A program made the position numbers and the translations under genes. The notes under the pieces are model-generated. The model was not told the DNA's origin and ran no database searches. It worked only from the letters and a program-made list of their open reading frames with translations. Shown piece after piece: positions 1 to 64,000 of a stretch of 64,000 nucleotides of DNA; positions within the stretch are counted from its first letter, which is position 1; every line of letters begins with the position of its first letter. The stretch is from Bacteroidota bacterium (GTDB lineage Bacteria > Bacteroidota > Ignavibacteria > UBA10030 > UBA6906): positions 1-64,000 of the forward strand of contig JAHBUR010000011.1 in assembly GCA_019637975.1 (NCBI GenBank). Reading direction: 5' to 3'.

Positions 1-159
1 CTCTGCGAACAAAGCATCAAGTAGACCCGGAAGTTGCATGATGATCGACCCTCTCTTTGCTCTTGCGTTTTGCGCATGGTATAGGCAAAAGGGGCTGCTG
101 AACTGAGTTTGGCCACAGATCTTTCCATTGGTCATTAAATACGTGCAACCTTCAGACAT
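1..159 (-). CDS. Partial small protein with a Cys/His zinc-finger-like N-terminus (cut by window edge)
   Basis: The first 53 codons are present and the reading frame runs off the left end without a stop. An AAAGGAG ribosome site lies 6 bases before the ATG at 159. Residues C5, C15, C25 and H28 sit in a pattern (Cys-Tyr, then N-G-K-x-C-G, then F-C-x-x-H) like the short zinc-binding motif of DUF5763-type proteins (T-x-x-G-x-x-C ... Y-C-x-x-H). Zinc binding is inferred. The rest of the protein and its function cannot be judged from this fragment. It follows mutS on the same strand, beyond the mutS terminator. Confidence 0.6.
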   Translation of the reverse strand, partial: MSEGCTYLMTNGKICGQTQFSSPFCLYHAQNARAKRGSIIMQLPGLLDALFAE

Positions 160-261
160 TCTTTTTCTCCTTTACAAACATGGCGAATGCTGCCAACTAC
201 TGCTGCGCCTCAAGCATCATCTTCCCCTCGCATGGCGGTGGAACCGTCACGCTGGCCCAAC

Positions 262-283
262 AAAATCCCGATGAATCGGGATC
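262..283 (-). terminator. Rho-independent terminator after mutS
   Basis: Read on the minus strand, ATCCCGATTCATCGGGAT forms a short hairpin directly after the mutS stop codon and is followed by TTTTGTT. It separates mutS from the small partial gene downstream. Confidence 0.6.
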
Positions 284-2906
284 AAGTGTCGGTTTTCCTC
301 TTGAGCTCGGCAAGTTTCTGAAGGGCTTCAAGAGGAGTCAGCCGCTCCACATCAATCTTCTTCAACTCCTCGCGCAGCGCATCGTCTTTCATTTCAAACA
401 ACGTCATCTGCACTTCAGGAGCAACGCGGCCGCTTTTCTTTTTCCGGTCTCCGGTCTCCGGTCTTCCGTCCGAATGCACCGTCAACTCCGATCCTTCCAG
501 GTTCTTCAAAATCTTCTTCGCCCTCTCTGTCACCTCCTCCGGCAATCCCGCCATCTGCGCAACCTGGATGCCGTACGAGTGATCGGCAAAGCCGGGCGTG
601 ACTTTATGTAGGAAAACAACCTTGTCGCCGTACTCGCGGACTTCCACTTTGTAATTCTTGATGCGGGGAAAAAGATCGGCCAGTTCGTTCAGTTCATGAT
701 AATGCGTTGCAAACAGCGTCCGTGCGCCGACGCGTTCGTGCAGATATTCCGTGAGCGACCACGCAATGCTGATGCCGTCGAACGTGCTGGTGCCGCGGCC
801 GACTTCATCGAGCAGGATCAAACTCTGCTTCGTTGCCGTGTTGACAATATGCGCCGCCTCGTGCATCTCCACGAGAAACGTGCTTTCTCCCGAAGCAATG
901 TTGTCGCTCGCCCCGACGCGGGTGTAAATCTTGTCCACCAATCCAACGACGGCTTTCTTCGCCGGAACAAAACTCCCGATCTGCGCAAGCAACACAATCA
1001 ACCCCGTCATGCGCAGGTAGCTCGACTTGCCGCTCATGTTCGGGCCGGTAATAATGAGAATCTGATTCGATTCAGTGTCGAGCAGAACGTCGTTCGGCGT
1101 GTACTTGTCGCCGGGCGGCAGCAGCCGCTCGATAACGGGATGGCGCCCGTCGGTAATGTGCAGCGCAGAGGTGTCGTTCACTTCGGGACAGCAGTAGTCG
1201 TACTCCACCGCCGCCGATGCAAGCGAGACGAAGCAATCGAGCGCGGCAATCATCTGCGCGTTGGTTTGAATCGTCGTTGCATGTCCGGCAATCGTCAGGC
1301 GGAGTTCGTTGAAGAGTTTTGTTTCGAGGGCGAGGATCTTCTCCTCGGCATGAAGAATCTTGTCCTCGTACTCCTTCAACTCCGGCGTGATGAACCGCTC
1401 ACCCGTCGCAATCGTTTGTTTGCGGATGTAGTTGGATGGGACTTTGTCTTTGTGTGTCTTGGTGATTTCAATGTAGTAGCCGAACACGTTGTTAAAGCCG
1501 ACTTTCAGCGACGGGATGCCGGTACGCTCACGCTCGGTTTTCTGCAGCTCGGCAATCCATGTTTTGCCGCTGAAGGCGAGATTGCGCAACTCGTCCAACT
1601 CGGCGTTGAATCCCTTTTTGATCACGCCGCCGTCCGTGAGCGCCATCGGCGGGTCGGGTTCGAGTCCGGTTTCGATCAGCGAGATGATTTCGGGAAGAGG
1701 CTGAAGGCGCGAGTGAACCGTTTTGAGTGTGTCGGACTCAAGGTTTGAGGTTTGGGTTTTGAGGTTCGAGATTTCGATCAGGATGAACTTCAGGGCGATC
1801 ACATCACGCGGGGTTGCCCGTCCCGTGCAGATCTTCGTGTTGAGACGTTCCAAATCACCAATCCGTGACAACGTCTCTGACGTCTGACCTCTGACCTCAG
1901 ACTTCTGCACCAACTCCTCCACCGCCCCCAACCTTTGCCGTATCGCCTCCAACTTGTTCAACGGCTGATTGATCCACCGCTTCAGCATTCTTCCCCCCAT
2001 CGGCGTTTGGGTTTTGTCGAGAACCGAGAAGAGCGTCCCTTCAGTCGAGCCTGCAATAGAAGAAGTGATTTCGAGATTCCGCTTCGTCGAAGGGTCGAGA
2101 ATGATGTACTCGCCCACATCATGGCGGCGGATGGATTTGATGTGGTGGAGATTGGTTTTCTGCGTCTCCTGCAGGTAATTCATCACCGCGCCGCCGGCAA
2201 CGACCCCCTGCTTCATCTCTTCAACACCGAAGCCTTTCAGCGACTGTGTGTTGAACTGCGAGACAAGTTGTTCGTAGCCGTAATCGAAATTGAAAATCCA
2301 ATCTTCGATTTTGGTGAAGATGCCTTTGTAGTTCTCTTTGAGAAGTTCCTGCAGCGAAGCAAGATCACGTTTTTGTACAAGAATCTCAGAAGGCGAGATG
2401 GCGGCAATCTGTTCGGCAAGCTGCTTCAGCGGAAACTCGCTGACGTTGAACTCCGCCGTTGTTACATCCACAAACGCAAAGCCGACGATATCCGTGCCGG
2501 TTGCGACGGCGGACGGAAGCGAGATGGCGGCGAGATAGTTGTTTTGTTTGAGATCGAGGACTTTGTCGGAGTAGGCGACGCCGGGTGTTACGACTTCGAC
2601 AACATCGCGTTTAACTATTCCCTTTGCAAACTTCGGATCTTCGAGCTGCTCGCACACGGCAACGCGGTAGCCGGCGCGCAGAAGCTTCGGCATGTAGGAT
2701 TCGAGTGCATGATGCGGAAATCCCGCCAGCGGAATTTCTCCCGCCGCTCCGTTCCCCCGCTTCGTCAGCGTAATGCCCAACACCTTCGACGTGATCTTCG
2801 CATCCTCTTCAAACGTCTCAAAGAAATCCCCCATGCGAAAGAGAAGTATCGTGTCGGGATACTTTGCCTTCACCTGCGCGTATTGTTTCATGAGGGGAGT
2901 GGACAT
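282..2906 (-). CDS. mutS: DNA mismatch repair protein MutS
   Basis: An 874-residue protein, the normal length for bacterial MutS. It binds base-base mismatches and small loops and recruits MutL. The N-terminal mismatch-reading motif G-D-F-F-E lies at residues 26-30 (Phe-x-Glu, with Phe in place of the more usual Tyr). The connector, lever and clamp domains occupy the middle. The ATPase domain has the Walker A motif G-P-N-M-S-G-K-S-S near residue 620, a Walker B ending L-L-D-E-V-G-R-G-T-S, and the T-H-Y-H-E-L motif. The C-terminal tail (Q-M-T-L-F-E) resembles the region preceding the beta-clamp/tetramer element. It starts just upstream of the end of the DUF1016 gene, on the same strand. Confidence 0.97.
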   Translation of the reverse strand: MSTPLMKQYAQVKAKYPDTILLFRMGDFFETFEEDAKITSKVLGITLTKRGNGAAGEIPLAGFPHHALESYMPKLLRAGYRVAVCEQLEDPKFAKGIVKRDVVEVVTPGVAYSDKVLDLKQNNYLAAISLPSAVATGTDIVGFAFVDVTTAEFNVSEFPLKQLAEQIAAISPSEILVQKRDLASLQELLKENYKGIFTKIEDWIFNFDYGYEQLVSQFNTQSLKGFGVEEMKQGVVAGGAVMNYLQETQKTNLHHIKSIRRHDVGEYIILDPSTKRNLEITSSIAGSTEGTLFSVLDKTQTPMGGRMLKRWINQPLNKLEAIRQRLGAVEELVQKSEVRGQTSETLSRIGDLERLNTKICTGRATPRDVIALKFILIEISNLKTQTSNLESDTLKTVHSRLQPLPEIISLIETGLEPDPPMALTDGGVIKKGFNAELDELRNLAFSGKTWIAELQKTERERTGIPSLKVGFNNVFGYYIEITKTHKDKVPSNYIRKQTIATGERFITPELKEYEDKILHAEEKILALETKLFNELRLTIAGHATTIQTNAQMIAALDCFVSLASAAVEYDYCCPEVNDTSALHITDGRHPVIERLLPPGDKYTPNDVLLDTESNQILIITGPNMSGKSSYLRMTGLIVLLAQIGSFVPAKKAVVGLVDKIYTRVGASDNIASGESTFLVEMHEAAHIVNTATKQSLILLDEVGRGTSTFDGISIAWSLTEYLHERVGARTLFATHYHELNELADLFPRIKNYKVEVREYGDKVVFLHKVTPGFADHSYGIQVAQMAGLPEEVTERAKKILKNLEGSELTVHSDGRPETGDRKKKSGRVAPEVQMTLFEMKDDALREELKKIDVERLTPLEALQKLAELKRKTDT

Positions 2907-2912
2907 GCGAGC

Positions 2913-4133
2913 CTACCGTTTGCGCTTGCGATGTTTGAGCGGAAAACGTCTGGCGATGACTCTCTGTGCGCGTGCCAGTTCGGCGGCAAGCACGGCCTCA
3001 CGGGGCAGTCGCAATTTATACTCACGGGCAAGGATGCGATCGGTAACGGTATCGAACGCGTACTGTGCCAGAGCATGATCGTGATGTGAGGTGAGGATCA
3101 AGCCGACGGGTGGATTTTCATGCTCATGCATCCAGTGTGTGCGGGCATAGTTGAGGTACATTTTCATTTGACCCGTATCGCTATGCGTCAGCTCGCCGAG
3201 TTTCAAGTCCACGATGACAAGACAGCGCAAAAGACGATGGAACAACAGCAAATCGATCCGGTACCACTTGTGCCCGATCCGCAAGCGTCGTTGCCGCCCG
3301 ATGAAGGAGAAGTCGTTTCCCAATTCCAACAAGAATGATTCAAGTCGATTGGTCAGCGCGTCCTCCAAATCGTTTTCGGAGTACTCGTCCTTGAGTCCGA
3401 GGAATTCGAGCACGAGCGGATCTTTGAACTCTTCGTCAGGCGTGACACTCTCTGATGCGTTGCGTTTCGCACCTTTCAGCAGCATGGCGGTTTTGTTGCG
3501 CGACATCAGCGTGCGCTCATAAAAGAGTGTCGCAATCTGACGCTCCAGTTGTCGCACCGACCAGCCGCCGCGGAGAGCTTCGATTTCATAAAACTGTCGT
3601 GCATCCTGCTTCTCAACCGATAGGAGGGCAACGTAATGAGACCACGGGAGCGGGAAGTTCTCAGCAAGAAGTTCGAGCGTTACAGATTTGCCGGACACTC
3701 TCTGGCGAATGTGAGGCACGGATTCGGCAGACGCTGTCTGCCGAATTGCAGGCAAGAGTGACGTGCCCGCGGAAGGTGCAAGATTTCTGAATTCGGCAGA
3801 CACTGTCTGCCGAATTGGATACGTAAGATAGAACGCCCTGAAGTTCCGAATGTTGCGCAACGAGAAACCCCGTTTGAACCGGCGCGTGAGATCGCTCGCC
3901 AAGCGCTCCAACAACTGCTCACCATACAGCGCCCGTTCCTTTCCTTTCTGTTCAAACTCAACAATATGCCTGCCCATCTCCCAGTACGTAGCCGTCATCA
4001 CGGCATTGACGGAACGGGCCGCGGTGTGTCGCGCCTGCTCGAAGAGCGCAACAAGCCGCGAGAGGATTGTTGCATAATCAGGCACACGCGTTCGTGAAGG
4101 CGGGCGGCGTTGTGAGCGGGGAGTTTTCTTCAT
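2913..4133 (-). CDS. DUF1016 (YhcG-type) PDDEXK nuclease-domain protein with in-frame palindromic inserts
   Basis: 406 residues. The N-terminal half matches the DUF1016 N domain (A-R-x-x-A-x-x-x-V-N, W-E-M-G-R-H-I, L-S-x-x-L-x-x-x-F-x-R-G-F-S-x-R-N-I-R-N). The C-terminal half carries a PD-(D/E)xK-like core with I-D-L-L-L-F and V-D-L-K-L-G-E around residues 295-325. Family members are putative nucleases found near restriction or mobile loci, and cellular roles are poorly known. Between the two halves (about residues 110-165) sit three copies of an I-R-Q-x-x-S-(A/G)-(E/K) peptide encoded by palindromic DNA at 3686-3710, 3722-3746 and 3790-3816. The reading frame stays open through all three. 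The gene ends 6 bases before mutS starts. Confidence 0.9.
   Translation of the reverse strand: MKKTPRSQRRPPSRTRVPDYATILSRLVALFEQARHTAARSVNAVMTATYWEMGRHIVEFEQKGKERALYGEQLLERLASDLTRRFKRGFSLRNIRNFRAFYLTYPIRQTVSAEFRNLAPSAGTSLLPAIRQTASAESVPHIRQRVSGKSVTLELLAENFPLPWSHYVALLSVEKQDARQFYEIEALRGGWSVRQLERQIATLFYERTLMSRNKTAMLLKGAKRNASESVTPDEEFKDPLVLEFLGLKDEYSENDLEDALTNRLESFLLELGNDFSFIGRQRRLRIGHKWYRIDLLLFHRLLRCLVIVDLKLGELTHSDTGQMKMYLNYARTHWMHEHENPPVGLILTSHHDHALAQYAFDTVTDRILAREYKLRLPREAVLAAELARAQRVIARRFPLKHRKRKR
3686..3816 (-). repeat. Three palindromic elements inserted in the DUF1016 coding sequence
   Basis: Units at 3722-3746 and 3790-3816 are near-perfect inverted repeats (ATTCGGCAGAC ... GTCTGCCGAAT). 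A third, degenerate unit is at 3686-3710. Each encodes I-R-Q-(T/R)-x-S-(A/G)-(E/K) on the minus strand without breaking the frame. Confidence 0.85.
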
Positions 4134-4224
4134 GTGAGAATTAACGCAATCTCATTCCGAAAATCAACGCACAATATTGGTTTGCTGTTGCCGCTCATCC
4201 TTTCATTTCCTATCATATCGTACC

Positions 4225-5301
4225 ATGAACTCACCCGGCTACACAGACACTATTGCCGCACACGCCCGGCAGTTTCTCGAACAAGGCTTCTCGATAGCTC
4301 GTGTCATCGAAGAGAACCGCGAAAGCTACATTGTGAAAACGTCAACGCACGAGATGCCCGCGGAAATCTCAGGCAAGCTGCGCTTCACGGCGGAGAGTCG
4401 CGAGAACTTCCCTGCCGTGGGCGATTGGGTCGCGGTGAATACGTTCGACGACGAGACGCAGGCGATCATACACGCCGTTCTGCCGCGCGAGACTCTTATC
4501 GCTCGAAAGTCTGCAAGCCAGCGGACGGAAATACAGCTCATCGCAGCAAACGTGGATATCATCTTCATTGTGCAGGGACTCGACCACAACTTCAATTCCC
4601 GGCGGCTTGAACGCTACCTTGTTGTCGCGCATGAAAGCGGCGCAACGCCAGTCATACTTCTCAGCAAAGCCGATCTACTTTCTCCGCAAGAATTGCAGTC
4701 GTGCAAGAAGGAAGCATCCGACGTCTCGGCAGGCGCCGAGGTGATTGCCTACAGCGCGGAAACAGGCGAAGGACTGGATGCAATCAAGCGGCACATTACC
4801 GAGGGGGTAACGACGATATGTCTCGTCGGGTCGTCGGGCGTAGGCAAGTCGACACTCATCAACACGCTGTCGGGCGAAAACCTGCTGGAAACAGGCAGTG
4901 TCCGCGAAGACGACTCACGCGGCAGGCACACCACGGCGCGGAGGCAGATGGTATTCCTCCCCGGCGGAGGCATTCTCATTGACACGCCCGGCATGCGCGA
5001 ACTCGGCCTCTGGCACGCAGAGTCGAGTCTTGACCAGACGTTTCCCGAAATTGCCGATCTTGCCGAAGGCTGCAAATTCTCCGACTGCACACATAGGCAT
5101 GAGCCGGAGTGTGCCGTGCGCGCCGCTGCCGAACAAGGCGCGCTCGATCCCGACCGGTTTGCGGGTTATCTGAAACTCCGCAAAGAAGCGGATCGGATGA
5201 ATGAACGGACCACCGTCGCTGGCATGCTCGAACGCAAACGCAAAGACAAGATCCTGAGCAAGGCGGTGAAGCAGGTGATGAAGATGAAACAGAAGAAGTA
5301 A
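4225..5301 (+). CDS. rsgA: Ribosome small subunit-dependent GTPase A
   Basis: 358 residues from the ATG at 4225. An upstream in-frame ATG at 4177 would add 16 unlikely residues. RsgA is a circularly permuted GTPase that acts in late 30S subunit maturation. The G4-like S-K-A-D comes first, then the P-loop G-S-S-G-V-G-K-S-T, then D-T-P-G-M-R-E-L. An OB-fold precedes the GTPase domain. The C-terminal zinc motif C-x4-C-x-H-x5-C is visible as C-K-F-S-D-C-T-H ... C. The basic C-terminal tail is K-rich. Transcribed divergently from the DUF1016 gene. Confidence 0.95.
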   Translation: MNSPGYTDTIAAHARQFLEQGFSIARVIEENRESYIVKTSTHEMPAEISGKLRFTAESRENFPAVGDWVAVNTFDDETQAIIHAVLPRETLIARKSASQRTEIQLIAANVDIIFIVQGLDHNFNSRRLERYLVVAHESGATPVILLSKADLLSPQELQSCKKEASDVSAGAEVIAYSAETGEGLDAIKRHITEGVTTICLVGSSGVGKSTLINTLSGENLLETGSVREDDSRGRHTTARRQMVFLPGGGILIDTPGMRELGLWHAESSLDQTFPEIADLAEGCKFSDCTHRHEPECAVRAAAEQGALDPDRFAGYLKLRKEADRMNERTTVAGMLERKRKDKILSKAVKQVMKMKQKK

Positions 5302-5321
5302 CCTCCCCCTGTTCCGATCAT

Positions 5322-5344
5322 CCACGAAGAACACGAAGGACAGG
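5322..5344. repeat. Copy of the CACGAAG/CACAAAG dispersed repeat
   Basis: CCACGAAGAACACGAAGGAC resembles the repeats in the hydrogenase operon spacers at 11047, 11729 and 14873. It lies just after rsgA. Confidence 0.45.
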
Positions 5345-5362
5345 AAGATTTTTGAACCTTGA

Positions 5363-5424
5363 TGGACACGCCGGAGGCGTGTCCCTACAAGGGACAGTTG
5401 TAGGGACATGGCTCCGCCATGTCC
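5363..5424. repeat. GGACACG palindromic repeat, double unit
   Basis: Two facing hairpins, GGACACGCC-gga-GGCGTGTCC and GGACATGGC-tcc-GCCATGTCC, are joined by CCCTACAA ... TTGTAGGG, so the whole element is itself an inverted repeat. Related units occur at 8510-8587 and 22630-22657. No gene lies in this 227-base gap. Confidence 0.85.
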
Positions 5425-5528
5425 GACTGTCGGGCATACACATTACTAGCCTCACCCGCCTTCTTGTCTGTCAGAGCGTTCTTCCGTATGTTGTAGTGAT
5501 TACTCACCTCAACTCATCAGGAACATCA

Positions 5529-6866
5529 ATGCGAATTCTATACCTCATCATCGCAGTCAGTTGTCTCAATCAACCGGCATACACGCAGCAGCCTTCCGTC
5601 CGCTCCGGCCCTATGGTGGGCTACGGCGAGATGACGGAGACAATGCTCTGGGTTCAAACCTCTTCTGCCGCAACAGTCCAGTATCGTTATTGGATTGAGG
5701 GGGAGAAAAGGACCGCTTCGCTGAGCAGGAAGATTCACGCCAACGAAGATTCCGATTTCATTGCAAAAGTCATTCTCACAACCCTCAAGCCCGGTACTCG
5801 CTTCGAATTTGAAATACTGCTGAACGGAAAGATAGCTCCGCGTCCCTACCCGCTTACGTTCGTCACGCAAACCAACTGGCAGTGGCGCAGCGACCCGCCC
5901 GACTTCACGGTGGCGTTCGGGTCATGCGCCTTCATCAACGACCCGCCCTCGGACAGGCCGGGACAACCCTACGGCGGCGACTATCACATCTTCAACTCGA
6001 TCGCTGAAAAGAAACCCGCCCTGATGCTCTGGCTCGGCGACAATTGGTACTACCGCGAGGATGACTACTTCGCACCGACACGCATGCGCTATCGTGTGTC
6101 GCGTGACCGTGCCGTTCCCGAATTGCAGCCGTTGCTCGGTTCAACGCATCACTACGCCATTTGGGACGATCATGATTTCGGGCCGGATAACTCCGACAGA
6201 ACGTATGCAATGCGAACGGAAGCCCTCACGATCTTCAAAGAATACTGGGCGAACCCGACGTACGGCACGCTCGAAACGCCGGGTGTTTTTTTCCGGTTCG
6301 GATGGGGAGATGTCGAGTTCTTCATGTTAGATGATCGCTTCTACCGTTCTCCGAACCGGATGCCCGCCGATCAGACAAAAACCATGTTCGGCAGAGAACA
6401 ATTGCAATGGCTGAAGGAGAGTCTTGTCAGCAGCAATGCGACGTTCCGGATAATCGTCAACGGCAATCAAATTCTTGCAGGGAAGGATATCGAAACCCTG
6501 CGCAACTACCCCGCCGAGTTTGATGAGTTGACAGGTTGGATTAAAACGCAGAGAATCCCGGGCGTGCTGTTTCTTTCGGGTGACAGACATATCGCGGAGT
6601 TGAGTGTGCTGGAAGATTCCGCATTCTATCCATTCTATGATTTCACATCATCACCGCTGACTGCAGGGATCTCCACGAGAAGAACCATCGGCCAGAATTC
6701 CCTGCTTGTGCCGGGCACATTTGTGAACGACACGCGCAACTTCGGCATGCTGCGCTTCGACGGTCCGCGGGAGAGTCGCCGCCTTACAATGGAATTGTAC
6801 GACACGAACGGCACACTACGCTGGTCACGTTCAGTGAAGGCAAGCGAACTTGTGCTGCCGCAATAA
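5529..6866 (+). CDS. PhoD-like secreted metallophosphatase
   Basis: 445 residues from the ATG at 5529, chosen because it opens a signal peptide (M-R-I-L-Y-L-I-I-A ...). The upstream in-frame extension would read through the palindromic repeat. A short N-terminal beta domain is followed by the alkaline phosphatase D core: F-G-S-C, L-W-L-G-D-N-W-Y, I-W-D-D-H-D-F-G-P-D-N-S and L-S-G-D-R-H. These supply the expected metal ligands. Members hydrolyse phosphate mono- or diesters outside the cytoplasm, and the substrate here is unknown. About 25 bases separate it from the moeB-like gene. Confidence 0.85.
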   Translation: MRILYLIIAVSCLNQPAYTQQPSVRSGPMVGYGEMTETMLWVQTSSAATVQYRYWIEGEKRTASLSRKIHANEDSDFIAKVILTTLKPGTRFEFEILLNGKIAPRPYPLTFVTQTNWQWRSDPPDFTVAFGSCAFINDPPSDRPGQPYGGDYHIFNSIAEKKPALMLWLGDNWYYREDDYFAPTRMRYRVSRDRAVPELQPLLGSTHHYAIWDDHDFGPDNSDRTYAMRTEALTIFKEYWANPTYGTLETPGVFFRFGWGDVEFFMLDDRFYRSPNRMPADQTKTMFGREQLQWLKESLVSSNATFRIIVNGNQILAGKDIETLRNYPAEFDELTGWIKTQRIPGVLFLSGDRHIAELSVLEDSAFYPFYDFTSSPLTAGISTRRTIGQNSLLVPGTFVNDTRNFGMLRFDGPRESRRLTMELYDTNGTLRWSRSVKASELVLPQ

Positions 6867-6892
6867 ACCATCTAATGTGCATGAGGGCATTG

Positions 6893-8029
6893 ATGCCGCT
6901 AAGTGCCGATGAACTAAAGCGTTACGCCCGCCATCTTGTTCTTCCCGAAATCGGAACGGGAGGACAAGAAATGCTGAAGGCGGCACGCGTTCTCATCGTC
7001 GGTGCCGGCGGACTCGGTTCGCCTGCTGCACTGTATCTTGCCGCTACCGGAGTTGACAGAATCGGCATTGTGGATTTTGATGTTGTTGATGAGACCAATC
7101 TCCAACGGCAGATTTTGCATTCGACACAAGATGTCGGCCGCCCGAAAGTTGAATCGGCGAAAGAGAGAATTCTTTCCATCAATCCACACATCACGGTCGA
7201 AACGCACGCGACGGAACTCTCGTCGGAGAATGCGATGGAAATTCTTGACGGGTATGATGTAGTGATTGATGGAACGGACAACTTCCCCGTCCGCTACCTT
7301 GTGAATGACGCTTGCGTGTTGCAGAAGAAGCCGCATGTGTACGGAAGTATTTTCCGGTTCGAGGGACAGGCATCCGTGTTCGACGCGCGGCGCGGCCCTT
7401 GCTATCGCTGTCTCTATCCCGCACCGCCGCCACCCGGGCTTGTGCAAAACTGTGCCGATGCGGGAGTTGTTGGAGTTCTTCCCGGAATCATCGGCAGCAT
7501 TCAGGCGAACGAAGCATTGAAGCTGATTCTCGGTATCGGCAAGCCTCTTATCGGAAGATTGTTGATGCTCGATGCGTTGGCGATGGAGTTCACGACGATG
7601 AAGATTGCGAAAGACTCTGCATGCCCTGTCTGCGGCAGCACTCCCACGATAACGCATCTTATAGATTATGACGCGTTTTGCGGTGTCACAACTTCCCATC
7701 CTTCCCGCAACGAACCGGCGACCATCACCGCACAGGAATTGAAAGCGAGGATTGATGCGGACGACTCCCCGTTTCTTCTTGATGTTCGGGAACTGTACGA
7801 GAGAGAGCTTGCGTCAATCGGCGGTGTACTGATCCCGCTCGGCTCGCTTGCAAGCAGACTGAATGAGTTGGATAAAGAGAGGGAGATTGTTGTGTATTGC
7901 CACCACGGCATTCGCAGCGCGCATGCAGTGGGCTTATTGCGCCGGGCAGGGTTCACGAATGTGAAGAATCTCTCCGGCGGGATTGATGAGTGGATACGAT
8001 TGATTGATGGTGGTCTGAAGAGATACTGA
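6893..8029 (+). CDS. MoeB/ThiF-type adenylyltransferase fused to rhodanese domain
   Basis: 378 residues. The start at 6893 is preferred because GAGGG lies 5 bases upstream; 6875 and 6881 are in-frame alternatives. The N-terminal E1-like domain has G-A-G-G-L-G-S near residue 35, the nucleotide motif D-x-V-D-x-x-N-L-Q-R-Q and the D-G-T-D-N-F motif. A C-P-V-C pair fits the zinc site. The C-terminal 100 residues are a rhodanese domain with the active loop C-H-H-G-I-R-S. MoeZ/MoeBR-type proteins adenylate and sulfurate the small carriers MoaD or ThiS. A role in molybdopterin synthesis suits the nearby Mo enzyme and mobA. Confidence 0.9.
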   Translation: MPLSADELKRYARHLVLPEIGTGGQEMLKAARVLIVGAGGLGSPAALYLAATGVDRIGIVDFDVVDETNLQRQILHSTQDVGRPKVESAKERILSINPHITVETHATELSSENAMEILDGYDVVIDGTDNFPVRYLVNDACVLQKKPHVYGSIFRFEGQASVFDARRGPCYRCLYPAPPPPGLVQNCADAGVVGVLPGIIGSIQANEALKLILGIGKPLIGRLLMLDALAMEFTTMKIAKDSACPVCGSTPTITHLIDYDAFCGVTTSHPSRNEPATITAQELKARIDADDSPFLLDVRELYERELASIGGVLIPLGSLASRLNELDKEREIVVYCHHGIRSAHAVGLLRRAGFTNVKNLSGGIDEWIRLIDGGLKRY

Positions 8030-8035
8030 CATCCC

Positions 8036-8494
8036 TCACGAATACCGCATTCCCTCCGGCAACTCGCTTTGTGTTGCCGGAAACACTCGCACAAATCTCT
8101 CCACCATTTCGCTTGCCAAAGGCGAGAGCTCGAACCCGAAGTCGAAATCACAGGCCGGCAGTTCCACCAACTCCGCCTGCTGGGGGCACTCGCCGTATAA
8201 CTCAATCGCAAGCTCCACAAGTCGTTGCGGGGAAAGGGAATGCGAATCCGGCAGCATCTGTTCGATGCGCGGCTGAATCAGGCTCCAGCGCAAATGACTT
8301 GTCTCAACGCTCGCATCCACAAACAACACGCGATCATAATGCGCAATCACCTCCGCCATCTCGGGCGTCAGTTGCTGGCTGCTGAGGCAATCAACGTCGG
8401 GATGCGCGGCGGCAAGACGTTCCGCCGCGAGCGGACCCGCGCCATCATCGCGACGCAATTTGTTGCCGTAGCCTATGACGAGTGTTCTGTTCAT
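8036..8494 (-). CDS. hoxW: [NiFe]-hydrogenase maturation endopeptidase
   Basis: 152 residues from the ATG at 8494; a TTG at 8506 is a weaker alternative. M52 family proteases cut the C-terminal tail from the large subunit after nickel insertion. Visible features are G-Y-G-N-x-L-R-R-D-D-G-A-G at the N-terminus, where the second Asp replaces the nickel-ligand Glu of HybD as is usual for group 3 hydrogenases, V-D-A-S near residue 65, and a S-H-S-L-S-P histidine. It lies on the hox operon strand downstream of hoxH, with a GGACACG repeat and two small genes in between. Its likely substrate is the HoxH encoded at 9587-11023. Confidence 0.88.
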   Translation of the reverse strand: MNRTLVIGYGNKLRRDDGAGPLAAERLAAAHPDVDCLSSQQLTPEMAEVIAHYDRVLFVDASVETSHLRWSLIQPRIEQMLPDSHSLSPQRLVELAIELYGECPQQAELVELPACDFDFGFELSPLASEMVERFVRVFPATQSELPEGMRYS

Positions 8495-8509
8495 TTTCGA
8501 GTTCAACTC

Positions 8510-8587
8510 TGTAGGGACACGCCTCCGGCGTGTCCTGATTGGTCATCCGCAAACAAATATTTGGACACGACGGAGTCGTGTCCCTAC
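8510..8587. repeat. GGACACG palindromic repeat, double unit
   Basis: GGGACACGCC-tcc-GGCGTGTCC (8510-8537) and TGGACACGA-cgg-AGTCGTGTCC (8561-8587) face each other. The TAG stop codon of the membrane-protein gene at 8584 is made of repeat sequence (GTAGGGA). Confidence 0.85.
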
Positions 8588-8967
8588 CTCATTTTATGAA
8601 ACACGTACGGCGCAATTGTTACCCACACCAATATCAGCGGCCAGATGCGCCCTTCGAGAATGTTGTAGTCGTGCAGCAACAGGTCCCACGGCTTGCCGCC
8701 AACGTAGTGAAAAAAGAGAAACTCAAACGTCACCGTCATTCCTAACCAGATGAATCCGACCGTCCATGCCTGCGCCGCGCTTTCGAGCGGCCAGATTCTG
8801 CTCAATCCCCAGATGATGAGGGCAAAGAGCACAATGCCTGTGACCGTTGAAAGCTGATGCGCGTGCAGTTCTTCCATCTTGTCAAGAAAGAATGATTGGC
8901 GAACGACCCCGTTCATCACTGCCGTTACGAGCAGAAGAAACCACGCTAAAATATATCGTATCAGCAT
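8584..8967 (-). CDS. Small integral membrane protein, unknown function
   Basis: 127 residues from the ATG at 8967 (M-L-I-R-Y-I-L-A-W-F). The longer frame to 9081 lacks a plausible start. Four hydrophobic segments are visible at about residues 3-21, 37-53, 62-84 and 105-122. I do not recognise a named family. It is the penultimate gene of the hox operon. A second, truncated copy of its first 25 or so codons lies upstream at 9484-9566, so the gene or its ancestor was duplicated here. The stop codon falls inside a palindromic repeat. Confidence 0.7.
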   Translation of the reverse strand: MLIRYILAWFLLLVTAVMNGVVRQSFFLDKMEELHAHQLSTVTGIVLFALIIWGLSRIWPLESAAQAWTVGFIWLGMTVTFEFLFFHYVGGKPWDLLLHDYNILEGRIWPLILVWVTIAPYVFHKMR

Positions 8968-8980
8968 GTACGTTCTTTCA

Positions 8981-9487
8981 TCACTGATGAGTCGTGTCGG
9001 CGAGAAACCGATACTCGGTCGTATGGCCGATTGCTGCGCCGACGCCGAGGCCGAGTACCCCGCCTGCACTTCCGTAGCCAATTATTGCGAGGCCGACTCC
9101 ACCGTGGCTACCCCCAAGGTCGCCCTTCAAGATTAACGCTGAAAGTGTAGCAATACCTGCCCCGACGGCTGCACCTAACAAGAGTCCATCGACTGCGCCT
9201 GCGAGAACATCCTTTCGTTCCACACGGAGAATATCGGCGGTTGCGACCGTGCGATGAGTTGCTCGCGAAAGATCATACCAACTTACCGAGTCAGCCTGTG
9301 CACTGATATTTCGCACGCGCAAGACGGAACTGTTCTTCATCACGGCTTTTAGTTCTTCACCTTCTACGGCCTTCGTAAAGGTCGAATAGCTATGATTTGC
9401 GCTTGCATTCGTTCCCACATACCATGTTTGCGTACAGCCGGTCAGGCTGCACAGTACTAATCCCAGAATGAAGATTTTTGTTCTCAT
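8981..9487 (-). CDS. Lipoprotein with glycine-zipper segments, unknown function
   Basis: 168 residues from the ATG at 9487, with GGAGG 7 bases upstream. The signal peptide ends in the lipobox L-T-G-C at residues 13-16, so the mature protein should be lipid-anchored. The C-terminal half is glycine-rich with two hydrophobic stretches (G-L-L-L-G-A-A-V-G-A-G and G-G-V-L-G-L-G-V-G-A-A-I-G), typical of glycine-zipper membrane segments. It lies between hoxH and the small membrane protein. The DNA just upstream is a remnant of that membrane-protein gene, so the lipoprotein gene may have been inserted. No specific role can be assigned. Confidence 0.7.
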   Translation of the reverse strand: MRTKIFILGLVLCSLTGCTQTWYVGTNASANHSYSTFTKAVEGEELKAVMKNSSVLRVRNISAQADSVSWYDLSRATHRTVATADILRVERKDVLAGAVDGLLLGAAVGAGIATLSALILKGDLGGSHGGVGLAIIGYGSAGGVLGLGVGAAIGHTTEYRFLADTTHQ

Positions 9488-9566
9488 AGTAAAACCTCCA
9501 GCTTGCCAGGAAAGAATGACTGGCGGATGATCCCGCTCATCATTGCTGCAACGAGATGCAGAAACT
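9484..9566 (-). pseudogene. Remnant of a second copy of the 8584-8967 membrane-protein gene
   Basis: In one minus-strand frame the DNA reads F-L-H-L-V-A-A-M-M-S-G-I-I-R-Q-S-F-F-P-G and then stops. The intact gene reads L-L-L-V-T-A-V-M-N-G-V-V-R-Q-S-F-F-L-D-K at the matching place. I count 43 of the first 54 aligned bases as identical (9502-9555 against 8878-8931). The remnant is overlapped by the start of the lipoprotein gene. Confidence 0.65.
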
Positions 9567-9586
9567 CGCAAGCTCGTACTTTGGAA

Positions 9587-11023
9587 TCATTGCCTCTTCC
9601 TTTCAGCAACAACGTTATTGTTCGAATCAACAAGTTGCACAAGCAGCGGCATCTGCCCGATTGCGTGCGTTGAGCACGAGAGACACGGATCGTAGCAACG
9701 GATGCCCGCTTCTATTCTGTTAAGCAATCCTTCGGTGATCGTTGCGCCGTCGAGGTACTGGACGGCGAGCTGATGAATCGTGCGGTTCATTGCGAGATTG
9801 TTCTGTGCGGTTGCAATCAGCATGTTCACCTTCTGAATCACGCCGTCGTCATCAACGTGATAGTTATGGAAGAGAACGCCCCGGGGCGCTTCGCAGACGC
9901 CGACACCCTCACGCCGGTTGATCATTGCCTTTGCACGAATATCTTCGCCCAAAATCACCGGATCGTTCAACAACATCTCAATTTTTTCCACCGCAAAGAG
10001 AATCTCAATCAGCCGGGCGTAGTGATAGTAAAACGAGTTATTCATCACGTCGAGGTTGCCTGTCAAGCTATTGAAGACTTTCCGCTCGGCTTCCGCCAAC
10101 GGCGTCTCGATGTAGTCGCAGACGTTCAGTCGTGCAAGCGGCCCGACGCGGTACATGCCCTTCTTGTATCCCAACGGTTTGTAATAGGGGAATTTGAGGT
10201 ACGACCATGTCTCCGAATGCTCGACGAAGTATTGCTGGTAATCCCGCGGCTCAAGCTGGTCTGCGATGGTGTTGCCGTTCCCGTCACGCACGCGCAGCTT
10301 GCCGCCATAGTATTCGAGCTTGCCATCTTCGCCGACGAGTCCGACGTACAGCGAGCGGAAGTTGCCGTAGTTCGGAATGTCTTGCGCGAATTTCGTGTGA
10401 ATCTTCTTGAGTGTGTCGAGAGCAAGAAATGCCGTTTCCTTTGCTTCGGGAATCCATGTCAGAAGATGATCCCGTTCCTTCATGCTGAGCGGTTCACGAA
10501 CGCCGCCCGCAACTGCCCACGGCGTATGAATGCGCCGCCCTCCCAGCGTCTCGATGATTTCCTGTCCGAACTTGCGCAGACGAATCCCGCGTCGGATGAA
10601 ATCCTTGTGTTCTTCCATCAAGCCGAAGACATTCCTCTTCGCAGGATCCGAATCAAATCCCAACAAGAAATCAGGCGATGAAAGATGGAAGAAGCTGAGC
10701 GCATGCGACTGTGTCCACTGCCCGAGCGTGAGAAGGCGTCGAAGTTTTTCCGCCGTTTCGGGAATGCCGATGGCGAGAATATCATCGCCGGCTTTTGCAG
10801 AGGTGACGAGGTGGCTGGCCGGACAAATACCGCAGATGCGCGACGTAATGCCGGGCATCTCCCACATCAATCGTCCTTCACAGAATTTTTCGAAACCTCT
10901 GAACTCGTTCACATGAAAGCGGGCGTCGCTCACGCTTCCTTTGTCGTCCAGGTGTATCGTGATTTTTGCGTGACCCTCGATGCGGGTGACGGGTTCAATC
11001 GTAATTGTCTTTGTTGAGCGCAT
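9587..11023 (-). CDS. hoxH: Bidirectional [NiFe]-hydrogenase large subunit
   Basis: 478 residues, cytoplasmic. It carries the Ni-Fe(CN)2CO site. The L1 motif [10 protein letters not shown] is at about residues 61-70, and the L2 motif D-P-C-L-S-C-S-T-H is near the C-terminus, followed by a 25-residue tail (A-I-G-Q-M-P ...) of the kind removed by the maturation protease. The order hoxE-F-U-Y-H and the NADH-dehydrogenase-like partners indicate a group 3d NAD-reducing enzyme. The 126-base spacer to hoxY holds a dispersed repeat. The hoxW-like protease four genes on is the likely processing enzyme. Confidence 0.95.
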
Positions 11024-11046
11024 TTGTTTTCCTTCTGATTTCAGTC

Positions 11047-11073
11047 AGCCACAAAGACACAGAGGCACAGAGG
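11047..11073. repeat. CACAAAG dispersed repeat in hoxY-hoxH spacer
   Basis: GCCACAAAGACACAGAGGCA and its continuation resemble the CTTTGTG/CACGAAG elements at 5322, 11729 and 14873. It occupies part of the only spacer between the two hydrogenase subunit genes. Confidence 0.55.
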
Positions 11074-11149
11074 TTTTTATGCAAACAGAATATGTTAAGA
11101 TGTTCATTCCAGATTCCTCATTGTCTCCATGACTCCGCGGCTTTCCCGC

Positions 11150-11686
11150 TTAGCCATATCTCAAATACACATTCGGCAACTCCGGCGTTCGCCCCGCCAG
11201 CAACTCGCTGACGGCAAACCAAATCTGATCCGGTGTCGGCGGACAGCCGTGCAGAAAGCCATCCACTTTGATGACTTCATGTAACGGCTTTGCCTGCGGC
11301 AACAGCTTGGCAATCGTGGTAAACTCCGACGGAATTGTCGGGTCGCCATCGGCAAGCTCGACGTACGCCCGGTGCATGATTTCGTCGGGACTGAACTGAT
11401 TGCGCATTGCGGTGACGTTCCCCGTCGTTGCGCAGTCGCCGAACGAAAGCACAAACTTCGAGTTGCGGCGGATGATGCGCGCCATCTCTTCATTCTCGAC
11501 GTTCGAGACGGCGCCTTCCACCAGCGTCACGTCAACATCCTTCGGGAAATGCTTGACATCCGCAATCGGCGAATAGACAAGCTCGATCTTGTCGGCCAAT
11601 TCGATGAGCCGCTCGTCCATGTCGAGGAACGACATGTGACATCCCGAGCATCCTCCGAGCCAGACTGTTGCAACTCTTGGTTTCAT
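11150..11686 (-). CDS. hoxY: Bidirectional [NiFe]-hydrogenase small subunit
   Basis: 178 residues, the short form typical of group 3d enzymes, without a twin-arginine signal. It binds the proximal [4Fe-4S] cluster that passes electrons between the HoxH active site and the diaphorase. Cluster cysteines are seen in W-L-G-G-C-S-G-C near residues 13-16, S-F-G-D-C-A-T-T-G and H-G-C-P-P-T-P. It follows hoxU and precedes hoxH on the minus strand. Confidence 0.95.
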
Positions 11687-11728
11687 TTCAACTCCAATTA
11701 CTCATTGACAGTAAGCATCCTAAGAGAG

Positions 11729-11831
11729 TGCCTTGCCACCAAGAACCAAAGAATCGAAGATTGCACAAAGTGCCTGATTATGTCCGCTTTCTTTGTGAAC
11801 CCTTTGGTGCTTCGGTTCTTTGTGGCAAAGC
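11729..11831. repeat. CTTTGTG-type imperfect palindrome in hoxU-hoxY spacer
   Basis: The left arm (TGCCTTGCCACCAAGAACC ...) and right arm (... GGTTCTTTGTGGCAAAGCA) are inverted copies about 30 bases long with a roughly 40-base centre. It fills most of the 148-base spacer and ends 4 bases from the hoxU stop. Confidence 0.75.
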
Positions 11832-11834
11832 ATG

Positions 11835-12566
11835 CTATTCCTCCGTTTCCTCCGCCACCCACTCACGTTTCGTCCGTGCGGTGACGATGTACTTCAAGAA
11901 ATCGCGCTGCTTCTCCATCTCCGCTACTGTTTGTCCCTTCTCGAACAACGCGCCGGTCGGGCAAACACGAACGCACTTTCCGCACGACGTGCAGCTCGGC
12001 GATGTTCCCCACGGCTGGTTCATATCGGCAACGATCGTGCAATCGATGCCGCGGCCCGCAATGTCCCAGGTGTGGGCACCCTCGACTTCGTGGCACACAC
12101 GCACGCAGCGAGTACACAGCACGCAACGGTTTCTATCCAGCACAAAGCTTTTGTGCGTTGCGTCGAGTTCTTTTTTCGGGTAGAGATAGGGGAAACGGAC
12201 GTACTGCAAGCCGACTTCATACGCGAGGTCCTGCAGTTCGCAGTGATTATTCACCACACACACCGCGCATTGATGATTCCCTTCCGACGCCAGCAACTCG
12301 ACGATCGTGCGGCGGTGGCGTTTCAGGCGTTCCGTGTCGGTGCGGACAACCATTCCTTCCTGCGGCTTTGTTGTGCACGCCGGAAAGAGCTTCGATTGTC
12401 CTTCAATCTCCACCAAACACAATCTGCACGCCCCAACATCCGACAGCCCGTCGAGGTGGCACAACGTGGGAATGTGAATTTCATGCTGGCGGGCAATCTT
12501 CAGCAGGGATTCGTCGTCCTTGCCGCTGACTTGTTCGCCGTTGATTGTAAGAGTTAGGATTGCCAT
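11835..12566 (-). CDS. hoxU: Bidirectional hydrogenase diaphorase subunit HoxU (NuoG-like N-terminal part)
   Basis: 243 residues. It wires electrons from HoxY to HoxF. In order it carries a plant-type [2Fe-2S] domain (C-H-L-D-G-L, then C-R-L-C), a His/Cys [4Fe-4S] domain (H-Q-C-A-V-C-V-V-N-N-H-C) and two ferredoxin [4Fe-4S] motifs (C-V-L-C-T-R-C-V-R-V-C-H and C-T-S-C-G-K-C-V-R-V-C-P). The molybdopterin-like part of NuoG is absent, as expected for HoxU. It is separated from hoxF by a large dispersed repeat. Confidence 0.95.
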   Translation of the reverse strand: MAILTLTINGEQVSGKDDESLLKIARQHEIHIPTLCHLDGLSDVGACRLCLVEIEGQSKLFPACTTKPQEGMVVRTDTERLKRHRRTIVELLASEGNHQCAVCVVNNHCELQDLAYEVGLQYVRFPYLYPKKELDATHKSFVLDRNRCVLCTRCVRVCHEVEGAHTWDIAGRGIDCTIVADMNQPWGTSPSCTSCGKCVRVCPTGALFEKGQTVAEMEKQRDFLKYIVTARTKREWVAEETEE

Positions 12567-12588
12567 GATTTTTCTCTTTTATTCTATT

Positions 12589-12713
12589 GTCATTCTGAGC
12601 CCTGCTTCTCAAGAGCGAAGCCCGCCTGCCATGACGCGACCAATATGGCGGGCAGGAATCCAGAAAACGCCCGGACTGGATTCTTCACTTCGCTACGCTA
12701 CGTTCAGAATGAC
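12589..12713. repeat. GTCATTCTGA-type long imperfect palindrome in hoxF-hoxU spacer
   Basis: Ends GTCATTCTGA and TCAGAATGAC are inverted copies, and internal arms GGAATCCAGAA and CTGGATTCTTC are also inverted. A second copy is at 34119-34230. The element reaches into hoxF and encodes the last residues and part of the C-terminal tail of that protein. Confidence 0.8.
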
Positions 12714-14337
12714 TGTTTGAAGCCACGTACGTTTCCGCCGGCTTCAACAACTCCTCGTACTCGTGTCTGAAAAATCTGAGCGTCGACAACACCGGATTCG
12801 GTGCCGATTGTCCGAGTCCGCACAGACTCGTTTCCCTCACCATCTCACATAATTCTTCAAGCAACGCCACGTCATCCGCTGTTGCATTTCCTTTCGAGAT
12901 TTTCTCGAGAAGGAGATAGATGTGTTTCGTGCCGACGCGGCAGGGAACGCATTTGCCGCACGATTCGTCGGCGCAGAATTCCATGAAATACTTCGCAACA
13001 TCCACCATCTTCGATTCCGAATCCATCACAATCATCCCGCCGCTGCCCATGATAGAGCCGACAGTGGCGAGCGACTCGTAATCAACCGGCAAGTCGAGAT
13101 GCTCGTTCGGAATGCAGCCGCCCGACGGACCGCCTGTTTGCGCCGCTTTGAACTCCGTCCCATCAGGCGTTCCTCCACCGATATCGAAGATGACTTTGCG
13201 CAGCGGAATTCCCATCGGCACTTCGATGAGTCCGGTGTTCTTGATTTTGCCTGCGAGCGCGAAAACTTTCGTGCCGGTGCTTTTGGGCGTTCCGATGGCA
13301 GCAAACCACGCGCTGCCGCGATTGATAATCGGCGCAACGTTGGCGTACGTTTCCACGTTGTTCAGCAATGTTGGCGCGCCGAACAGTCCTTTCTCCGACG
13401 GATACGGCGGCCGCGGCTTCGGCCTGCCGCGTCGTCCTTCAATCGAGCGGATCAGTGCCGTCTCTTCTCCACACACAAACGCGCCGGCCCCGATACGCAA
13501 ATCAATTCTGAAATTGAATTGCGACTCGAAAATTCTGTTGCCCAGCAATCCAAGCCGTTCCGCCTGCTTGATGGCGAGCCTCAGCCGCTCGATGGCAAGC
13601 GGATATTCCGCACGAATGTAGATGTATCCCTGGTTCGCGCCGACGGCGTAGGCGGCGATTGCCATGCCCTCGAGAATGCGATGCGGGTCGCCTTCGAGCA
13701 CGCTGCGGTCCATGAACGCGCCGGGGTCGCCTTCGTCGGCGTTGCAGATGACGTACTTCTGATCGCTCGCTGCTTTGCGCACGATTCCCCATTTCAATCC
13801 CGTCGGGTAGCCTGCGCCTCCCCTGCCGCGCAGGCCACTCTTCCGGATTTCGTCAATCACTTCATCCGGTTTCATTTCACCGACCGCTTTCGCCAACGCT
13901 TCGTACCCGCCGACGGCGATGTACTCTTCAATGCGTTCGGCGTTGATGCGTCCGCAATTCTCCAATACGATTTTAAGTTGAGAAGAGAAGAACGGGTTTG
14001 CCGGATCGAGGGCGTACTCGTCAACTTTCTTCCCGTCAATCAGATGTTGGTGGACAATCTTCTCCGCTGCCGCTTCATCAACATTCTGATACAGAGTGTC
14101 GTCGGAAGCAATCTTCACCAGCGGACCCTCGCCACACAATCCCATGCAACCCGAGCCGATGACTTCGATTTCCTTTTCCAATCCCTTCTCTTTCAGCGAC
14201 GCCTTGAACGCATCACGCGTTGCCTCGCTGCCGCACGAAACACATCCCGCGGCAGAGCAATACAGGACGCGGTTCTTCAGCGACTTCTGCCGCTCCAATT
14301 CTTTTTCCGCAACTTCGTTAAGATCTTCCAACGTCAT
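12685..14337 (-). CDS. hoxF: Bidirectional hydrogenase diaphorase subunit HoxF (NADH-binding)
   Basis: 550 residues from the ATG at 14337, which overlaps the hoxE stop as ATGA with GAGGAGG 7 bases before it. It holds the FMN and NAD(H) sites. In order: an N-terminal thioredoxin-like [2Fe-2S] domain ([10 protein letters not shown]), the flavin/nucleotide region [24 protein letters not shown], an SLBB-type domain, and the C-terminal [4Fe-4S] motif S-C-G-K-C-V-P-C-R-x-G with a distal Cys in C-G-L-G-Q-S. The last nine residues (S-H-S-E-R-S-V-A-K) are encoded by the invading repeat. Confidence 0.95.
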
Positions 14338-14855
14338 GCCGGTACCTCCTCGGTTTTCTCTTCCCATTGTTTGACGCGCTGAACAGCTGTATCGGCCGAG
14401 AGTTTGCCGACAACGGCATTATCGAGCACGGCAACGGGCGCAAGTCCGCACGAGCCGACACAGCGTGCGGCAATGAGCGACACGTTTTTGTCGGGCGTTG
14501 TCTCGCCGAACTTCACGCAGCAATGTTTCTCCACCGCTTCTTGAATTGCGTCGGCGCCTTTCACATAGCACGCCGTTCCGGTGCAGAGCACGAACGTGTG
14601 TTTGCCGTTCGGCTTCATGCGGAAGAAATGGTAGAACGTCGCCACGCCGTACACGCGGCTGAGCGGCAGCTTCAGCTTATGGGCGATATAAATGAGCAGA
14701 TCCGTTTCGAGATACCCGAAAATGCCCTGCGCCGCGTGCAGCACTTCAATCAGCGCGTAGCCGCTGGACTGATGCTTCGTGATTGCCCGGTCGAGCAACT
14801 TGAAGCGATTATCGCCGCTGGGGTGAGCAGCGGATTTCTTTTCAGGAAGAGGCAT
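14334..14855 (-). CDS. hoxE: Bidirectional hydrogenase subunit HoxE (NuoE-like)
   Basis: 173 residues. A NuoE-type protein with a helical N-terminus and a thioredoxin-like [2Fe-2S] domain. The four ligands are C-T-G-T-A-C near residue 90 and A-A-R-C-V-G-S-C-G near residue 130. It belongs to the diaphorase module with HoxF and HoxU. Its stop codon overlaps the hoxF start, which suggests translational coupling, and hypB ends 12 bases upstream. Assignment as HoxE rather than NuoE rests on the adjacent hoxY and hoxH. Confidence 0.93.
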
Positions 14856-14866
14856 AAATACCTATT

Positions 14867-15556
14867 CTATTTTCTTCGTGAAACTTCGTGTGACCTTGTG
14901 CCTTTGTGTTGAAAAGCCTTGGTCGTGAGCCAGGCACACCACTCATCAATCCCTTGCCCTGTTGTGCAGGAAGTTTCAAAGATGATGAGTGAGGGATTGA
15001 TGCTGAGCGCGTTCCGCTTCAACTCATCAACGTTACACGGTAGATAAGGCAGCAAGTCTGTTTTGTTGATAATCAACACCGACGCATTCCGGAACATCCC
15101 CGGATATTTCAGCGGCTTGTCGTCCCCCTCGGTAGTACTGGCAACAACCACTTTCATCTCTTCTCCCAAGTCATAATTCGCCGGGCAGACGAGATTACCG
15201 ACATTCTCGATAATCAGAAGTTGAATGTCGGTAAGATCGAGATTCTGCAGCGCATCCTGCACAAGCTTCGCTTCAAGATGGCAGCCGCCGTTCGTCACGA
15301 TCTGAACGACAGGGACGCCGTACTTCGCAACTCGCTGTGCATCGAAATCCGTCTGCACATCTCCTTCAACAACGGCGATGTTCAGTTTCCCTTTCAGCAG
15401 TTCCAGCGTCTTCTCCACAAGACTCGTCTTGCCTGCGCCGGGAGAACTGACCATGTTGATGGTGAAGATGTTGCGCGAGGCGAACAGCGTCCGGTTTTGA
15501 CGTGCAAGCTCGTCGTTCTTCTCCAACACTTTTCGTTCAATCGTAATGACACTCAT
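14867..15556 (-). CDS. hypB: Hydrogenase/urease nickel-insertion GTPase HypB
   Basis: 229 residues. This SIMIBI-class GTPase helps deliver nickel to the HoxH precursor together with HypA. The P-loop is S-S-P-G-A-G-K-T-S near residue 39. The metal-binding G-G-C-H-L-E motif, E-N-V-G-N-L-V-C-P and the guanine-specific N-K-T-D motif follow. A His-rich N-terminus is lacking, as in many species. The C-terminal tail from about residue 213 (H-K-G-T-R-S-H-E ...) is encoded by a CTTTGTG-type repeat and is probably not native. It starts within the stop codon of the frameshifted hypA, after a GAGGAG ribosome site. Confidence 0.94.
   Translation of the reverse strand: MSVITIERKVLEKNDELARQNRTLFASRNIFTINMVSSPGAGKTSLVEKTLELLKGKLNIAVVEGDVQTDFDAQRVAKYGVPVVQIVTNGGCHLEAKLVQDALQNLDLTDIQLLIIENVGNLVCPANYDLGEEMKVVVASTTEGDDKPLKYPGMFRNASVLIINKTDLLPYLPCNVDELKRNALSINPSLIIFETSCTTGQGIDEWCAWLTTKAFQHKGTRSHEVSRRK
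14873..14914. repeat. CTTTGTG-type repeat at hypB 3' end
   Basis: CTTCGTGAAACTTCGTGTGA and the adjoining CTTGTGCCTTTGTG match the repeat units in the other hox spacers. It encodes the end of the HypB chain. Confidence 0.6.
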
Positions 15557-15911
15557 GGTGCCTCCTCGGGTTCTTGTACTTCAATTTCTGCCACCTGCAA
15601 CTCTGTCCCTGAAAGCGTTTGCGTTGCCATGCCGCTGCATCGGGGACAAATGGCAATCGGACTGTCGGGTTCCGATGTTACGCCGCATTCGTTGCAATGA
15701 ATAACAAACGGCACAGACACAATCCGCAGTCGCTATTCGGTAAAGGCGTATCAGCCGTGATTGCGGCAAAGCTGAACTCCAGCGAATCGGGCACAACACC
15801 CGCAAGCGCTCCGATCTTTACCGACACATCGTACACACGCGGGAGTTCCTTCTCCTCGAAGTATTGACGGATGATGTCAACGATGCTTTCGGCTATCGAG
15901 AGTTCGTGCAT
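15553..15911 (-). pseudogene. hypA: Nickel-delivery protein HypA, interrupted by a one-base frameshift
   Basis: The start M-H-E-L-S-I-A-E-S-I-V-D is canonical for HypA, with His2 as nickel ligand. The frame is lost near 15725-15745, where one base appears to be missing. Read in the next frame, the protein resumes as R-L-R-I-V-S-V-P-F-V-I and continues through the zinc motifs C-N-E-C and C-P-R-C to a TGA overlapping the hypB start. The repaired product would be 119 residues, a normal length. In the given frame it stops early and loses the zinc domain. This is either a sequencing error or a real inactivation that would impair nickel insertion. It is the first gene of the hox operon. Confidence 0.88.
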
Positions 15912-15954
15912 GATGAAACTTTCAACAGAAAGTAAATCTGTGCTTGCCCTTAGA

Positions 15955-15974
15955 ATTGCAACATCTATGCCCCG
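15955..15974 (-). promoter_or_regulatory. Sigma-54-type promoter for the hypA-hox operon
   Basis: The minus strand reads GGGGCATAGATGTTGCA, with GG and GC ten bases apart and a good TTGCA -12 element. The -24 element differs from TGGCAC at its ends. The GC is 47 bases before the hypA start. Confidence 0.6.
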
Positions 15975-16010
15975 CAAAATGGCCGGAATACGATGATTTT
16001 GACAGATTTA

Positions 16011-16056
16011 TTCCCAGAATTGGGACACCGAAAACGGGCTTCTGTCAGATTTGGGA
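16011..16056 (-). promoter_or_regulatory. Paired palindromic upstream sites (candidate enhancer-binding sites) for hypA-hox
   Basis: TTCCCAGAATTGGGA (16011-16025) and the weaker TGTCAGATTTGGGA (16043-16056) are spaced 31 bases apart, about three helical turns, 40-85 bases upstream of the -24 element. The first is the same palindrome as at 25445-25460. Confidence 0.6.
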
Positions 16057-16087
16057 GAGGGAAGTGAGAGAACAAATAGCTGGCATG

Positions 16088-16117
16088 AAAACAAAAACCC
16101 CGCTGGATGCGGGGTTA
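16088..16117 (-). terminator. Terminator after the tri-haem cytochrome gene
   Basis: The minus strand reads AACCCCGCATCCAGCGGGGTT followed by TTTGTTTT, a strong GC stem with a T tract. It separates the cytochrome gene from the hox control region. Confidence 0.85.
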
Positions 16118-16173
16118 CATTAGAGAGGCGGGATCAATCGATGACGTGGAACGCTTTCGTTCCGCACTGCCCG

Positions 16174-17445
16174 TTACTTCGACGCCACTGCGGGATGTTC
16201 CCACGACCGGATATACGTTACTACCATCTTCAATTCATCCTTCGAAAGAGTTTTGGCAAATCCCGGCATGCGCAGGCCTTCAGTGCCTTCGGTGATGAAT
16301 TCAGTCAGCTCGTCGTCGGTCAGGCTCGGAGTAACTTCCGCCATCACGACGTTGGTCGGCGCTGCGCCCTTCCCTTCCGCACCGTGACAAGCGCTGCACG
16401 TTGAGTTGAAAATTCCTTTCCCTTTTACAAGCTGGTCGGAGGAAAGCGCGTCGCCGGCGTATTCCGTCGGCGGTGTTGTGCGGCGAACCGATGGAATTGA
16501 ACGGAGGTATGTGTACACGGCCTTCAGTTCGAGCGTATCCCACAAGCCGTAGTACGCGTAGGGCATATGCTTCGACCGTACTTTCCCGTCGGGGCCGACG
16601 CCGGTACGGAGCATTCTCATGAACTCCTCTTCCGTCCATTTGCCGATGCCGGTTTCAACGTCGGGCGTGATGTTTGGTGCGAAGGAAAGCACAGGTGAGC
16701 CATCATCCGCGCCGAACTGAAACGAGCTTCCGGCAAGCAGGCTGTCATAATAGAATGACCCGTCTTGTAAATTGCGCGGCGTGTGGCAATCCGAGCAGAG
16801 TGAGGCGTGCTTGGCAACATACTCACCGTACTTTGCCGTCATGGCACGCTCCGGGGCAACAATCGGTTCCGTCTGTTCCTTCATCGGACCGATGACGCCG
16901 AGTGTCATGAGTGTTTTGGCGAACAACGAGGGTTCGCGGGCTGGGACTTTGTTTTTTACCGGCGGCAACGTACGCAGGTACGCAACAAGCGCAAGCACGT
17001 CGTCATCTGCAAGTCCGCTCAGCGGATCCACCGGCATGATGGGAAACAGAACCCGTCCGTCTTTGCTGATGCCCTCGCGTATCGCCCGGACAATCTCGCC
17101 ATCCGTCCAGCCGCCGATGCCTGTTTCGACATCGGGTGTGATGTTGGCGGCGTAGTACACGCCTAAGCTCGGACTGAGCACCGTGAGGTCGAACTTCATT
17201 CCGCCGCTCGGTGGAGCTTTGTCACCGTCGTGGCCGTGACATTGCCAGCAGCCGATGCCGGTTGTGAACAGGAACTCGCCGCGGGCAAGGGTCGCCGAAT
17301 CAGCCTTCGCAGTCATTGCCGGAATCCGCCGGTCCACGTTCTTGTCCCACCGGAGGGAAGCGTAACCGGCAACGCCGAGAAAAATCAACACGAGGGCACC
17401 CACAACGATACCGCCAGTCTTCAACACACTACGGAGTATGCTCAT
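16174..17445 (-). CDS. Membrane-anchored tri-haem cytochrome c
   Basis: 423 residues. One N-terminal hydrophobic segment (about 12-29) anchors or exports the protein. Three haem-binding sites are seen: C-W-Q-C-H, C-S-D-C-H and C-S-A-C-H, each in a separate cytochrome c domain. The layout resembles cytochrome subunits of membrane alcohol/aldehyde dehydrogenases and related electron-transfer proteins, but no dehydrogenase gene is adjacent. The first two domains share I-T-P-D-V-E-T-G-I-G, suggesting internal duplication. It has its own terminator and an AAAGG ribosome site, so it is probably a single-gene unit upstream of the hox promoter. Confidence 0.88.
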   Translation of the reverse strand: MSILRSVLKTGGIVVGALVLIFLGVAGYASLRWDKNVDRRIPAMTAKADSATLARGEFLFTTGIGCWQCHGHDGDKAPPSGGMKFDLTVLSPSLGVYYAANITPDVETGIGGWTDGEIVRAIREGISKDGRVLFPIMPVDPLSGLADDDVLALVAYLRTLPPVKNKVPAREPSLFAKTLMTLGVIGPMKEQTEPIVAPERAMTAKYGEYVAKHASLCSDCHTPRNLQDGSFYYDSLLAGSSFQFGADDGSPVLSFAPNITPDVETGIGKWTEEEFMRMLRTGVGPDGKVRSKHMPYAYYGLWDTLELKAVYTYLRSIPSVRRTTPPTEYAGDALSSDQLVKGKGIFNSTCSACHGAEGKGAAPTNVVMAEVTPSLTDDELTEFITEGTEGLRMPGFAKTLSKDELKMVVTYIRSWEHPAVASK

Positions 17446-17562
17446 ACCATGTACCTTTACTTATGACATTATGATTGCAGCGAACGGCAGGATGTTTCTT
17501 CCCGTATTATACGAAGGCAGAAGCAGATTGGAGCCCACATTTTTGTGTAGGAATAGGTTGAA

Positions 17563-17669
17563 TAAGGCGCAACAGATGATTCAGCATCGGGTTACCAAAT
17601 GAGTGCGCGACGTGGTGCGGCGTGTTATGCGAAGCGCCCAAAGCTACCCGTTCCATGCCGTTGTTAGGC
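17563..17669 (-). other. attC-like recombination site candidate after DUF2938 gene
   Basis: On the minus strand the stop codon of the DUF2938 gene lies in GCCTAAC, the classical R-double-prime box. Imperfect inverted arms follow (GCATGGAACGGGTAGC against GGTAACCCGATGC), and the site may end near GTTGCGCC. The opposing box is weak. No gene is seen in this 218-base gap. Confidence 0.4.
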
Positions 17670-18164
17670 ACGAACCTGCAGAAAGTAGCTCACACCAAGT
17701 GCACATACCCACAACCCGACTCCGAATATGGTATGCGTCATCAGGCTCTTCAACCTGGCTTGCGATGGATTGGGGGTTTTGGATGAAGCAATGCCCAACC
17801 CGAAAGCAGGCTGCAAGACGAAGAGCGGGAACACCACAGTGCCAATGCCGTAGAGCAGCGCAGGCAGCAACGTTGGTCGCACAATCCAGTCGCCTGATGC
17901 AAAGACGAACACCAGCGCAAGCATAATACCAATGGTGTAGTGCGCACTCCAGCCGACCGCACACTCAAAGGGCTTTTGCGGTGCATCAGTAATTCTCACA
18001 TGCCGGAAGACACCCTGTGGCATGTGACAAAGCCAGCGGCCCAGCAAACAATAGTCGAGTGATCGGATGCTGAACATACTTCTCAGGAAAAGATTCCAGA
18101 GGTCCACGAGGAGGGTTGCGCCGAACCCGATGGCGATTGTACCAAGGAAAAAGTGTGCTTCCAT
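17664..18164 (-). CDS. DUF2938 family integral membrane protein
   Basis: 166 residues from the ATG at 18164. The longer frame overlaps the upstream gene and lacks a plausible start. Five hydrophobic segments are seen. The motif D-L-W-N-L-F-L-R-x-M-F-x-I-x-S-L-D-Y near residue 16, followed by L-V/L-G-R-W-L-x-H-x-P-x-G and G-W-x-A-H-Y-x-I-G, is diagnostic of DUF2938, whose function is unknown. It lies 43 bases after the DUF4386 gene, and the two are probably co-transcribed. Its stop codon sits in an attC-like GCCTAAC box. Confidence 0.8.
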   Translation of the reverse strand: MEAHFFLGTIAIGFGATLLVDLWNLFLRSMFSIRSLDYCLLGRWLCHMPQGVFRHVRITDAPQKPFECAVGWSAHYTIGIMLALVFVFASGDWIVRPTLLPALLYGIGTVVFPLFVLQPAFGLGIASSKTPNPSQARLKSLMTHTIFGVGLWVCALGVSYFLQVRA

Positions 18165-18207
18165 CTTCAGCTCCGGTTTGAAACGAGCCGTCTCATCCGC
18201 TTCACTA

Positions 18208-18909
18208 TCAAAGCTCGCTCTGGCTGTATGCGTCGAGTGCAGGAGACGGCCTGAAGCCCTTGATGATGGTGTAGAATATGATCGAAAGTTCCCACGCAAT
18301 TTCAAGAGCTGTGAGAGCAAACAGTCCGGCGCTCATCGGCTTCAGGACATCGAACAGCACCAGCACTCCACCAAGAAACGCGAGCGGTCCGCCGATGAGC
18401 CCAAGCAGCGCCATGCGCCGTGGGAGGAGCCCCGACCGGTACATCAGATACCCAAACAGCAATCCGGTCCCGAAGCCTGCACAGAACTGCGGCCCAAGCA
18501 GGAACGTCCAATCGTGGAACGCCAGCAGAGACCTGCCGGCCATGATGAGAGCTTCAGTGTCACCGCCCGGCACGAAGTTGGCCCGTAACGTCACGATCGA
18601 CATCAAGCTGGTAACGCCCGCGAGAATGATCACCGACTCCACGATGCGCACCGCGACGTAGCCGAGCGCAACGGATTCCTTGACTCGCTTGACTATTGGG
18701 AAGATGACGATCGCAGTCGCGATGTTGCAGATGGCAAGAAGGATCTCGAAGAGGGCGCCCATGGAGATGCGCGTGTCGAACCCTCCGCCGAGGATATAGC
18801 CGGCGTCATTGAACAAAGGGTCGTAAAAAAGGAGTGCCGGGATCGAGAATATGAAGGTGCCGGCGAAGAACAGCCCAAAGATCAGCGACGTTTTTCTATG
18901 GGAAGGCAT
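18208..18909 (-). CDS. DUF4386 family integral membrane protein
   Basis: 233 residues with six or so hydrophobic segments beginning at residue 8. The run of helices and the motifs G-L-F-F-A-G-T, G-x-L-F-E-I-L-L-A-I-x-N and the conserved middle R-I-V-E-S fit DUF4386, a family of unknown function common in soil and aquatic bacteria. It forms a two-gene unit with the DUF2938 gene. Attachment-like hairpins at both ends suggest that the pair moved as a cassette. Confidence 0.75.
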   Translation of the reverse strand: MPSHRKTSLIFGLFFAGTFIFSIPALLFYDPLFNDAGYILGGGFDTRISMGALFEILLAICNIATAIVIFPIVKRVKESVALGYVAVRIVESVIILAGVTSLMSIVTLRANFVPGGDTEALIMAGRSLLAFHDWTFLLGPQFCAGFGTGLLFGYLMYRSGLLPRRMALLGLIGGPLAFLGGVLVLFDVLKPMSAGLFALTALEIAWELSIIFYTIIKGFRPSPALDAYSQSEL

Positions 18910-18991
18910 ACGGTTTCCTTTTGGTTGTGATAGTTCAAATGTACGTTACTTGTTTCACATTGATAAACCCTACTGGCTTTGGGCGTTTTGC

Positions 18992-19129
18992 ATAACGTAC
19001 AGGTATTTGCGCAGGCGGGGATTATCGCACCGCCCACTGATACGAGGGTAGCTAATTTCCTCTTGCATTTCACTTCATCCGAAGAACCGCAGCCCCGCTT
19101 GTCGCAAATACCATGTTGCCCGCAGTTAT
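18992..19129 (-). other. attC-like hairpin after the AIPR gene
   Basis: Arms GGTATTTGCGCAGGCGGGG (19002-19020) and CCCCGCTTGTCGCAAATACC (19093-19112) are inverted copies. They are flanked by ATAACGTACA and ATGTTGCCCGCAGTTAT, whose ends pair as ATAAC/GTTAT. The AIPR stop codon TAA lies in the ATAAC box, as in integron cassettes. Confidence 0.5.
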
Positions 19130-20818
19130 ATTTCTTGCGGGGCCGCTGTCATTATTGTTTGAAGGTCTTTGCATCTCGTATAGTTCCTAAATAGTTGGTG
19201 AATTAGAGCGTTCGGATAATTTGTTTCCGTTACTTCAATTGTCTTTGCAGTCCGTTCTTGAATGAGTGTTGGCAATGTGTCATTGAAAAATGCGGCAAAG
19301 TCTGCTGATGGATTCATAAGAATTTCTACTGGAGTTTGATTAATGACGGAGTTGAGAATAAAGTAATTTCCGTATGTGCAAATACTTCTTTCCCTTCCTG
19401 TTTTCGTTTGCCTTAATTCATTCAAGTATTTTGAAACTGCTCTATAAATTTTTATACATCTCCAAAGTTTATCAACCTTCAGGTTTTCATTAAAGATATC
19501 TTTGTATGGTGGCTTAGAAATATCATCCCAAAGCCGTCCTATTTCTCTCTTCGCAGTTACAGCGTGTGTTGTTTCTGTTGTCGCACAAGCAAGAGCAACC
19601 GTTGCTTCTTCCAATGTGCAATTGGTTTCATCGTAAGGAATGACTTCGTCTGTCCTTTTGTAGTGATAATTGATATTTGTCAAAAGTAGTTCTGTTCTTA
19701 ATCGCTGTTGCTCTGGGTCAAGCGTTACGAAGTCTCTTTTCTCAATTTTGTTCTGAGTATTTGATGCTATTGTTATGCTATTGCCAAAATTCTCAGGAGC
19801 ATTTGAAAGTGGAATAAGTCGCACAAATACTTTACTTTTTTGTAACTTATCAGGGAACCTGTCAAGTGCAATGCCTAAACTACCAACAGTTTGAGCTCCG
19901 TTGATAATTGTCAATCCTTTACAATCAAAAAGCCCTGTGGTTTTGCCAACTGTTTTCGCTGGCAGTGGATTAACTGTGTTGCAAAGAATTGTCACACCAT
20001 TATTGAAGTAAATAAATTTTTCTGGTTCGATTTCAATTGTTTTTAGAATACCAGTGTTAATGTCGGATAAGCCAATAAAATTTCTGATGTTCTCGGTGAA
20101 AAGTTTTTTCCTGTGATTCTTCCAAAGCGTTGCTAAGTCATAAGCGGATATTTGTCCGTAGTAAGCAACAAATGGTTCATCAATAGCTCCCCAATTTGAA
20201 AGTGTTACTTCGCTCTCTATTGGCCTCCCTGGCAAGAACTGTATTCAAAGAATCGTGTGCTGCTTTTAAATTAAAGTCGGTAAAAAATGCCCACTCGGTT
20301 GATTCATTGAGAAAATTTATTAGGTCGCTAATTATTCTCTGATTATGAACTGCAAAACCTTTTCCTGTATATGCTAAAACAATATTGAGTTTAATTTGAC
20401 TTTCATTGAAGGCATCTTTAATTATCGGAAGTTTATTCTGAATCTTGATATTGAAACGGTCGTATCTTTCTTCAATTAAGTCAGTGATTCCTTTGGCAAA
20501 CTTATTCATATCGCCTGTGTCGGGCTCTCCATTTCCTTCATCAATCATTTTTGATTGAACAAGATAAATTGTGTTTTGTTGCTCATCAAAATAAACTGCA
20601 TCAATTCCATTATCATCATAGCTGTCTGTGATTGACTTTGCTGCCTCGTCAACAGGAACCGAAGCAAGAATATGTAACGAGTAAGCTGCTAATGCTCGTG
20701 AATGAAATTGTCGTGTTAAATCCTCTGGTCTTGAATTTACAATATCCGTCAAGTCAATTTTGCCAGTAAACAAATTGTCTAACGCTTGTTTGATGTGATT
20801 TACTTGAGGTCTTGCCAT
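19126..20818 (-). pseudogene. AIPR family abortive-infection protein, split by a frameshift
   Basis: Two overlapping frames make one protein. The first 212 residues (20180-20818) include a PD-(D/E)xK-like nuclease core (D-N-G-I-D-A-V-Y-F and L-V-Q-S-K). The second part (19126 to about 20235) holds the AIPR domain with F-N-N-G-V-T-I-L-C, I-I-N-G-A-Q-T-V-G-S and A-S-N-T-Q-N-K-I. Continuity is lost near 20225-20240, where one extra base in a G-rich run would explain the shift. The repaired protein would be about 565-570 residues. AIPR proteins are linked to phage resistance. The gene is clearly richer in A and T than all neighbours, a sign of transfer. Either sequencing error or true inactivation is possible. 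Confidence 0.85.
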
Positions 20819-20859
20819 TTGTATTTTTTCTGTTTGTTTTTTGTAATTAGTTTAGAGTT

Positions 20860-21030
20860 ACCACGGGCGCCAAATAATTGCGGGCAACTACGTCAAAAAC
20901 GCACTGCATTTATTTTCATTCTTACGGAATAACCGCGTTGCGTATATTTCGCTTGTAGATTCTTTCTTGGTTCGCCGCCCCACGCGAAAAGTTCACTCTC
21001 CCCCGGCGGCGTTGGGGCAAGTTAGCGAGA
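20860..21030 (-). other. Second attC-like or attI-like region upstream of the AIPR gene
   Basis: Inverted arms CTTGGTTCGCCGCCCC and CTTGCCCCAACGCCGCC (20970-21022) and boxes GTTAGCG (21021) and GCGGGCAAC (20881) resemble the opposite boundary. ATAATTGCGGGCAAC at 20876-20890 is an inverted near-copy of ATAACTGCGGGCAAC at the other end of the AIPR gene. This 241-base gap has no gene. Confidence 0.35.
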
Positions 21031-21059
21031 AACGCAGGGAAAGTCAAACAGAGGGGGGG

Positions 21060-21869
21060 TCAGTTTGAACCGATGAGCATGAGCGGGAAAGGGACGAGGA
21101 AATCATCCTCGTAGTTCAGTCCGCCTTTTGTGAGCGAGGGGTGGAAGCGGAGTCCCACCCGGAGGGTTCCGTTCACGCCCGAGCCTGCGGTGGTGGTTAT
21201 CGTGAACGTACTGCCGAACTCCGCCGCACGGTTGTCGCGGTTCAGGTTTGCGACCACAACACGACCGGCAGGGAAATTTTCGATGCTGTACGTGAAGCGA
21301 TACGCGTCGCGGGACCTGTCGAGTTCCGCATCCATCAACGAGTCGCGTATTCCGCCCCGCCACACGGAGACGCTGCCCGTGTACACACGTCCGGCGTCAA
21401 TCCTGAGCGGCTGTGACGTTGCAGGAACCGGCCCCATCCCGTCGGGATCGTACGCCCGCGCGGTGACACGCAGCGAGGTATCGGCAACATCCGTCAGCAC
21501 GATCTCCAGATACTGCGGATGCGCGAGGCGAAGCAGTAATGTTACTGCAGGCGTGGCGATGTTGGCACGCACGTCAATGCCGGCGGAGGATGCATTGAAG
21601 GGATGCTTTGATGCGTGAAGCTGGTAGCTTCCTGTCTGCTCAATGCGGAACATGAACCGCCCCTGCGCATCGGTTGTTTGCGCAACAGTGGCGGGGACTG
21701 TGGAAGTCTGCGCGCCGTCGATGGGCAATTCCGTTGCGGCGGTTTTCACGAATCCCTTCACCAATCCGTCTGTCTCAATCGTATCGTTGACGGAAGTCGT
21801 TTTGTCTTTGCACCCGGCGGCACTGAGGAGGATGAGAAGAGGAAGTATGCCGATGCCGGTGGAATTCAT
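21060..21869 (-). CDS. Lipoprotein with carboxypeptidase-regulatory-like domain, unknown function
   Basis: 269 residues. The signal peptide ends in the lipobox S-A-A-G-C at residues 16-20 and is followed by a K-D-K-T-T linker. Residues 35-95 (V-K-G-F-V-K-T ... T-D-A-Q-G-R-F-M-F) look like a carboxypeptidase regulatory-like beta fold, as in many surface lipoproteins of this phylum. The rest is beta-rich and unrecognised. Its start codon lies 1 base past the rhodanese stop, so it is the last gene of the minus-strand operon that starts at 25308. Confidence 0.65.
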   Translation of the reverse strand: MNSTGIGILPLLILLSAAGCKDKTTSVNDTIETDGLVKGFVKTAATELPIDGAQTSTVPATVAQTTDAQGRFMFRIEQTGSYQLHASKHPFNASSAGIDVRANIATPAVTLLLRLAHPQYLEIVLTDVADTSLRVTARAYDPDGMGPVPATSQPLRIDAGRVYTGSVSVWRGGIRDSLMDAELDRSRDAYRFTYSIENFPAGRVVVANLNRDNRAAEFGSTFTITTTAGSGVNGTLRVGLRFHPSLTKGGLNYEDDFLVPFPLMLIGSN

Positions 21870-21870
21870 G

Positions 21871-22257
21871 TTACTTCAGGCCGGAGAGATTCCATTCCCC
21901 GATTCCGCCGCTCATGTTGGCGGCGGTGTAGCCTAACTTGCTGAGCGTCGCCACCGCCGATCCGCTGCAACTTCCGGTAGCGCAGTAACGGATAATCTCG
22001 CGGCTCTTGTACTTCTCCAACTCCTTCTCCCGCCGCCGCCCAACTCATGCGGGGGAATATGCGGAGCCTTTGATGGCACTCCGGCTCCGCTCATCCGCCG
22101 TGCGGACATCGAGCAGAACAATGGCGTTGCTTTTCATCTTCTCTGCAACTTCGGCGGGAGTGTATTTCTTCAGCGAACGCAGGAGCAGCATCCGCTTGAT
22201 ATACAGAACCAGCAGAAGCGCAGCAAGACCGTAGAAAATAATCTGTGATGTTTCCAT
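21871..22257 (-). pseudogene. Membrane-anchored rhodanese with an in-frame TGA
   Basis: An N-terminal hydrophobic anchor (residues 5-20) precedes a single rhodanese domain: V-L-L-D-V-R-T-A-D-E, then the active loop C-A-T-G-S-C-S-G, then M-S-G-G-I-G-E-W. Between them codon 71 is TGA (about 22045), followed in the same frame by 58 good rhodanese codons ending at 21871. As written, the product loses its catalytic cysteine. A Trp or Arg codon changed to TGA, or a base-call error, would explain it. It sits between the FmdB-like and lipoprotein genes in one operon. Confidence 0.8.
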
Positions 22258-22273
22258 TCTCAGCCTTGTCGTG

Positions 22274-22513
22274 TCAGTTTATGCCGCAACTTCCGCCGCC
22301 GCAACAGCCGCCCGGAGTTTCGCACGACGGCGCATCGGAATAGTTAAATCCGCCTGTACTGCTGCCTGTGGAAACGTTCGGCGCGGAAAGAAGCCGGATG
22401 TGGCCGGTGGAGCCGCACGCGGGACACACGACATCTTCTTCTATCTCACGAACTTTGTGGAACACATCGTACGTGGTACTGCATTCTTTACAGCGATAGT
22501 CATAAATCGGCAT
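22274..22513 (-). CDS. FmdB-type zinc ribbon protein
   Basis: 79 residues from the ATG at 22513, chosen because AAGGAG lies 9 bases upstream; the ATG at 22522 abuts it. M-P-I-Y-D-Y-R-C-K-E-C and C-P-A-C-G form the paired CxxC zinc ribbon. The C-terminal tail is Gly/Ser/Cys-rich (C-C-G-G-G-S-C-G). FmdB-like proteins are putative regulators or metal-binding accessory proteins, and no firm function is known. It is in the operon with the DUF3365 and rhodanese genes. Confidence 0.85.
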   Translation of the reverse strand: MPIYDYRCKECSTTYDVFHKVREIEEDVVCPACGSTGHIRLLSAPNVSTGSSTGGFNYSDAPSCETPGGCCGGGSCGIN

Positions 22514-22629
22514 AAACAACATCTCCTTGGAATTGGGCGTAGTAAACCTTACCGAATTTGATGCAGGATTTCAAGATAGGGGTCAGCGTCCGAAATCCGG
22601 CATAGAAGTCCGACACCATCTCAATATCC

Positions 22630-22657
22630 TGGACACGGCGGAGCCGTGTCCCTACAA
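22630..22657. repeat. GGACACG palindromic repeat, single unit
   Basis: GGACACGGC-gga-GCCGTGTCC plus the CCCTACAA tail matches the elements at 5363 and 8510. It lies in the 183-base spacer between the DUF3365 and FmdB genes. The flanks carry AAGTCCGA and TCGGACTT in inverted order. Confidence 0.8.
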
Positions 22658-22696
22658 CAAGAAATGCTGTTTGACATCTCTCTATCGGACTTCAGA

Positions 22697-23305
22697 TCAG
22701 CGTTTCTGCCCGTCCAGCGGGATTTTCACGCTCACGGCGCCGCGGAGTTCGCCCGCCTTGTAGTCAACGGCCTTGTCGTTCGGGTAACGCTGTTGGATCG
22801 AGCTGTAAATCAGGTCTCTCATCTTCTCGCGGCCCCCGTGACACGAGAGGCACATGTCGCCGATCATAATCGGCCTCATGTAGCGGAACGTTCTGACATC
22901 ATTCTCTGTCACAACCTGATAGAACTCCGACGTGTCGGAAAGCTTCCCGGCTTTTTTCAATTCGGCAAACTTTTTCAGTTCTGCACTTTCAAACGCGTCG
23001 GGAATGTTCTTCGGGTTCCTCCATTTAACGCTCACACGCCGGATGGAAACCCCGAGCTGCTCCTGCAATCTCTCTCCGACAACCTGGGCACTATCGGCGC
23101 ACACATCGATGGCGCGTACAGCACCGCCTGCCGCGAGTTGTTGTGAGAGGAGAATGCGCATGGTTGTCAGCAGCTTTTTTGCCGCTTCGCGACTATGCTG
23201 AAGGGCGGCCGCGGAATCCATCTGAACAGGTTGGGAGAACGATGGTGCGGCAAGAAGAACGACGGGGCACATACAACTTGTCAGCAACGGCCGGATGCTG
23301 CTCAT
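22697..23305 (-). CDS. DUF3365 (Tll0287-like) secreted haem protein
   Basis: 202 residues. A signal peptide (to about residue 25, A-P-S-F-S-Q) is followed by a single-domain Tll0287/DUF3365 fold with one covalent haem site, C-L-S-C-H, near residue 153. Further family features are A-I-D-V-C, R-R-V-S-x-K-W-R-N-P-x-N-x-P-D and R-x-M-x-P-I. Homologues are periplasmic c-type haem domains thought to sense redox state or gas. Placed between a class V aminotransferase and an FmdB gene, it may report redox conditions for this operon; that is inference. Confidence 0.85.
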   Translation of the reverse strand: MSSIRPLLTSCMCPVVLLAAPSFSQPVQMDSAAALQHSREAAKKLLTTMRILLSQQLAAGGAVRAIDVCADSAQVVGERLQEQLGVSIRRVSVKWRNPKNIPDAFESAELKKFAELKKAGKLSDTSEFYQVVTENDVRTFRYMRPIMIGDMCLSCHGGREKMRDLIYSSIQQRYPNDKAVDYKAGELRGAVSVKIPLDGQKR

Positions 23306-23341
23306 GTTGTCCTCCGTATGATTGGTTGTGGAATGGATGCG

Positions 23342-24811
23342 CTATCGCGCAGAAGTATCGAGAAACGATTTCACAAATTGCAGTACGCGATACACATCGG
23401 CGAAGTTTGTGGCGAGTCCGAACGAGATGCGGACAGCTCCTGCTGTTTTCCCTTTTACCGCAACGATACATTGCTCGAAGGAACTCCGTTCTTCGTTGCT
23501 GAAACACTCGCGCATATCATTTTGCGTCAAGCCGAAGGCTATCTCTCCCGCGCCCGGATTGCAGAAGCAACCTGTGCGAAGCGAGATATTCAGACGGGCG
23601 GCCTGATCTTCCACCGTATGAAAATTGAACAGGTTGCCGTCGGGGTCGTGGAAATTCAGGGCAACGGTGCCGCCCCGCGCAGTCGTGTCACGCGGGCCGT
23701 ACACTTCAACCAGCGGCATTCCGTTGGAATGACGGAGCGAGAGAATGCCGTTCAGGAACCACCCCGTGAGCAATACAACTCTGTCGTGAATCGTATCAAT
23801 CCCTGCCCCGGCAAGAAACCGGAGCCCGATTTCCACGGCGGGCAAGTTCAGATAGTTGATTGTCCCGTCCTCGAACGCCCTGTCACCTTCGGCAAAATAA
23901 TACTTATCGGCCTGCACAGAAACAACTTCGATTGTGCCGCCGGAGAACCAGGGGCGATGGAGTTTTTTCAATGCGGACTTCCGCGCAATAAGACACCCTA
24001 CTCCCGTCGGGTAGCCGAACATTTTGTAGAATGAGAGCGGAACAAAATCGGGATGATACTTGCTCAAGTCCAGTCTGTTGGTCGGGACAAACGCCGCTGC
24101 ATCCACCACCACATCCCACCCTTTTGACTGCGCCCGTTGAATCCAGTCCAAAGAATGCTGAACGCCTGAAAAGTTGGATTGCGCCGGATACACAAACAGA
24201 TTGTTTCCCGCCGGGTTCGGTTTCTCCAACTGTTGCATGAGTTGTTCGCTGTCAATACGCAGATCGGGCGCGATGACGGGAATGTAGGTAATGGCAGCCC
24301 CCTTCGCCCGGGCAAACTCACGCACGCCGTTGACCGCGTTGTGATTGTCGAACGTGAGCATGTATCGCGATTGCTGACAGAACGGGTACGCTTCGCCGAC
24401 AAGCTTCAGCGCGCCGCTCGCATTCGGCGTGAAGATGGCGACGTACTCGTCGGGCGATGCGTTGAAGTATTCGAGAACATACCTTCTCGCATGTTCATCC
24501 ATTTCGGTTGAAGCGAGAGAGGAAGGACTGTGGGAGTGCGGATTACCGTACACATGATCTTTCAGCATCGCCAGATGTTGTGCGAGCTGGCAGTCGGCGT
24601 ACAAGCCGCCGCCCGTATAATCCACATAGACCTGACCCAGTTTGTCGAGTCGCGTAAACTCCTTCTCGCGGAATTCATCAAGAATGCCCGTCTTGATGTA
24701 CGCGGGATTCTCCTCCAGAAATTCATCGAAGGATTGATGCACGCGCCCGCAATCAGCTGGGGAACTCCCTCTCTCATTCGTCAATGCGTGAATGTCGTTG
24801 GAGTTCATCAT
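23342..24811 (-). CDS. Class V aminotransferase (cysteine desulfurase / MOCOS-N-like)
   Basis: 489 residues. PLP enzyme of the fold that removes sulfur from cysteine. Visible features are Y-V-D-Y-T-G-G-G near residue 62, H-S-H-S-P-S-S, the PLP lysine in S-F-Y-K-M-F-G, and a C-terminal cysteine in R-T-G-C-F-C-N-P-G-A-G, which fits a desulfurase persulfide site. The long form and the N-terminal D-E-F-R-E-K-E-F motif resemble the first domain of molybdenum-cofactor sulfurases. With rhodanese genes nearby, a role in making or moving sulfane sulfur is likely. It follows the protease-like gene by 5 bases. Confidence 0.85.
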   Translation of the reverse strand: MMNSNDIHALTNERGSSPADCGRVHQSFDEFLEENPAYIKTGILDEFREKEFTRLDKLGQVYVDYTGGGLYADCQLAQHLAMLKDHVYGNPHSHSPSSLASTEMDEHARRYVLEYFNASPDEYVAIFTPNASGALKLVGEAYPFCQQSRYMLTFDNHNAVNGVREFARAKGAAITYIPVIAPDLRIDSEQLMQQLEKPNPAGNNLFVYPAQSNFSGVQHSLDWIQRAQSKGWDVVVDAAAFVPTNRLDLSKYHPDFVPLSFYKMFGYPTGVGCLIARKSALKKLHRPWFSGGTIEVVSVQADKYYFAEGDRAFEDGTINYLNLPAVEIGLRFLAGAGIDTIHDRVVLLTGWFLNGILSLRHSNGMPLVEVYGPRDTTARGGTVALNFHDPDGNLFNFHTVEDQAARLNISLRTGCFCNPGAGEIAFGLTQNDMRECFSNEERSSFEQCIVAVKGKTAGAVRISFGLATNFADVYRVLQFVKSFLDTSAR

Positions 24812-24816
24812 CCTGC

Positions 24817-25308
24817 TCAGGTGTGCAGCGTTTCATGCAGTGACGGCCAGGCACGCAACACAACGCCCGCGCTGTGCAGGTAGGCGGGCATGGCAAGACA
24901 CACTTCCTTGCTGAGAGAGAAACCCGGAGTGTAGTGATTCGGCTGCATACCGATGAAGTGCAGATACTCCGGCAGCGTTCCCTTTTGATGCACGTCCTCA
25001 AACAGGTCAAGGAGATCATGCTGATGCGCGAGGAGCCGGAACCCGCCGAACAGGGTAATGTCGTGTCCCGCCAACTCGATGATCGTTCCCGGAATCCGCC
25101 CGATATCGGCAGCGTCAAGAATCAGCAGATGGCTGCTCTCTTCCAGAATCGATCGGAAGTCGAAGTCAATGCCCGCCTCGATAAACTCGATATCGTCTCT
25201 CGACGGATGGCGCTGCTTCAGCAAACGAAGCGCGTGTTTCCCCAAGCCGCGATCGCCTGTTATGATTTCTCCGATTCCGACTACTACTTTTCGATGCGCG
25301 TGTATCAT
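24817..25308 (-). CDS. Hydrogenase-maturation-protease-like protein with altered metal site
   Basis: 163 residues from the ATG at 25308, after GGAG. It has the M52 fold: G-I-G-E-I-I-T-G-D-R-G-L-G, L-D-A-A-D near residue 67 and A-H-Q-H-D-L-L-D-L-F near residue 94. These line up with the nickel-sensing residues E16, D62 and H93 of HybD, but Arg stands where the Glu/Asp ligand should be, and Glu replaces the Asn of G-x-G-N. So it may not process a hydrogenase. No large-subunit gene is adjacent. It is the first gene of an operon with a class V aminotransferase, and a sigma-54-type promoter stands in front. Confidence 0.8.
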   Translation of the reverse strand: MIHAHRKVVVGIGEIITGDRGLGKHALRLLKQRHPSRDDIEFIEAGIDFDFRSILEESSHLLILDAADIGRIPGTIIELAGHDITLFGGFRLLAHQHDLLDLFEDVHQKGTLPEYLHFIGMQPNHYTPGFSLSKEVCLAMPAYLHSAGVVLRAWPSLHETLHT

Positions 25309-25349
25309 GTGAGGTCTCCGAATTCCGATGAGCAACTGTCAAAGGAATC

Positions 25350-25369
25350 ATTTCAACTCATGTGCCAGC
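25350..25369 (-). promoter_or_regulatory. Sigma-54-type promoter for the protease-like/aminotransferase operon
   Basis: The minus strand reads CTGGCACATGAGTTGAAA. The -24 element TGGCAC is perfect and the -12 element TTGA has GA in place of GC at the right ten-base distance. It lies 45 bases before the start at 25308. Confidence 0.55.
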
Positions 25370-25414
25370 ATCCATGCGTATTCTTGCCGATTCTACCGGC
25401 AGAACGATAGGGTT

Positions 25415-25460
25415 TTCCCATTTGCAGGAGACTTCTTCCGAGAGTTCCCAGAATTGGGAA
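25415..25460. promoter_or_regulatory. Shared palindromic sites between two divergent sigma-54-type promoters
   Basis: TTCCCAGAATTGGGAA (25445-25460) has perfect six-base arms. A half-site TTCCCA at 25415 is exactly 30 bases away, and a further TTCCC follows at 25463. The main site is about 73 bases from one -24 element and 80 from the other, the usual place for an enhancer-binding protein. Confidence 0.65.
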
Positions 25461-25530
25461 AGTTCCCTGCAAAAGTCTCAGGATCGTTGAAGATGACTTG
25501 AGAGAATATCAGATTTTTTTCTATATTTGC

Positions 25531-25548
25531 CAGGCACAATACTTGCTA
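25531..25548 (+). promoter_or_regulatory. Sigma-54-type promoter for the MarR-cytochrome-rhodanese operon
   Basis: CAGGCACAATACTTGCTA has GG and GC separated by ten bases, GGCAC and TTGCT elements. Transcription would start near 25558, giving a short leader before the GTG at 25574. Confidence 0.7.
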
Positions 25549-25573
25549 TTAACAATTATTGATGGAGGAAAAA

Positions 25574-26044
25574 GTGACGCGCCGTGCTAATACTAACTAT
25601 GCCCGCGAGATTGCTGATTTAACCTTCAGCCTTCTTGCCAACTGCCAGGAAAAGGAACAACGACTCGCGGATCAATTCCGGACCACGGTTCCTGAATTCA
25701 GATGCCTGCGGGTTTTCAGAGGAGAAGCCAAGATGCCCGTAAGTGCATTGGTGGAACGGCTCAATCTCTCTGCAAGCCGTGTGACTCGTATTCTTGCCAG
25801 CCTTGAGCACAACGGCTACCTCAAGCGCATGATTGATCCTCTCGACCGCAGAAACATCATCGTCGAGCTAACCGCTAAAGGCCTGAGTTTCAGCAGACAA
25901 TTGGAAGACCGGTATGTGAAGATCCACGAGGAACTCCTCGCCGAAATTCCGGTGGAGTTGCATGATTCTCTCGTCGTAGGTCTGAGAAACCTCCTGACAT
26001 CGGTTATGTCCTGGCTTGGCACTTCCTCCAATGAACACTCTTAG
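25574..26044 (+). CDS. MarR family transcriptional regulator
   Basis: 156 residues from GTG at 25574, chosen because GGAGG lies 5 bases before it and because ATG 25562 would be only a few bases inside the predicted transcript. The winged helix is clear: V-S-A-L-V-E-R-L-N-L-S-A-S-R-V-T-R-I as recognition region, then the wing D-P-L-D-R-R-N-I-I-V-E-L-T-A-K-G. The N-terminal helix holds one Cys (C-Q-E-K-E-Q) and one Cys lies before the HTH (F-R-C-L-R), which could sense persulfide or redox state, though this is speculation. It leads the operon with an 11-haem cytochrome, 40 bases downstream. Confidence 0.88.
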   Translation: MTRRANTNYAREIADLTFSLLANCQEKEQRLADQFRTTVPEFRCLRVFRGEAKMPVSALVERLNLSASRVTRILASLEHNGYLKRMIDPLDRRNIIVELTAKGLSFSRQLEDRYVKIHEELLAEIPVELHDSLVVGLRNLLTSVMSWLGTSSNEHS

Positions 26045-26083
26045 TAAAGATGTCCACTATTCGGTAAAGAAAGAGAGGATTAC

Positions 26084-27448
26084 ATGAACAAGATTTGGCA
26101 ATGCGGGTGTTTTCTGCTGCTCATCATGCTTGTGAGCTCGGGATGCAGCAAGAAATCAACGGAGGGTCCGCTTGCACCCCCGACAACGGACACCGACATG
26201 GCTATTGCATCATGCATCGGTTGTCATACGGATTACACAACGTTGAAACGTATTGCCTCACCCGACACATCAGGCGGCGGCGGCGGTTGCGGAGGCGAGT
26301 TTCCGCATATTGAAGTGTACGACAGAGTGTACCTGGGCGGCGCCGGATTCCAAAAATTCCGGGCATCAACTCACGGACAAATTGCGTGTACACACTGCCA
26401 CGGCGGTGTTGACAGCACCTCCAACAAGCAGGTTGCCCATTCCGGTGATTTCGTAAAATACCCTTCAGCACGTCCGGCAACCAAGTGCGCACAGTGCCAT
26501 TACAATACCGTTCAGAACCATGCCTCAAGTCTTCACGCTAACGGATGGGGGCAGAAAAGCATGGTCACTCTGCGATACGGCGCAAACTCATTCGACGATT
26601 TGCCTGCAACGTTGAAAACCGGTTACAACAATCACTGCGCAAGTTGCCACGCGGAAAAATGCGGCGATTGCCACATCAACCGGCCGACAGCAGGCGGCGG
26701 TGGTTTACTCCGCGGACATTCGTTTGAGCGGCGACCGGATATGCGGGAAAACTGCGTCGCATGCCATTCGAGTCGTGTCGGGCATGGATATTTTGGAATT
26801 GGCAGCGGCACTCAACCGGATGTCCATTCGACGAAATGGGGCGACGGACACTGTGTGAATTGTCATTCAAACGCCGAGATACATGGGGACGGGAACATCT
26901 ACAATCAGCGTTATAAAGTTGCATTTCTGCCCTGGTGTACCGGATGTCATTCAAACATCGCAAACTCCAATCCCTACCATACGGCACACATGAATAGTTT
27001 CAACTGCCAAACGTGCCACTCACAGGACTACAACAACTGCGGCAGTTGCCACGTCGGGGGTGCAGGGGCACGTGTACCTGCGTATCTCGGATTCAAGATC
27101 GGTATGAATCCCATCACGGGCACGCGCCCGTTCAAATACGCTACCCTGCGCCGCGCACTTATGGCTCCGGATAGCTGGCAGAATTACGGGGTTGCCAATC
27201 TGGCCAATTTTGATGTTCGACCTACTTACAAATATGCAACGCCTCACAACACTCTTCGGTGGACATCAAGGACGCGTGTCGAAGCCGGACGTGCGTGCTA
27301 CGATAATTGCCATATCATCAACGAAAACGGAACGTACAGAAACAAGCATCTCTATCTCTTCAACTCAGATCTGCTAAGCTGGGAAATTCCGGCAAACGCA
27401 GGGGTGGTTGTAGATGGCAAGCTACCTGCAAGTTGGGGTACGCCGTGA
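26084..27448 (+). CDS. Undeca-haem lipoprotein cytochrome c
   Basis: 454 residues. The signal peptide ends in the lipobox S-S-G-C near residue 21, so the protein is lipid-anchored outside the cytoplasm. Ten CxxCH motifs are present (C-I-G-C-H, C-T-H-C-H, C-A-Q-C-H, C-A-S-C-H, C-G-D-C-H, C-V-A-C-H, C-V-N-C-H, C-T-G-C-H, C-Q-T-C-H, C-G-S-C-H) and one wider C-Y-D-N-C-H near the C-terminus. A Gly-rich insert with one extra Cys (G-G-G-G-G-C-G-G) follows the first haem. Such proteins carry electrons across the periplasm or outer membrane. The physiological partner is unknown; the adjacent double-rhodanese lipoprotein suggests sulfur chemistry. Confidence 0.9.
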   Translation: MNKIWQCGCFLLLIMLVSSGCSKKSTEGPLAPPTTDTDMAIASCIGCHTDYTTLKRIASPDTSGGGGGCGGEFPHIEVYDRVYLGGAGFQKFRASTHGQIACTHCHGGVDSTSNKQVAHSGDFVKYPSARPATKCAQCHYNTVQNHASSLHANGWGQKSMVTLRYGANSFDDLPATLKTGYNNHCASCHAEKCGDCHINRPTAGGGGLLRGHSFERRPDMRENCVACHSSRVGHGYFGIGSGTQPDVHSTKWGDGHCVNCHSNAEIHGDGNIYNQRYKVAFLPWCTGCHSNIANSNPYHTAHMNSFNCQTCHSQDYNNCGSCHVGGAGARVPAYLGFKIGMNPITGTRPFKYATLRRALMAPDSWQNYGVANLANFDVRPTYKYATPHNTLRWTSRTRVEAGRACYDNCHIINENGTYRNKHLYLFNSDLLSWEIPANAGVVVDGKLPASWGTP

Positions 27449-27491
27449 TTCTTCTTTATTCATCACTTACCAACAATGAAAGGACACATAC

Positions 27492-28499
27492 ATGAAATAT
27501 TCACGCTATTTCCTCGTTTTTCTGCTGCCATTAATCTTTCTCACGAGTTGCAAGAAAGATGAAGGACCAACAACAACACCGCCGACGCAGATCAATGAGG
27601 CCGAGGTACTTGTTCAATACCTCGAAGGAAACGGCGACTATATAAACGTCTCTGCCCCATCCGTCGTTGCCGCCTCTGCTGTGTATCAGGACCTCAACGC
27701 CACACCGCCGACGCAGTATATCATTGACCTTCGTTCAAGCGCCGACTTCCAAGGCGGACATATTCAAGGTGCTCACAACGTAGCGCTTGCCGGTTTGATG
27801 ACACATGTGAAGTCGGTCGCCAATGTTTCCAGCTACAACCGGCTTGTCATCGTGTGCTACACGGGTCAGACCTCCGCATACGCAACGTCAATACTCAGAC
27901 TCGCCGGATACAGCAACGCCATATCTCTGAAGTTTGGAATGTGTTCGTGGGACAGCGTTTTTGCCACAACGCGCTGGCTTGCCAGCATAGGCAACTCCAG
28001 GGCAGGTCAATTTGTTACCACATCGACTGCAAAGAATGCAGCGGGCAACCTGCCTACCATCAGCACAGGAAAAACCAACGGTGCCGATATACTCGCCGCC
28101 CGCATTGACACATTGCTCACAAGAGGATATACGGAGGCGACTGTTACCAACGCAACGTTGTTCGGAAACCTCACGGGATACTACATCGTGAACTACTGGC
28201 CATTGACTGAGTATACTGACCCGGGTCATATTCCTGGTGCAATTCAGTACACCCCGAAATCGGATCTGCGACTGGCCACAAACCTTAAGACTCTCCCGAC
28301 CGACAAGCCGATAGCAGTGTATTGCTACACCGGACAAACGAGTTCCTTCATCGCGGCTTATCTAAGGCTCCTCGGGTACGACGCCAAGTCACTGATGTAC
28401 GGGGCCAATGCCATGATCTACGATATGATGGTAGCAAAGAACATGACTACATTCAAAGCAGCAGAAATCATGGGCTATCCATACGTGACGGGACCATAA
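27492..28499 (+). CDS. Double-rhodanese lipoprotein
   Basis: 335 residues with lipobox L-T-S-C (residues 15-18) followed by K-K-D-E. Two rhodanese domains follow. The first has I-D-L-R-S-S-A-D-F-Q-G-G-H and the active loop C-Y-T-G-Q-T-S. The second has H-I-P-G-A and C-Y-T-G-Q-T-S again. Both catalytic cysteines are intact. The protein should transfer sulfane sulfur outside the cytoplasmic membrane. It lies 43 bases after the 11-haem cytochrome and is followed by a strong terminator, so the MarR-cytochrome-rhodanese operon ends here. Confidence 0.9.
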   Translation: MKYSRYFLVFLLPLIFLTSCKKDEGPTTTPPTQINEAEVLVQYLEGNGDYINVSAPSVVAASAVYQDLNATPPTQYIIDLRSSADFQGGHIQGAHNVALAGLMTHVKSVANVSSYNRLVIVCYTGQTSAYATSILRLAGYSNAISLKFGMCSWDSVFATTRWLASIGNSRAGQFVTTSTAKNAAGNLPTISTGKTNGADILAARIDTLLTRGYTEATVTNATLFGNLTGYYIVNYWPLTEYTDPGHIPGAIQYTPKSDLRLATNLKTLPTDKPIAVYCYTGQTSSFIAAYLRLLGYDAKSLMYGANAMIYDMMVAKNMTTFKAAEIMGYPYVTGP

Positions 28500-28524
28500 A
28501 CGATCCCGGACCGCTGCACATTAT

Positions 28525-28556
28525 CAAAAAGGGCTGCCTATGCAGCCCTTTTGTTT
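28525..28556 (+). terminator. Terminator of the MarR-cytochrome-rhodanese operon (possibly bidirectional)
   Basis: AAAAAGGGCTGCCTATGCAG followed by CCCTTTTGTTT forms a GC stem with A and T tracts on both sides. It could also stop minus-strand transcription leaving the FadL gene. Confidence 0.85.
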
Positions 28557-28652
28557 AACAGGATGATCAGTGGCGGAAGACCCAAGGAATTCCCTCCACC
28601 ATCTTCCCTCGAAGTACCGTTGTTCGAACACTTACCGCAAGCCTTCGCCGGA

Positions 28653-30155
28653 CTACGGCATCGTCCACGAGAAGGAAAGGTGGAAGATATTTTCTTTCAG
28701 CTGACTCATGCTGCCGCTGTACTCGCCGGCAAGCAGACTGGGCGTGAGCGCAGTCTGAGCATAGTTGAACGCGTGTTCGTACGCTGCATTCACGGCAAAC
28801 GACGGCGAAAGCTTATACGTTAGACCAGCCATGACATGGTTCTCGACAATAGCGGGAAACACCGGAAACACGGTTACACCCGGTACCGGATTTGAACCGA
28901 AGGCCCCTCCCACCCGAAGAGTCAAAACGTCTGTTGCATCCACTTCAAATCCGAGCCGTGCCGAGTATGAATCTTCCCACAGCATCGGGAAGCTGATTTC
29001 GAAATTGCCGTCATTGCCCAACATGCGGTTGATGTTTGCGTTGTTTCCGTTCTTCAATATCAAGGTCATTTCATCAAACGCATTCTTCCAATTAATCCAC
29101 TCAAAATCAAACGCGAGACGGATATTCCCGGCCAGCCTGAACATTCCCCCTATGCCAACGGATTGCGGAAACTTCAGCTTTGTCTCAAGATCATACTCCG
29201 CCACAACGCCTTTGGACATGTCGATGCCGAGCTGTGTGAACATTCCCATAACAGCTTGCTGTGCCTGCTCCGGTGTCATGCCGGGGTTTTGTTGCATCAC
29301 GCCCATCACTGCCCTTCCGAATGCATCGTTGAGCTGATAGGTCATATCCATCGTCGCCTTTCCGTTCTTGTACGTCAGAGGTGACGGCGAGGTGTAGCTT
29401 GCTCCCAGCGTGATGTTTTCATTTGCGTTCCATGCAATGCCGACTTTGCCGGAAAAGCCGAACGCACGTAACTTGTCCATTGCAGCAGCGGCCGTTACCT
29501 CCGTGTATCCGAATCCACCCATCTGCGGCGGAGCGGCAAACATCTGCCCGAATGTCATTCCCGTTTGCGGGTTTGCAACTCCTTGCATAACAGAGGGAGA
29601 CAAACTGTAGGGCATCTTGAAATCAAGCATGCTGTACACGATATGGGCGCTTGCTCCAACGGAAAAGTCCGGTGTCACCTTGTACGCCGCGCTGAGCCCA
29701 CCTTGCATCACCGCGAGTTTTGAATGATATTCCTGTTGAACGAAGTTGCCGTTCTGATCTCTGAAGAGATTGTGGTTGAGAGTGAAATCGGCACCCATCC
29801 CGCCCTGTGTAAAAGCCCCTGCCCCCCAAGTGAAATCAGTCTCATTTTTGTTGATGTATGAGATGTTGACTATCGGAAAGTAGTTCGTTTTTCCCTTGGC
29901 GGCATTGATACTGTTCGAGAAGTCGAGGCCGGGCACCATGAGCGAGAAGTTGCCGTCCAGCAACGAGTTGCCGAGGAAGGAAATACCGGCGGGGTTCGTA
30001 TAGAGCAGCGCTCCATTATCGAACATACCAATGCTTGCACCGCCGCGTCCAACGGTGCGCGCATCGAATCCGATCATCCGTGTTCCGTTTGTCGCAAGCG
30101 CGACCGTTGTAGCCAGAAGAAGCAAAACGAGAGTACTGTATTGTCGAGCGTACAT
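28653..30155 (-). CDS. FadL/OmpP1/TodX family outer membrane channel
   Basis: 500 residues. An N-terminal signal peptide ends near residue 21 (A-L-A-T-N-G). The mature start N-G-T-R-M-I-G-F-D-A-R-T-V-G-R-G-G-A matches the N-terminal hatch of FadL-like hydrophobic-compound porins. The rest shows alternating beta-strand pattern, with A-Y-E-H-A-F-N and a C-terminal F-S-W-T-M-P close. It likely takes up fatty acids or hydrocarbons. Encoded convergently with the rhodanese operon and separately from mobA. Confidence 0.88.
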   Translation of the reverse strand: MYARQYSTLVLLLLATTVALATNGTRMIGFDARTVGRGGASIGMFDNGALLYTNPAGISFLGNSLLDGNFSLMVPGLDFSNSINAAKGKTNYFPIVNISYINKNETDFTWGAGAFTQGGMGADFTLNHNLFRDQNGNFVQQEYHSKLAVMQGGLSAAYKVTPDFSVGASAHIVYSMLDFKMPYSLSPSVMQGVANPQTGMTFGQMFAAPPQMGGFGYTEVTAAAAMDKLRAFGFSGKVGIAWNANENITLGASYTSPSPLTYKNGKATMDMTYQLNDAFGRAVMGVMQQNPGMTPEQAQQAVMGMFTQLGIDMSKGVVAEYDLETKLKFPQSVGIGGMFRLAGNIRLAFDFEWINWKNAFDEMTLILKNGNNANINRMLGNDGNFEISFPMLWEDSYSARLGFEVDATDVLTLRVGGAFGSNPVPGVTVFPVFPAIVENHVMAGLTYKLSPSFAVNAAYEHAFNYAQTALTPSLLAGEYSGSMSQLKENIFHLSFSWTMP

Positions 30156-30259
30156 ATGTTTCCCTATGAGTGTTGTCTGAAAGTGCGCAGTGACTTGTAC
30201 TAAACACTTCCTGCGCGTGAAGCTTCAAATCGGCGGTACTGCTCCCCCATTCTCGCGAT

Positions 30260-30856
30260 TCACACTTCTCCGGAGTCCCGGGCACGCTCAACATCTTCGA
30301 CGCTATTCAGGTTGTCGAGCAGGTACGACCTGTAGAACGGAAGATCGGAGGTTATCGGAACGAACGCAGTCTTCAGTTCTCCCAACACATCCTGAAGTTT
30401 GTAGCTCCCGCGTTCCAGTGCCCGCTCGATGGCAGGTAATCCGTTGCGTGAGTACAGCCCGCACAAAGGATGCACCCTTCCACCTGATGACGGAACAACA
30501 GCATCGGCATCGGGATCCGAGGAGATGAGATAGCGTATCAAGTCCGGCGAGACGAACGGCATATCACAGGCTAACACAAACAGGCAATCGGCCTTTGTGT
30601 GCGTCAACGCGGCATGGATTCCGCCAAGGGGGCCGCAATCCTTTCTGATATCTGGAAGAACAGGTATGCCGGGGAAATCAAGCTCCGCAACGCGGTCGGA
30701 TGAAATGACGACAGAAGGGAACACGCTTTTCAGGACCGCCACAGAGCGTTCAATCAACGTAACACTTCCGAACTTCAACAAAGCTTTGTCGCTGCCCATT
30801 CTTGTGCTTTTCCCTCCAGCAAGAACGCAGCCGACAAGAGCCGTCTCTCGAATCAT
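30260..30856 (-). CDS. mobA: Molybdenum cofactor guanylyltransferase
   Basis: 198 residues. The signature L-A-G-G-K-S-T-R-M-G-S-D-K-A-L near residue 12 and A-C-D-M-P-F-V in the middle are diagnostic. MobA adds GMP to molybdopterin to make the MGD cofactor used by DMSO-reductase-family enzymes. Its start overlaps the stop of the preceding gene as ATGA. It is the last gene of the operon that encodes the molybdopterin subunit at 34778-36973, a natural client. Confidence 0.93.
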   Translation of the reverse strand: MIRETALVGCVLAGGKSTRMGSDKALLKFGSVTLIERSVAVLKSVFPSVVISSDRVAELDFPGIPVLPDIRKDCGPLGGIHAALTHTKADCLFVLACDMPFVSPDLIRYLISSDPDADAVVPSSGGRVHPLCGLYSRNGLPAIERALERGSYKLQDVLGELKTAFVPITSDLPFYRSYLLDNLNSVEDVERARDSGEV

Positions 30857-31185
30857 CTCTTCTTCTTCTTGCCTTTCACCACATCGTCAGTCCAGCTCAT
30901 CGCCGCCATGGACGACGGGAAGCCGATGGTTTGCATGGCAAGCAATGCAACGTGATACAATTCCTCTTTCTTGACTCCCGCCGCCAGCGCTTTTCGTGCA
31001 TGAGAATGTGCGCCGCCTTCAAGCCGAGCTCCGATGGAGATGGCGAATTTGACCAACGCACGTTCCTTGTCCGTCAGCGGCCCTGCGCTGTGGACTTTTT
31101 TGCCGAGACGTTCGTACGCTTCGGCAACTTCGGGGTACTTCGCCGTGAAATCAAGAAAGCGTTTGGGGATTGCTTGTTTTGACAT
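30853..31185 (-). CDS. Carboxymuconolactone decarboxylase / AhpD-like protein
   Basis: 110 residues from the ATG at 31185, preceded by GAGGAG. The helical CMD fold is indicated by L-T-D-K-E-R-A-L-V-K-F-A-I-S-I and G-A-H-S-H-A-R-K-A-L-A-A-G. The usual AhpD C-x-x-C pair is absent (G-G-A-H-S-H), so peroxidase activity is unlikely. It has a very basic tail (K-G-K-K-K-K-R). It is translationally coupled to mobA. Its function in the sulfur-reductase operon is unknown. Confidence 0.82.
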   Translation of the reverse strand: MSKQAIPKRFLDFTAKYPEVAEAYERLGKKVHSAGPLTDKERALVKFAISIGARLEGGAHSHARKALAAGVKKEELYHVALLAMQTIGFPSSMAAMSWTDDVVKGKKKKR

Positions 31186-31295
31186 ATATGCTCCTCGATG
31201 ATTGTTGGTAGTGGCTGTTACAATTCTTCCTTCCCGGAAGAGTCTGCCTCCAACATACCATTTCTGCCAGAAACTTTCCCGCCTGCCTGCGCATC

Positions 31296-31952
31296 TTAAC
31301 ACCCCTCCTTCTTCTTTTTCTTCGCTGTGCCTGCGGGCGCAGCCGAACCAGCCGGCATCTCCAACTTCGGCATCGCAAGCTGGGGCGTTGCTTGTGCTCT
31401 GCCCGTTCCTGTCTGCGGTGAGCCGCCAAAAAACATGCTTACGGCTTTCCGCTTTTCAAAAGCAGCTTTCTCTTCCGCCGATGCATTTTCTGCAAGAGAA
31501 GGAAAGAGAATCCGGTCTTTCCATTCGGCCAACCCATCGCGTAACATGTACACCGCTTTGTATTGCTTTGCTTTCAGCAGGAACCACGCTTGCGCGGAAT
31601 GAATGCCCCCTTCAGAGTAGAGTATGATTTTTTCATTCCGCGTCAATCCGGCATCTATCAACGACCCGACTGGAATGTTTTCTGCAGTCGGAATGTGATA
31701 CTCGTTGAATTCCTTTTCGTTACGCAAGTCCATGAGACGGTAATCGGCTTTGCCCTGAATAATCCAATCGGCAAGCTCATCAACGGTCACATGGTCAACT
31801 TCCTTCTCGACAAGGAGGGCAAGTTCCTTCACGTTCATTGTTGCTGTGTTGCTTGTGTAAGGACTTCCCGCGAAGATAGCAAGAAATCCCAGAACACCTG
31901 CAACAATAGCAAGCTTTTGATTGAATGAGAGATGTGAGAAGATGGCTTTCAT
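31296..31952 (-). CDS. Membrane-anchored rhodanese-like protein with altered active loop
   Basis: 218 residues from the ATG at 31952, with AAAGGAG upstream and a 4-base overlap with the transporter gene. One N-terminal hydrophobic segment (13-30) is followed by a rhodanese domain: L-M-D-L-R-N-E-K-E-F-N-E-Y-H-I-P. The active loop position reads L-Y-S-E-G-G-I-H-S, with Ser where the catalytic Cys would be, so it probably binds rather than transfers sulfur. The C-terminal tail is Pro/Ala-rich and ends in K-K-K-K-K-E-G-C. Followed by a 110-base spacer with no gene. Confidence 0.82.
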   Translation of the reverse strand: MKAIFSHLSFNQKLAIVAGVLGFLAIFAGSPYTSNTATMNVKELALLVEKEVDHVTVDELADWIIQGKADYRLMDLRNEKEFNEYHIPTAENIPVGSLIDAGLTRNEKIILYSEGGIHSAQAWFLLKAKQYKAVYMLRDGLAEWKDRILFPSLAENASAEEKAAFEKRKAVSMFFGGSPQTGTGRAQATPQLAMPKLEMPAGSAAPAGTAKKKKKEGC

Positions 31953-32545
31953 TGCGCGGCTCCTTTTCTGAATTTCTTCTCCACCCATTCCGCTCCGGCA
32001 AATCCGCCCAACGCCATCACCACCACAAGAAACACCAACAACCCGTATGACATGCCGAACAACTCCGGCAATGTCACGATGTCCATTGCTGTGGATTTGT
32101 AAAAGCCCTCGAGCAACGGAAACATCTCGCCAAAAACAAAGATGCCTGCGATGATACCGAGCAGATAGATCATCGCGTCGTACTTGCCCGTCGCGACTCC
32201 AACACACGATGTTCCGGGGCAATATCCGCCAACGACGAATCCGACGCCGAGGATGAGTCCGCCGACTACTTGCGGCACGAGATACGTCGGGCTGACGTAT
32301 ACAAGCGAGAGATCGACGATGCCGAACACCGAGAGCCAGAACAATCCGACCATTGCCGTGACGATAGCGGTGAACATGACTTTGAAGACTGTCATGTCGT
32401 AGAGATAGAATTGCGCAGCGAGCTTGCGTCCGCTGCCGAAGCCTGCGCGTTCGAGAAAGAATCCGAAGCCGATGCCGATGGCGAATGCAACGATGAGGCT
32501 GATTTCATCGCCGAAGTATCCGAATTTGAAATACGGTGCGTTCAT
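31949..32545 (-). CDS. YeeE/YedE family sulfur-compound transporter, second subunit
   Basis: 198 residues from the ATG at 32545, chosen because AGGAGG lies 8 bases before it and it overlaps the upstream stop as ATGA. About six hydrophobic segments. The family motif G-G-Y-C-P-G-T-S-C-V-G with two cysteines is present; such cysteines relay thiosulfate or sulfane sulfur through the channel in YeeE. It pairs with the gene at 32542-33123 to form a split or two-component version of the transporter. Location in the sulfur-reductase operon supports a sulfur substrate. Confidence 0.88.
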   Translation of the reverse strand: MNAPYFKFGYFGDEISLIVAFAIGIGFGFFLERAGFGSGRKLAAQFYLYDMTVFKVMFTAIVTAMVGLFWLSVFGIVDLSLVYVSPTYLVPQVVGGLILGVGFVVGGYCPGTSCVGVATGKYDAMIYLLGIIAGIFVFGEMFPLLEGFYKSTAMDIVTLPELFGMSYGLLVFLVVVMALGGFAGAEWVEKKFRKGAAQ

Positions 32546-33123
32546 GTCCATTGCCTCCTGAAGAAATATGCAACCGCGTAGCCGCCTGCAAACACCGCAA
32601 GCATGAATGCCCAACTTCCGACGCCCAACAATGCGCCGCCCGTGAGCGCTTGACCGCTGGTGCAACCGCGGGCGAGTTTTGCTCCGAAGCCCATCAGAAT
32701 ACCGCCAAGCAAGGCAAACACCATGCGGCCGCGGGTGGAAATGCGCGGACCTTTCTCAACCGTGCCTTTGATTCGATGTGCAAGTGAACCGGATATGAAT
32801 CCGCCAACGATCACACCGATGACTTCAAACACCAGCCAGTCCTTCAATGGATGGTGTGTTGCATCACCAAGGTATTCCGAAAAGAACGTGTTGGATTGTG
32901 CGTGCTCAGGGGCAACGGCATTGACGCCAACCGAAACCAACGATGTAAAGGCTCCCGAAGCGCCAAGCCCGCGTCCCATGATGACGAACGCTGCGAGAAG
33001 CACGAGGCCCAAGCCAACTCCCGCGAGGTACGGATTCCAGTACGGTTGAGCCTTGCGGTCAGCTTTTGCCACCGACTGCGCAGCAACATCTTCCGGTGAA
33101 ACTGTTTTTGCTAATGTTGTCAT
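32542..33123 (-). CDS. YeeE/YedE family sulfur-compound transporter, first subunit
   Basis: 193 residues. A hydrophilic N-terminus (about 28 residues) precedes the membrane segments. The conserved motif A-R-G-C-T-S-G-Q-A-L-T-G-G lies near residue 150 and supplies one channel cysteine. It is coupled to the next gene by ATGA. The gene begins 31 bases after the NrfD-like subunit gene. Likely imports thiosulfate or another sulfane-sulfur compound for the reductase or for assimilation. Confidence 0.88.
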   Translation of the reverse strand: MTTLAKTVSPEDVAAQSVAKADRKAQPYWNPYLAGVGLGLVLLAAFVIMGRGLGASGAFTSLVSVGVNAVAPEHAQSNTFFSEYLGDATHHPLKDWLVFEVIGVIVGGFISGSLAHRIKGTVEKGPRISTRGRMVFALLGGILMGFGAKLARGCTSGQALTGGALLGVGSWAFMLAVFAGGYAVAYFFRRQWT

Positions 33124-33153
33124 ACTGCTTGTTCTCCAATTGAGTGTGTTCTG

Positions 33154-34098
33154 CTACAACCCGGCAATCGTCCAATGACTGTATTGCCCGGCATAAACGA
33201 TGACAAACCTGAGAATCAATCCCCCCGCGATGACCATTATTGGTGCAACGGGAGTGTGTTGTACTTTATGATTTACCGCCAACAACTGAATGATGAGAGG
33301 AATGATAATTCCGATTCCTATCACAAATACCCAAAACACTGCGGCATACGATCCGCTGAGAATCAATTGCGCTGCATTCTGATGCGCTTGTGTAGAGCTG
33401 AGCAACCCGATGATGAACTGGGCAAATATGAATAACTCAAGAATCAGAAAACCGTTGTCCGCTTTGGCAAGAAGTTCACGTTCGTACTTGTCGTCGGTGA
33501 TGAGGTGAACGAATGCAGCCGCAGCGGAAAGTCCCGACGTCAGAAAGAGAACCCAGAGAATCGAGCTGTTCCAGAGAGGCCGAGCCCCGAGGGCGCTCAG
33601 CAACACGCCGGTGTACATGCCGAGAATTGCGCCGACAATCATGCTGAGCACGCCGATGTTCTTCACAAGAGCCGGACGTTCGTTGATAAATGCCGAGATC
33701 TTGTCGAAGAGTTTAATGCGGTTTTGAAATGCCGGCGGAACCCGCGTCAGCGTACTAGCGAGCAGTGTCGGGTAAACGAGAATGAGAATCCACGAACCCC
33801 ACGACATCGGCGAGGCAATCTTAAACGTTGTGAAGAGTCGCCAGACGTACAGTTTATGTTCGAGGTCGAGGAAAAGCGCAAACATGCCGGCGCTGAGCAG
33901 CACCAGACTGATATGCGGCAACCAGAAGCAGGAAAAGTAGCTGTGCTTGTATCTTCCTTTGAAAATAAAATAGCCGGATATGATCATGATTCCGGCCACG
34001 AGGCCGCCGAGAAACAAATACACCGGAATCTCCCAGCCCCAAATGTGCAACGAAGGGTCAATCTGCGGATTCGTTCGTGTTGTTGTGAGTTCGTGCAT
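33154..34098 (-). CDS. NrfD/PsrC-like quinol-oxidising membrane subunit
   Basis: 314 residues with eight or nine hydrophobic helices. Typical NrfD features are W-G-W-E-I-P-V-Y-L-F-L-G-G-L-V-A-G at the N-terminus and a long C-terminal helical part. In polysulfide or thiosulfate reductases this subunit takes electrons from the quinone pool and passes them to the FeS subunit. It follows the FeS gene after a 137-base spacer filled by a dispersed repeat. Confidence 0.9.
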   Translation of the reverse strand: MHELTTTRTNPQIDPSLHIWGWEIPVYLFLGGLVAGIMIISGYFIFKGRYKHSYFSCFWLPHISLVLLSAGMFALFLDLEHKLYVWRLFTTFKIASPMSWGSWILILVYPTLLASTLTRVPPAFQNRIKLFDKISAFINERPALVKNIGVLSMIVGAILGMYTGVLLSALGARPLWNSSILWVLFLTSGLSAAAAFVHLITDDKYERELLAKADNGFLILELFIFAQFIIGLLSSTQAHQNAAQLILSGSYAAVFWVFVIGIGIIIPLIIQLLAVNHKVQHTPVAPIMVIAGGLILRFVIVYAGQYSHWTIAGL

Positions 34099-34118
34099 AC
34101 AGTTTTGCTCCTTTTTGT

Positions 34119-34230
34119 GTCATTCTGAACGGAGTTCCGACCGCTTTTGTCGGGGCGAAGTGAAGAATCCAGAACCGGCTATGATCTGGATTCTTCGGTC
34201 GCCGCCTCCGGCGGACTCCCTCAGAATGAC
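34119..34230. repeat. GTCATTCTGA-type long imperfect palindrome in the sulfur-reductase operon
   Basis: Ends GTCATTCTGA and TCAGAATGAC, inner arms GAAGAATCCAGA and TCTGGATTCTTC. Same family as 12589-12713. It lies between the FeS-subunit and NrfD genes. Confidence 0.85.
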
Positions 34231-34235
34231 AAACT

Positions 34236-34775
34236 CTATGTCAAATAGAAAATCCTCGGTTGCGTCCCCGCTTCAGGCATCAGCGAATGATTCCTGCGCG
34301 ATGCGAGAAGCCGGCTCACCTGACTGTTCGGATCGTCAAGGTCGCCGAAATACATGCAGTGTGTCGGGCAGACGGAAACACACGCAGGGTCAAGCCCCTT
34401 TTCAACGCGATGAATGCAGAAGGTGCATTTGTCCGCGTAGCCGTCGGGGTGAATAAACCGCGCATCGTAAGGGCACGACGCAACACACGCCTTGCAGCCG
34501 ATGCACTCGTTCTTCGTTACCAACACCACCTTGCCCAACTCATGAACATGACTTGCGCCGGTCGGGCAGCAAGAAACGCACGGCGGATTGTCGCAATGGT
34601 TGCAGCGCTCCGACCGAATTTCAGTTGTCAATGTCGGGAACGTTCCTTTTGTATCCTGCACAATCCAATCTTTGTTGTAGCCTTCGGGAACGTTGTTCTC
34701 CGTCTTGCAGGCAACAACGCAATCCATGCATCCGACGCATTTCTTCGTATCAATCACCATTCCGAATCGTGCCAT
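34236..34775 (-). CDS. Four-cluster ferredoxin subunit of a sulfur-oxyanion/polysulfide reductase
   Basis: 179 residues. Four [4Fe-4S] motifs can be read: C-V-G-C-M-D-C-V-V-A-C, C-N-H-C-D-N-P-P-C-V-S-C-C-P, C-I-G-C-K-A-C-V-A-S-C-P and C-T-F-C-I-H-R ... C-V-S-V-C-P. This is the PsrB/PhsB/DmsB type that carries electrons between the membrane subunit and the molybdenum subunit. Its start lies 2 bases after the stop of the catalytic subunit gene, so the two are coupled. Confidence 0.93.
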   Translation of the reverse strand: MARFGMVIDTKKCVGCMDCVVACKTENNVPEGYNKDWIVQDTKGTFPTLTTEIRSERCNHCDNPPCVSCCPTGASHVHELGKVVLVTKNECIGCKACVASCPYDARFIHPDGYADKCTFCIHRVEKGLDPACVSVCPTHCMYFGDLDDPNSQVSRLLASRRNHSLMPEAGTQPRIFYLT

Positions 34776-34777
34776 GA

Positions 34778-36973
34778 CTATGCCACCTCGCTTTCAATGG
34801 TGACAAAGTTCATGTTCGATGCCGTGCCCCCCATAAGCGGATCGGTGACGTATCGTGTCAGAAGTTGCGCGTCGCTTGCCCCCTTGCCGTACGCAAACTT
34901 CAAGCCTTTGGCATTGTGTCCGAAGCCGTGCACCATGTACGCGCAGTCAGGACGAATCCGTTCTGTTGCCTTCACTTTGATTTTGTTGCTGACGACGCCG
35001 TCTTGATTCTTCAGACGAACATAGTCGCCGCTCTTCACGCCGAACCGCTCAGCGACGGCGGCGTTGATCCAGATTTCATTCTCGCTCATCATATCCATCA
35101 GCACGCGATTCGATTGCGTACGGCTGAAGGAATGAACCGGAGCCCGGCCATATAACAAGCGGAGATATCCGGGCGGGCCGCTTGCAGGACGCGTGTACTT
35201 CGGCACCGGATCGAATCCGGCTTGTTGAAGTTGGAGTGAATAGAATTCAATCTTGCCGGAAGGCGTCGGGAACTCGGCCGGTACTCCTTCATCAAAGTAG
35301 ATCGGCTGGTTTGATCCGCGGATAATCCCCTTCTGCTTCAATTCACTATAGCTCAGGCCGGCAGCTTTCAGGCGATATTCAAAGTACTCTTCGATATCGT
35401 TCCACGGATAGTAATGCCCAAGCCCGAGCTTCTCGGCAAGTTTCTTTGCCATCCACCAGTTCGGTTTTTGGTCGTGAGGGGATTCGACAACCGGCTGACG
35501 CAACGCAACGAACGGCTCGCGGAACCACTCCACATTCAAGTCATCAAAGCGTTCGAGGTACACCGATTCCGGCAACACGACATCAGCCCAGCCGGCAATC
35601 TCACTCGGAATCACGTCAATCACAACGAGCAGATCGAGATTCTGGATCGCTTTGATTGTTTCTTCTTCATTCGGCAGAGCGTGCAGGAGATTCGTTGCGT
35701 ACACAAACCATCCCTTCACAGGATACGGCTTGCCGGTAATCGTCGCTTCGCGAATGCCGGTGGTAATCGTCTCGTGAGCGAACGGATACTTGTGGTCGGG
35801 ATTGTCCACCTTCCCTTTTTCGGATTTGGGATATGGGGGATACGGATACGCAGGTACATCCATACTCACAGGAGTGTAGAACCCGCCTTTCCGTCCCCAA
35901 CTGCCCAGCAGCGCGTTGAGCAATGCAATCGCCCGGCTCCGCTGCGCATCGTCGCCGTACCAGGTAACGTGCCTGCCCGGATGCACAAGAGTCGCAGGTT
36001 TGAAGCGCGCCATCTCACGCGCAGTTTCACGAATCACCTCGGGCTCGATGCCCGATTCGGGATACGCCCATTCGGGTGTGTACTGTTGGAGTGATGCAGC
36101 AAACTGATCGAATCCAAAACCATACTTCTGAACATATTCAACGTCGTACAATCTTTCGTTGACGATGACATTCATCCACGCCAGCAGAAGCGCGAGGTCA
36201 GTTCCGGGTTTGATGGGAAGATAATGTTTTGCCTTGCTTGCCGCGACGGAAAAACGCGGATCAACCACGATAATGCTCGCGCCGTTTTCGATTGCCTCGG
36301 CAAACTCCTGCACCTGTGTGTTGTGCATGTTTTCACCCAAATGACTGCCGATGAGAACAAGACATCTTGCATTCTTGATGTCCGTTCGTTCCGGCGAGCT
36401 GACATCTTCACCGAACGTCAAGCGGAACCCGACGTCACGCGGGCCGCGGCATTGGGCAAACGACGGCGCCGAGATGTTCGGCGTACCGAAGGCTTTGAGT
36501 GTATGCTTGAAGAAATTCCCGCCGATGCCGTGACTGAACAAAGCAACAGATTCGGGGCCGTGTTGGGCTTTGATCTTCTGCATCTTCTCTGCAATGTACA
36601 TGAAAGCTTCATCCCACGTCACTTCAACCCACTCTTCTTTGCCGCGATTGCTTTTGCGGATGAGGGGCACCTTCAAGCGATCGGGATCGTAATGCGCTCC
36701 AACGCCTCCGGTGCCGCGGGGACATAGCCTGCCGTTACTCAGCGGATCGTTCGGGTTTCCTTCCACCTTCCACAACTGCCCGTCCTTCACATGGGCAATC
36801 GCGCCGCATTTCCAGAAGCAGATATCGCAATAAGTAGGAATCGTTTCAACGTCAGCGGCCGGCTTCTTCCTGTTCAGAAGCTGCGTACCTTTTAACACCG
36901 CTGTGCCTGCGGCTGCAACACCGATGGTTGCCCCGCTTATCTTCAAAAATCTTCGTCGTGATAGAGAGTTCAT
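34778..36973 (-). CDS. Molybdopterin catalytic subunit, polysulfide/thiosulfate reductase type
   Basis: 731 residues from the ATG at 36973, where a twin-arginine signal (S-R-R-R-F-L-K) begins. An N-terminal [4Fe-4S] site is seen in C-D-I-C-F-W-K-C ... G-R-L-C-P-R-G-T. The likely molybdenum-ligand Cys is in S-F-A-Q-C-R-G-P-R-D. A C-terminal MGD-binding domain (V-H-G-F-G-H-N-A) follows. With PsrB- and PsrC-like partners it resembles PsrA/PhsA; tetrathionate or arsenate reduction cannot be excluded from sequence alone. The YeeE transporters and rhodanese in the operon favour sulfur. It should act outside the cytoplasmic membrane. Confidence 0.9.
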   Translation of the reverse strand: MNSLSRRRFLKISGATIGVAAAGTAVLKGTQLLNRKKPAADVETIPTYCDICFWKCGAIAHVKDGQLWKVEGNPNDPLSNGRLCPRGTGGVGAHYDPDRLKVPLIRKSNRGKEEWVEVTWDEAFMYIAEKMQKIKAQHGPESVALFSHGIGGNFFKHTLKAFGTPNISAPSFAQCRGPRDVGFRLTFGEDVSSPERTDIKNARCLVLIGSHLGENMHNTQVQEFAEAIENGASIIVVDPRFSVAASKAKHYLPIKPGTDLALLLAWMNVIVNERLYDVEYVQKYGFGFDQFAASLQQYTPEWAYPESGIEPEVIRETAREMARFKPATLVHPGRHVTWYGDDAQRSRAIALLNALLGSWGRKGGFYTPVSMDVPAYPYPPYPKSEKGKVDNPDHKYPFAHETITTGIREATITGKPYPVKGWFVYATNLLHALPNEEETIKAIQNLDLLVVIDVIPSEIAGWADVVLPESVYLERFDDLNVEWFREPFVALRQPVVESPHDQKPNWWMAKKLAEKLGLGHYYPWNDIEEYFEYRLKAAGLSYSELKQKGIIRGSNQPIYFDEGVPAEFPTPSGKIEFYSLQLQQAGFDPVPKYTRPASGPPGYLRLLYGRAPVHSFSRTQSNRVLMDMMSENEIWINAAVAERFGVKSGDYVRLKNQDGVVSNKIKVKATERIRPDCAYMVHGFGHNAKGLKFAYGKGASDAQLLTRYVTDPLMGGTASNMNFVTIESEVA

Positions 36974-37001
36974 GGTAGTTGATGAGAGGCCGGTTTTACG
37001 T

Positions 37002-37493
37002 TCATTCTGCGGGTGCAACCTCGATGCCGAGTGTGTGCGTTACAATTGCCTGTTTAATCGCAGAGCAGCTTGCCACTTCGGTGTACACGGAACATTCCCT
37101 GCAATCGGCACTCCTGCATTCCCAGGATTTGCCTGAAACCATCCAACATGGCTTGTCGTGCTGATGAAATGCAGCGCATTGTTCCCGTTCATCGGGGGGA
37201 CAATTGAGAATCTTCCAGCACGGAATAAGCGAAAGCAGCCGGCGAATGCCCGCTATGCTCACTTTGTCATGGTTGATCATTGTCCGGATGCAACGGATGC
37301 GTTCAACGTCATTTTGCGAGAACCGGCGATGCTTCGAACGTTTCCGGTAAGGAATAATCAATCCCTCCCGTTCATACATGCGAATGGTTGGAATGGAGAT
37401 GCCGAGGATATCCGCCGCTTCACCGATTGTGTACAGCGTTGATGTAACGAACGGCCCGGCCGTGGCCATATTGATTGCGAGGCGGTCACTCAT
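37002..37493 (-). CDS. MerR-type regulator with C-terminal two-CW cysteine domain
   Basis: 163 residues from the ATG at 37493, with AAGGGAG upstream. The N-terminal MerR helix-turn-helix reads Y-T-I-G-E-A-A-D-I-L-G-I-S and R-M-Y-E-R-E-G-L-I. The C-terminal half has C-W-x-x-x-x-C, C-A-A-F, C-W-M-V and C-x-x-x-D-C-R-E-C-S-V-Y, ten or so cysteines in the arrangement of two-CW domains, which may bind a metal or FeS cluster. It heads the sulfur-reductase operon, 28 bases before the catalytic subunit gene, and has a sigma-54-type promoter. It is probably a redox or sulfur-responsive local regulator. Confidence 0.88.
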   Translation of the reverse strand: MSDRLAINMATAGPFVTSTLYTIGEAADILGISIPTIRMYEREGLIIPYRKRSKHRRFSQNDVERIRCIRTMINHDKVSIAGIRRLLSLIPCWKILNCPPDEREQCAAFHQHDKPCWMVSGKSWECRSADCRECSVYTEVASCSAIKQAIVTHTLGIEVAPAE

Positions 37494-37527
37494 TGAAATT
37501 CTCCCTTCAGAATATCTGTCAATCATA

Positions 37528-37547
37528 AATGCAGATTTTGTGCCACG
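37528..37547 (-). promoter_or_regulatory. Sigma-54-type promoter for the MerR-led sulfur-reductase operon
   Basis: The minus strand reads CGTGGCACAAAATCTGCATT, with TGGCAC and TGCA at the exact GG-N10-GC spacing. The GC is 38 bases before the MerR start. The near-identical element precedes osmC. Confidence 0.78.
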
Positions 37548-37595
37548 TAAAATCGGCAAAAAGAACAAGATTTCAGCCTTATCGAGCCACGTTGC

Positions 37596-37670
37596 TTCCC
37601 AGAAATGAAAAACCGTGGCTGCGTTTCTCAATCCTGAACATGACCGTGCTTGCCATATTTCATTCCCAGA
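37596..37670 (-). promoter_or_regulatory. Two TTCTGGGAA-type upstream sites before the MerR-led operon
   Basis: The minus strand holds TTCATTTCTGGGAA (near 37596-37609) and TTCATATCTGGGAA (near 37663-37676), about 52 and 119 bases upstream of the -24 element. They share the half-site of the palindromes at 16011 and 25445. Confidence 0.6.
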
Positions 37671-37759
37671 TATGAATGCCAAGCCGCGGACTTCTGAATA
37701 TTGGAAGAACTATGCCTTTTCAGTACATTGACGCACATGAATCTGTCTTTGCAGAGAAT

Positions 37760-38935
37760 ATGACCAGAAAAACCATCGCCGTCATTTTCGGCACCCGCCC
37801 CGATACAATCAAGCTTGCCCCTGTGATTCAAGCGTTGCAACGGGAATCCTCCCGATTCCGTGTTGTAAAGATAGCCACGGCGCAGCATCGCAGCATGCTC
37901 GACCAGGTGCTTGATGTATTCAAGATCAGCCCTGATTATGATCTCAACATCATGCAAGAGAAACAGGCGCTTTCGGCGTTAACGGCGAAAACCCTTCAAG
38001 CCCTCGGCAATGTACTGGATGAAGTGCAACCGGATATGGTGCTTGTGCAGGGCGACACATCTACGACCTTTGCTGGAAGCCTCGCCGCGTTCTACCGGCA
38101 GATTTCGATCGGACACGTCGAGGCCGGGCTCCGCACGAATGACAAACTGCATCCGTTTCCCGAGGAGATGAACCGCAGACTTACCTCTTCGCTTGCCGAC
38201 CTGCACTTCGCTCCAACAGAAACAGCGAAGAAAGCGCTGATCCGCGAAGGCATCAATCGTTCACACATTTTTGTTACCGGCAACACTGTGTTAGATGCGC
38301 TGCAACTGTCGGTCCGCGAGAGTTTCCGGTTCACTGTGCCGGCCTTGAATGAAATTGTGAAGCAACGGAAGAAGATTGTACTGGTGACCATGCACAGACG
38401 CGAAAACTGGGGAACTCCGATGCTGGGGGCATGCCGGGCAATCAGAAGGCTGGCGGAAATGAACGACGGCATCAGTATCGTTTTCCCGGTTCACCTCAAT
38501 CCCGCAGTTCAGGAAGTCGTTGGGGCAACACTTACGGGTCTGCGAAACGTCCACCTCGTCAAACCGCTCGGCTACCTTGATTTTGTGAATCTGATGGCAC
38601 AGTCGTATTTCATCATCACAGATTCAGGCGGCATTCAAGAGGAAGCCCCCGCACTCGGAAAACCAGTCCTTGTTTTGAGAACGGTAACTGAACGCCCGGA
38701 AGCAGTACAATTTGGAACGTCGAAGTTGGTTGGATTGGATGCAGAAAAGATCATCAGGGCAGGCGCCCGGCTGCTCAACAACAAAGGCGCTTACCAACAC
38801 ATGGCAACCGCGGTCAATCCGTACGGCGATGGGAAGGCCGCACAGAGAACGGTTGCCATTCTGAAGAACTATTTCGGATTTACGAAATCGGTTGTTAGAG
38901 AATTCCGTCCGCCAACCGCACACTCGCAAGGTTAG
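37760..38935 (+). CDS. wecB: UDP-N-acetylglucosamine 2-epimerase (non-hydrolysing)
   Basis: 391 residues from the ATG at 37760, where the conserved start R-K-T-I-A-V-I-F-G-T-R-P-D begins. In-frame upstream ATGs (37676, 37712) are less likely. It interconverts UDP-GlcNAc and UDP-ManNAc for surface polysaccharide. Family motifs: G-T-R-P-(E/D)-x-I-K-L-A-P, V-Q-G-D-T-S-T, H-V-E-A-G-L-R-T and T-D-S-G-G-I-Q-E-E-A. Transcribed away from the MerR operon and convergent with osmC, whose stop is only 4 bases away. Confidence 0.95.
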   Translation: MTRKTIAVIFGTRPDTIKLAPVIQALQRESSRFRVVKIATAQHRSMLDQVLDVFKISPDYDLNIMQEKQALSALTAKTLQALGNVLDEVQPDMVLVQGDTSTTFAGSLAAFYRQISIGHVEAGLRTNDKLHPFPEEMNRRLTSSLADLHFAPTETAKKALIREGINRSHIFVTGNTVLDALQLSVRESFRFTVPALNEIVKQRKKIVLVTMHRRENWGTPMLGACRAIRRLAEMNDGISIVFPVHLNPAVQEVVGATLTGLRNVHLVKPLGYLDFVNLMAQSYFIITDSGGIQEEAPALGKPVLVLRTVTERPEAVQFGTSKLVGLDAEKIIRAGARLLNNKGAYQHMATAVNPYGDGKAAQRTVAILKNYFGFTKSVVREFRPPTAHSQG

Positions 38936-38939
38936 CAAA

Positions 38940-39401
38940 TCAGTTCGCTGCAACTTCGACTTGCAATGCAGTCGTCTTCGACGATTCGATCCTGTACGAA
39001 TGTGTCAGCTTCACGGCCTGACTGAGCATGGCCGAAACAGAGCAGTACTTCGTTGTTGAAAGCTCGATGGCTCGCTCAACGTCCGCAGGATTGATTTCTT
39101 CTCCGTAGAACACATACTCAAGGTGAATATCGGTAAACACCTGGGGGTGTTCCTCCCGTGCGTTGCCTGTAACGTGAACTTCAAACCCTTCCAACGGCAC
39201 TCGCTTCTTCTTCAGAATGGGAATCACATCCATAGCCGTGCAGCCGCCAAGCGCAAACATCAGCAGTTCCTTCGGCGATGATGCTCCTTCGCTTCCGCCA
39301 AATGTCGGTCCGCCGTCCATCATCACCCAGTGTGCCGAATCCCCTTTTGCTGCAAGCGTTATGCCCTGAAGTTGTTTGACTATTGCTTTCTTCTTTGCCA
39401 T
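38940..39401 (-). CDS. OsmC family protein
   Basis: 153 residues, with AAAGGACG upstream. The OsmC/Ohr fold is suggested by P-K-E-L-L-M-F-A-L-G-G-C-T-A-M-D-V near residue 45 and K-Y-C-S-V-S-A-M-L near residue 118, each giving one of the two conserved cysteines. OsmC proteins reduce organic or sulfur peroxides, and some bind persulfides. It is a single-gene unit with a near-consensus sigma-54-type promoter that matches the one before the MerR-led sulfur operon, so shared control with sulfur metabolism is likely. Confidence 0.9.
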   Translation of the reverse strand: MAKKKAIVKQLQGITLAAKGDSAHWVMMDGGPTFGGSEGASSPKELLMFALGGCTAMDVIPILKKKRVPLEGFEVHVTGNAREEHPQVFTDIHLEYVFYGEEINPADVERAIELSTTKYCSVSAMLSQAVKLTHSYRIESSKTTALQVEVAAN

Positions 39402-39469
39402 TCAACTGCGTCCTTTCGTCGGTGCCTTTGTTTCATGAACTTGATCGGTGTTCGAATCTACCATCCAAA

Positions 39470-39489
39470 AATGCAGATTTCGTGCCACG
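39470..39489 (-). promoter_or_regulatory. Sigma-54-type promoter for osmC
   Basis: The minus strand reads CGTGGCACGAAATCTGCATT, the closest to consensus of the set, with exact GG-N10-GC spacing. It lies 72 bases before the osmC start. A GTGGCTCG sequence sits 23 bases upstream; a similar one is near the MerR promoter. Confidence 0.8.
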
Positions 39490-39567
39490 AGAGATTCTCG
39501 AAAACGAGCCACATTGAGGCGTTTTCACGCTCTATTCCGACATTTGAGAGGTTGATTGTGATTGTTG

Positions 39568-39603
39568 AGAAAAACAAAACCCCGCCGGAGAGCGGGGTTC
39601 GGC
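39568..39603 (-). terminator. Terminator after cydB
   Basis: The minus strand reads AACCCCGCTCTCC-GGCGGGGTT followed by TTGTTTTT. It ends the cydAB operon before the osmC promoter. Confidence 0.88.
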
Positions 39604-39673
39604 TCTCGCATATGTGATGCGAAAGCTCTTCAATCGGGTCAGAGGATGATTGCGCTACATAATGTGCATCATG

Positions 39674-40714
39674 TTAATATCCGTCGGCGTGAATTTTCAC
39701 TTTCCCTCTGAACGAGTAGAACAGATACGTGAAGTAGCCGAGAGCAATCACGATTCCAATCGACCACCAGATGAGGCCAACACCGAGTCCGTACTCGCCG
39801 GCTGCCGTATTGTACACGGTAAGACTGAGTTTCGGATCCGTCGATGCAGGAAGAACATTGGGAAACAATCCGAACGCCGTACTGGCAAGCATTCCGCCGA
39901 TGAACGCCGCTGATGAAAGAAATGCTTTCGTATCCTGCTTCGTTCTGTTAAAATAAACCATGCCAACCATCCCAAGCAGGGCAATCACGGGAAAGAGGTA
40001 GCCCCAATGATGTTCCGAGTAGTTCGTCCAAATTTCGGGATGAATGGAAGAAGATGCAATGAGTGATGCGACGGAAAGAGCCAGCACGCCCCAAACGGCA
40101 AATGACGCAACGCGGCGTGAGCGTTCCTGTACAACGCCGGTCGTTTTCATTGCCAGATAATTCGCACCATGAACCTTGAGCGTCACCAGTCCGACCAAGC
40201 CCATCATCACGGTGAACCAATCGAGAATGCCTGCTTCAGGCTGGACGGTGAATGTCGTCCACAATGGTGAGAAGAAATAGCCTTCTTCGTTCAGCGGTAC
40301 GCCGCGCACAACGTTGCCGAGCGCCGCGCCGAAGAAGATCGCCAGCAGAATGCTCCCGATGGCAAACACCGTGTCCCAGAATGTCTTCCACATCGGATGA
40401 TGGACGTGGTGACGCAACTCGATGCCGAGCCCGCGCAGCATCAGGAGCCACAACACGATCATGAGGGGAAGATAGAAACCGCTGAAGCTTGAGGCATACA
40501 GCAGCGGAAAAGCGAAATATAGCGTTCCTCCGGCGGCAAGCAGCCAGACTTCGTTTCCATCCCACACCGGCCCGATAGCGCCGAGAACGGTCCGGCGCTC
40601 TTCATCGTTGCGGGCAACGTAGAGATGAAGAATGCCCGCCCCCAGATCGAAGCCGTCGAGAATCGTGTACATTGCGAGCATGAATGCAACGGCACAGAAC
40701 CAGATGATTTCCAT
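39674..40714 (-). CDS. cydB: Cytochrome bd ubiquinol/menaquinol oxidase subunit II
   Basis: 346 residues with eight or nine hydrophobic helices. The N-terminal Y-T-I-L-D-G-F-D-L-G-A-G-I-L-H and G-P-V-W-D-G-N-E-V-W-L are diagnostic. It stabilises the haem-bearing CydA subunit in the high-affinity oxygen reductase of the inner membrane. It follows cydA by 55 bases. No small cydX-type gene was seen after it. Confidence 0.96.
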   Translation of the reverse strand: MEIIWFCAVAFMLAMYTILDGFDLGAGILHLYVARNDEERRTVLGAIGPVWDGNEVWLLAAGGTLYFAFPLLYASSFSGFYLPLMIVLWLLMLRGLGIELRHHVHHPMWKTFWDTVFAIGSILLAIFFGAALGNVVRGVPLNEEGYFFSPLWTTFTVQPEAGILDWFTVMMGLVGLVTLKVHGANYLAMKTTGVVQERSRRVASFAVWGVLALSVASLIASSSIHPEIWTNYSEHHWGYLFPVIALLGMVGMVYFNRTKQDTKAFLSSAAFIGGMLASTAFGLFPNVLPASTDPKLSLTVYNTAAGEYGLGVGLIWWSIGIVIALGYFTYLFYSFRGKVKIHADGY

Positions 40715-40769
40715 TCTAACAACCTTTCAGTGAGTTTCACCGCAGAAGCGCGAAGAAGGCCGGGTAAAA

Positions 40770-42110
40770 TCAGTGGCTGTGATTCTTCAACGCCGCGTCC
40801 GGACCCGCGTTTATTGTTTTCACGACAAGAAGAAGAAACAACATTCCGATAACGAAGTACATTCCGGCAAAGCCGAGTAGCGTGAACAATGTGTTGCCGG
40901 CGGAAACTGTCGTCGAAGTTCCATCGACTGTCCTCATCAAGCCGTACACGAGCCACGGTTGTCTGCCGAGTTCTGCTGTCCACCAACCCGCTGTGTTGGC
41001 AATGTAGGGAAACGGGAATGCGAGCATCAATACCCACAGAAGTGGCCGCGCGGAAAAGAGCCTCCCCCTGCGCATCAGATACACCGACGCAAGCATGATG
41101 GCAATGAACAGGGTGCCGAGCCCGACCATGACATGATAGCTGTAGTACAGGAGCGGAATATTCGTGGGCCACTCATCTTCGGGGAACGCATCGAGTCCTT
41201 TCACTTCCGCTCCCCAATGCAAGTACGTCAGGAAGCTGAGCATCTTCGGCACATGCAGCGGGTTGTCGAGTTTCCGTCTTTCCATATCAGGCTGGCCGAT
41301 AAGAACAAGCGGCGCCCCCTCCTGCGTTTCGAACAACCCTTCCATTGCCGCAAATGTCACCGGCTGATGGTTCAGTACATTCTTTACCTGTCCGTCGCCA
41401 GTCGGAAATGCAACAAGAATTGTCGAGATGATGCCGGCAATCACGCCTGTGCGGACGAAGATCTTTCCATATTCCTCGTTGCGATGTGCAAGCAAATAGA
41501 ATGCGCCAACGGCAGCAACCGCAAATGATGCTGTGACAACCGAGCCAATCATCGTATGAGTGTATTGCCAGAGAATCCACGGATTGAACAGCAAGCCCCA
41601 GAAGCTTGTAAGTGCAACGCTGCCGTCAGCAGCAATCTCGTACGCGACGGGATGCTGCATCCACGCGTTAGTTGCAATAATGAAATACCCGGAAAGCCAT
41701 GAACCTGCAAATACCATGAATGCCGAAAGGAAATGAAGCCGCGGGCCGAGCTTCTTTTCCCCGAAAAGAAATAATCCAAGAAAACTGGACTCAAGAAAGA
41801 AGGCAAACACCCCTTCCATGGCGAGCGTTTGGCCGATGACGCCGCCGGCAAATGTTGAGAAACGTGCCCAGTTTGTCCCGAACTGGAATTCCATTGGAAT
41901 GCCAGTAACAACGCCAATAGCGAAGTTAATGGCGAAAATCTTTGCCCAGAAGCGGGCGCTGTTGTTGTAGAATTCGCTTCCTGTCTTGAGGGCAATCCCC
42001 TTCATTATCACAATGAGGAGGCCAAGGCCCATCGTAAGCTGCGGAAAGAGGTAGTGGAATGTGATGGTAAAAGCGAATTGAAGTCGATGAAGAAGGAGAG
42101 CATCTTCCAT
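40770..42110 (-). CDS. cydA: Cytochrome bd oxidase subunit I
   Basis: 446 residues. The haem b595 axial His is in the N-terminal H-R-L-Q-F-A-F-T-I-T-F-H region, and the quinol-binding Q-loop is short (the gap between helices VI and VII contains F-A-A-M-E-G-L-F), as in Bacillus-type enzymes. The motifs G-x-x-M-E-F-Q-F-G-T-N-W and G-R-Q-P-W are present. It reduces oxygen at low concentration and protects oxygen-sensitive enzymes such as the hydrogenase and FeS proteins encoded nearby. It is upstream of cydB in a two-gene operon. Confidence 0.96.
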   Translation of the reverse strand: MEDALLLHRLQFAFTITFHYLFPQLTMGLGLLIVIMKGIALKTGSEFYNNSARFWAKIFAINFAIGVVTGIPMEFQFGTNWARFSTFAGGVIGQTLAMEGVFAFFLESSFLGLFLFGEKKLGPRLHFLSAFMVFAGSWLSGYFIIATNAWMQHPVAYEIAADGSVALTSFWGLLFNPWILWQYTHTMIGSVVTASFAVAAVGAFYLLAHRNEEYGKIFVRTGVIAGIISTILVAFPTGDGQVKNVLNHQPVTFAAMEGLFETQEGAPLVLIGQPDMERRKLDNPLHVPKMLSFLTYLHWGAEVKGLDAFPEDEWPTNIPLLYYSYHVMVGLGTLFIAIMLASVYLMRRGRLFSARPLLWVLMLAFPFPYIANTAGWWTAELGRQPWLVYGLMRTVDGTSTTVSAGNTLFTLLGFAGMYFVIGMLFLLLVVKTINAGPDAALKNHSH

Positions 42111-42159
42111 TACTCTGTAAACCTTTCAACCTATAAAGAAGTTTGTGGCCTGCCGAGAA

Positions 42160-42194
42160 GAAAAACAAAAACCCTGCCGTTACGAGCAGGGTTG
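42160..42194 (-). terminator. Terminator after the small lipoprotein gene at 42237
   Basis: The minus strand reads AACCCTGC-TCGTAACG-GCAGGGTT followed by TTTGTTTTTC. Confidence 0.85.
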
Positions 42195-42236
42195 GATTGC
42201 GGAATGCGTGCGCGTAACGGCGTCATGCCGTCGGCA

Positions 42237-42698
42237 TTAACTCTTTACTAACACAACAACAATGGCGCTGCTGCCGACGGTAGTCGAAAGCGTCAGCAGA
42301 TTGCCGTTAATGGACCATGTGCCGCCAAGAAAGAGTGTCGGAGGATTTACCGGCGTGCCGTTTTCCGTCGTTGCCGTCATGGTGATATTGTTCCCGGAAA
42401 CCGCGAGTGTGCCTCCCTGCGTGTACACCACGGTGCTCGCTGCGTCCAACTCTTCGTATGTATAGGTTCCGTTTGCCGTCATAGTCACGCGTGCGCTCGC
42501 CGTTGTCGGCTCCCACTGAAGAACTGTCGCAAGATCTGTCGGTGCGCCGTTCACCGTCGCCGACTGTGCCGTCCAAACACCGACAAGTTGGGACGGAACG
42601 CCTGCGCCTCCGGTATTTGCCGGCGCGCTGTCCTTTTTGCATCCGCCGATGACAAGCAAAATGACAACACTCAAAGCAAGAACGCTGATCTTGTGCAT
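42237..42698 (-). CDS. Lipocalin-like small lipoprotein, unknown function
   Basis: 153 residues. Lipobox V-I-G-G-C at residues 16-20, then K-K-D-S-A. The mature part is beta-rich and starts with Q-L-V-G-V-W-T-A-Q-S-A-T-V-N-G, and has A-N-G-T-Y-T-Y-E-E near its middle, a pattern common to lipocalin-like (DUF4923/DUF5004-type) lipoproteins in this phylum. No enzyme motif is visible. It stands alone between terminators. Confidence 0.75.
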   Translation of the reverse strand: MHKISVLALSVVILLVIGGCKKDSAPANTGGAGVPSQLVGVWTAQSATVNGAPTDLATVLQWEPTTASARVTMTANGTYTYEELDAASTVVYTQGGTLAVSGNNITMTATTENGTPVNPPTLFLGGTWSINGNLLTLSTTVGSSAIVVVLVKS

Positions 42699-42792
42699 AC
42701 GTCATTCCTCCATGTGGTCTTTTTGTGATTGGAAGAATATACGAAGTGGTGTTATGGAATGCAAAAAATCCGCTTGCAAAGAAAGAAACTGA

Positions 42793-42820
42793 AAACCCCG
42801 CCACTCAGGTGACGGGGTTT
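42793..42820 (-). terminator. Terminator after the tricorn protease gene
   Basis: The minus strand reads AAACCCCGTCACC-TGAGTGGCGGGGTTT, ending in TTCAGTTTC. The T tract is short but the stem is strong. Confidence 0.75.
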
Positions 42821-42847
42821 GTCCCACCAATCCACAATCCGTAATCC

Positions 42848-45800
42848 CTATTTGCTCTTATTCGGATAGGGGGGAGGAGGGGGCAGTTTCACGGGCTTCC
42901 TTTGCAACTCTTCCTTGATGAGTTCAATGGCTTTGTTGAGCTGATCATCAATGCCGGAAAACTCGCGGGCCGGGTCGTTATCCACAACGATGTCGGGCTC
43001 GACTCCGGTTCCCTCCATCACCCACTCTTTCCCGTCAACGTCGTAGCGCGAGAATTCCGGCCTGTTCAGGTATCCTCCGTCAAGCAGCGGAAGAGAACCG
43101 CGAATGCCGACAACCCCGCCCCACGAACGCTTGCCGACGATCTTGCCCAAGCCGTATTTCCTGAACCGGTAGCCGACGATATCGCCGTCGCTGGCCGAGA
43201 ATTCGTCAATCATCAACACCTTCGGACCCAGAATGGTTGTGGCCGGGTCGGGTATCGGCACCGAATTGCGTGCGATGCTGATCAAGGCAAGCTCGCGCCG
43301 CAACCGCTCGATAATCATCGGCGACACGTTACCGCCACCGTTGCCCCGTACATCAACCACCATTGCATCCTTGCGGACTTGCGGGTAGAAATATTTGACA
43401 AACTCGTTGAGCCCGTCAACTCCCATGTTCGGGATGTGGACATACCCCGCCTTGCCGTCCGTTGCCTTCGCAACCTTCTCGATATTCCCCTCCACCCAAT
43501 TCAGATAGTACAGCGGACGTTCATCGGCCGTCGGTATGACAACGGTTGTACGCGCGCCGGCCTCACGCGGAGCTGCATTGAGCGTGAGCGTCACTTGTTT
43601 TCCTGCCTTGCCGACAAGCGCTTCGTACATGTCCTTCATTCCGTTGGTCGGCTTACCGTCGATGGCAATGATGTAATCACCTTCTCTCGCATCGACACCG
43701 ATGTCGGTGAGAGGCGAGCGAAGCGATTTGTCCCAGTTTTGTCCTTTCAGAATTTTTGCAATGCGATAGTGTTTGGATGCTGCATCCCTTTCAATCTTGG
43801 CGCCGAGCAATCCAAGCTCGATGCGTTGCGGCTTCGGGAAGTCGCCGCCGCCGACATACGCATGGCCGACATTCAACTCTCCGATCATTTCGCCGATGAT
43901 ATACGTGAGATCAGTGCGATGATTGACGTACGGGAGCAGTTGCTTGTACGTATCTCGCATCTTCCCCCAATTTACGCCGTGAAGATTGGGATCGAACACG
44001 AAGTCACGCATCTGCCGCCAGCTTTCGTTGAAGATCTGATTCCATTCGGCGCGGCGATCAAGATGCACCTTCATGTCGCTGAGATTGAGTTTCTCTTTTG
44101 CATCGATCTTGCTCGAGGGCAGATCAATGATCGAGTACGAACCGCCCCCTCCTACCAGCATCTTCTTACCGTCGGCGGAAATTTCAAATCCGTTGAACTC
44201 GCCAAGCTCGGTCTCCTTCTGCTTGTCGAGATCGTACATCACCAATGCCGCTTTGTCTTGCTTCGTGCTGTTGCGGATATAGTAGAGCTTGTCGCCAACC
44301 GACTGAAGATTGCGGTAGGCTCCTGCAGAAACAGGCAACGCAGCAATGCGTGATTGCATTCCGTCAAGATCAACTTTGACCGTTACTTTCGGCGCATCCT
44401 TCTTCTCGTCCTTTTTGGCGTCAGGTTTCGCGGCTGGGACTTCCTCCTTTATTTTCACCTCGTCGCTCTTCGGAGCAAACGGCGACTTCGTTTCCTTCGC
44501 AAGAGTCAGAAAGTAGATCGTTGCCATATCGTTGTAAACGTGGTTCCACTCCGTGTTGCCGTAGCGCGGGTTGAATGTTCTGTCCGACACGAAAAAGAGA
44601 TACTTGCCGTCAGAACTGAAGGCAGGCTGATACGAATCAAACCAGCCGTCCGTTAGAGCGTGGCTCTTGCCGGTCTCGACGGAATAGAGATACACGGTCG
44701 TCATCTGTTTCTCTTCCGGCTGTGCATACGCAATCCACCTGCTGTCGGGTGACCAACTGTAATCCGAATACTCCCAGATTCTCGCTTGAGCAACCGTTGT
44801 GACATTCTTCGAGGCGATATCGACGTACTGCAGACGGAGTTTCTTGTCGGCCCATAAAAGCTTCTTGCTGTCGGGCGACCAGTAGATTTGGTACTTGTAC
44901 GTGTCTGCATTTCTTGTGAGTTGAGTTGGCTGGGCGTTGCCATCCTGCGGGGCTATGTAGATTTCGTCTTCGCCCGATGCGTCGGAGGCGTAGGCAATCC
45001 ATTTACCGTCCGGCGACCACTTGGAGTTTCTTTCATGTACTCCGGACGTGCCGCTGATATTGCGAGTATTGCCATTCTTTGCAGGCACCGTAAACACATC
45101 ACCCCGCGCCCCAAACAATGCACGGCTGCCGTCGGGAGAGATTTCGTAATTCGTAATCTCCTTGCTCACATCACGCCATCCGCCGCGACCGATACTAAAA
45201 TCCTCCTGAAGAGAAATAGACACTTTCTCCGCCCGATCAGTCGCCAAATCCATTTTGTAGATGTAGCCGCCGTTCTCAAATACGATTGCGTTGTTGCCTA
45301 ACGATGGCCACTTCACATCAAACTCGGTGAAGTTTGTGAGCTTCTTCGTTTCCTTGGTATTAAGATCGTGCACAAACAGATTCATTCTGCTGTCGCGGTC
45401 GGAGATGAAGTAGATCTTGTTCCCGCTCCACATAGGAATAATATCCTGTGCAGGATTGTTCGTGATGTTCGTGATGCGTTTCGTGTCGAAGTCGTAAACC
45501 CAGATATCGTCCGCTTGCCCGCCGCGATAGCGTTTCCAGGTTCTGAACTCGCGAAACACTCGGTTGTACGCCATCTTCTTCTTGTCGGGTGAGAATGAAC
45601 AGAAGCCACCGCGGGGAACCGGAAGTTGTTCGGGAATGCCGCCATCAACGGAAGCGTAAAACAACTGTCCGATGAAATCATTCCGCTCGATCCGGCGCGA
45701 ACGGTAAACAATAGTCTTGTCATCTTTCCACGTCATGACAATATTGTTCGGCCCCATACGGTCGGAAACATCGTCGCGGCCGAGTGTTGCGGTGTACGTG

Positions 45801-46102
45801 AGCCGTTGTGGAATGCCGCCATCCGCCGGCATTGTATACACTTCGGTGTTGCCGTCATACTGTCCGGTGAACGCAAGCCATTTGCCGTCAGGCGAGAAAC
45901 GGGCGAACATTTCATAGCCGACATCGTTCGTCAGTTTGCGTGCGACGCCCCCTGTTGCCGCAACCGTGTACAAATCTCCGGCATAGGTGAATACAATCTG
46001 ATTTCCGTGAATAGCAGGAAACCGAAGAAGCCGGGTTTCCTGGGAAACTGCAAGACCGCACAACATCATCAACACAAGAAAAATGTGAATGAAGCGATAC
46101 AT
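42848..46102 (-). CDS. Tricorn-like S41 protease with beta-propeller and PDZ domains
   Basis: 1084 residues, close to archaeal tricorn. A signal peptide (residues 1-20) sends it out of the cytoplasm. WD40/TolB-like propeller blades (repeated S-P-D-G-K-W, S-W-S-P-D-S-R-W) fill the first half. A PDZ-like segment (G-L-L-G-A-K-I-E ... I-A-I-D-G-K-P) and the S41 peptidase core follow. The nucleophile Ser is in E-F-S-A-S-D-G-D near residue 967, and D-V-R-G-N-G-G-G lies before it. It degrades peptides released by other proteases. Single-gene unit with its own terminator. Confidence 0.93.
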   Translation of the reverse strand: MYRFIHIFLVLMMLCGLAVSQETRLLRFPAIHGNQIVFTYAGDLYTVAATGGVARKLTNDVGYEMFARFSPDGKWLAFTGQYDGNTEVYTMPADGGIPQRLTYTATLGRDDVSDRMGPNNIVMTWKDDKTIVYRSRRIERNDFIGQLFYASVDGGIPEQLPVPRGGFCSFSPDKKKMAYNRVFREFRTWKRYRGGQADDIWVYDFDTKRITNITNNPAQDIIPMWSGNKIYFISDRDSRMNLFVHDLNTKETKKLTNFTEFDVKWPSLGNNAIVFENGGYIYKMDLATDRAEKVSISLQEDFSIGRGGWRDVSKEITNYEISPDGSRALFGARGDVFTVPAKNGNTRNISGTSGVHERNSKWSPDGKWIAYASDASGEDEIYIAPQDGNAQPTQLTRNADTYKYQIYWSPDSKKLLWADKKLRLQYVDIASKNVTTVAQARIWEYSDYSWSPDSRWIAYAQPEEKQMTTVYLYSVETGKSHALTDGWFDSYQPAFSSDGKYLFFVSDRTFNPRYGNTEWNHVYNDMATIYFLTLAKETKSPFAPKSDEVKIKEEVPAAKPDAKKDEKKDAPKVTVKVDLDGMQSRIAALPVSAGAYRNLQSVGDKLYYIRNSTKQDKAALVMYDLDKQKETELGEFNGFEISADGKKMLVGGGGSYSIIDLPSSKIDAKEKLNLSDMKVHLDRRAEWNQIFNESWRQMRDFVFDPNLHGVNWGKMRDTYKQLLPYVNHRTDLTYIIGEMIGELNVGHAYVGGGDFPKPQRIELGLLGAKIERDAASKHYRIAKILKGQNWDKSLRSPLTDIGVDAREGDYIIAIDGKPTNGMKDMYEALVGKAGKQVTLTLNAAPREAGARTTVVIPTADERPLYYLNWVEGNIEKVAKATDGKAGYVHIPNMGVDGLNEFVKYFYPQVRKDAMVVDVRGNGGGNVSPMIIERLRRELALISIARNSVPIPDPATTILGPKVLMIDEFSASDGDIVGYRFRKYGLGKIVGKRSWGGVVGIRGSLPLLDGGYLNRPEFSRYDVDGKEWVMEGTGVEPDIVVDNDPAREFSGIDDQLNKAIELIKEELQRKPVKLPPPPPYPNKSK

Positions 46103-46272
46103 GACATCCCTTTCTGATTGGTGCGTGATTGATGAAATAACTTACAGAGAAATGAGGAAAGTTCATAGACCGGGTTGTATCTACAACGCAATACCCGATA
46201 AAATGTTGCACAGACATTGAAAGTATTCCAATCGATTGGTAATTTGAAGACAACATTATTCGCCGGCATGCC

Positions 46273-46773
46273 ATGAAACCCGTCATTCGACTCGCGGCTG
46301 TTTTGTCTATCGTTCTTGGCCCCTCCACACTCGGCATTGCAACAAGTCCGATTGTCCCGTGGCAACACTATGTTGTCCACGGCACTGTGCAACGCGCACC
46401 GGGGCTATCAAAAGAGAATTTCACTTGTACTCTTGCGGGCAAGCTCGGCACAGGAGCCTACCAGCGTTTGCGCGGCGGAATACGCCCGGTGTCGATACCG
46501 GTAGCCATCACGGATTCGAGCGGAAGATTCTCCATCAGTGTTTCGGACGGAACGAAATATGATTCACTCGTTGTAATGGTCGTCCTGCCTGACCGCGACC
46601 CTGAATTCGGTGAGCCATTCTCCGTTGCGACGGCATCGGTGATACCGCAGTACATCGCAACTGACTACACCGACCCCTCCGGCTGCTCAGCGTGCAGAGC
46701 AACAGGCAAGACGACAGTGATTGATGGATACGTGTACAACCTTCCGGAGCAGACCGTCGTTCTGCCTTTTTAG
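46273..46773 (+). CDS. Small secreted protein, unknown function
   Basis: 166 residues. A hydrophobic N-terminus (to about residue 23, G-I-A-T-S) looks like a signal peptide. The remainder is beta-rich, with P-V-A-I-T-D-S-S-G-R-F-S-I-S-V-S in the middle, similar to a transthyretin/CarboxypepD-reg strand pattern, and a C-S-A-C pair near residue 139 that could form a disulfide or bind metal. I do not recognise a family. It is transcribed divergently from the tricorn gene. Confidence 0.6.
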   Translation: MKPVIRLAAVLSIVLGPSTLGIATSPIVPWQHYVVHGTVQRAPGLSKENFTCTLAGKLGTGAYQRLRGGIRPVSIPVAITDSSGRFSISVSDGTKYDSLVVMVVLPDRDPEFGEPFSVATASVIPQYIATDYTDPSGCSACRATGKTTVIDGYVYNLPEQTVVLPF

Positions 46774-46869
46774 TTCGTCTTTTTCCGTCTATTCACGTCG
46801 CTTGTATGTTTCAGAGCGGATAGGTATGTTAGGTCGGCAAAGGAATGCTCCAACAATCAGTTCCAGAAG

Positions 46870-48570
46870 ATGAACTTCCCGCCCGAGTATCTCACGCATT
46901 TTGAGCACAGCAACTTCCTCGAATCGCCCGGCTACGATGATACGATGAAGTATTTTTCCCGGTTCGAACACACCGGGAAGGCGGAAGTATTTACGTTCGG
47001 CATGTCACCTCAGGGACGTGAACTGAAGTTCATTGTTATCGGAAAGGATGGAGACTTCACTCCACATGCGGCGCGGGCAAACGGCAAAGCCGTTGTGATG
47101 ATTCAAAACGGCATTCACGCCGGAGAAATCGAAGGGAAGGACGCCTGCATGTTGATGATGCGCGAGATGCTGATCACCGGAGAACTCGCGCAACTGCTCG
47201 ACCATCTCGTTCTCGTCATCATTCCCATTTTGAATGTTGACGGGCACGAGCGGACGAGTCAATTCAACCGCCCGAATCAAAACGGCCCGTCAACGATGGG
47301 ATGGAGGACCACGAGTTGGAACCTGAATCTGAACCGCGACTACATGAAAGCCGATGCGCCGGAGATGAGAGCGTTGCTTCGCCTGTACCAGGACTGGCAA
47401 CCGGATTTCACCATTGACAACCACACAACGGACGGCGCTGACTTCCAATACCACATCATGTTCGGGATGGAGAAGCACAAGAACGTTGATGCGGGACTTG
47501 CAGCGTGGGGACAAGAGCACCTGATGCCTTTCGTCACGGAACAAACGGAAGCGGCGGGCTTCCTCACCGGACCCTATTTTGAATTGCAGGGAGATGACAT
47601 TCGCGAAGGTTTCAACGATTGGCCTGCGTTGCCGCGGTATTCGACGGGCTACGCAGCGGTGCACAACAGACTCTGCCTGCTTGTCGAAACCCATTCTCTC
47701 AAACCATTCAAGAATAGAGTTTACTCAACCAAGGCAATGAACGTTGCCACGCTTGAATTCATTCACACACACTACAACGTACTGCGTGACCTCAACTACT
47801 TTGCCGACTCTCACACAGTCCACGAGTTCCGACACGACCGGAAGCCTTTTCCGCTCGTCATCGAGGGATCTGACGAGTTTGAGATGTTCAGACTGAAGGG
47901 CTTTGAAACGACGGATGATGAAAGTGAGATTACCGGCTCTGCCGTCCCGCGATATAGCGCCGTCCCGACAGAATTCGACATTCCTTTCTACAACAAGTGC
48001 GAAGTGAAGGTGGAGGTGGATGTTCCCTTCGCGTATGCGATTCCGCGGGAGTTTTCTCATCTTGCAGATATTCTCCGGCTTCATGGCGTTGAAGTCCATG
48101 CAATGCGCGATGGAGAGACGCTGGAAGTCGAGCTGTACAAATTCATTGAGGTGGAATTCGCATCAAAGCCATACGAGGGAAGACAGCGGGTTGAATGCGG
48201 CGTTGACACATTCATTGAAACCGTGTTCCTCCCTCCCGGCACCTTCATCGTGTACACGCAACAGCGGACGCTTCGCTTGATCATGCATTTGCTCGAACCG
48301 CAAGGCCCCGATTCGTTTGTGAGCTGGGGATTCTTCAATGCTTTCTTCGAGCGGAAGGAATATGCTGAACCCTACATCATGGAGCCGATTGCGAAGAAGA
48401 TGCTTGATGGAGACCCCGAATTGCGGAGAGAGTTTGAGGAGAAATTGGAGAAAGATGCAGAATTTGCCGCGGACCCCGCTGCACGACTGAATTTCTTCTA
48501 TGAACGGTCGCCGTATTTTGACACATGCGAAAGAGTGTATCCCTTCATGCGAATTCCACACAAATCATAA
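46870..48570 (+). CDS. M14 family zinc carboxypeptidase
   Basis: 566 residues. The zinc site is read from H-A-G-E-I-E-G-K (His and Glu, near residues 80-83) and a later His in D-N-H-T-T-D-G. The catalytic Glu is in L-L-V-E-T-H-S near residue 277. The domain is followed by a long C-terminal region of unknown fold. No signal peptide is visible, so it may act in the cytoplasm. It lies 18 bases before the ATP-grasp gene. Confidence 0.88.
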   Translation: MNFPPEYLTHFEHSNFLESPGYDDTMKYFSRFEHTGKAEVFTFGMSPQGRELKFIVIGKDGDFTPHAARANGKAVVMIQNGIHAGEIEGKDACMLMMREMLITGELAQLLDHLVLVIIPILNVDGHERTSQFNRPNQNGPSTMGWRTTSWNLNLNRDYMKADAPEMRALLRLYQDWQPDFTIDNHTTDGADFQYHIMFGMEKHKNVDAGLAAWGQEHLMPFVTEQTEAAGFLTGPYFELQGDDIREGFNDWPALPRYSTGYAAVHNRLCLLVETHSLKPFKNRVYSTKAMNVATLEFIHTHYNVLRDLNYFADSHTVHEFRHDRKPFPLVIEGSDEFEMFRLKGFETTDDESEITGSAVPRYSAVPTEFDIPFYNKCEVKVEVDVPFAYAIPREFSHLADILRLHGVEVHAMRDGETLEVELYKFIEVEFASKPYEGRQRVECGVDTFIETVFLPPGTFIVYTQQRTLRLIMHLLEPQGPDSFVSWGFFNAFFERKEYAEPYIMEPIAKKMLDGDPELRREFEEKLEKDAEFAADPAARLNFFYERSPYFDTCERVYPFMRIPHKS

Positions 48571-48588
48571 ACAACACGGAAACCGGTC

Positions 48589-49785
48589 ATGCTCACACTC
48601 CTTTGCATCACCAGCTTTCATAAAGGCTTCGACTTCCTGCGCGAAGCAAAACGGCAGGGCGCCCGCATTATTCTCCTGACATCAAAAAGTCTGGAGCATG
48701 CCGAGTGGCCGAGGGAGAGTATCGACGACATCTATTATATCCCCGATGTCGACAAAGAATGGAACATGAACGACGTCATCAACGGCGTCAGCTTCATGGC
48801 CCGGACAGTGCATTTCGACAAAATCGTTGCGCTGGATGATTTTGACGTGGAGAAGGCGGCGGCATTGCGCGAACATCTCCGCATTCCCGGCATGGGGGAT
48901 ACGACTGCCCGGCACTTCCGCGACAAGCTGGCAATGCGGACAAAGGCTTCCCATGCCGGCATCCCTGTTCCGCCATTCGCTCACATGCTCAATTACGAGA
49001 GGATCCGGGCGTTTCTTGCAAGCGTTCAGCCCCCTTACGTTCTGAAACCGCGTTTGCAGGCCGGCGCGATCGGCATCAAGAAAATCCATCACGAACAGGA
49101 ATTGTGGGATGCCCTGAACGCACTGGGCGACAAGCAATCTCTTTATCTGCTGGAGAAGTTCGTTCCGGGCGACATCTACCATGTTGATTCCATTATCTAC
49201 AAGAAAAACATCCTCTTCTCCACCGTATGCAAATATGGCCGGCCCCCGATGGAAGTGGCACACGAAGGCCGCGTGTTCAGCACCCGGACGGTGTTACGCG
49301 AATCGCCCGACGATGAAACATTGAAGGCGCTTAACAAACTGACTCTGCAAAAATTCGGATTGGTGGAAGGTGTGTCCCACACGGAGTTTATCAAGAGTGA
49401 TTCCGAAGGAAAATTCTATTTCCTGGAAACCTCCGCCCGGGTCGGTGGCGCGCATATCGCCGATTTGATAGAGGCGGCAACCGGCCTGAACCTGTGGGCG
49501 GAGTGGGCAAAGATCGAGTGCTCAACAGAGAAGGACTATGCCGTGCATCGGCAGAGACTTGACTATGCCGGATTGATTATTTCCCTTGCAAAACAGGAAT
49601 GGCCCGATCTTTCGGCCTACAACGATCAGGAAGTTGTTTGGCGGTTGAATAAGAAGAACCACGCCGGAGTGATCGTCCGCTCACCCGACCCCCAACGCAT
49701 TGAAGAACTGCTGGGCGTTTACACGCAGCGCTTCTACTTGGATTTCTTTGCCAGCGCGCCCGTGCGGGAAAAGGCAACAGAGTAA
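48589..49785 (+). CDS. ATP-grasp domain ligase, substrate unknown
   Basis: 398 residues. An N-terminal pre-grasp domain (L-L-C-I-T-S-F-H-K-G-F-D-F-L) is followed by the ATP-grasp fold with D-K-L-A-M-R, P-Y-V-L-K-P-R-L-Q-A-G, L-E-K-F-V-P-G-D-I-Y-H-V-D and the metal-binding E-T-S-A-R-V-G-G. It should join a carboxylate to an amine or thiol with ATP. No neighbour reveals the substrate. Probably co-transcribed with the M14 peptidase, so a peptide-like product is a reasonable guess only. Confidence 0.85.
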   Translation: MLTLLCITSFHKGFDFLREAKRQGARIILLTSKSLEHAEWPRESIDDIYYIPDVDKEWNMNDVINGVSFMARTVHFDKIVALDDFDVEKAAALREHLRIPGMGDTTARHFRDKLAMRTKASHAGIPVPPFAHMLNYERIRAFLASVQPPYVLKPRLQAGAIGIKKIHHEQELWDALNALGDKQSLYLLEKFVPGDIYHVDSIIYKKNILFSTVCKYGRPPMEVAHEGRVFSTRTVLRESPDDETLKALNKLTLQKFGLVEGVSHTEFIKSDSEGKFYFLETSARVGGAHIADLIEAATGLNLWAEWAKIECSTEKDYAVHRQRLDYAGLIISLAKQEWPDLSAYNDQEVVWRLNKKNHAGVIVRSPDPQRIEELLGVYTQRFYLDFFASAPVREKATE

Positions 49786-49826
49786 CGGATGCCGGCCGGC
49801 ATGGCACAACACCCGGTTAGACGCGG

Positions 49827-50024
49827 ATGGATGCTAACACAATTTTGTCCGGCAAGGAACTCAGGGGAAAACCAAGGTGGATTACACTCTCAATCAACAC
49901 GATCTTTCCTTCATCGGAAGGGAGAACAAGCGGATCGTCGAGCCGGGGGTTGTTCAAGGTTATGATTGACAAGAAATCGGCGGAGTTTCTGCTGGTTGAC
50001 GGCGGTTTGCTCGGCACACAATAA
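49827..50024 (+). CDS. Possible small ORF of 65 codons, unsupported beyond an open frame
   Basis: An open frame of 65 codons lies in the 272-base gap between the ATP-grasp gene and the permease, and the opposite strand is also open. No ribosome site, signal peptide or known domain is seen. The gap otherwise holds nothing I recognise. Confidence 0.15.
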   Translation: MDANTILSGKELRGKPRWITLSINTIFPSSEGRTSGSSSRGLFKVMIDKKSAEFLLVDGGLLGTQ

Positions 50025-50057
50025 CCAACACTATTCTTTCATCGAACAGGAGTGTTC

Positions 50058-51521
50058 ATGGCAACAAGTCCGGCGGCACCATTCGAAGCCAACAACGTAT
50101 CGGGGCGGGATACGAATTATACGTTTGCGCTTTCCGTCCTTACCTCCCTCTTCTTTATGTGGGGATTCATCACCTGCCTCAATGATATTCTGATTCCCCA
50201 CCTGAAGGCGGCATTCGGGTTGAACTACGTGCAAACGATGCTGATTCAGTTCACGTTCTTCACTGCGTACTTCATCGTATCGATTCCGTCGGGAGCTATT
50301 GTGGAGAAGGTCGGCTACAAACGCGGTATCGTGATCGGTTTAATGGTTGCGGGGATCGGATGCCTGTTGTTTTATCCCGCAGCGGCAACACGGGTGTACG
50401 GACTCTTCCTCGGCGCGCTCTTCGTCCTTGCCTCAGGCATTACGCTGTTGCAGGTAGCCGCGAATCCGTACGTCGCAATTCTCGGCTCACCGAAAACCGC
50501 TTCGGCACGGCTGAACATGACGCAGGCATTCAACTCGCTCGGCACAACGATCGCTCCCATTATCGGGTCGGCGCTGATTCTCTCCACCGCCGCGAAGAGT
50601 GCCGACCAAATCGCGCAGCTCACGCAGGATGAACAGATTGCCTACATGGCCGCCGAGGCATCGTCGGTGCAGGTTCCCTACATCGGACTCGCGGCGATTC
50701 TCTTCATCATCGCCGCCGTCTTTGCCATCATCAAGCTTCCTGAAATCGAAGCGTCCAACGCCGAAAGCTCGTCCGGCGGAACACATGACGGGTTGCATCA
50801 CAGCGCGTGGGGCTACAGGCATCTCGTGCTCGGCGCCATCGGCATTTTCGTGTACGTCGGCGGCGAAGTCTCCATCGGCAGTTTTCTGGTCAACTATTTG
50901 AGTCAGGATTTCATCGCGGGCTTGCAGGAAGCGGAAGCGGGAAAGTACGTCTCGCTTTACTGGGGCGGCGCGATGATCGGGCGTTTCTTCGGGGCGATTA
51001 CCCTTTCAGGTAAGATGACAACGCGTTCGTACATCTTGCTTGCGCTGATTCTCCCTCTCGCGCTTGTGCTGGGATACTACAATACAGAAAGTGTGAGTGA
51101 TTCGTTGATCTACGTTGCATTCGCCGTTGTGAACCTCGCCGTCTTCCTCACAACGAAAGGAAATCCCGGCAGAACGCTGGCGATGCTCGCCTTCGGCGCG
51201 GCGGGTCTCGTCGTTGCCACCATGCTGTTGACCGGCGCGCCTGCAATGTGGACCGTGCTTGCCGTCGGCATGTTCAACTCCATCATGTTCCCGACAATCT
51301 TCACGCTCGCCATTGACGGATTAGGCAAGCATACGGGACAAGGTTCAGGCATTCTCTGCGCGGCAATTGTCGGCGGCGCGCTTGTGCCTCTCACGCAAGG
51401 CTTTTTTGCCGATCGCATTGGCATTCATCATGCATTCTTCCTCCCCGTTCTCTGCTATCTTTACATCGCATATTACGGGTTGAAGGGACACATACCAGCG
51501 TTCAGAAAGGCCCAAGATTAG
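50058..51521 (+). CDS. FucP-like sugar:proton symporter (MFS)
   Basis: 487 residues from the ATG at 50058, with AGGAG upstream. Twelve hydrophobic helices with the FHS-family pattern: [16 protein letters not shown] near residue 30 and A-N-P-Y-V-A-I-L-G near residue 135. Close to FucP and glucose/galactose permeases, which import the sugar with a proton. Both the N-terminal N-D and the E/N in the central loop are kept. Substrate cannot be fixed from sequence. The gene appears to be monocistronic. Confidence 0.88.
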
Positions 51522-51594
51522 CGAGTTGATGGGAACGGCAGGGAAAGATTGGCGACGATGTTGTCTGGTGGACGGCTTCAATTAGTTTTGAATG

Positions 51595-51667
51595 TGCCCC
51601 CAACCGGATTCGAACCGGTGTTACAGGCTTGAAAAGCCCGTGTCCTAGGCCTCTAGACGATGGGGGC
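51595..51667 (-). tRNA. tRNA-Glu (anticodon TTC)
   Basis: Acceptor stem GCCCCCA/TGGGGGC, T-arm with GTTCGAATC, and anticodon stem CGGGC/GCCTG around loop TTTTCAA, giving TTC. The 3' CCA is not encoded. It lies 12 bases from the tRNA-Arg gene and both are on the minus strand. Confidence 0.95.
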
Positions 51668-51679
51668 GAAGCTCTTGTG

Positions 51680-51753
51680 TGACCCCGCCGCGACTCGAAC
51701 GCGGAACCTACAGCTTAGAAGGCTGTTGCTCTATCCAATTGAGCTACGGGGCC
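51680..51753 (-). tRNA. tRNA-Arg (anticodon TCT)
   Basis: Acceptor stem GGCCCCG/CGGGGTC (one G-T pair), D-arm TAGCTCAATTGGATAGAGC, anticodon stem ACAGC/GCTGT with loop CTTCTAA, giving TCT, and T-arm GTTCGAGTC. The 3' CCA is not encoded. It is in tandem with tRNA-Glu. Confidence 0.95.
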
Positions 51754-51877
51754 GGTTTCAGAACACAACGACGGTCAAATTGCCACACAATATAAGTCTT
51801 TTGTGATATTCATGCAATGTGCAGAAGAAGCAAGAAATCCATGCCTCCGGGAAATCCGCCAGACAAGTTCCCGAAAC

Positions 51878-52798
51878 CTACTCGTCAACAAGAATGCCAC
51901 GAGATTCAAGTTCCTTCCGCAGCAAACCCACAATTCTCGCTGTCAGTTCCGGGTTGCGAGGGTGGACATGCCTCGATTCTATCCAGATGATGTTCTTTGG
52001 TTCGTATGCGGCTGCGTACAATAGCTCGACATTCTCCCTCGGTATCTGTTCGTCATCCGTTCCGTTGATCATGAGAAGAGTAACGGGAGAGATCCGTTCA
52101 ACGTACCGCATCGGTTCAATTGGACGCAACAGCAAACCTCCGAGCGACCCGACGAACTCACTCATCAATGCCCCTTCGTAACGCCTCACGTTGTGCCTGA
52201 TAAGCGTGCGCAAATCTCCGCCACCGTACACCATTGCCACAGCTGCGGCACGTCTGTCATGGGCGAGAATGCAAGGCACAAACGGCGCACCGAAGCTGTA
52301 CCCGACAATCACAAGCTTCGACGTATCAACATCACTTCGCGTGAAGAGATAGTCCGTTAGAAGCATCACCGAAGGAATCATATCGAGTAACGCCCTGCGA
52401 ATCGCCGGGACGTCGGTAACGAACTCGGTTACGGTGTATTTCTCCCGCGGCTCATAACGGTAGTCCGGTGCAGCAATGATTACGTCGTTAATATCAAGGG
52501 CGTAATCTACAGCGTGTTTTCCGGTGGCTTTTCCTCCCAGCAGGATGATGGCCGGATATCGCTTCCCCTTTTCGCGCGGGACCAACAATCCGCATTCCAC
52601 GATGAGGCCGTCAGCATTCGCTATCTTCAGCCAAGATTTGTCGGAAACAGAATCCCCTTCTGCGGGAATACTTGTGGCATGAGCAAATGTTCCCCGCTGC
52701 TCGACGAAGTAGTCCGCATAATCTTTCAGATACAAATATGCAATCCCCGACGACAGTACGAGGATTCCAACCACCAGAAGCTTGAGAACCTTCTTCAC
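51878..52798 (-). CDS. Membrane-anchored alpha/beta hydrolase (acyl-peptidase/dienelactone-hydrolase-like)
   Basis: 306 residues. A hydrophobic N-terminal segment (5-24) should anchor it outside the cytoplasm. The nucleophile elbow G-Y-S-F-G-A lies near residue 168, the acid residue in G-T-D-D-E-Q-I-P near residue 247, and the His in S-R-H-V-H-P near residue 277: a complete catalytic triad. The oxyanion-hole region L-L-G-G-K is present. Substrate unknown. It follows the SDR gene by 28 bases. Confidence 0.85.
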   Translation of the reverse strand: MKKVLKLLVVGILVLSSGIAYLYLKDYADYFVEQRGTFAHATSIPAEGDSVSDKSWLKIANADGLIVECGLLVPREKGKRYPAIILLGGKATGKHAVDYALDINDVIIAAPDYRYEPREKYTVTEFVTDVPAIRRALLDMIPSVMLLTDYLFTRSDVDTSKLVIVGYSFGAPFVPCILAHDRRAAAVAMVYGGGDLRTLIRHNVRRYEGALMSEFVGSLGGLLLRPIEPMRYVERISPVTLLMINGTDDEQIPRENVELLYAAAYEPKNIIWIESRHVHPRNPELTARIVGLLRKELESRGILVDE

Positions 52799-52826
52799 GA
52801 TAGATTCGCCTCACCGATGATTTGTG

Positions 52827-53594
52827 TCAACCTGCTGCGATGGGTGATCCTCCAGCTAATTCAATCACACTTCCAGTCACAAATCGTGCTCCCTCGGAAC
52901 AAAGATAGTGTACCGCTTCGGCAACATCTTGCGGTTGAGCATGCACACGTCGCTTCCATGCCGCTGCCTGTTTTGTCGAATCGACTGCTTGCCGCAGTGT
53001 CGCGTGGGGAATATGTCCCGGCGCAATGATGTTGCAGGTAATGCCGTTTTCGATTTCCGACTTTGCAAGTGATTTGATGAGAGCATTGCGGGCGGATTTG
53101 CCAAGATTGTAGTCATAGGGTGGCCTTTCCGTATGATCGACTCCTGCAAGTGTAACGGCCACAATACGTCCGGAGTGTTCACGCCGCATGTGCGGGAGTG
53201 TGTGTTTAATACAGTAGAACAGCCCGTCTATTTCAGCTTTGACGACAGACCTCCAATGGTCACGCTCGATATCGGTGATATCCGTGGGGACGTAATCGCC
53301 ACCGTGGTTGCAGACAAGAAAATCAATCTTGCCATACAGCGTAATGATTCCTTCAATCATTGCCTGCACCTCATCCTCTTCACGCATATCCGCCTTGAAG
53401 GCATAGCCCTTTCCGCCGAGCGCCCGCAGCTCCTGCAACACTTTCTCCGCGGCATGGGCGTTGTTGGGATGTCCGGTTCCGTAATTGAGAACAACTTTGG
53501 CACCTTCGCGCGCAAACGTGAACGCTATGCTGCGTCCCATACCTTCACCCGTACTGCCTGTCACCAAAGCGACTTTGTCTTTGAAAATCTGCAT
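52827..53594 (-). CDS. SDR-family oxidoreductase lacking the catalytic serine
   Basis: 255 residues. The Rossmann motif T-G-S-T-G-E-G-M-G-R is at the N-terminus, N-H-G-G marks the NNAG position, and the catalytic Tyr-Lys is Y-N-L-G-K near residue 165. The usual Ser 12-13 residues before Tyr is missing (L-A-G-V-D-H-T-E-R-P-P-Y-D-Y). Proton relay may therefore differ, or it is not a normal dehydrogenase. A C-terminal G-S-V-I-E-L-A-G-G closes the fold as in FabG-type enzymes. Confidence 0.87.
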   Translation of the reverse strand: MQIFKDKVALVTGSTGEGMGRSIAFTFAREGAKVVLNYGTGHPNNAHAAEKVLQELRALGGKGYAFKADMREEDEVQAMIEGIITLYGKIDFLVCNHGGDYVPTDITDIERDHWRSVVKAEIDGLFYCIKHTLPHMRREHSGRIVAVTLAGVDHTERPPYDYNLGKSARNALIKSLAKSEIENGITCNIIAPGHIPHATLRQAVDSTKQAAAWKRRVHAQPQDVAEAVHYLCSEGARFVTGSVIELAGGSPIAAG

Positions 53595-53613
53595 TGAGGT
53601 TCCTTGTTAGTGT

Positions 53614-54525
53614 TCATTCCTGGAGAAGATCGGATGGTTCAATATGGATCAGCGCCTCGGCGACGTTCGGGTTTGCGGCTTGAATTGCCTGCTTGACGCT
53701 TCGCGCAATGTCGTGCCCGTGGCGGACTGAGAGATCGCCGTCGACCGTTACATGAAGATCGACATAGTACGAGAATCCCATTTTGCGCACAAAGCACTTC
53801 TCAAGTGAAAAGACTCCTTCAACGTGTCGTGCAGCATCCCGGACACGAAGTTCGATATCGGCGGGTGGCGCCGCATCCATTACTTCATTAAGGGCGGGAC
53901 GGAGAATCCGGTATGCATTCACGAAAATGATGGATGACGCAAACAACGCAGCCCAGTCGTCTGCGCTTTCATATCCCTCTCCCCCTATCAAGGCAACGGA
54001 TATTCCGATGAAAGCCGCGGCCGAAGTAATTGCATCACTGCGATGATGCCACGCGTCGCTTTTCACTGCCGTACTATTGACGCTTTTTCCGACAGTTAAA
54101 ACGAACCGAAACAGAATCTCCTTCGTGATCACAACGAGCACAAGAACGGCAAGCGTGAACGAAGCGGGTGCGTGATGCGGAGTAAGAATCTCCCGTATGC
54201 TCTGGATGACAATGCCGACAGCAGCGGCAATGAGCGTCAATGAAACAACAACTGCAGCAAGCGGTTCTGCCTTGCCGTGGCCGTACGGATGATCGGCATC
54301 GGGCGGAAGGGCGGAGATTTTCAATCCACCCCATACAATCAATGAACTTGCAATGTCGGTAGCCGACTCGATCGCATCCGCGACAAGAGCGTAAGAGTTG
54401 CCGGCAATTCCCGCAATCCCCTTTACGGCCGCAAGGATTGTGTTGGTGATAATGCCGACGAAAGTTGTCCGGAGTCCCCTGTAAGCAGGATGGGCGGCCG
54501 TATTCTCAAGGGAGTAATTCATCAC
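53614..54525 (-). CDS. Cation diffusion facilitator (zinc/iron efflux)
   Basis: 303 residues with six hydrophobic helices. The metal-site helices show the family pattern D-A-I-E-S-A-T-D (helix II) and H-H-R-S-D-A-I-T-S (helix V). A C-terminal cytosolic ferredoxin-like domain of about 85 residues follows, ending in R-H-G-H-D-I-A-R-S-V. It exchanges protons for divalent metals across the inner membrane. The gene ends 19 bases before the SDR start. Confidence 0.93.
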   Translation of the reverse strand: MMNYSLENTAAHPAYRGLRTTFVGIITNTILAAVKGIAGIAGNSYALVADAIESATDIASSLIVWGGLKISALPPDADHPYGHGKAEPLAAVVVSLTLIAAAVGIVIQSIREILTPHHAPASFTLAVLVLVVITKEILFRFVLTVGKSVNSTAVKSDAWHHRSDAITSAAAFIGISVALIGGEGYESADDWAALFASSIIFVNAYRILRPALNEVMDAAPPADIELRVRDAARHVEGVFSLEKCFVRKMGFSYYVDLHVTVDGDLSVRHGHDIARSVKQAIQAANPNVAEALIHIEPSDLLQE

Positions 54526-54531
54526 GGTGTG

Positions 54532-55299
54532 TCACCTGATAACCGCATGTTGAAGAGTTCTGACAGCAAACCAGAATGAAACCAGAAGAAACACACCGAA
54601 CGCGACAGCTTCAAGAAGAATGGTTTCAATATTTCCGATGCCGATAGTTGCAAACCGCAAAACATCGGTATGCCACGTCAACGGATTCATCAGGGAAATT
54701 GTCCGGAGCCACGCGGGCATCGAATCAACAGGATAGAACATGCTGCTGGCAAACATCAGTACGAAGTACGCGACATTCAACACGGTGTTGAAGATATCAT
54801 TCCGGTGGATGCGCAACGCGAGAATCGTGAGAAAGAAGAACCATCCCGCCGTCCCGACAACAATTCCTGCAACAGTAAAGCCGGCATACCGCCATTGAAT
54901 ATCGATATCCAGCAACAGCGTTCCGACGCTGAGTGTGAGAGCCGACTGCACAACGGCAAGCAGACAGTTGAAGACGATCTTTCCGACGAGGAACTCGCCA
55001 CGCGTCATGGGATAGGTAAGGAACTCATAAAAAATGCCGTTCTCGCGGTCAACAAAGAACCCGTACGATGTATTGATGGCGATGCCAAAACACGCCATAG
55101 AGAGAACGCCCGCGAGAAAGAAGCTCTGATAACTCATCTCACGTCCGAACAGGGCAACTCCTCCGCTCATCGCCCGGTCCAATCCGACGCCGAACATCAG
55201 CAAATAAATGAGGGGCATGAAAAGATCGAAGAACATCCACACCGGACTCGTTGTCCGGATGCGAAACTCACGGTACAGCACGGCGAGGATCATTTCCAT
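54532..55299 (-). CDS. ABC-2 type exporter permease
   Basis: 255 residues with six hydrophobic helices in the ABC2 membrane arrangement. The N-terminal A-V-L-Y-R-E-F-R-I-R-T and the P-L-T-W-H-T-D-V-L-R motif before the last helix are typical of DrrB/NodJ-like permeases. Its start overlaps the end of the ATPase gene by 10 bases, so the two are coupled. The exported compound is unknown. Confidence 0.9.
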   Translation of the reverse strand: MEMILAVLYREFRIRTTSPVWMFFDLFMPLIYLLMFGVGLDRAMSGGVALFGREMSYQSFFLAGVLSMACFGIAINTSYGFFVDRENGIFYEFLTYPMTRGEFLVGKIVFNCLLAVVQSALTLSVGTLLLDIDIQWRYAGFTVAGIVVGTAGWFFFLTILALRIHRNDIFNTVLNVAYFVLMFASSMFYPVDSMPAWLRTISLMNPLTWHTDVLRFATIGIGNIETILLEAVAFGVFLLVSFWFAVRTLQHAVIR

Positions 55300-56252
55300 G
55301 ATGTATCCTCCCGCGAAACGCCAAGCAGCTCGACGAATGCATCTTCCAGCGTTCCACCGTTAATCTCAAGATGCGTGATGGGCGAGATCCGTGAAAGCTG
55401 CGCAATCGTGTCAAGCACGGTTCCATCAACGCGGTTGATGCATAACTCGACGAGATTTCCCGTCTGCTCGAACCGGACAGGCGAAAGCGATTTGAGTTGA
55501 GCGAGCAGCTCATCGTTCATTGATTCGAACGTAATACTTAATTCAAACACGCTTGTCGCAAGCGCTTTGATGGTTGCGACGCTGCCGCTGGCAATGATTC
55601 TTCCTTCATGAATAAGGGCGATAGTGTTGCACAGTTCTTCGGCCTCCTGAAGGATGTGTGTTGTCAACACAATCGTTCGTCCTTCATCCGCTTGCTTGCG
55701 TATGGATTCCAGTACCGCCCGTTTGTTGATGGGGTCCATTCCGGTTGTCGCCTCGTCAAGAAACACGATCGGCTTGTCCACCATAAACACTTTTGCAACC
55801 TGCAAGCGACGCTTCAATCCACCGCTGAGGTCCATTGCCTTCTTGTTCCTGTGTTCCGTCAGCCCGAATTGGTCGAGCACGCGTTGCGCCCGCGCTTCAC
55901 GTTCATGCGCGGGTACGGAATGAAACCGCGCATAGGTTGTCAGATTATCTCTCACGGAAAGAAATTGTTCAAGCGCGTTTTCTTGCAACACGGCACAGAT
56001 ACGATTCCTGACCTCAGCTCCGTGTGACCGCACATCGAATCCCATGACACTTGCTGAGCCGCCAGTCGGTTCGATCAGCGTGGTAAGAACTCGGAGCAGG
56101 GTTGTTTTTCCGGCTCCGTTTCTCCCAAGTAAACCGAATATCTCGCCTCGTTGCACGGAGAGGTTCAATCCGTTCAGAGCATTGACTGGTTGTTTCGACT
56201 TTTCTTTGTAGATTTTGGAGAGTTCGGTTGTACGGATTGTTTCGTCTGCCAT
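55290..56252 (-). CDS. ABC exporter ATP-binding protein
   Basis: 320 residues from the ATG at 56252. Walker A is G-R-N-G-A-G-K-T-T near residue 42, signature L-S-G-G-L-K-R-R-L near residue 137, Walker B P-I-V-F-L-D-E-A-T, and a T-T-H-I-L switch. A C-terminal domain of about 95 residues (A-S-G-S-V-A-T-I-K onward) is as in DrrA-type drug exporters. It forms a two-gene transporter with the permease. Confidence 0.93.
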   Translation of the reverse strand: MADETIRTTELSKIYKEKSKQPVNALNGLNLSVQRGEIFGLLGRNGAGKTTLLRVLTTLIEPTGGSASVMGFDVRSHGAEVRNRICAVLQENALEQFLSVRDNLTTYARFHSVPAHEREARAQRVLDQFGLTEHRNKKAMDLSGGLKRRLQVAKVFMVDKPIVFLDEATTGMDPINKRAVLESIRKQADEGRTIVLTTHILQEAEELCNTIALIHEGRIIASGSVATIKALATSVFELSITFESMNDELLAQLKSLSPVRFEQTGNLVELCINRVDGTVLDTIAQLSRISPITHLEINGGTLEDAFVELLGVSREDTSWK

Positions 56253-56408
56253 TCTTTCTGTCAATGAGTTACGGGGGATCCTCAACGCTATGGTTTAACA
56301 ATAAATGAAAATAGCCTCAAAAATCCCACATTCCGCAACAAGTAAGACGATTTGGCGTATCATCAACGAGAAAACAACTATCCCAATGGACATCAGGGGC
56401 GCCAGGCA

Positions 56409-58292
56409 ATGATCAGGTCATCCTATATCGGAATCATACTCATAGCGGCGACAGCGTTAGCGGGTGAGCAGACGGTCGTTTCGTTGCGCGACATGAGTAC
56501 GTCGGAGTTGAAATCGGCGGGCATAATTGTTCCGCAGACGATGACCTTTCGCATCAGCGCGCGAGGCGCAGGCGGCAGCCAGTGCGATAACGTCGGCTCA
56601 AGCAAGGATACACGGCACGACATGTTTGCGTACGGCTGGATTATCGACGCCGATACGCGCAAAGTTGTATGGGAGATGACGAACGACAATACGTCACGTT
56701 CACGCGACGACAGGACATTCGACGGTGACGTAACGCTGCAACGCGGAAGCTATGAGGTTTACTTCTCGGCTGCCACGTTCACGTATATTTCCACCTTTAA
56801 AAATATTTCCATCAACGTCGACCACAGAGAGCCCGGGCTGTTCAACATGGGAGAACGGCAATCCGCCAATAAGCTGAAAGGCTGGTTTCAGGATTGGTTT
56901 GACGGATGGTTCGGTGATGATATCCGTGTGGATTGGAACAAGCGGTCGGCTAACTGGGGGATGGAGATGTTCGCCGATGAATCGAAAGCGTCTTCCGTGA
57001 AGCAATTCTCTCCACCGAAGGGGTTCCCCAACATCCTTCTCAAGGAAACGGGATTAGGCGAAGGCGACTTCATCAAACAGAGTTTCTCCATTGTTGAGCC
57101 GATGAGGATGCGTATTTATGCCTTAGGAGAAGGATACCGGAACTCGGCCGATCTTGTGGATTATGGCTGGATTGTGAACCAGAATACCCGGAGCCGCGTA
57201 TGGGAAATGAAATGGCGCAACTCCACCTCCGCCGGTGGCGCCTCAAAGAATGCGTTGTTCGACGGTGAAGTGTCATTGCCCAAGGGCGAGTACACACTCT
57301 ACTACGTAACGGATAACAGCCACTCGGCATTGGACTGGAACTGTGCCCCGCCTCTCGATCCGCTCAACTACGGCATTACAGTAGCCGCCTACGACGAGAA
57401 GGACAAGGCGAACTTCAAAACGACTTCCTCGAAGGAAGAACGCCACGTCATTCTCAGCCTTATAAAAGTACGGGATAACGAGAGCCGTAGCGAAGGATTT
57501 GTGTTGAAGGACGATGCACAGGTTCGCGTGTATGCGATTGGCGAGCAAAGCAACTCGCGCAGAGTTATGGCTGACTACGCCGTTATTCTCGATGCGCGAA
57601 ATCGCTCACGCGTCTGGACGATGAGCTCGGAGAACACGCATCATGCAGGCGGCGCCTCAAAGAATCGCTTCGTGGATGAAATCATCACTCTTCCCAAAGG
57701 CAGCTACATCGTCCAGTATATCACCGACGACTCGCATGCCTATAACGAATGGAACGCCGACCCCCCGTTCGACAAGGAACGCTACGGTGTTACACTCTAT
57801 GGTGCAGGAGAGAAATTCGATCCGGCGATTGTCGGAAAATACGTTGATCAACGGGACAAGAATGTGATTGCGCAGATTATCCGCGCAGGCAACAGTGTCG
57901 GGAAGAAAGAGAAATTCAAGCTCGACAAAACGACGCGGGTTCGCGTATATGCCATCGGCGAGGGAGTGAACCGCGGCATGGCCGACTATGGATGGATTAC
58001 CGACAACAGAACAGGCTCGGTTGTCTGGGAAATGACCTACTCCATGACATTTCATGCGGGCGGTGCACGCAAGAACCGGATGGTGAACACCACTATTATG
58101 CTCGACAAGGGAGAATACACACTGCATTACATGACGGACGATTCCCACGCCTATCAAAGTTGGAATCAGGACCCGCCGGAAGATCCCGAGTATTGGGGAA
58201 TCACGTTGTATCCGGATGACGGCACGAGCCCACCTCCGCCGATTCCGCCCGTCCCGCCTAAGACACCTGGCTCGACCGGACTTTTCGATTGA
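56409..58292 (+). CDS. Secreted protein with four copies of an unrecognised 'DSHAYxxWN' repeat domain
   Basis: 627 residues from the ATG at 56409, where a signal peptide (M-I-R-S-S-Y-I-G-I-I ... A-L-A-G) begins. Four domains of about 100-140 residues follow, with consensus R-V-Y-A-I-G-E-G, M-A-D-Y-G-W-I, V-W-E-M, H-A-G-G-A-S-K-N, L-P-K-G-E-Y-T-L-Y-Y, T-D-D-S-H-A-Y, W-N-x-D-P-P and Y-G-I-T-L-Y. The first copy is divergent and lacks the D-S-H segment. A Pro-rich tail ends the protein. I cannot name the domain. The pattern suggests stacked beta-sandwich units with conserved aromatic and acidic patches. No neighbour hints at a role. Confidence 0.85.
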   Translation: MIRSSYIGIILIAATALAGEQTVVSLRDMSTSELKSAGIIVPQTMTFRISARGAGGSQCDNVGSSKDTRHDMFAYGWIIDADTRKVVWEMTNDNTSRSRDDRTFDGDVTLQRGSYEVYFSAATFTYISTFKNISINVDHREPGLFNMGERQSANKLKGWFQDWFDGWFGDDIRVDWNKRSANWGMEMFADESKASSVKQFSPPKGFPNILLKETGLGEGDFIKQSFSIVEPMRMRIYALGEGYRNSADLVDYGWIVNQNTRSRVWEMKWRNSTSAGGASKNALFDGEVSLPKGEYTLYYVTDNSHSALDWNCAPPLDPLNYGITVAAYDEKDKANFKTTSSKEERHVILSLIKVRDNESRSEGFVLKDDAQVRVYAIGEQSNSRRVMADYAVILDARNRSRVWTMSSENTHHAGGASKNRFVDEIITLPKGSYIVQYITDDSHAYNEWNADPPFDKERYGVTLYGAGEKFDPAIVGKYVDQRDKNVIAQIIRAGNSVGKKEKFKLDKTTRVRVYAIGEGVNRGMADYGWITDNRTGSVVWEMTYSMTFHAGGARKNRMVNTTIMLDKGEYTLHYMTDDSHAYQSWNQDPPEDPEYWGITLYPDDGTSPPPPIPPVPPKTPGSTGLFD

Positions 58293-58344
58293 TTATCATT
58301 TGGCTAATCTCTAACTTTCTCACATCATCCACCGTGAGGAAGCA

Positions 58345-59400
58345 ATGTCCACAACACGACGAGAATTTCTCAAACGCGCTTCGGCAGCAGGTGTCGGGGC
58401 GCTTGCTGTTTCCGCCATTCCCGAATCCATCATTTCTCAAACACAGTCTGCTGTAAAACCGGTTGCCATTTCCAGCGGCAACGGAATCCCCGCTGTTACA
58501 AAGGCGATAGAGATGATTCGTTCCGGCTCCGACGCGCTGGACGCAGTGATCGCGGGCGTCAACATCGTGGAAAACGATCCGAACGACACCAGCGTCGGGT
58601 ACGGAGGCTTGCCGAACGAAGAAGGCGTTGTCGAGCTCGATGCCGCCGTGATGCACGGCCCGACGCATCGCGCCGGTGCGGTTGCCTCCATCCGCAACAT
58701 CAAGAATCCATCGAAAGTCGCAAGGCTTGTCATGGAGCGGACTGATCATGTGCTGATCGTGGGCGAGGGCGCGCTCCGCTTTGCACGGGCACATGGATTT
58801 GTCGAGGAGAATTTATTGACCGACCGGGCGCGTCAGGAGTGGCTGAAATGGAAAGAAAATCTCTCAACAAAAGATGACTGGCTTCCGCCACATACTCCCG
58901 ATGATAAGGATATCGGTTCGTTGTTCGAGCCGTTCTTCCGCAATACCGGTACGATTCATTGCGGCGCCATCGACCTCAAGGGCAACATTTCCTGCGTTAC
59001 GACAACAAGCGGACTCGCGTACAAGATTCCCGGCCGCGTCGGCGATTCGCCGATTATCGGAGCGGGATTGTATTGTGACAACGACGTCGGATCGGCGGGC
59101 TCAACGGGGCGAGGAGAAGCGAATCTGATTAATTGCAGCAGTGTGATGGTTGTCGAGTTCATGCGGCAGGGCAAGTCACCCGAGCAGGCGTGCCTTGATG
59201 TATGCAAACGTATCACTGAACATAACAAGATGCGCCGCCTGAAGCGCGACGACGGCAAACCGGATTTCAATGTCAACTTCTATGCGATCAACAAAAAGGG
59301 AGAGTTCGGAGGAGCCGCAATTTGGCAGGGGCCGGAGTTCGCCTTCCACGACGGAACTTCAGCCAAGTTGCTCGATTGCGCGTATTTGTACAAGAAGTGA
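58345..59400 (+). CDS. Ntn-hydrolase of the asparaginase-2/N-aspartyl-glucosaminidase family, Tat-exported
   Basis: 351 residues. A twin-arginine signal (T-R-R-E-F-L-K) opens the protein. The N-terminal part has N-G-I-P-A-V-T-K-A and S-V-G-Y-G-G-L-P-N-E. The likely self-cleavage site is before Thr in N-T-G-T-I-H-C-G-A-I-D-L, followed by T-T-T-S-G and G-R-V-G-D-S-P-I-I-G-A-G. These mark glycosylasparaginase-type enzymes that cut GlcNAc-Asn or isoaspartyl bonds. It lies 52 bases after the four-repeat gene. Confidence 0.9.
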   Translation: MSTTRREFLKRASAAGVGALAVSAIPESIISQTQSAVKPVAISSGNGIPAVTKAIEMIRSGSDALDAVIAGVNIVENDPNDTSVGYGGLPNEEGVVELDAAVMHGPTHRAGAVASIRNIKNPSKVARLVMERTDHVLIVGEGALRFARAHGFVEENLLTDRARQEWLKWKENLSTKDDWLPPHTPDDKDIGSLFEPFFRNTGTIHCGAIDLKGNISCVTTTSGLAYKIPGRVGDSPIIGAGLYCDNDVGSAGSTGRGEANLINCSSVMVVEFMRQGKSPEQACLDVCKRITEHNKMRRLKRDDGKPDFNVNFYAINKKGEFGGAAIWQGPEFAFHDGTSAKLLDCAYLYKK

Positions 59401-59670
59401 GGGCGCTCTCCTCTAAGCATCTGTCGGAGAATGGGTTACGGGCAAGAGAAGCGGTGGAGCGTGAAGGAAGCCGGTTCCCGATTAGCAGGAATTCTGTGAT
59501 GTACCCTATTGACTTTGCGAGTGCCCGTTTGTATCGTGAATCGTGGAGGATGTACTGTGGTGGAGATTTCGAGTTCCGGCATGGTTGATTCAATGCGCGG
59601 AATATTCTGTACGTAAGACAATCGGAGGTTTCAAGAGTATCGAATAATTGCTAACACCTACAGGATGACT

Positions 59671-61632
59671 ATGAAGAAGTTGGTATGCTCCATTCTGGGC
59701 GGCATCCTTGTACCTCTTCACATATCTTTTGCTCAAGAATTCGCGCTGGATACACTCTCGCAGAGTCCGGCTATTGCTGCTCCCGTCAGCATGGCGTTTG
59801 CGCCGGGCGAATCCGTACGCTTTTTCTTCACCGAAAAGAATTCCGGAAGAATCAGGGTTTTCGAAAACGGCGTTGTGCGCCCCGCTCCGTTCGCAAAGCT
59901 CGCTGTGACCAATGTTGGCGAGCAGGGCATGTTCGGTATTGCAATTCATCCCCGGTATCCCGATTCACCGTTTGTGTATGTTCAATACACGCGGGAGGGC
60001 GACAGGGCGAATGTGGTCGTGCGTCTCCGAGATTCCAGCGGCTACGGTCTAGATCCACGACTGATTGTGCTTGCACAGCGCGTGAAGATTGCGACGGACA
60101 ACAATGGCGGCAGTCTGCATTTCGGCCCCGACGGAAAACTCTACTGCTCGTTCGGCGACTTCGGTACAATTTTGAACGCGCAGGACACAAGCACGGTCAA
60201 TATTCTCGGAAAAATTCTACGCCTCAATCCGGACGGAACTCTCCCCGCGGACAATCCTTTCGGGAAGAGACCGTTCTGGTCACTGGGTCATCGCAACACC
60301 GTTGACTTTACATTCGATCCGCTCACAGGGAAAATGTACGGTACGGATGCGGGGCCGACCTGCAACAATGAAGTGAACTACATACCTGCTGGTGCGAATC
60401 TTGGCTGGCCAAAAGAAGGGAATTGCATGTACTCGGACAATTCCAACTATCTCCGCCCTCTGCATTATGTTTCTGACAATCCGGCCTTCACGGGCATTGC
60501 CGTGTATCGGGCGACGGCGTTCCCAAGATTAGACGGTCATCTCCTGTTCGCAGGAAATAATCCGGGTACAATCTGGTCTGCACAACTTGCCACGTCGGGT
60601 GACTCACTCATTTCCAGTTCGATTGCAGAGTTCTTTTCAAGCAGTTCGGGGTTCAGAGATATTGAGATTGGAACGGACGGGAACATCTACGCAACAAGCG
60701 GGCCCGCATCACCGGGACTTTTGTTGCGCCTACGTCCCGCTCCTCCCTCTTTCATAAGTTCTCCCGTGGTCGAGGCGGTGCAGGATGTTCCGTACACGTA
60801 CGCGCCGCAATTCGGCGGAACGCCACCCCGGCTCTCAATCGTCACCGGACCTGACGGGATGATTGTTGATTCCACACAGTGGATTGTTCATTGGAATCCC
60901 ACCAATCAACAGGCGTTGCAGCAAACACACACCGTTGTTCTGCGGGCTGAAAACGGAGCGGGTAGTATCGAACAGCATTTCAAGATTAGCGTCGAAAACG
61001 TGAATGATCCGCCGTCAAGTTTCGGACTGGGATCGCCATCAGCCGACACAACGTTTGTTTATGGCGTAGGGGAAAATTCCACCGCGTTGTTCTCGTGGTT
61101 GCCTTCTTTGGATCCCGACCTTGATACGATTCACTATACCGTACAGTTGGATACCGTCGCGACGTTCGACAGTCCCGCATTGCGCAATGTCGTTGCAGGC
61201 ACGGACGTTTCGCTGGGTTTCCAGCTTCCGCGTGTGTCGAGAAGCTACTACTGGCGAGTTCGGGCAACAGACGGTAAGGAGGCGGTGTTCAGCAACGATG
61301 TGCGACGATTCACCGTATCGATCCCCGTTGTACTTCAGGAACCCGGTAAGTCGGAAGATGAGCAAGTTGAAGCGGCGGTTCTTGAACAGAACTTCCCTAA
61401 TCCGTTCAATCCCACAACCAATATCGTGTACACGATCCCGAAAGGCGGGTATGTTCGTCTTGCCGTGTTCAATCTGCTCGGACAGGAAGTAGCGCGCCTT
61501 TTTGAGGGCGTGCAAAGCGCCGGAACATATGAGGTGACGTTCAACAAGGAAGAACTTCCTACGGGCATCTACTTCTATCGCATTCAGGCGCCGGGGTTCG
61601 CGGAAACGCGCAAGATGATCATTGCGAAATAA
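59671..61632 (+). CDS. Secreted PQQ-type sugar dehydrogenase-like protein with T9SS sorting domain
   Basis: 653 residues from the ATG at 59671, which has better spacing to CAGG than the ATG 6 bases upstream. A signal peptide is followed by a soluble glucose/sorbosone dehydrogenase beta-propeller (residues about 25-360; Q-G-M-F-G-I-A-I-H-P, G-H-R-N-T). Ig-like and fibronectin-like segments follow. The last 80 residues (N-F-P-N-P-F-N-P-T-T, then G-I-Y-F-Y-R-I) are the type IX secretion sorting signal. It is exported across the outer membrane and perhaps attached to the surface. A strong terminator follows. Confidence 0.92.
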   Translation: MKKLVCSILGGILVPLHISFAQEFALDTLSQSPAIAAPVSMAFAPGESVRFFFTEKNSGRIRVFENGVVRPAPFAKLAVTNVGEQGMFGIAIHPRYPDSPFVYVQYTREGDRANVVVRLRDSSGYGLDPRLIVLAQRVKIATDNNGGSLHFGPDGKLYCSFGDFGTILNAQDTSTVNILGKILRLNPDGTLPADNPFGKRPFWSLGHRNTVDFTFDPLTGKMYGTDAGPTCNNEVNYIPAGANLGWPKEGNCMYSDNSNYLRPLHYVSDNPAFTGIAVYRATAFPRLDGHLLFAGNNPGTIWSAQLATSGDSLISSSIAEFFSSSSGFRDIEIGTDGNIYATSGPASPGLLLRLRPAPPSFISSPVVEAVQDVPYTYAPQFGGTPPRLSIVTGPDGMIVDSTQWIVHWNPTNQQALQQTHTVVLRAENGAGSIEQHFKISVENVNDPPSSFGLGSPSADTTFVYGVGENSTALFSWLPSLDPDLDTIHYTVQLDTVATFDSPALRNVVAGTDVSLGFQLPRVSRSYYWRVRATDGKEAVFSNDVRRFTVSIPVVLQEPGKSEDEQVEAAVLEQNFPNPFNPTTNIVYTIPKGGYVRLAVFNLLGQEVARLFEGVQSAGTYEVTFNKEELPTGIYFYRIQAPGFAETRKMIIAK

Positions 61633-61653
61633 CCTGACCGTAGAGGATCGTGA

Positions 61654-61687
61654 AGAGCCGCGTGGATGTTCACGCGGCTTTTTTTTG
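61654..61687 (+). terminator. Terminator after the T9SS protein gene
   Basis: AGCCGCGTGGATGTTCACGC followed by GGCT and a run of eight T residues forms a strong stem-loop. Confidence 0.93.
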
Positions 61688-61690
61688 CCC

Positions 61691-62923
61691 CTACTTGACA
61701 CGCTTCACAACAACCACAGTCTTGTCGTCTGAATATTCCACCAGCTTGTTATGAAGCTGGACGTCTTCTAAAATCAACTGGCAGATTTCCTTCGGCGATC
61801 TGAACCGGTTCTCCTTGAGAACATGAATCAGCCGTTGCTCTCCGTACATTTCACTCTTCTCATTCGCTGCGTCCGTGATGCCGTCTGTGTAGAGAAGAAT
61901 AATGTCGCCCTTCTTCATGAACGTGAAATCCGTCTTATACTTCTCGTTCGGGAACGGACCTAAAATCTGACCCGTTGCCGGCAGAAGTTCAATTTCGTCG
62001 GTCTTGTCGCGCAGAAGGATAGGATTGCTGTGGCCTGCATTGACGTAGAAGATGAGCCCCTTGTCATTTGCCATCAATTCAAGATAGACCATAGACAGAA
62101 AATGCTCGGTCGTAAACGTTCTGTTGACAAGCTGGTTAATTCTGCTGATGAACGTGTCCATCTTGGTTTGATATTCAACCGCCATGCGGAGCGCGCCTGA
62201 GACGTACAGTGCCTGGGCCGCAGCCGAAAGTCCCTTGCTTGCCGCATCGCCTATAACAACTCCGATTCTGTCTTTATCACCGGATGCCTGCAGGTAATCA
62301 AAAAAATCTCCTCCGACAATCCGTTCGGGAAGCGAAACGCCGTACATTTCATAACTGTGAAAGCGCATTTCATGTCCGGGCAGGATGCTGCGCTGGATCT
62401 CCCTCGCCTTGTCCAGGTCTTTTTCGAGTGCGGCGGCTTTGACTTCAATCCTCTTGTTCTTGAGTGCGGCGGTGAGAACCTTGCCGATAATGTTCAGCGC
62501 GTACGCCTCGTCCTGTTTCATGTACTCGGCATTGAAACCGATGACATACGGGTAGAGGCTGTGTCCCTTCCACGGAACTTTTTCACCGATACCCGTCGCG
62601 GAATACAGCTTGATGCCCCTCTGGCGAAGATACTTGTCCGTTTCGTTCGCAACGACTGTTTGCTTGCGCGCCAACTGAAGAAACATGGGGTAGTTGGCAA
62701 TGCGAAGCCCGAAATTCTTCTTAATAGGCTCCACATCGCCGTACTGATGGATCAGGCGGTAGGTTCCGGCTGACGCGTCAAGTTTCCAGATTCGTCCGCC
62801 GCGGATCGGGATTTCATCATTCTGGATGATGCTTGCAAGAACATGATTCAGCAGTTGATCATCCGTTCTGAATTTCTTTTCTGTAAGACTTTCTATTGTT
62901 CGATGGAGTCTGTGTTGGTTCAT
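61691..62923 (-). CDS. SpoIIE/RsbU-type PP2C phosphatase with N-terminal sensory domain
   Basis: 410 residues. The N-terminal 150 residues look like a GAF-type sensor. A helical linker (A-A-L-E-K-D-L-D-K-A-R-E-I-Q-R-S-I-L-P) leads to the SpoIIE phosphatase domain with V-G-G-D-F-F-D-Y, V-I-G-D-A-A-S-K-G-L, Y-V-N-A-G-H-S-N-P and L-L-Y-T-D-G-I-T-D-A. Such enzymes dephosphorylate anti-sigma-factor antagonists in partner-switching control. No antagonist gene is adjacent. Confidence 0.92.
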   Translation of the reverse strand: MNQHRLHRTIESLTEKKFRTDDQLLNHVLASIIQNDEIPIRGGRIWKLDASAGTYRLIHQYGDVEPIKKNFGLRIANYPMFLQLARKQTVVANETDKYLRQRGIKLYSATGIGEKVPWKGHSLYPYVIGFNAEYMKQDEAYALNIIGKVLTAALKNKRIEVKAAALEKDLDKAREIQRSILPGHEMRFHSYEMYGVSLPERIVGGDFFDYLQASGDKDRIGVVIGDAASKGLSAAAQALYVSGALRMAVEYQTKMDTFISRINQLVNRTFTTEHFLSMVYLELMANDKGLIFYVNAGHSNPILLRDKTDEIELLPATGQILGPFPNEKYKTDFTFMKKGDIILLYTDGITDAANEKSEMYGEQRLIHVLKENRFRSPKEICQLILEDVQLHNKLVEYSDDKTVVVVKRVK

Positions 62924-62967
62924 TGTTGTATTGGAGTGATCAGATAACGGCCGGGAATCTGAGCCGG

Positions 62968-63651
62968 TCAGTGGTGGTAGTTCACTTCGCCGACACGCAG
63001 CGCGATGTTAATCCGGTCTTCCTTTCTTGGTATTGCACAGGAAAACATGTCGCTGTAGGCGCAGTACGGATTGTAGGCCTTGTTCAAATCGATTGAGTAC
63101 ACAAAATCCGGGTCGGGGTGTTCCTCTCCCACTTCCACATATCTTCCGACACCGTAGGTTTCTTTTCCTGTTGTGTTGTCCGTAAACCAGACACTCAGGT
63201 TGTTTCTGAACAATTCGTAGCGCCTTTTGTCATACGGCGTGAATTTATACGCATTGATGCGAATCGTGGTTGCACTACCTGTTTCATCAGGGACATCAAA
63301 CTCGAAATATCCGTAGCGGAGATTTTTCCTCTCTTCCCCTTTCGTGCCCATCACGACAACAGTTTCGGGATTCTCGTACCTGTGCAATACGGACCGGCCT
63401 CTGAAACGGGGGTTAATTGGGAACCATTGTATCCCTGTATACTCGATGGTTGTATCTCTTTGAAACGGCGAGTCGGGGCTATCGCGGAAGAAGCCGTCAA
63501 CTTCCCGCCGGTGATTCATGTTGTCCTGAACGATGGCAAGACTGTCTTCCGGCGTCAGTAACTGCCGGGCCTCTTTCTGGCCGCAGCCGGTCAGCATAAT
63601 GGTCAACATCACGAATGCAAACATGACCTTTCCGATAGCCATCACATCCAT
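62968..63651 (-). CDS. DUF1684 family lipoprotein
   Basis: 227 residues. Lipobox L-T-G-C near residues 20-23. The body matches DUF1684 proteins: R-x-x-V-D-x-F-F-R-D, D-S-P-F, the G-x-x-x-F-P-I-N-P-x-F-R motif and D-L-N-K-A-Y-N-P-Y-C-A-Y near the C-terminus. The function of the family is unknown. Separate from the phosphatase gene by 44 bases. Confidence 0.88.
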   Translation of the reverse strand: MDVMAIGKVMFAFVMLTIMLTGCGQKEARQLLTPEDSLAIVQDNMNHRREVDGFFRDSPDSPFQRDTTIEYTGIQWFPINPRFRGRSVLHRYENPETVVVMGTKGEERKNLRYGYFEFDVPDETGSATTIRINAYKFTPYDKRRYELFRNNLSVWFTDNTTGKETYGVGRYVEVGEEHPDPDFVYSIDLNKAYNPYCAYSDMFSCAIPRKEDRINIALRVGEVNYHH

Positions 63652-63824
63652 CTTTCATCTTTTTCTTGATTCTTAACCAACTGTCATCCAATGTGACATC
63701 AAAGATACACACCCCCCCCTTCACAATCAACGTACACGATTCGGACGCTCACCGGTTGTGTTATCCATAAACAAAGCGTACATTCTCACAAACTTCAACC
63801 CCAATCACAACGAAAGGAGTGAGT

Positions 63825-64000
63825 ATGAGGACACGGACGGCAATCAGTTTCGCCCTGCTTGTGGCCGGTATTGTTGTATTCGGGGCCGCAATGGTTCTTA
63901 CCACAATACAATCTTTGGAACGTGTCGGAATATCACCGACCATCAGCAAGGATTGTATCTACTACAGCATTTCCGGCGGCTACCTGAATTATCCGAGCCC
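63825..64000 (+). CDS. Partial gene for a membrane-anchored protein (cut by window edge)
   Basis: The ATG at 63825 has an AAAGGAGTGAG site 4-5 bases before it. The visible 58 codons begin R-T-R-T-A-I-S-F-A-L-L-V-A-G, a hydrophobic anchor or signal segment, and continue without a stop past the edge. Function cannot be judged. The 173 bases between this and the DUF1684 gene hold only a C-run (63711-63719) and no gene. Confidence 0.65.
   Translation, partial: MRTRTAISFALLVAGIVVFGAAMVLTTIQSLERVGISPTISKDCIYYSISGGYLNYPS

Follow-up and report, generated by a model that had tools for sequence, protein, structure and literature searches.

A conserved palindrome and sigma-54-type promoter elements between two divergent sulfur/redox operons of an Ignavibacteria genome, and a predicted wider regulon

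Two divergent operons and their intergenic region

The window analysed here is a stretch of 64,000 nucleotides from a 4.25-Mb Ignavibacteria genome. The intergenic region at 25350-25548 separates two operons that are transcribed in opposite directions (Table 1). The first-pass annotation of this locus had described a cytochrome/rhodanese operon facing an aminotransferase/DUF3365 operon; both sets of genes are present, but the leading marR and HycI-type protease genes had been overlooked. The cytochrome, described there as an 11-haem protein, is indeed multihaem, but its CXXCH motifs of canonical form number ten, and an eleventh haem would require the non-canonical CYDNCH.

Table 1. Genes, operons and putative regulatory elements in the window
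Feature	Position	Strand	Remarks
Tll0287/DUF3365 domain protein with CXXCH motif	22697-23305	-	PF11845
Class-V aminotransferase, cysteine-desulfurase-like	23342-24811	-	minus operon
HycI/HyaD-type hydrogenase maturation protease	24817-25308	-	first gene of minus operon; TIGR00072 above cut-off
Minus sigma-54-type -24/-12 element TGGCACATGAGTTGAA	25367-25352	-	protease-aminotransferase-Tll0287 operon; 77 nt from palindrome
Second, degenerate half-matching site TTCCCATTTGCAGGAG	25415-25430	+	exactly 30 bp from TTCCCAGAATTGGGAA, three helical turns
Main enhancer-like palindrome TTCCCAGAATTGGGAA	25445-25460	.	common to both divergent promoters; sequence read directly
Plus sigma-54-type -24/-12 element AGGCACAATACTTGCT	25532-25547	+	marR-cytochrome-rhodanese operon; 71 nt from palindrome
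Imperfect dyad AATACTTGC-N5-ACAATTATT	25538-25560	.	candidate MarR operator, over -12/+1 of plus promoter
marR-family regulator gene	25574-26044	+	first gene of plus operon; PF01047, 1.8e-11
Multihaem c-type cytochrome lipoprotein	26084-27448	+	10 CXXCH
Double-rhodanese lipoprotein	27492-28499	+	PF00581, two stretches
hypA, hypB, hoxE/F/U/Y/H-like operon, NAD-linked [NiFe] hydrogenase	9587-15911	-
Sigma-54-type element GGGCATAGATGTTGCA of hyp-hox operon	15957-15972	-	54 nt start-to-start from GTCCCAATTCTGGGAA
Second palindrome GTCCCAATTCTGGGAA	16011-16026	-	before hypAB-hox operon
Tandem site CTCCCAAATCTGACAG	16042-16057	-	31 bp further upstream; kept in G001
merR operon	31296-37526	-	predicted third target
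Sigma-54-type element TGGCACAAAATCTGCA	37530-37545	-	kept before most merR orthologues examined in the order
Third enhancer-like site TTTTCATTTCTGGGAA (minus-strand letters)	37596-37611	.
Tandem partner TGTTCAGGATTGAGAA	37625-37640	-	29 bp from TTTTCATTTCTGGGAA

A palindrome between two divergent GG-N10-GC/GA elements, with a half-site 30 bases away, had been claimed for this region, and direct reading of the sequence finds all of these. In the plus element the sigma-54 register is exact, with the -24 GG and the -12 GC 10 nt apart. The minus element ends in TTGAA, hence GA instead of GC at -12, and keeps the register. The GGCAY...TTGC of the plus element is kept in the marR-cytochrome operon promoters of four relatives (G059, G048, G039 and G043), while the counterpart of the minus element in G001, a genome of the same genus, is TGGCATGTGAGTTGAA, whose spacing to the start codon differs.

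The exact 16-mer TTCCCAGAATTGGGAA occurs once in the genome; a single one-mismatch copy exists genome-wide, and it too falls inside the window, at 16011-16026 ahead of the hypA-hox operon. The palindrome count in the window alone is not significant (5 matches at up to 2 mismatches vs 3.1 expected); what makes the site significant is that it is conserved and is accompanied by sigma-54 elements.

Recurrence of the site in the genome and in Ignavibacteria

The window holds two further sets of paired sites with a -24/-12 element, before the hyp-hox and merR operons. The hyp-hox genes were named from their sequence together with cobW/HypB and hydrogenase family matches. In G001 both hox sites and the -24/-12 element are kept, and the sequence further upstream is unrelated. 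The merR operon encodes MerR, a thiosulfate/polysulfide-reductase-type molybdoenzyme, a ferredoxin-like subunit and NrfD, as well as two YeeE/YedE-type transporters and a rhodanese. Two apparent frameshifts were seen in the window. hypA (15550-15911, minus strand) appears to shift frame around codons 58-60 when aligned with G001 and other relatives, with an in-frame alignment only over codons 1-60, which may be an assembly error or real. At 19126-20818 (minus strand), two overlapping ORFs look, by eye, like the frameshifted parts of one AIPR-type abortive-infection protein.

A consensus was derived from the hox promoters of relatives plus the window's own sites and was then applied to other promoters; the marR orthologue, merR and HK109 promoters (HK109 being a sensor kinase discussed below) took no part in its derivation. 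Across Ignavibacteria the consensus site is TTYYCAnnnnTGRRAA, often paired 29-32 bp apart, with a TGGCAY-type -24/-12 element roughly 50-105 nt away. An initial sigma-54 matrix was composed from general knowledge of such elements, and the later counts rest on consensus matches only; genome-wide work was done by pattern searches in draft genomes. Since the relaxed site is A+T-rich, single weak sites carry little meaning, with scores of 9-10 having chance frequencies of 33% and 11%.

In the hoxE/hypA promoters of relatives, sigma-54 elements are preceded by consensus sites, often as 30-bp pairs, and 16 of 19 promoters reach the joint threshold compared to a mean of 0.03 in dinucleotide shuffles; those of G048, G038 and G043 fall below it. 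Using the hox-derived consensus, all five marR operon promoters and the HK109 operon promoters of 7 out of 10 genomes pass the joint score (shuffled mean ≤0.02 for each), with G059, G048 and G043 failing for HK109. At the merR loci, site and element are present in 24/25, and a site score of ≥11 was obtained for 14 of 23 merR-psr promoters, against a shuffled mean of 0.46. Strict-pattern matches before a transketolase gene in G079/G080, and those in G052, G072 and G080:C46, were set aside as possible chance matches.

Genome-wide, 18 perfect consensus sites were found in this genome and 15 in G001, vs 3 and 0, respectively, for the reversed control. The first-pass annotation had held that its proposal would fail if the palindrome were common without sigma-54 elements. 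That check left the proposal standing: 10 of the 18 perfect sites are followed at 45-140 nt by such an element, compared with an expectation of about 0.7 for randomly placed positions; at the other eight a recognisable element is missing. Eight of the ten site-plus-element cases recur in G001 with identical or nearly identical spacing. The predicted targets include both divergent operons, hypAB-hox, the merR-sulfur reductase operon, the HK109 haem-sensor two-component operon, a sulfhydrogenase-like operon (iron-sulfur protein, Crp-like protein, flavin protein, hydrogenase small subunit), hemN, a UspA-multihaem-cytochrome operon, a TonB-like gene, serine-synthesis genes (aminotransferase, dehydrogenase), an ornithine carbamoyltransferase-carbamate kinase pair and, with a weaker element, a methylmalonyl-CoA operon. 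Names of target genes without family matches are our reading of the sequences. Co-regulation of the two divergent operons, as originally proposed, is supported by these comparative data at the sequence level, while the predicted set is wider, with two hydrogenases, the sulfur reductase, hemN, cytochromes and a sensor kinase.

The arrangement has the features of a sigma-54-dependent promoter, namely a -24/-12 element whose GGCAY is kept in orthologous promoters, and of upstream activator sites, which are usually paired dyads on the same DNA face some 70-150 bp ahead of the transcription start: here the pairs are 29-32 bp apart and lie 50-105 nt from the -24/-12 element. In all likelihood the palindrome, which recurs in this genome and its relatives, is an enhancer for an NtrC-type activator. 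The enhancer-binding-protein/sigma-54 control suggested at first is supported by the presence of rpoN and by the consistent spacing of site and -24/-12 element in orthologous promoters, and it is considered highly probable that an NtrC-family upstream activator site drives sigma-54 at both divergent promoters and at the dispersed operons.

Alternatively, the site could be real but serve a sigma-70-type (non-enhancer) activator or repressor, with transcription from housekeeping promoters. In this genome the plus -24 element is closely preceded by a Bacteroidota-like TTG-N21-TATATTTG, but the orthologous marR promoters lack it at this position and keep GGCAY-N6-TTGC. In addition, many unrelated operons have a -24/-12 element 50-105 nt from the site, and both the tandem 29-32-bp spacing and the placement of sites near -70 to -140 are as expected of enhancers, making the sigma-70 reading improbable.

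The palindrome could also be the operator of the adjacent MarR, repressing both operons, with the sigma-54 look-alikes being accidental. The distance from the palindrome to the marR start is 113 bp, and divergent autoregulation is widespread among MarR-family proteins. However, G001 keeps the palindromes before hox without this MarR, and genomes that have no related MarR still carry the site ahead of hox, merR, EBP-kinase and cytochrome operons. Moreover, a better candidate MarR-type dyad over the -12/+1 region of the plus promoter recurs at marR promoters; comparison of its arms by hand gives a perfect dyad in G043 (AATAGTTGC-N5-GCAACTATT), 7/9 in this genome, G048 and G039, and a weak one in G059. 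A MarR operator at the palindrome is therefore very unlikely. Under sigma-54 control, MarR probably acts as an autorepressor at the plus promoter, occupying the -12/+1 dyad, where a bound repressor would block the sigma-54 polymerase. A distant MarR homologue in G049 (L094) is followed by HdrC-like and hydrogenase-protease-like genes and has TTGCACAATATTTGCC upstream.

Least likely of all is that conservation and co-occurrence are by-products of A+T-rich promoters and a data-fitted consensus, which is itself palindromic and often matched weakly by chance, since the strict palindrome has its single one-mismatch copy before hox, neither dinucleotide shuffles nor the reversed control reproduce the result, and three promoter families lay outside the derivation.

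Candidate activators and proposed mechanism

The rpoN gene was identified at C5:122032 (PF04552, 3.1e-56), and about 17 genes of the genome encode activator domains. Two NtrC-type response regulators carrying GAFTGA are linked to the site and are the leading candidate activators: EBP108 (contig C4), encoded with a PAS kinase, and EBP109 (contig C31), encoded with the kinase HK109. NCBIfam profiles on EBP109 gave AtoC, NtrC and ZraR matches, all sub-threshold. An archaemetzincin gene (PF07998; L109 10866-11408, plus strand) lies directly downstream of EBP109 and holds the same position in most genomes checked. The first-pass annotation had called for an NtrC-family gene that co-occurs with the site, and orthologues of EBP108 and EBP109 are present in 10/10 motif-bearing genomes tested. 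EBP113 co-occurs to the same extent, with no link to the site found.

Site and element lie directly downstream of the EBP108 gene in 17 genomes, and in most f1 genomes this site precedes the UspA-cytochrome operon. In G006 no EBP109 was found, yet site and element are present downstream of EBP108. The site also stands before HK109-EBP109 in this genome and in G001, G008, G013, G035, G039 and G045, which is compatible with autoregulation or a cascade. EBP108 is favoured as the binder, with EBP109 as a target or partner, because the EBP108-linked site occurs in the 17 genomes, G006 among them. Raw site counts exceed the control 4.6-fold in genomes with EBP109 and 3.2-fold in those without it, a comparison that does not pinpoint the activator. 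Overall, whether EBP108 is the activator is about evenly balanced; EBP109 is a possible but less probable choice, and another protein is unlikely.

In ten genomes the periplasmic part of HK109 has two invariant motifs, a CXXCH and a Cys-x4-Cys-His. Its structural model (pLDDT 76.8) has its best matches among the single-Cache sensors WalK, KinD and CitA, and no PF11845 match was found for HK109.

Two other activators were considered and rejected. EBP110 (C34), which is encoded beside an NrfD-type operon and came into question on account of its haem-type kinase, has no close orthologue in the site-bearing genomes G001, G004 and G008. A hydrogenase-linked activator (L071 11102-12133, minus strand) has GAYTSA, not GAFTGA, and about 32-47% matches to the activators of this genome. 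The latter, encoded within a hydrogenase cluster, has no receiver domain and may not contact sigma-54. The EBP110 locus (L110, G000:C34, 1-9102) comprises EBP110, its CXXCH-bearing kinase, an archaemetzincin-like gene and the NrfD-type operon; EBP110 and its kinase form a second haem-kinase/NtrC pair, paralogous to EBP109.

In the proposed mechanism, dimers of an NtrC-family response regulator would occupy the main site as well as its partner 30 bp off. Phosphorylation by the partner kinase would lead to oligomerisation, and the oligomer would loop the DNA and open sigma-54 RNA polymerase at both divergent -24/-12 elements. The protease/aminotransferase/Tll0287 and marR-cytochrome-rhodanese operons would be switched on together with hypAB-hox and the merR-sulfur-reductase operon, and the same activation would extend to the sulfhydrogenase-like operon, hemN, the UspA-multihaem-cytochrome operon and the haem-sensor two-component operon. 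The signal may be the redox or electron-acceptor state, sensed through the cytoplasmic PAS kinase or the periplasmic c-haem Cache kinase.

The broadest reading, judged reasonably probable, is an undescribed, order-wide Ignavibacteria sigma-54 regulon. One or two NtrC-type regulators, coupled to a PAS kinase and a two-haem periplasmic Cache kinase, would coordinate hydrogenases, polysulfide/thiosulfate reductase, multihaem cytochromes and haem synthesis via TTYYCAnnnnTGRRAA, and MarR would act as a brake at the cytochrome-rhodanese start site. A defined site, its operons and two candidate activators make the hydrogen/sulfur energy metabolism of this lineage testable in vitro.

Comparison with known systems

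While the kind of regulon is known, the literature searched appears to contain no description of this site, its targets or its candidate regulators. Searches for the palindrome gave nothing relevant, and no described sigma-54 regulon was found there for the closest named relatives, uncultured Ignavibacteria represented in metagenomes of groundwater, fen soil and reactors.

The nearest parallel is HoxA/HupR of Cupriavidus necator and Rhodobacter, where an NtrC-family response regulator and sigma-54 likewise drive [NiFe] hydrogenase operons. HupR reportedly binds TTG-N5-CAA. The present system differs in its palindrome, in targets that add sulfur reductase, cytochromes and hemN, and in its Ignavibacteria host; in the stretches read, no H2-sensing hydrogenase/HoxJ pair was seen beside these activators. 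In C. necator, the promoters of both the NAD-reducing (SH) and the membrane hydrogenase depend on sigma-54 and HoxA (PMC4377017).

A second parallel is DVU3142 of Desulfovibrio, a sigma-54 activator with predicted sites before an octahaem cytochrome complex operon (PMC4641369). The multihaem cytochrome target and the comparative method are shared, whereas DVU3142 has a single local target operon and the regulon here is dispersed and includes hydrogenases. The strings TTCCC, TGGGA and GGGAA do not occur in the main text of that paper.

Finally, HK109 resembles the c-haem Cache sensors (sCache_heme, DUF3365/Tll0287; PMC12889525) in combining a predicted single-Cache fold with an invariant CXXCH; the minus operon also codes for a Tll0287 protein. 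HK109 differs from these sensors in lacking the PF11845 match and in having the second Cys-x4-Cys-His. In this lineage a c-haem sensor kinase, and not an H2-sensing hydrogenase, may be what hydrogenase expression is tied to.
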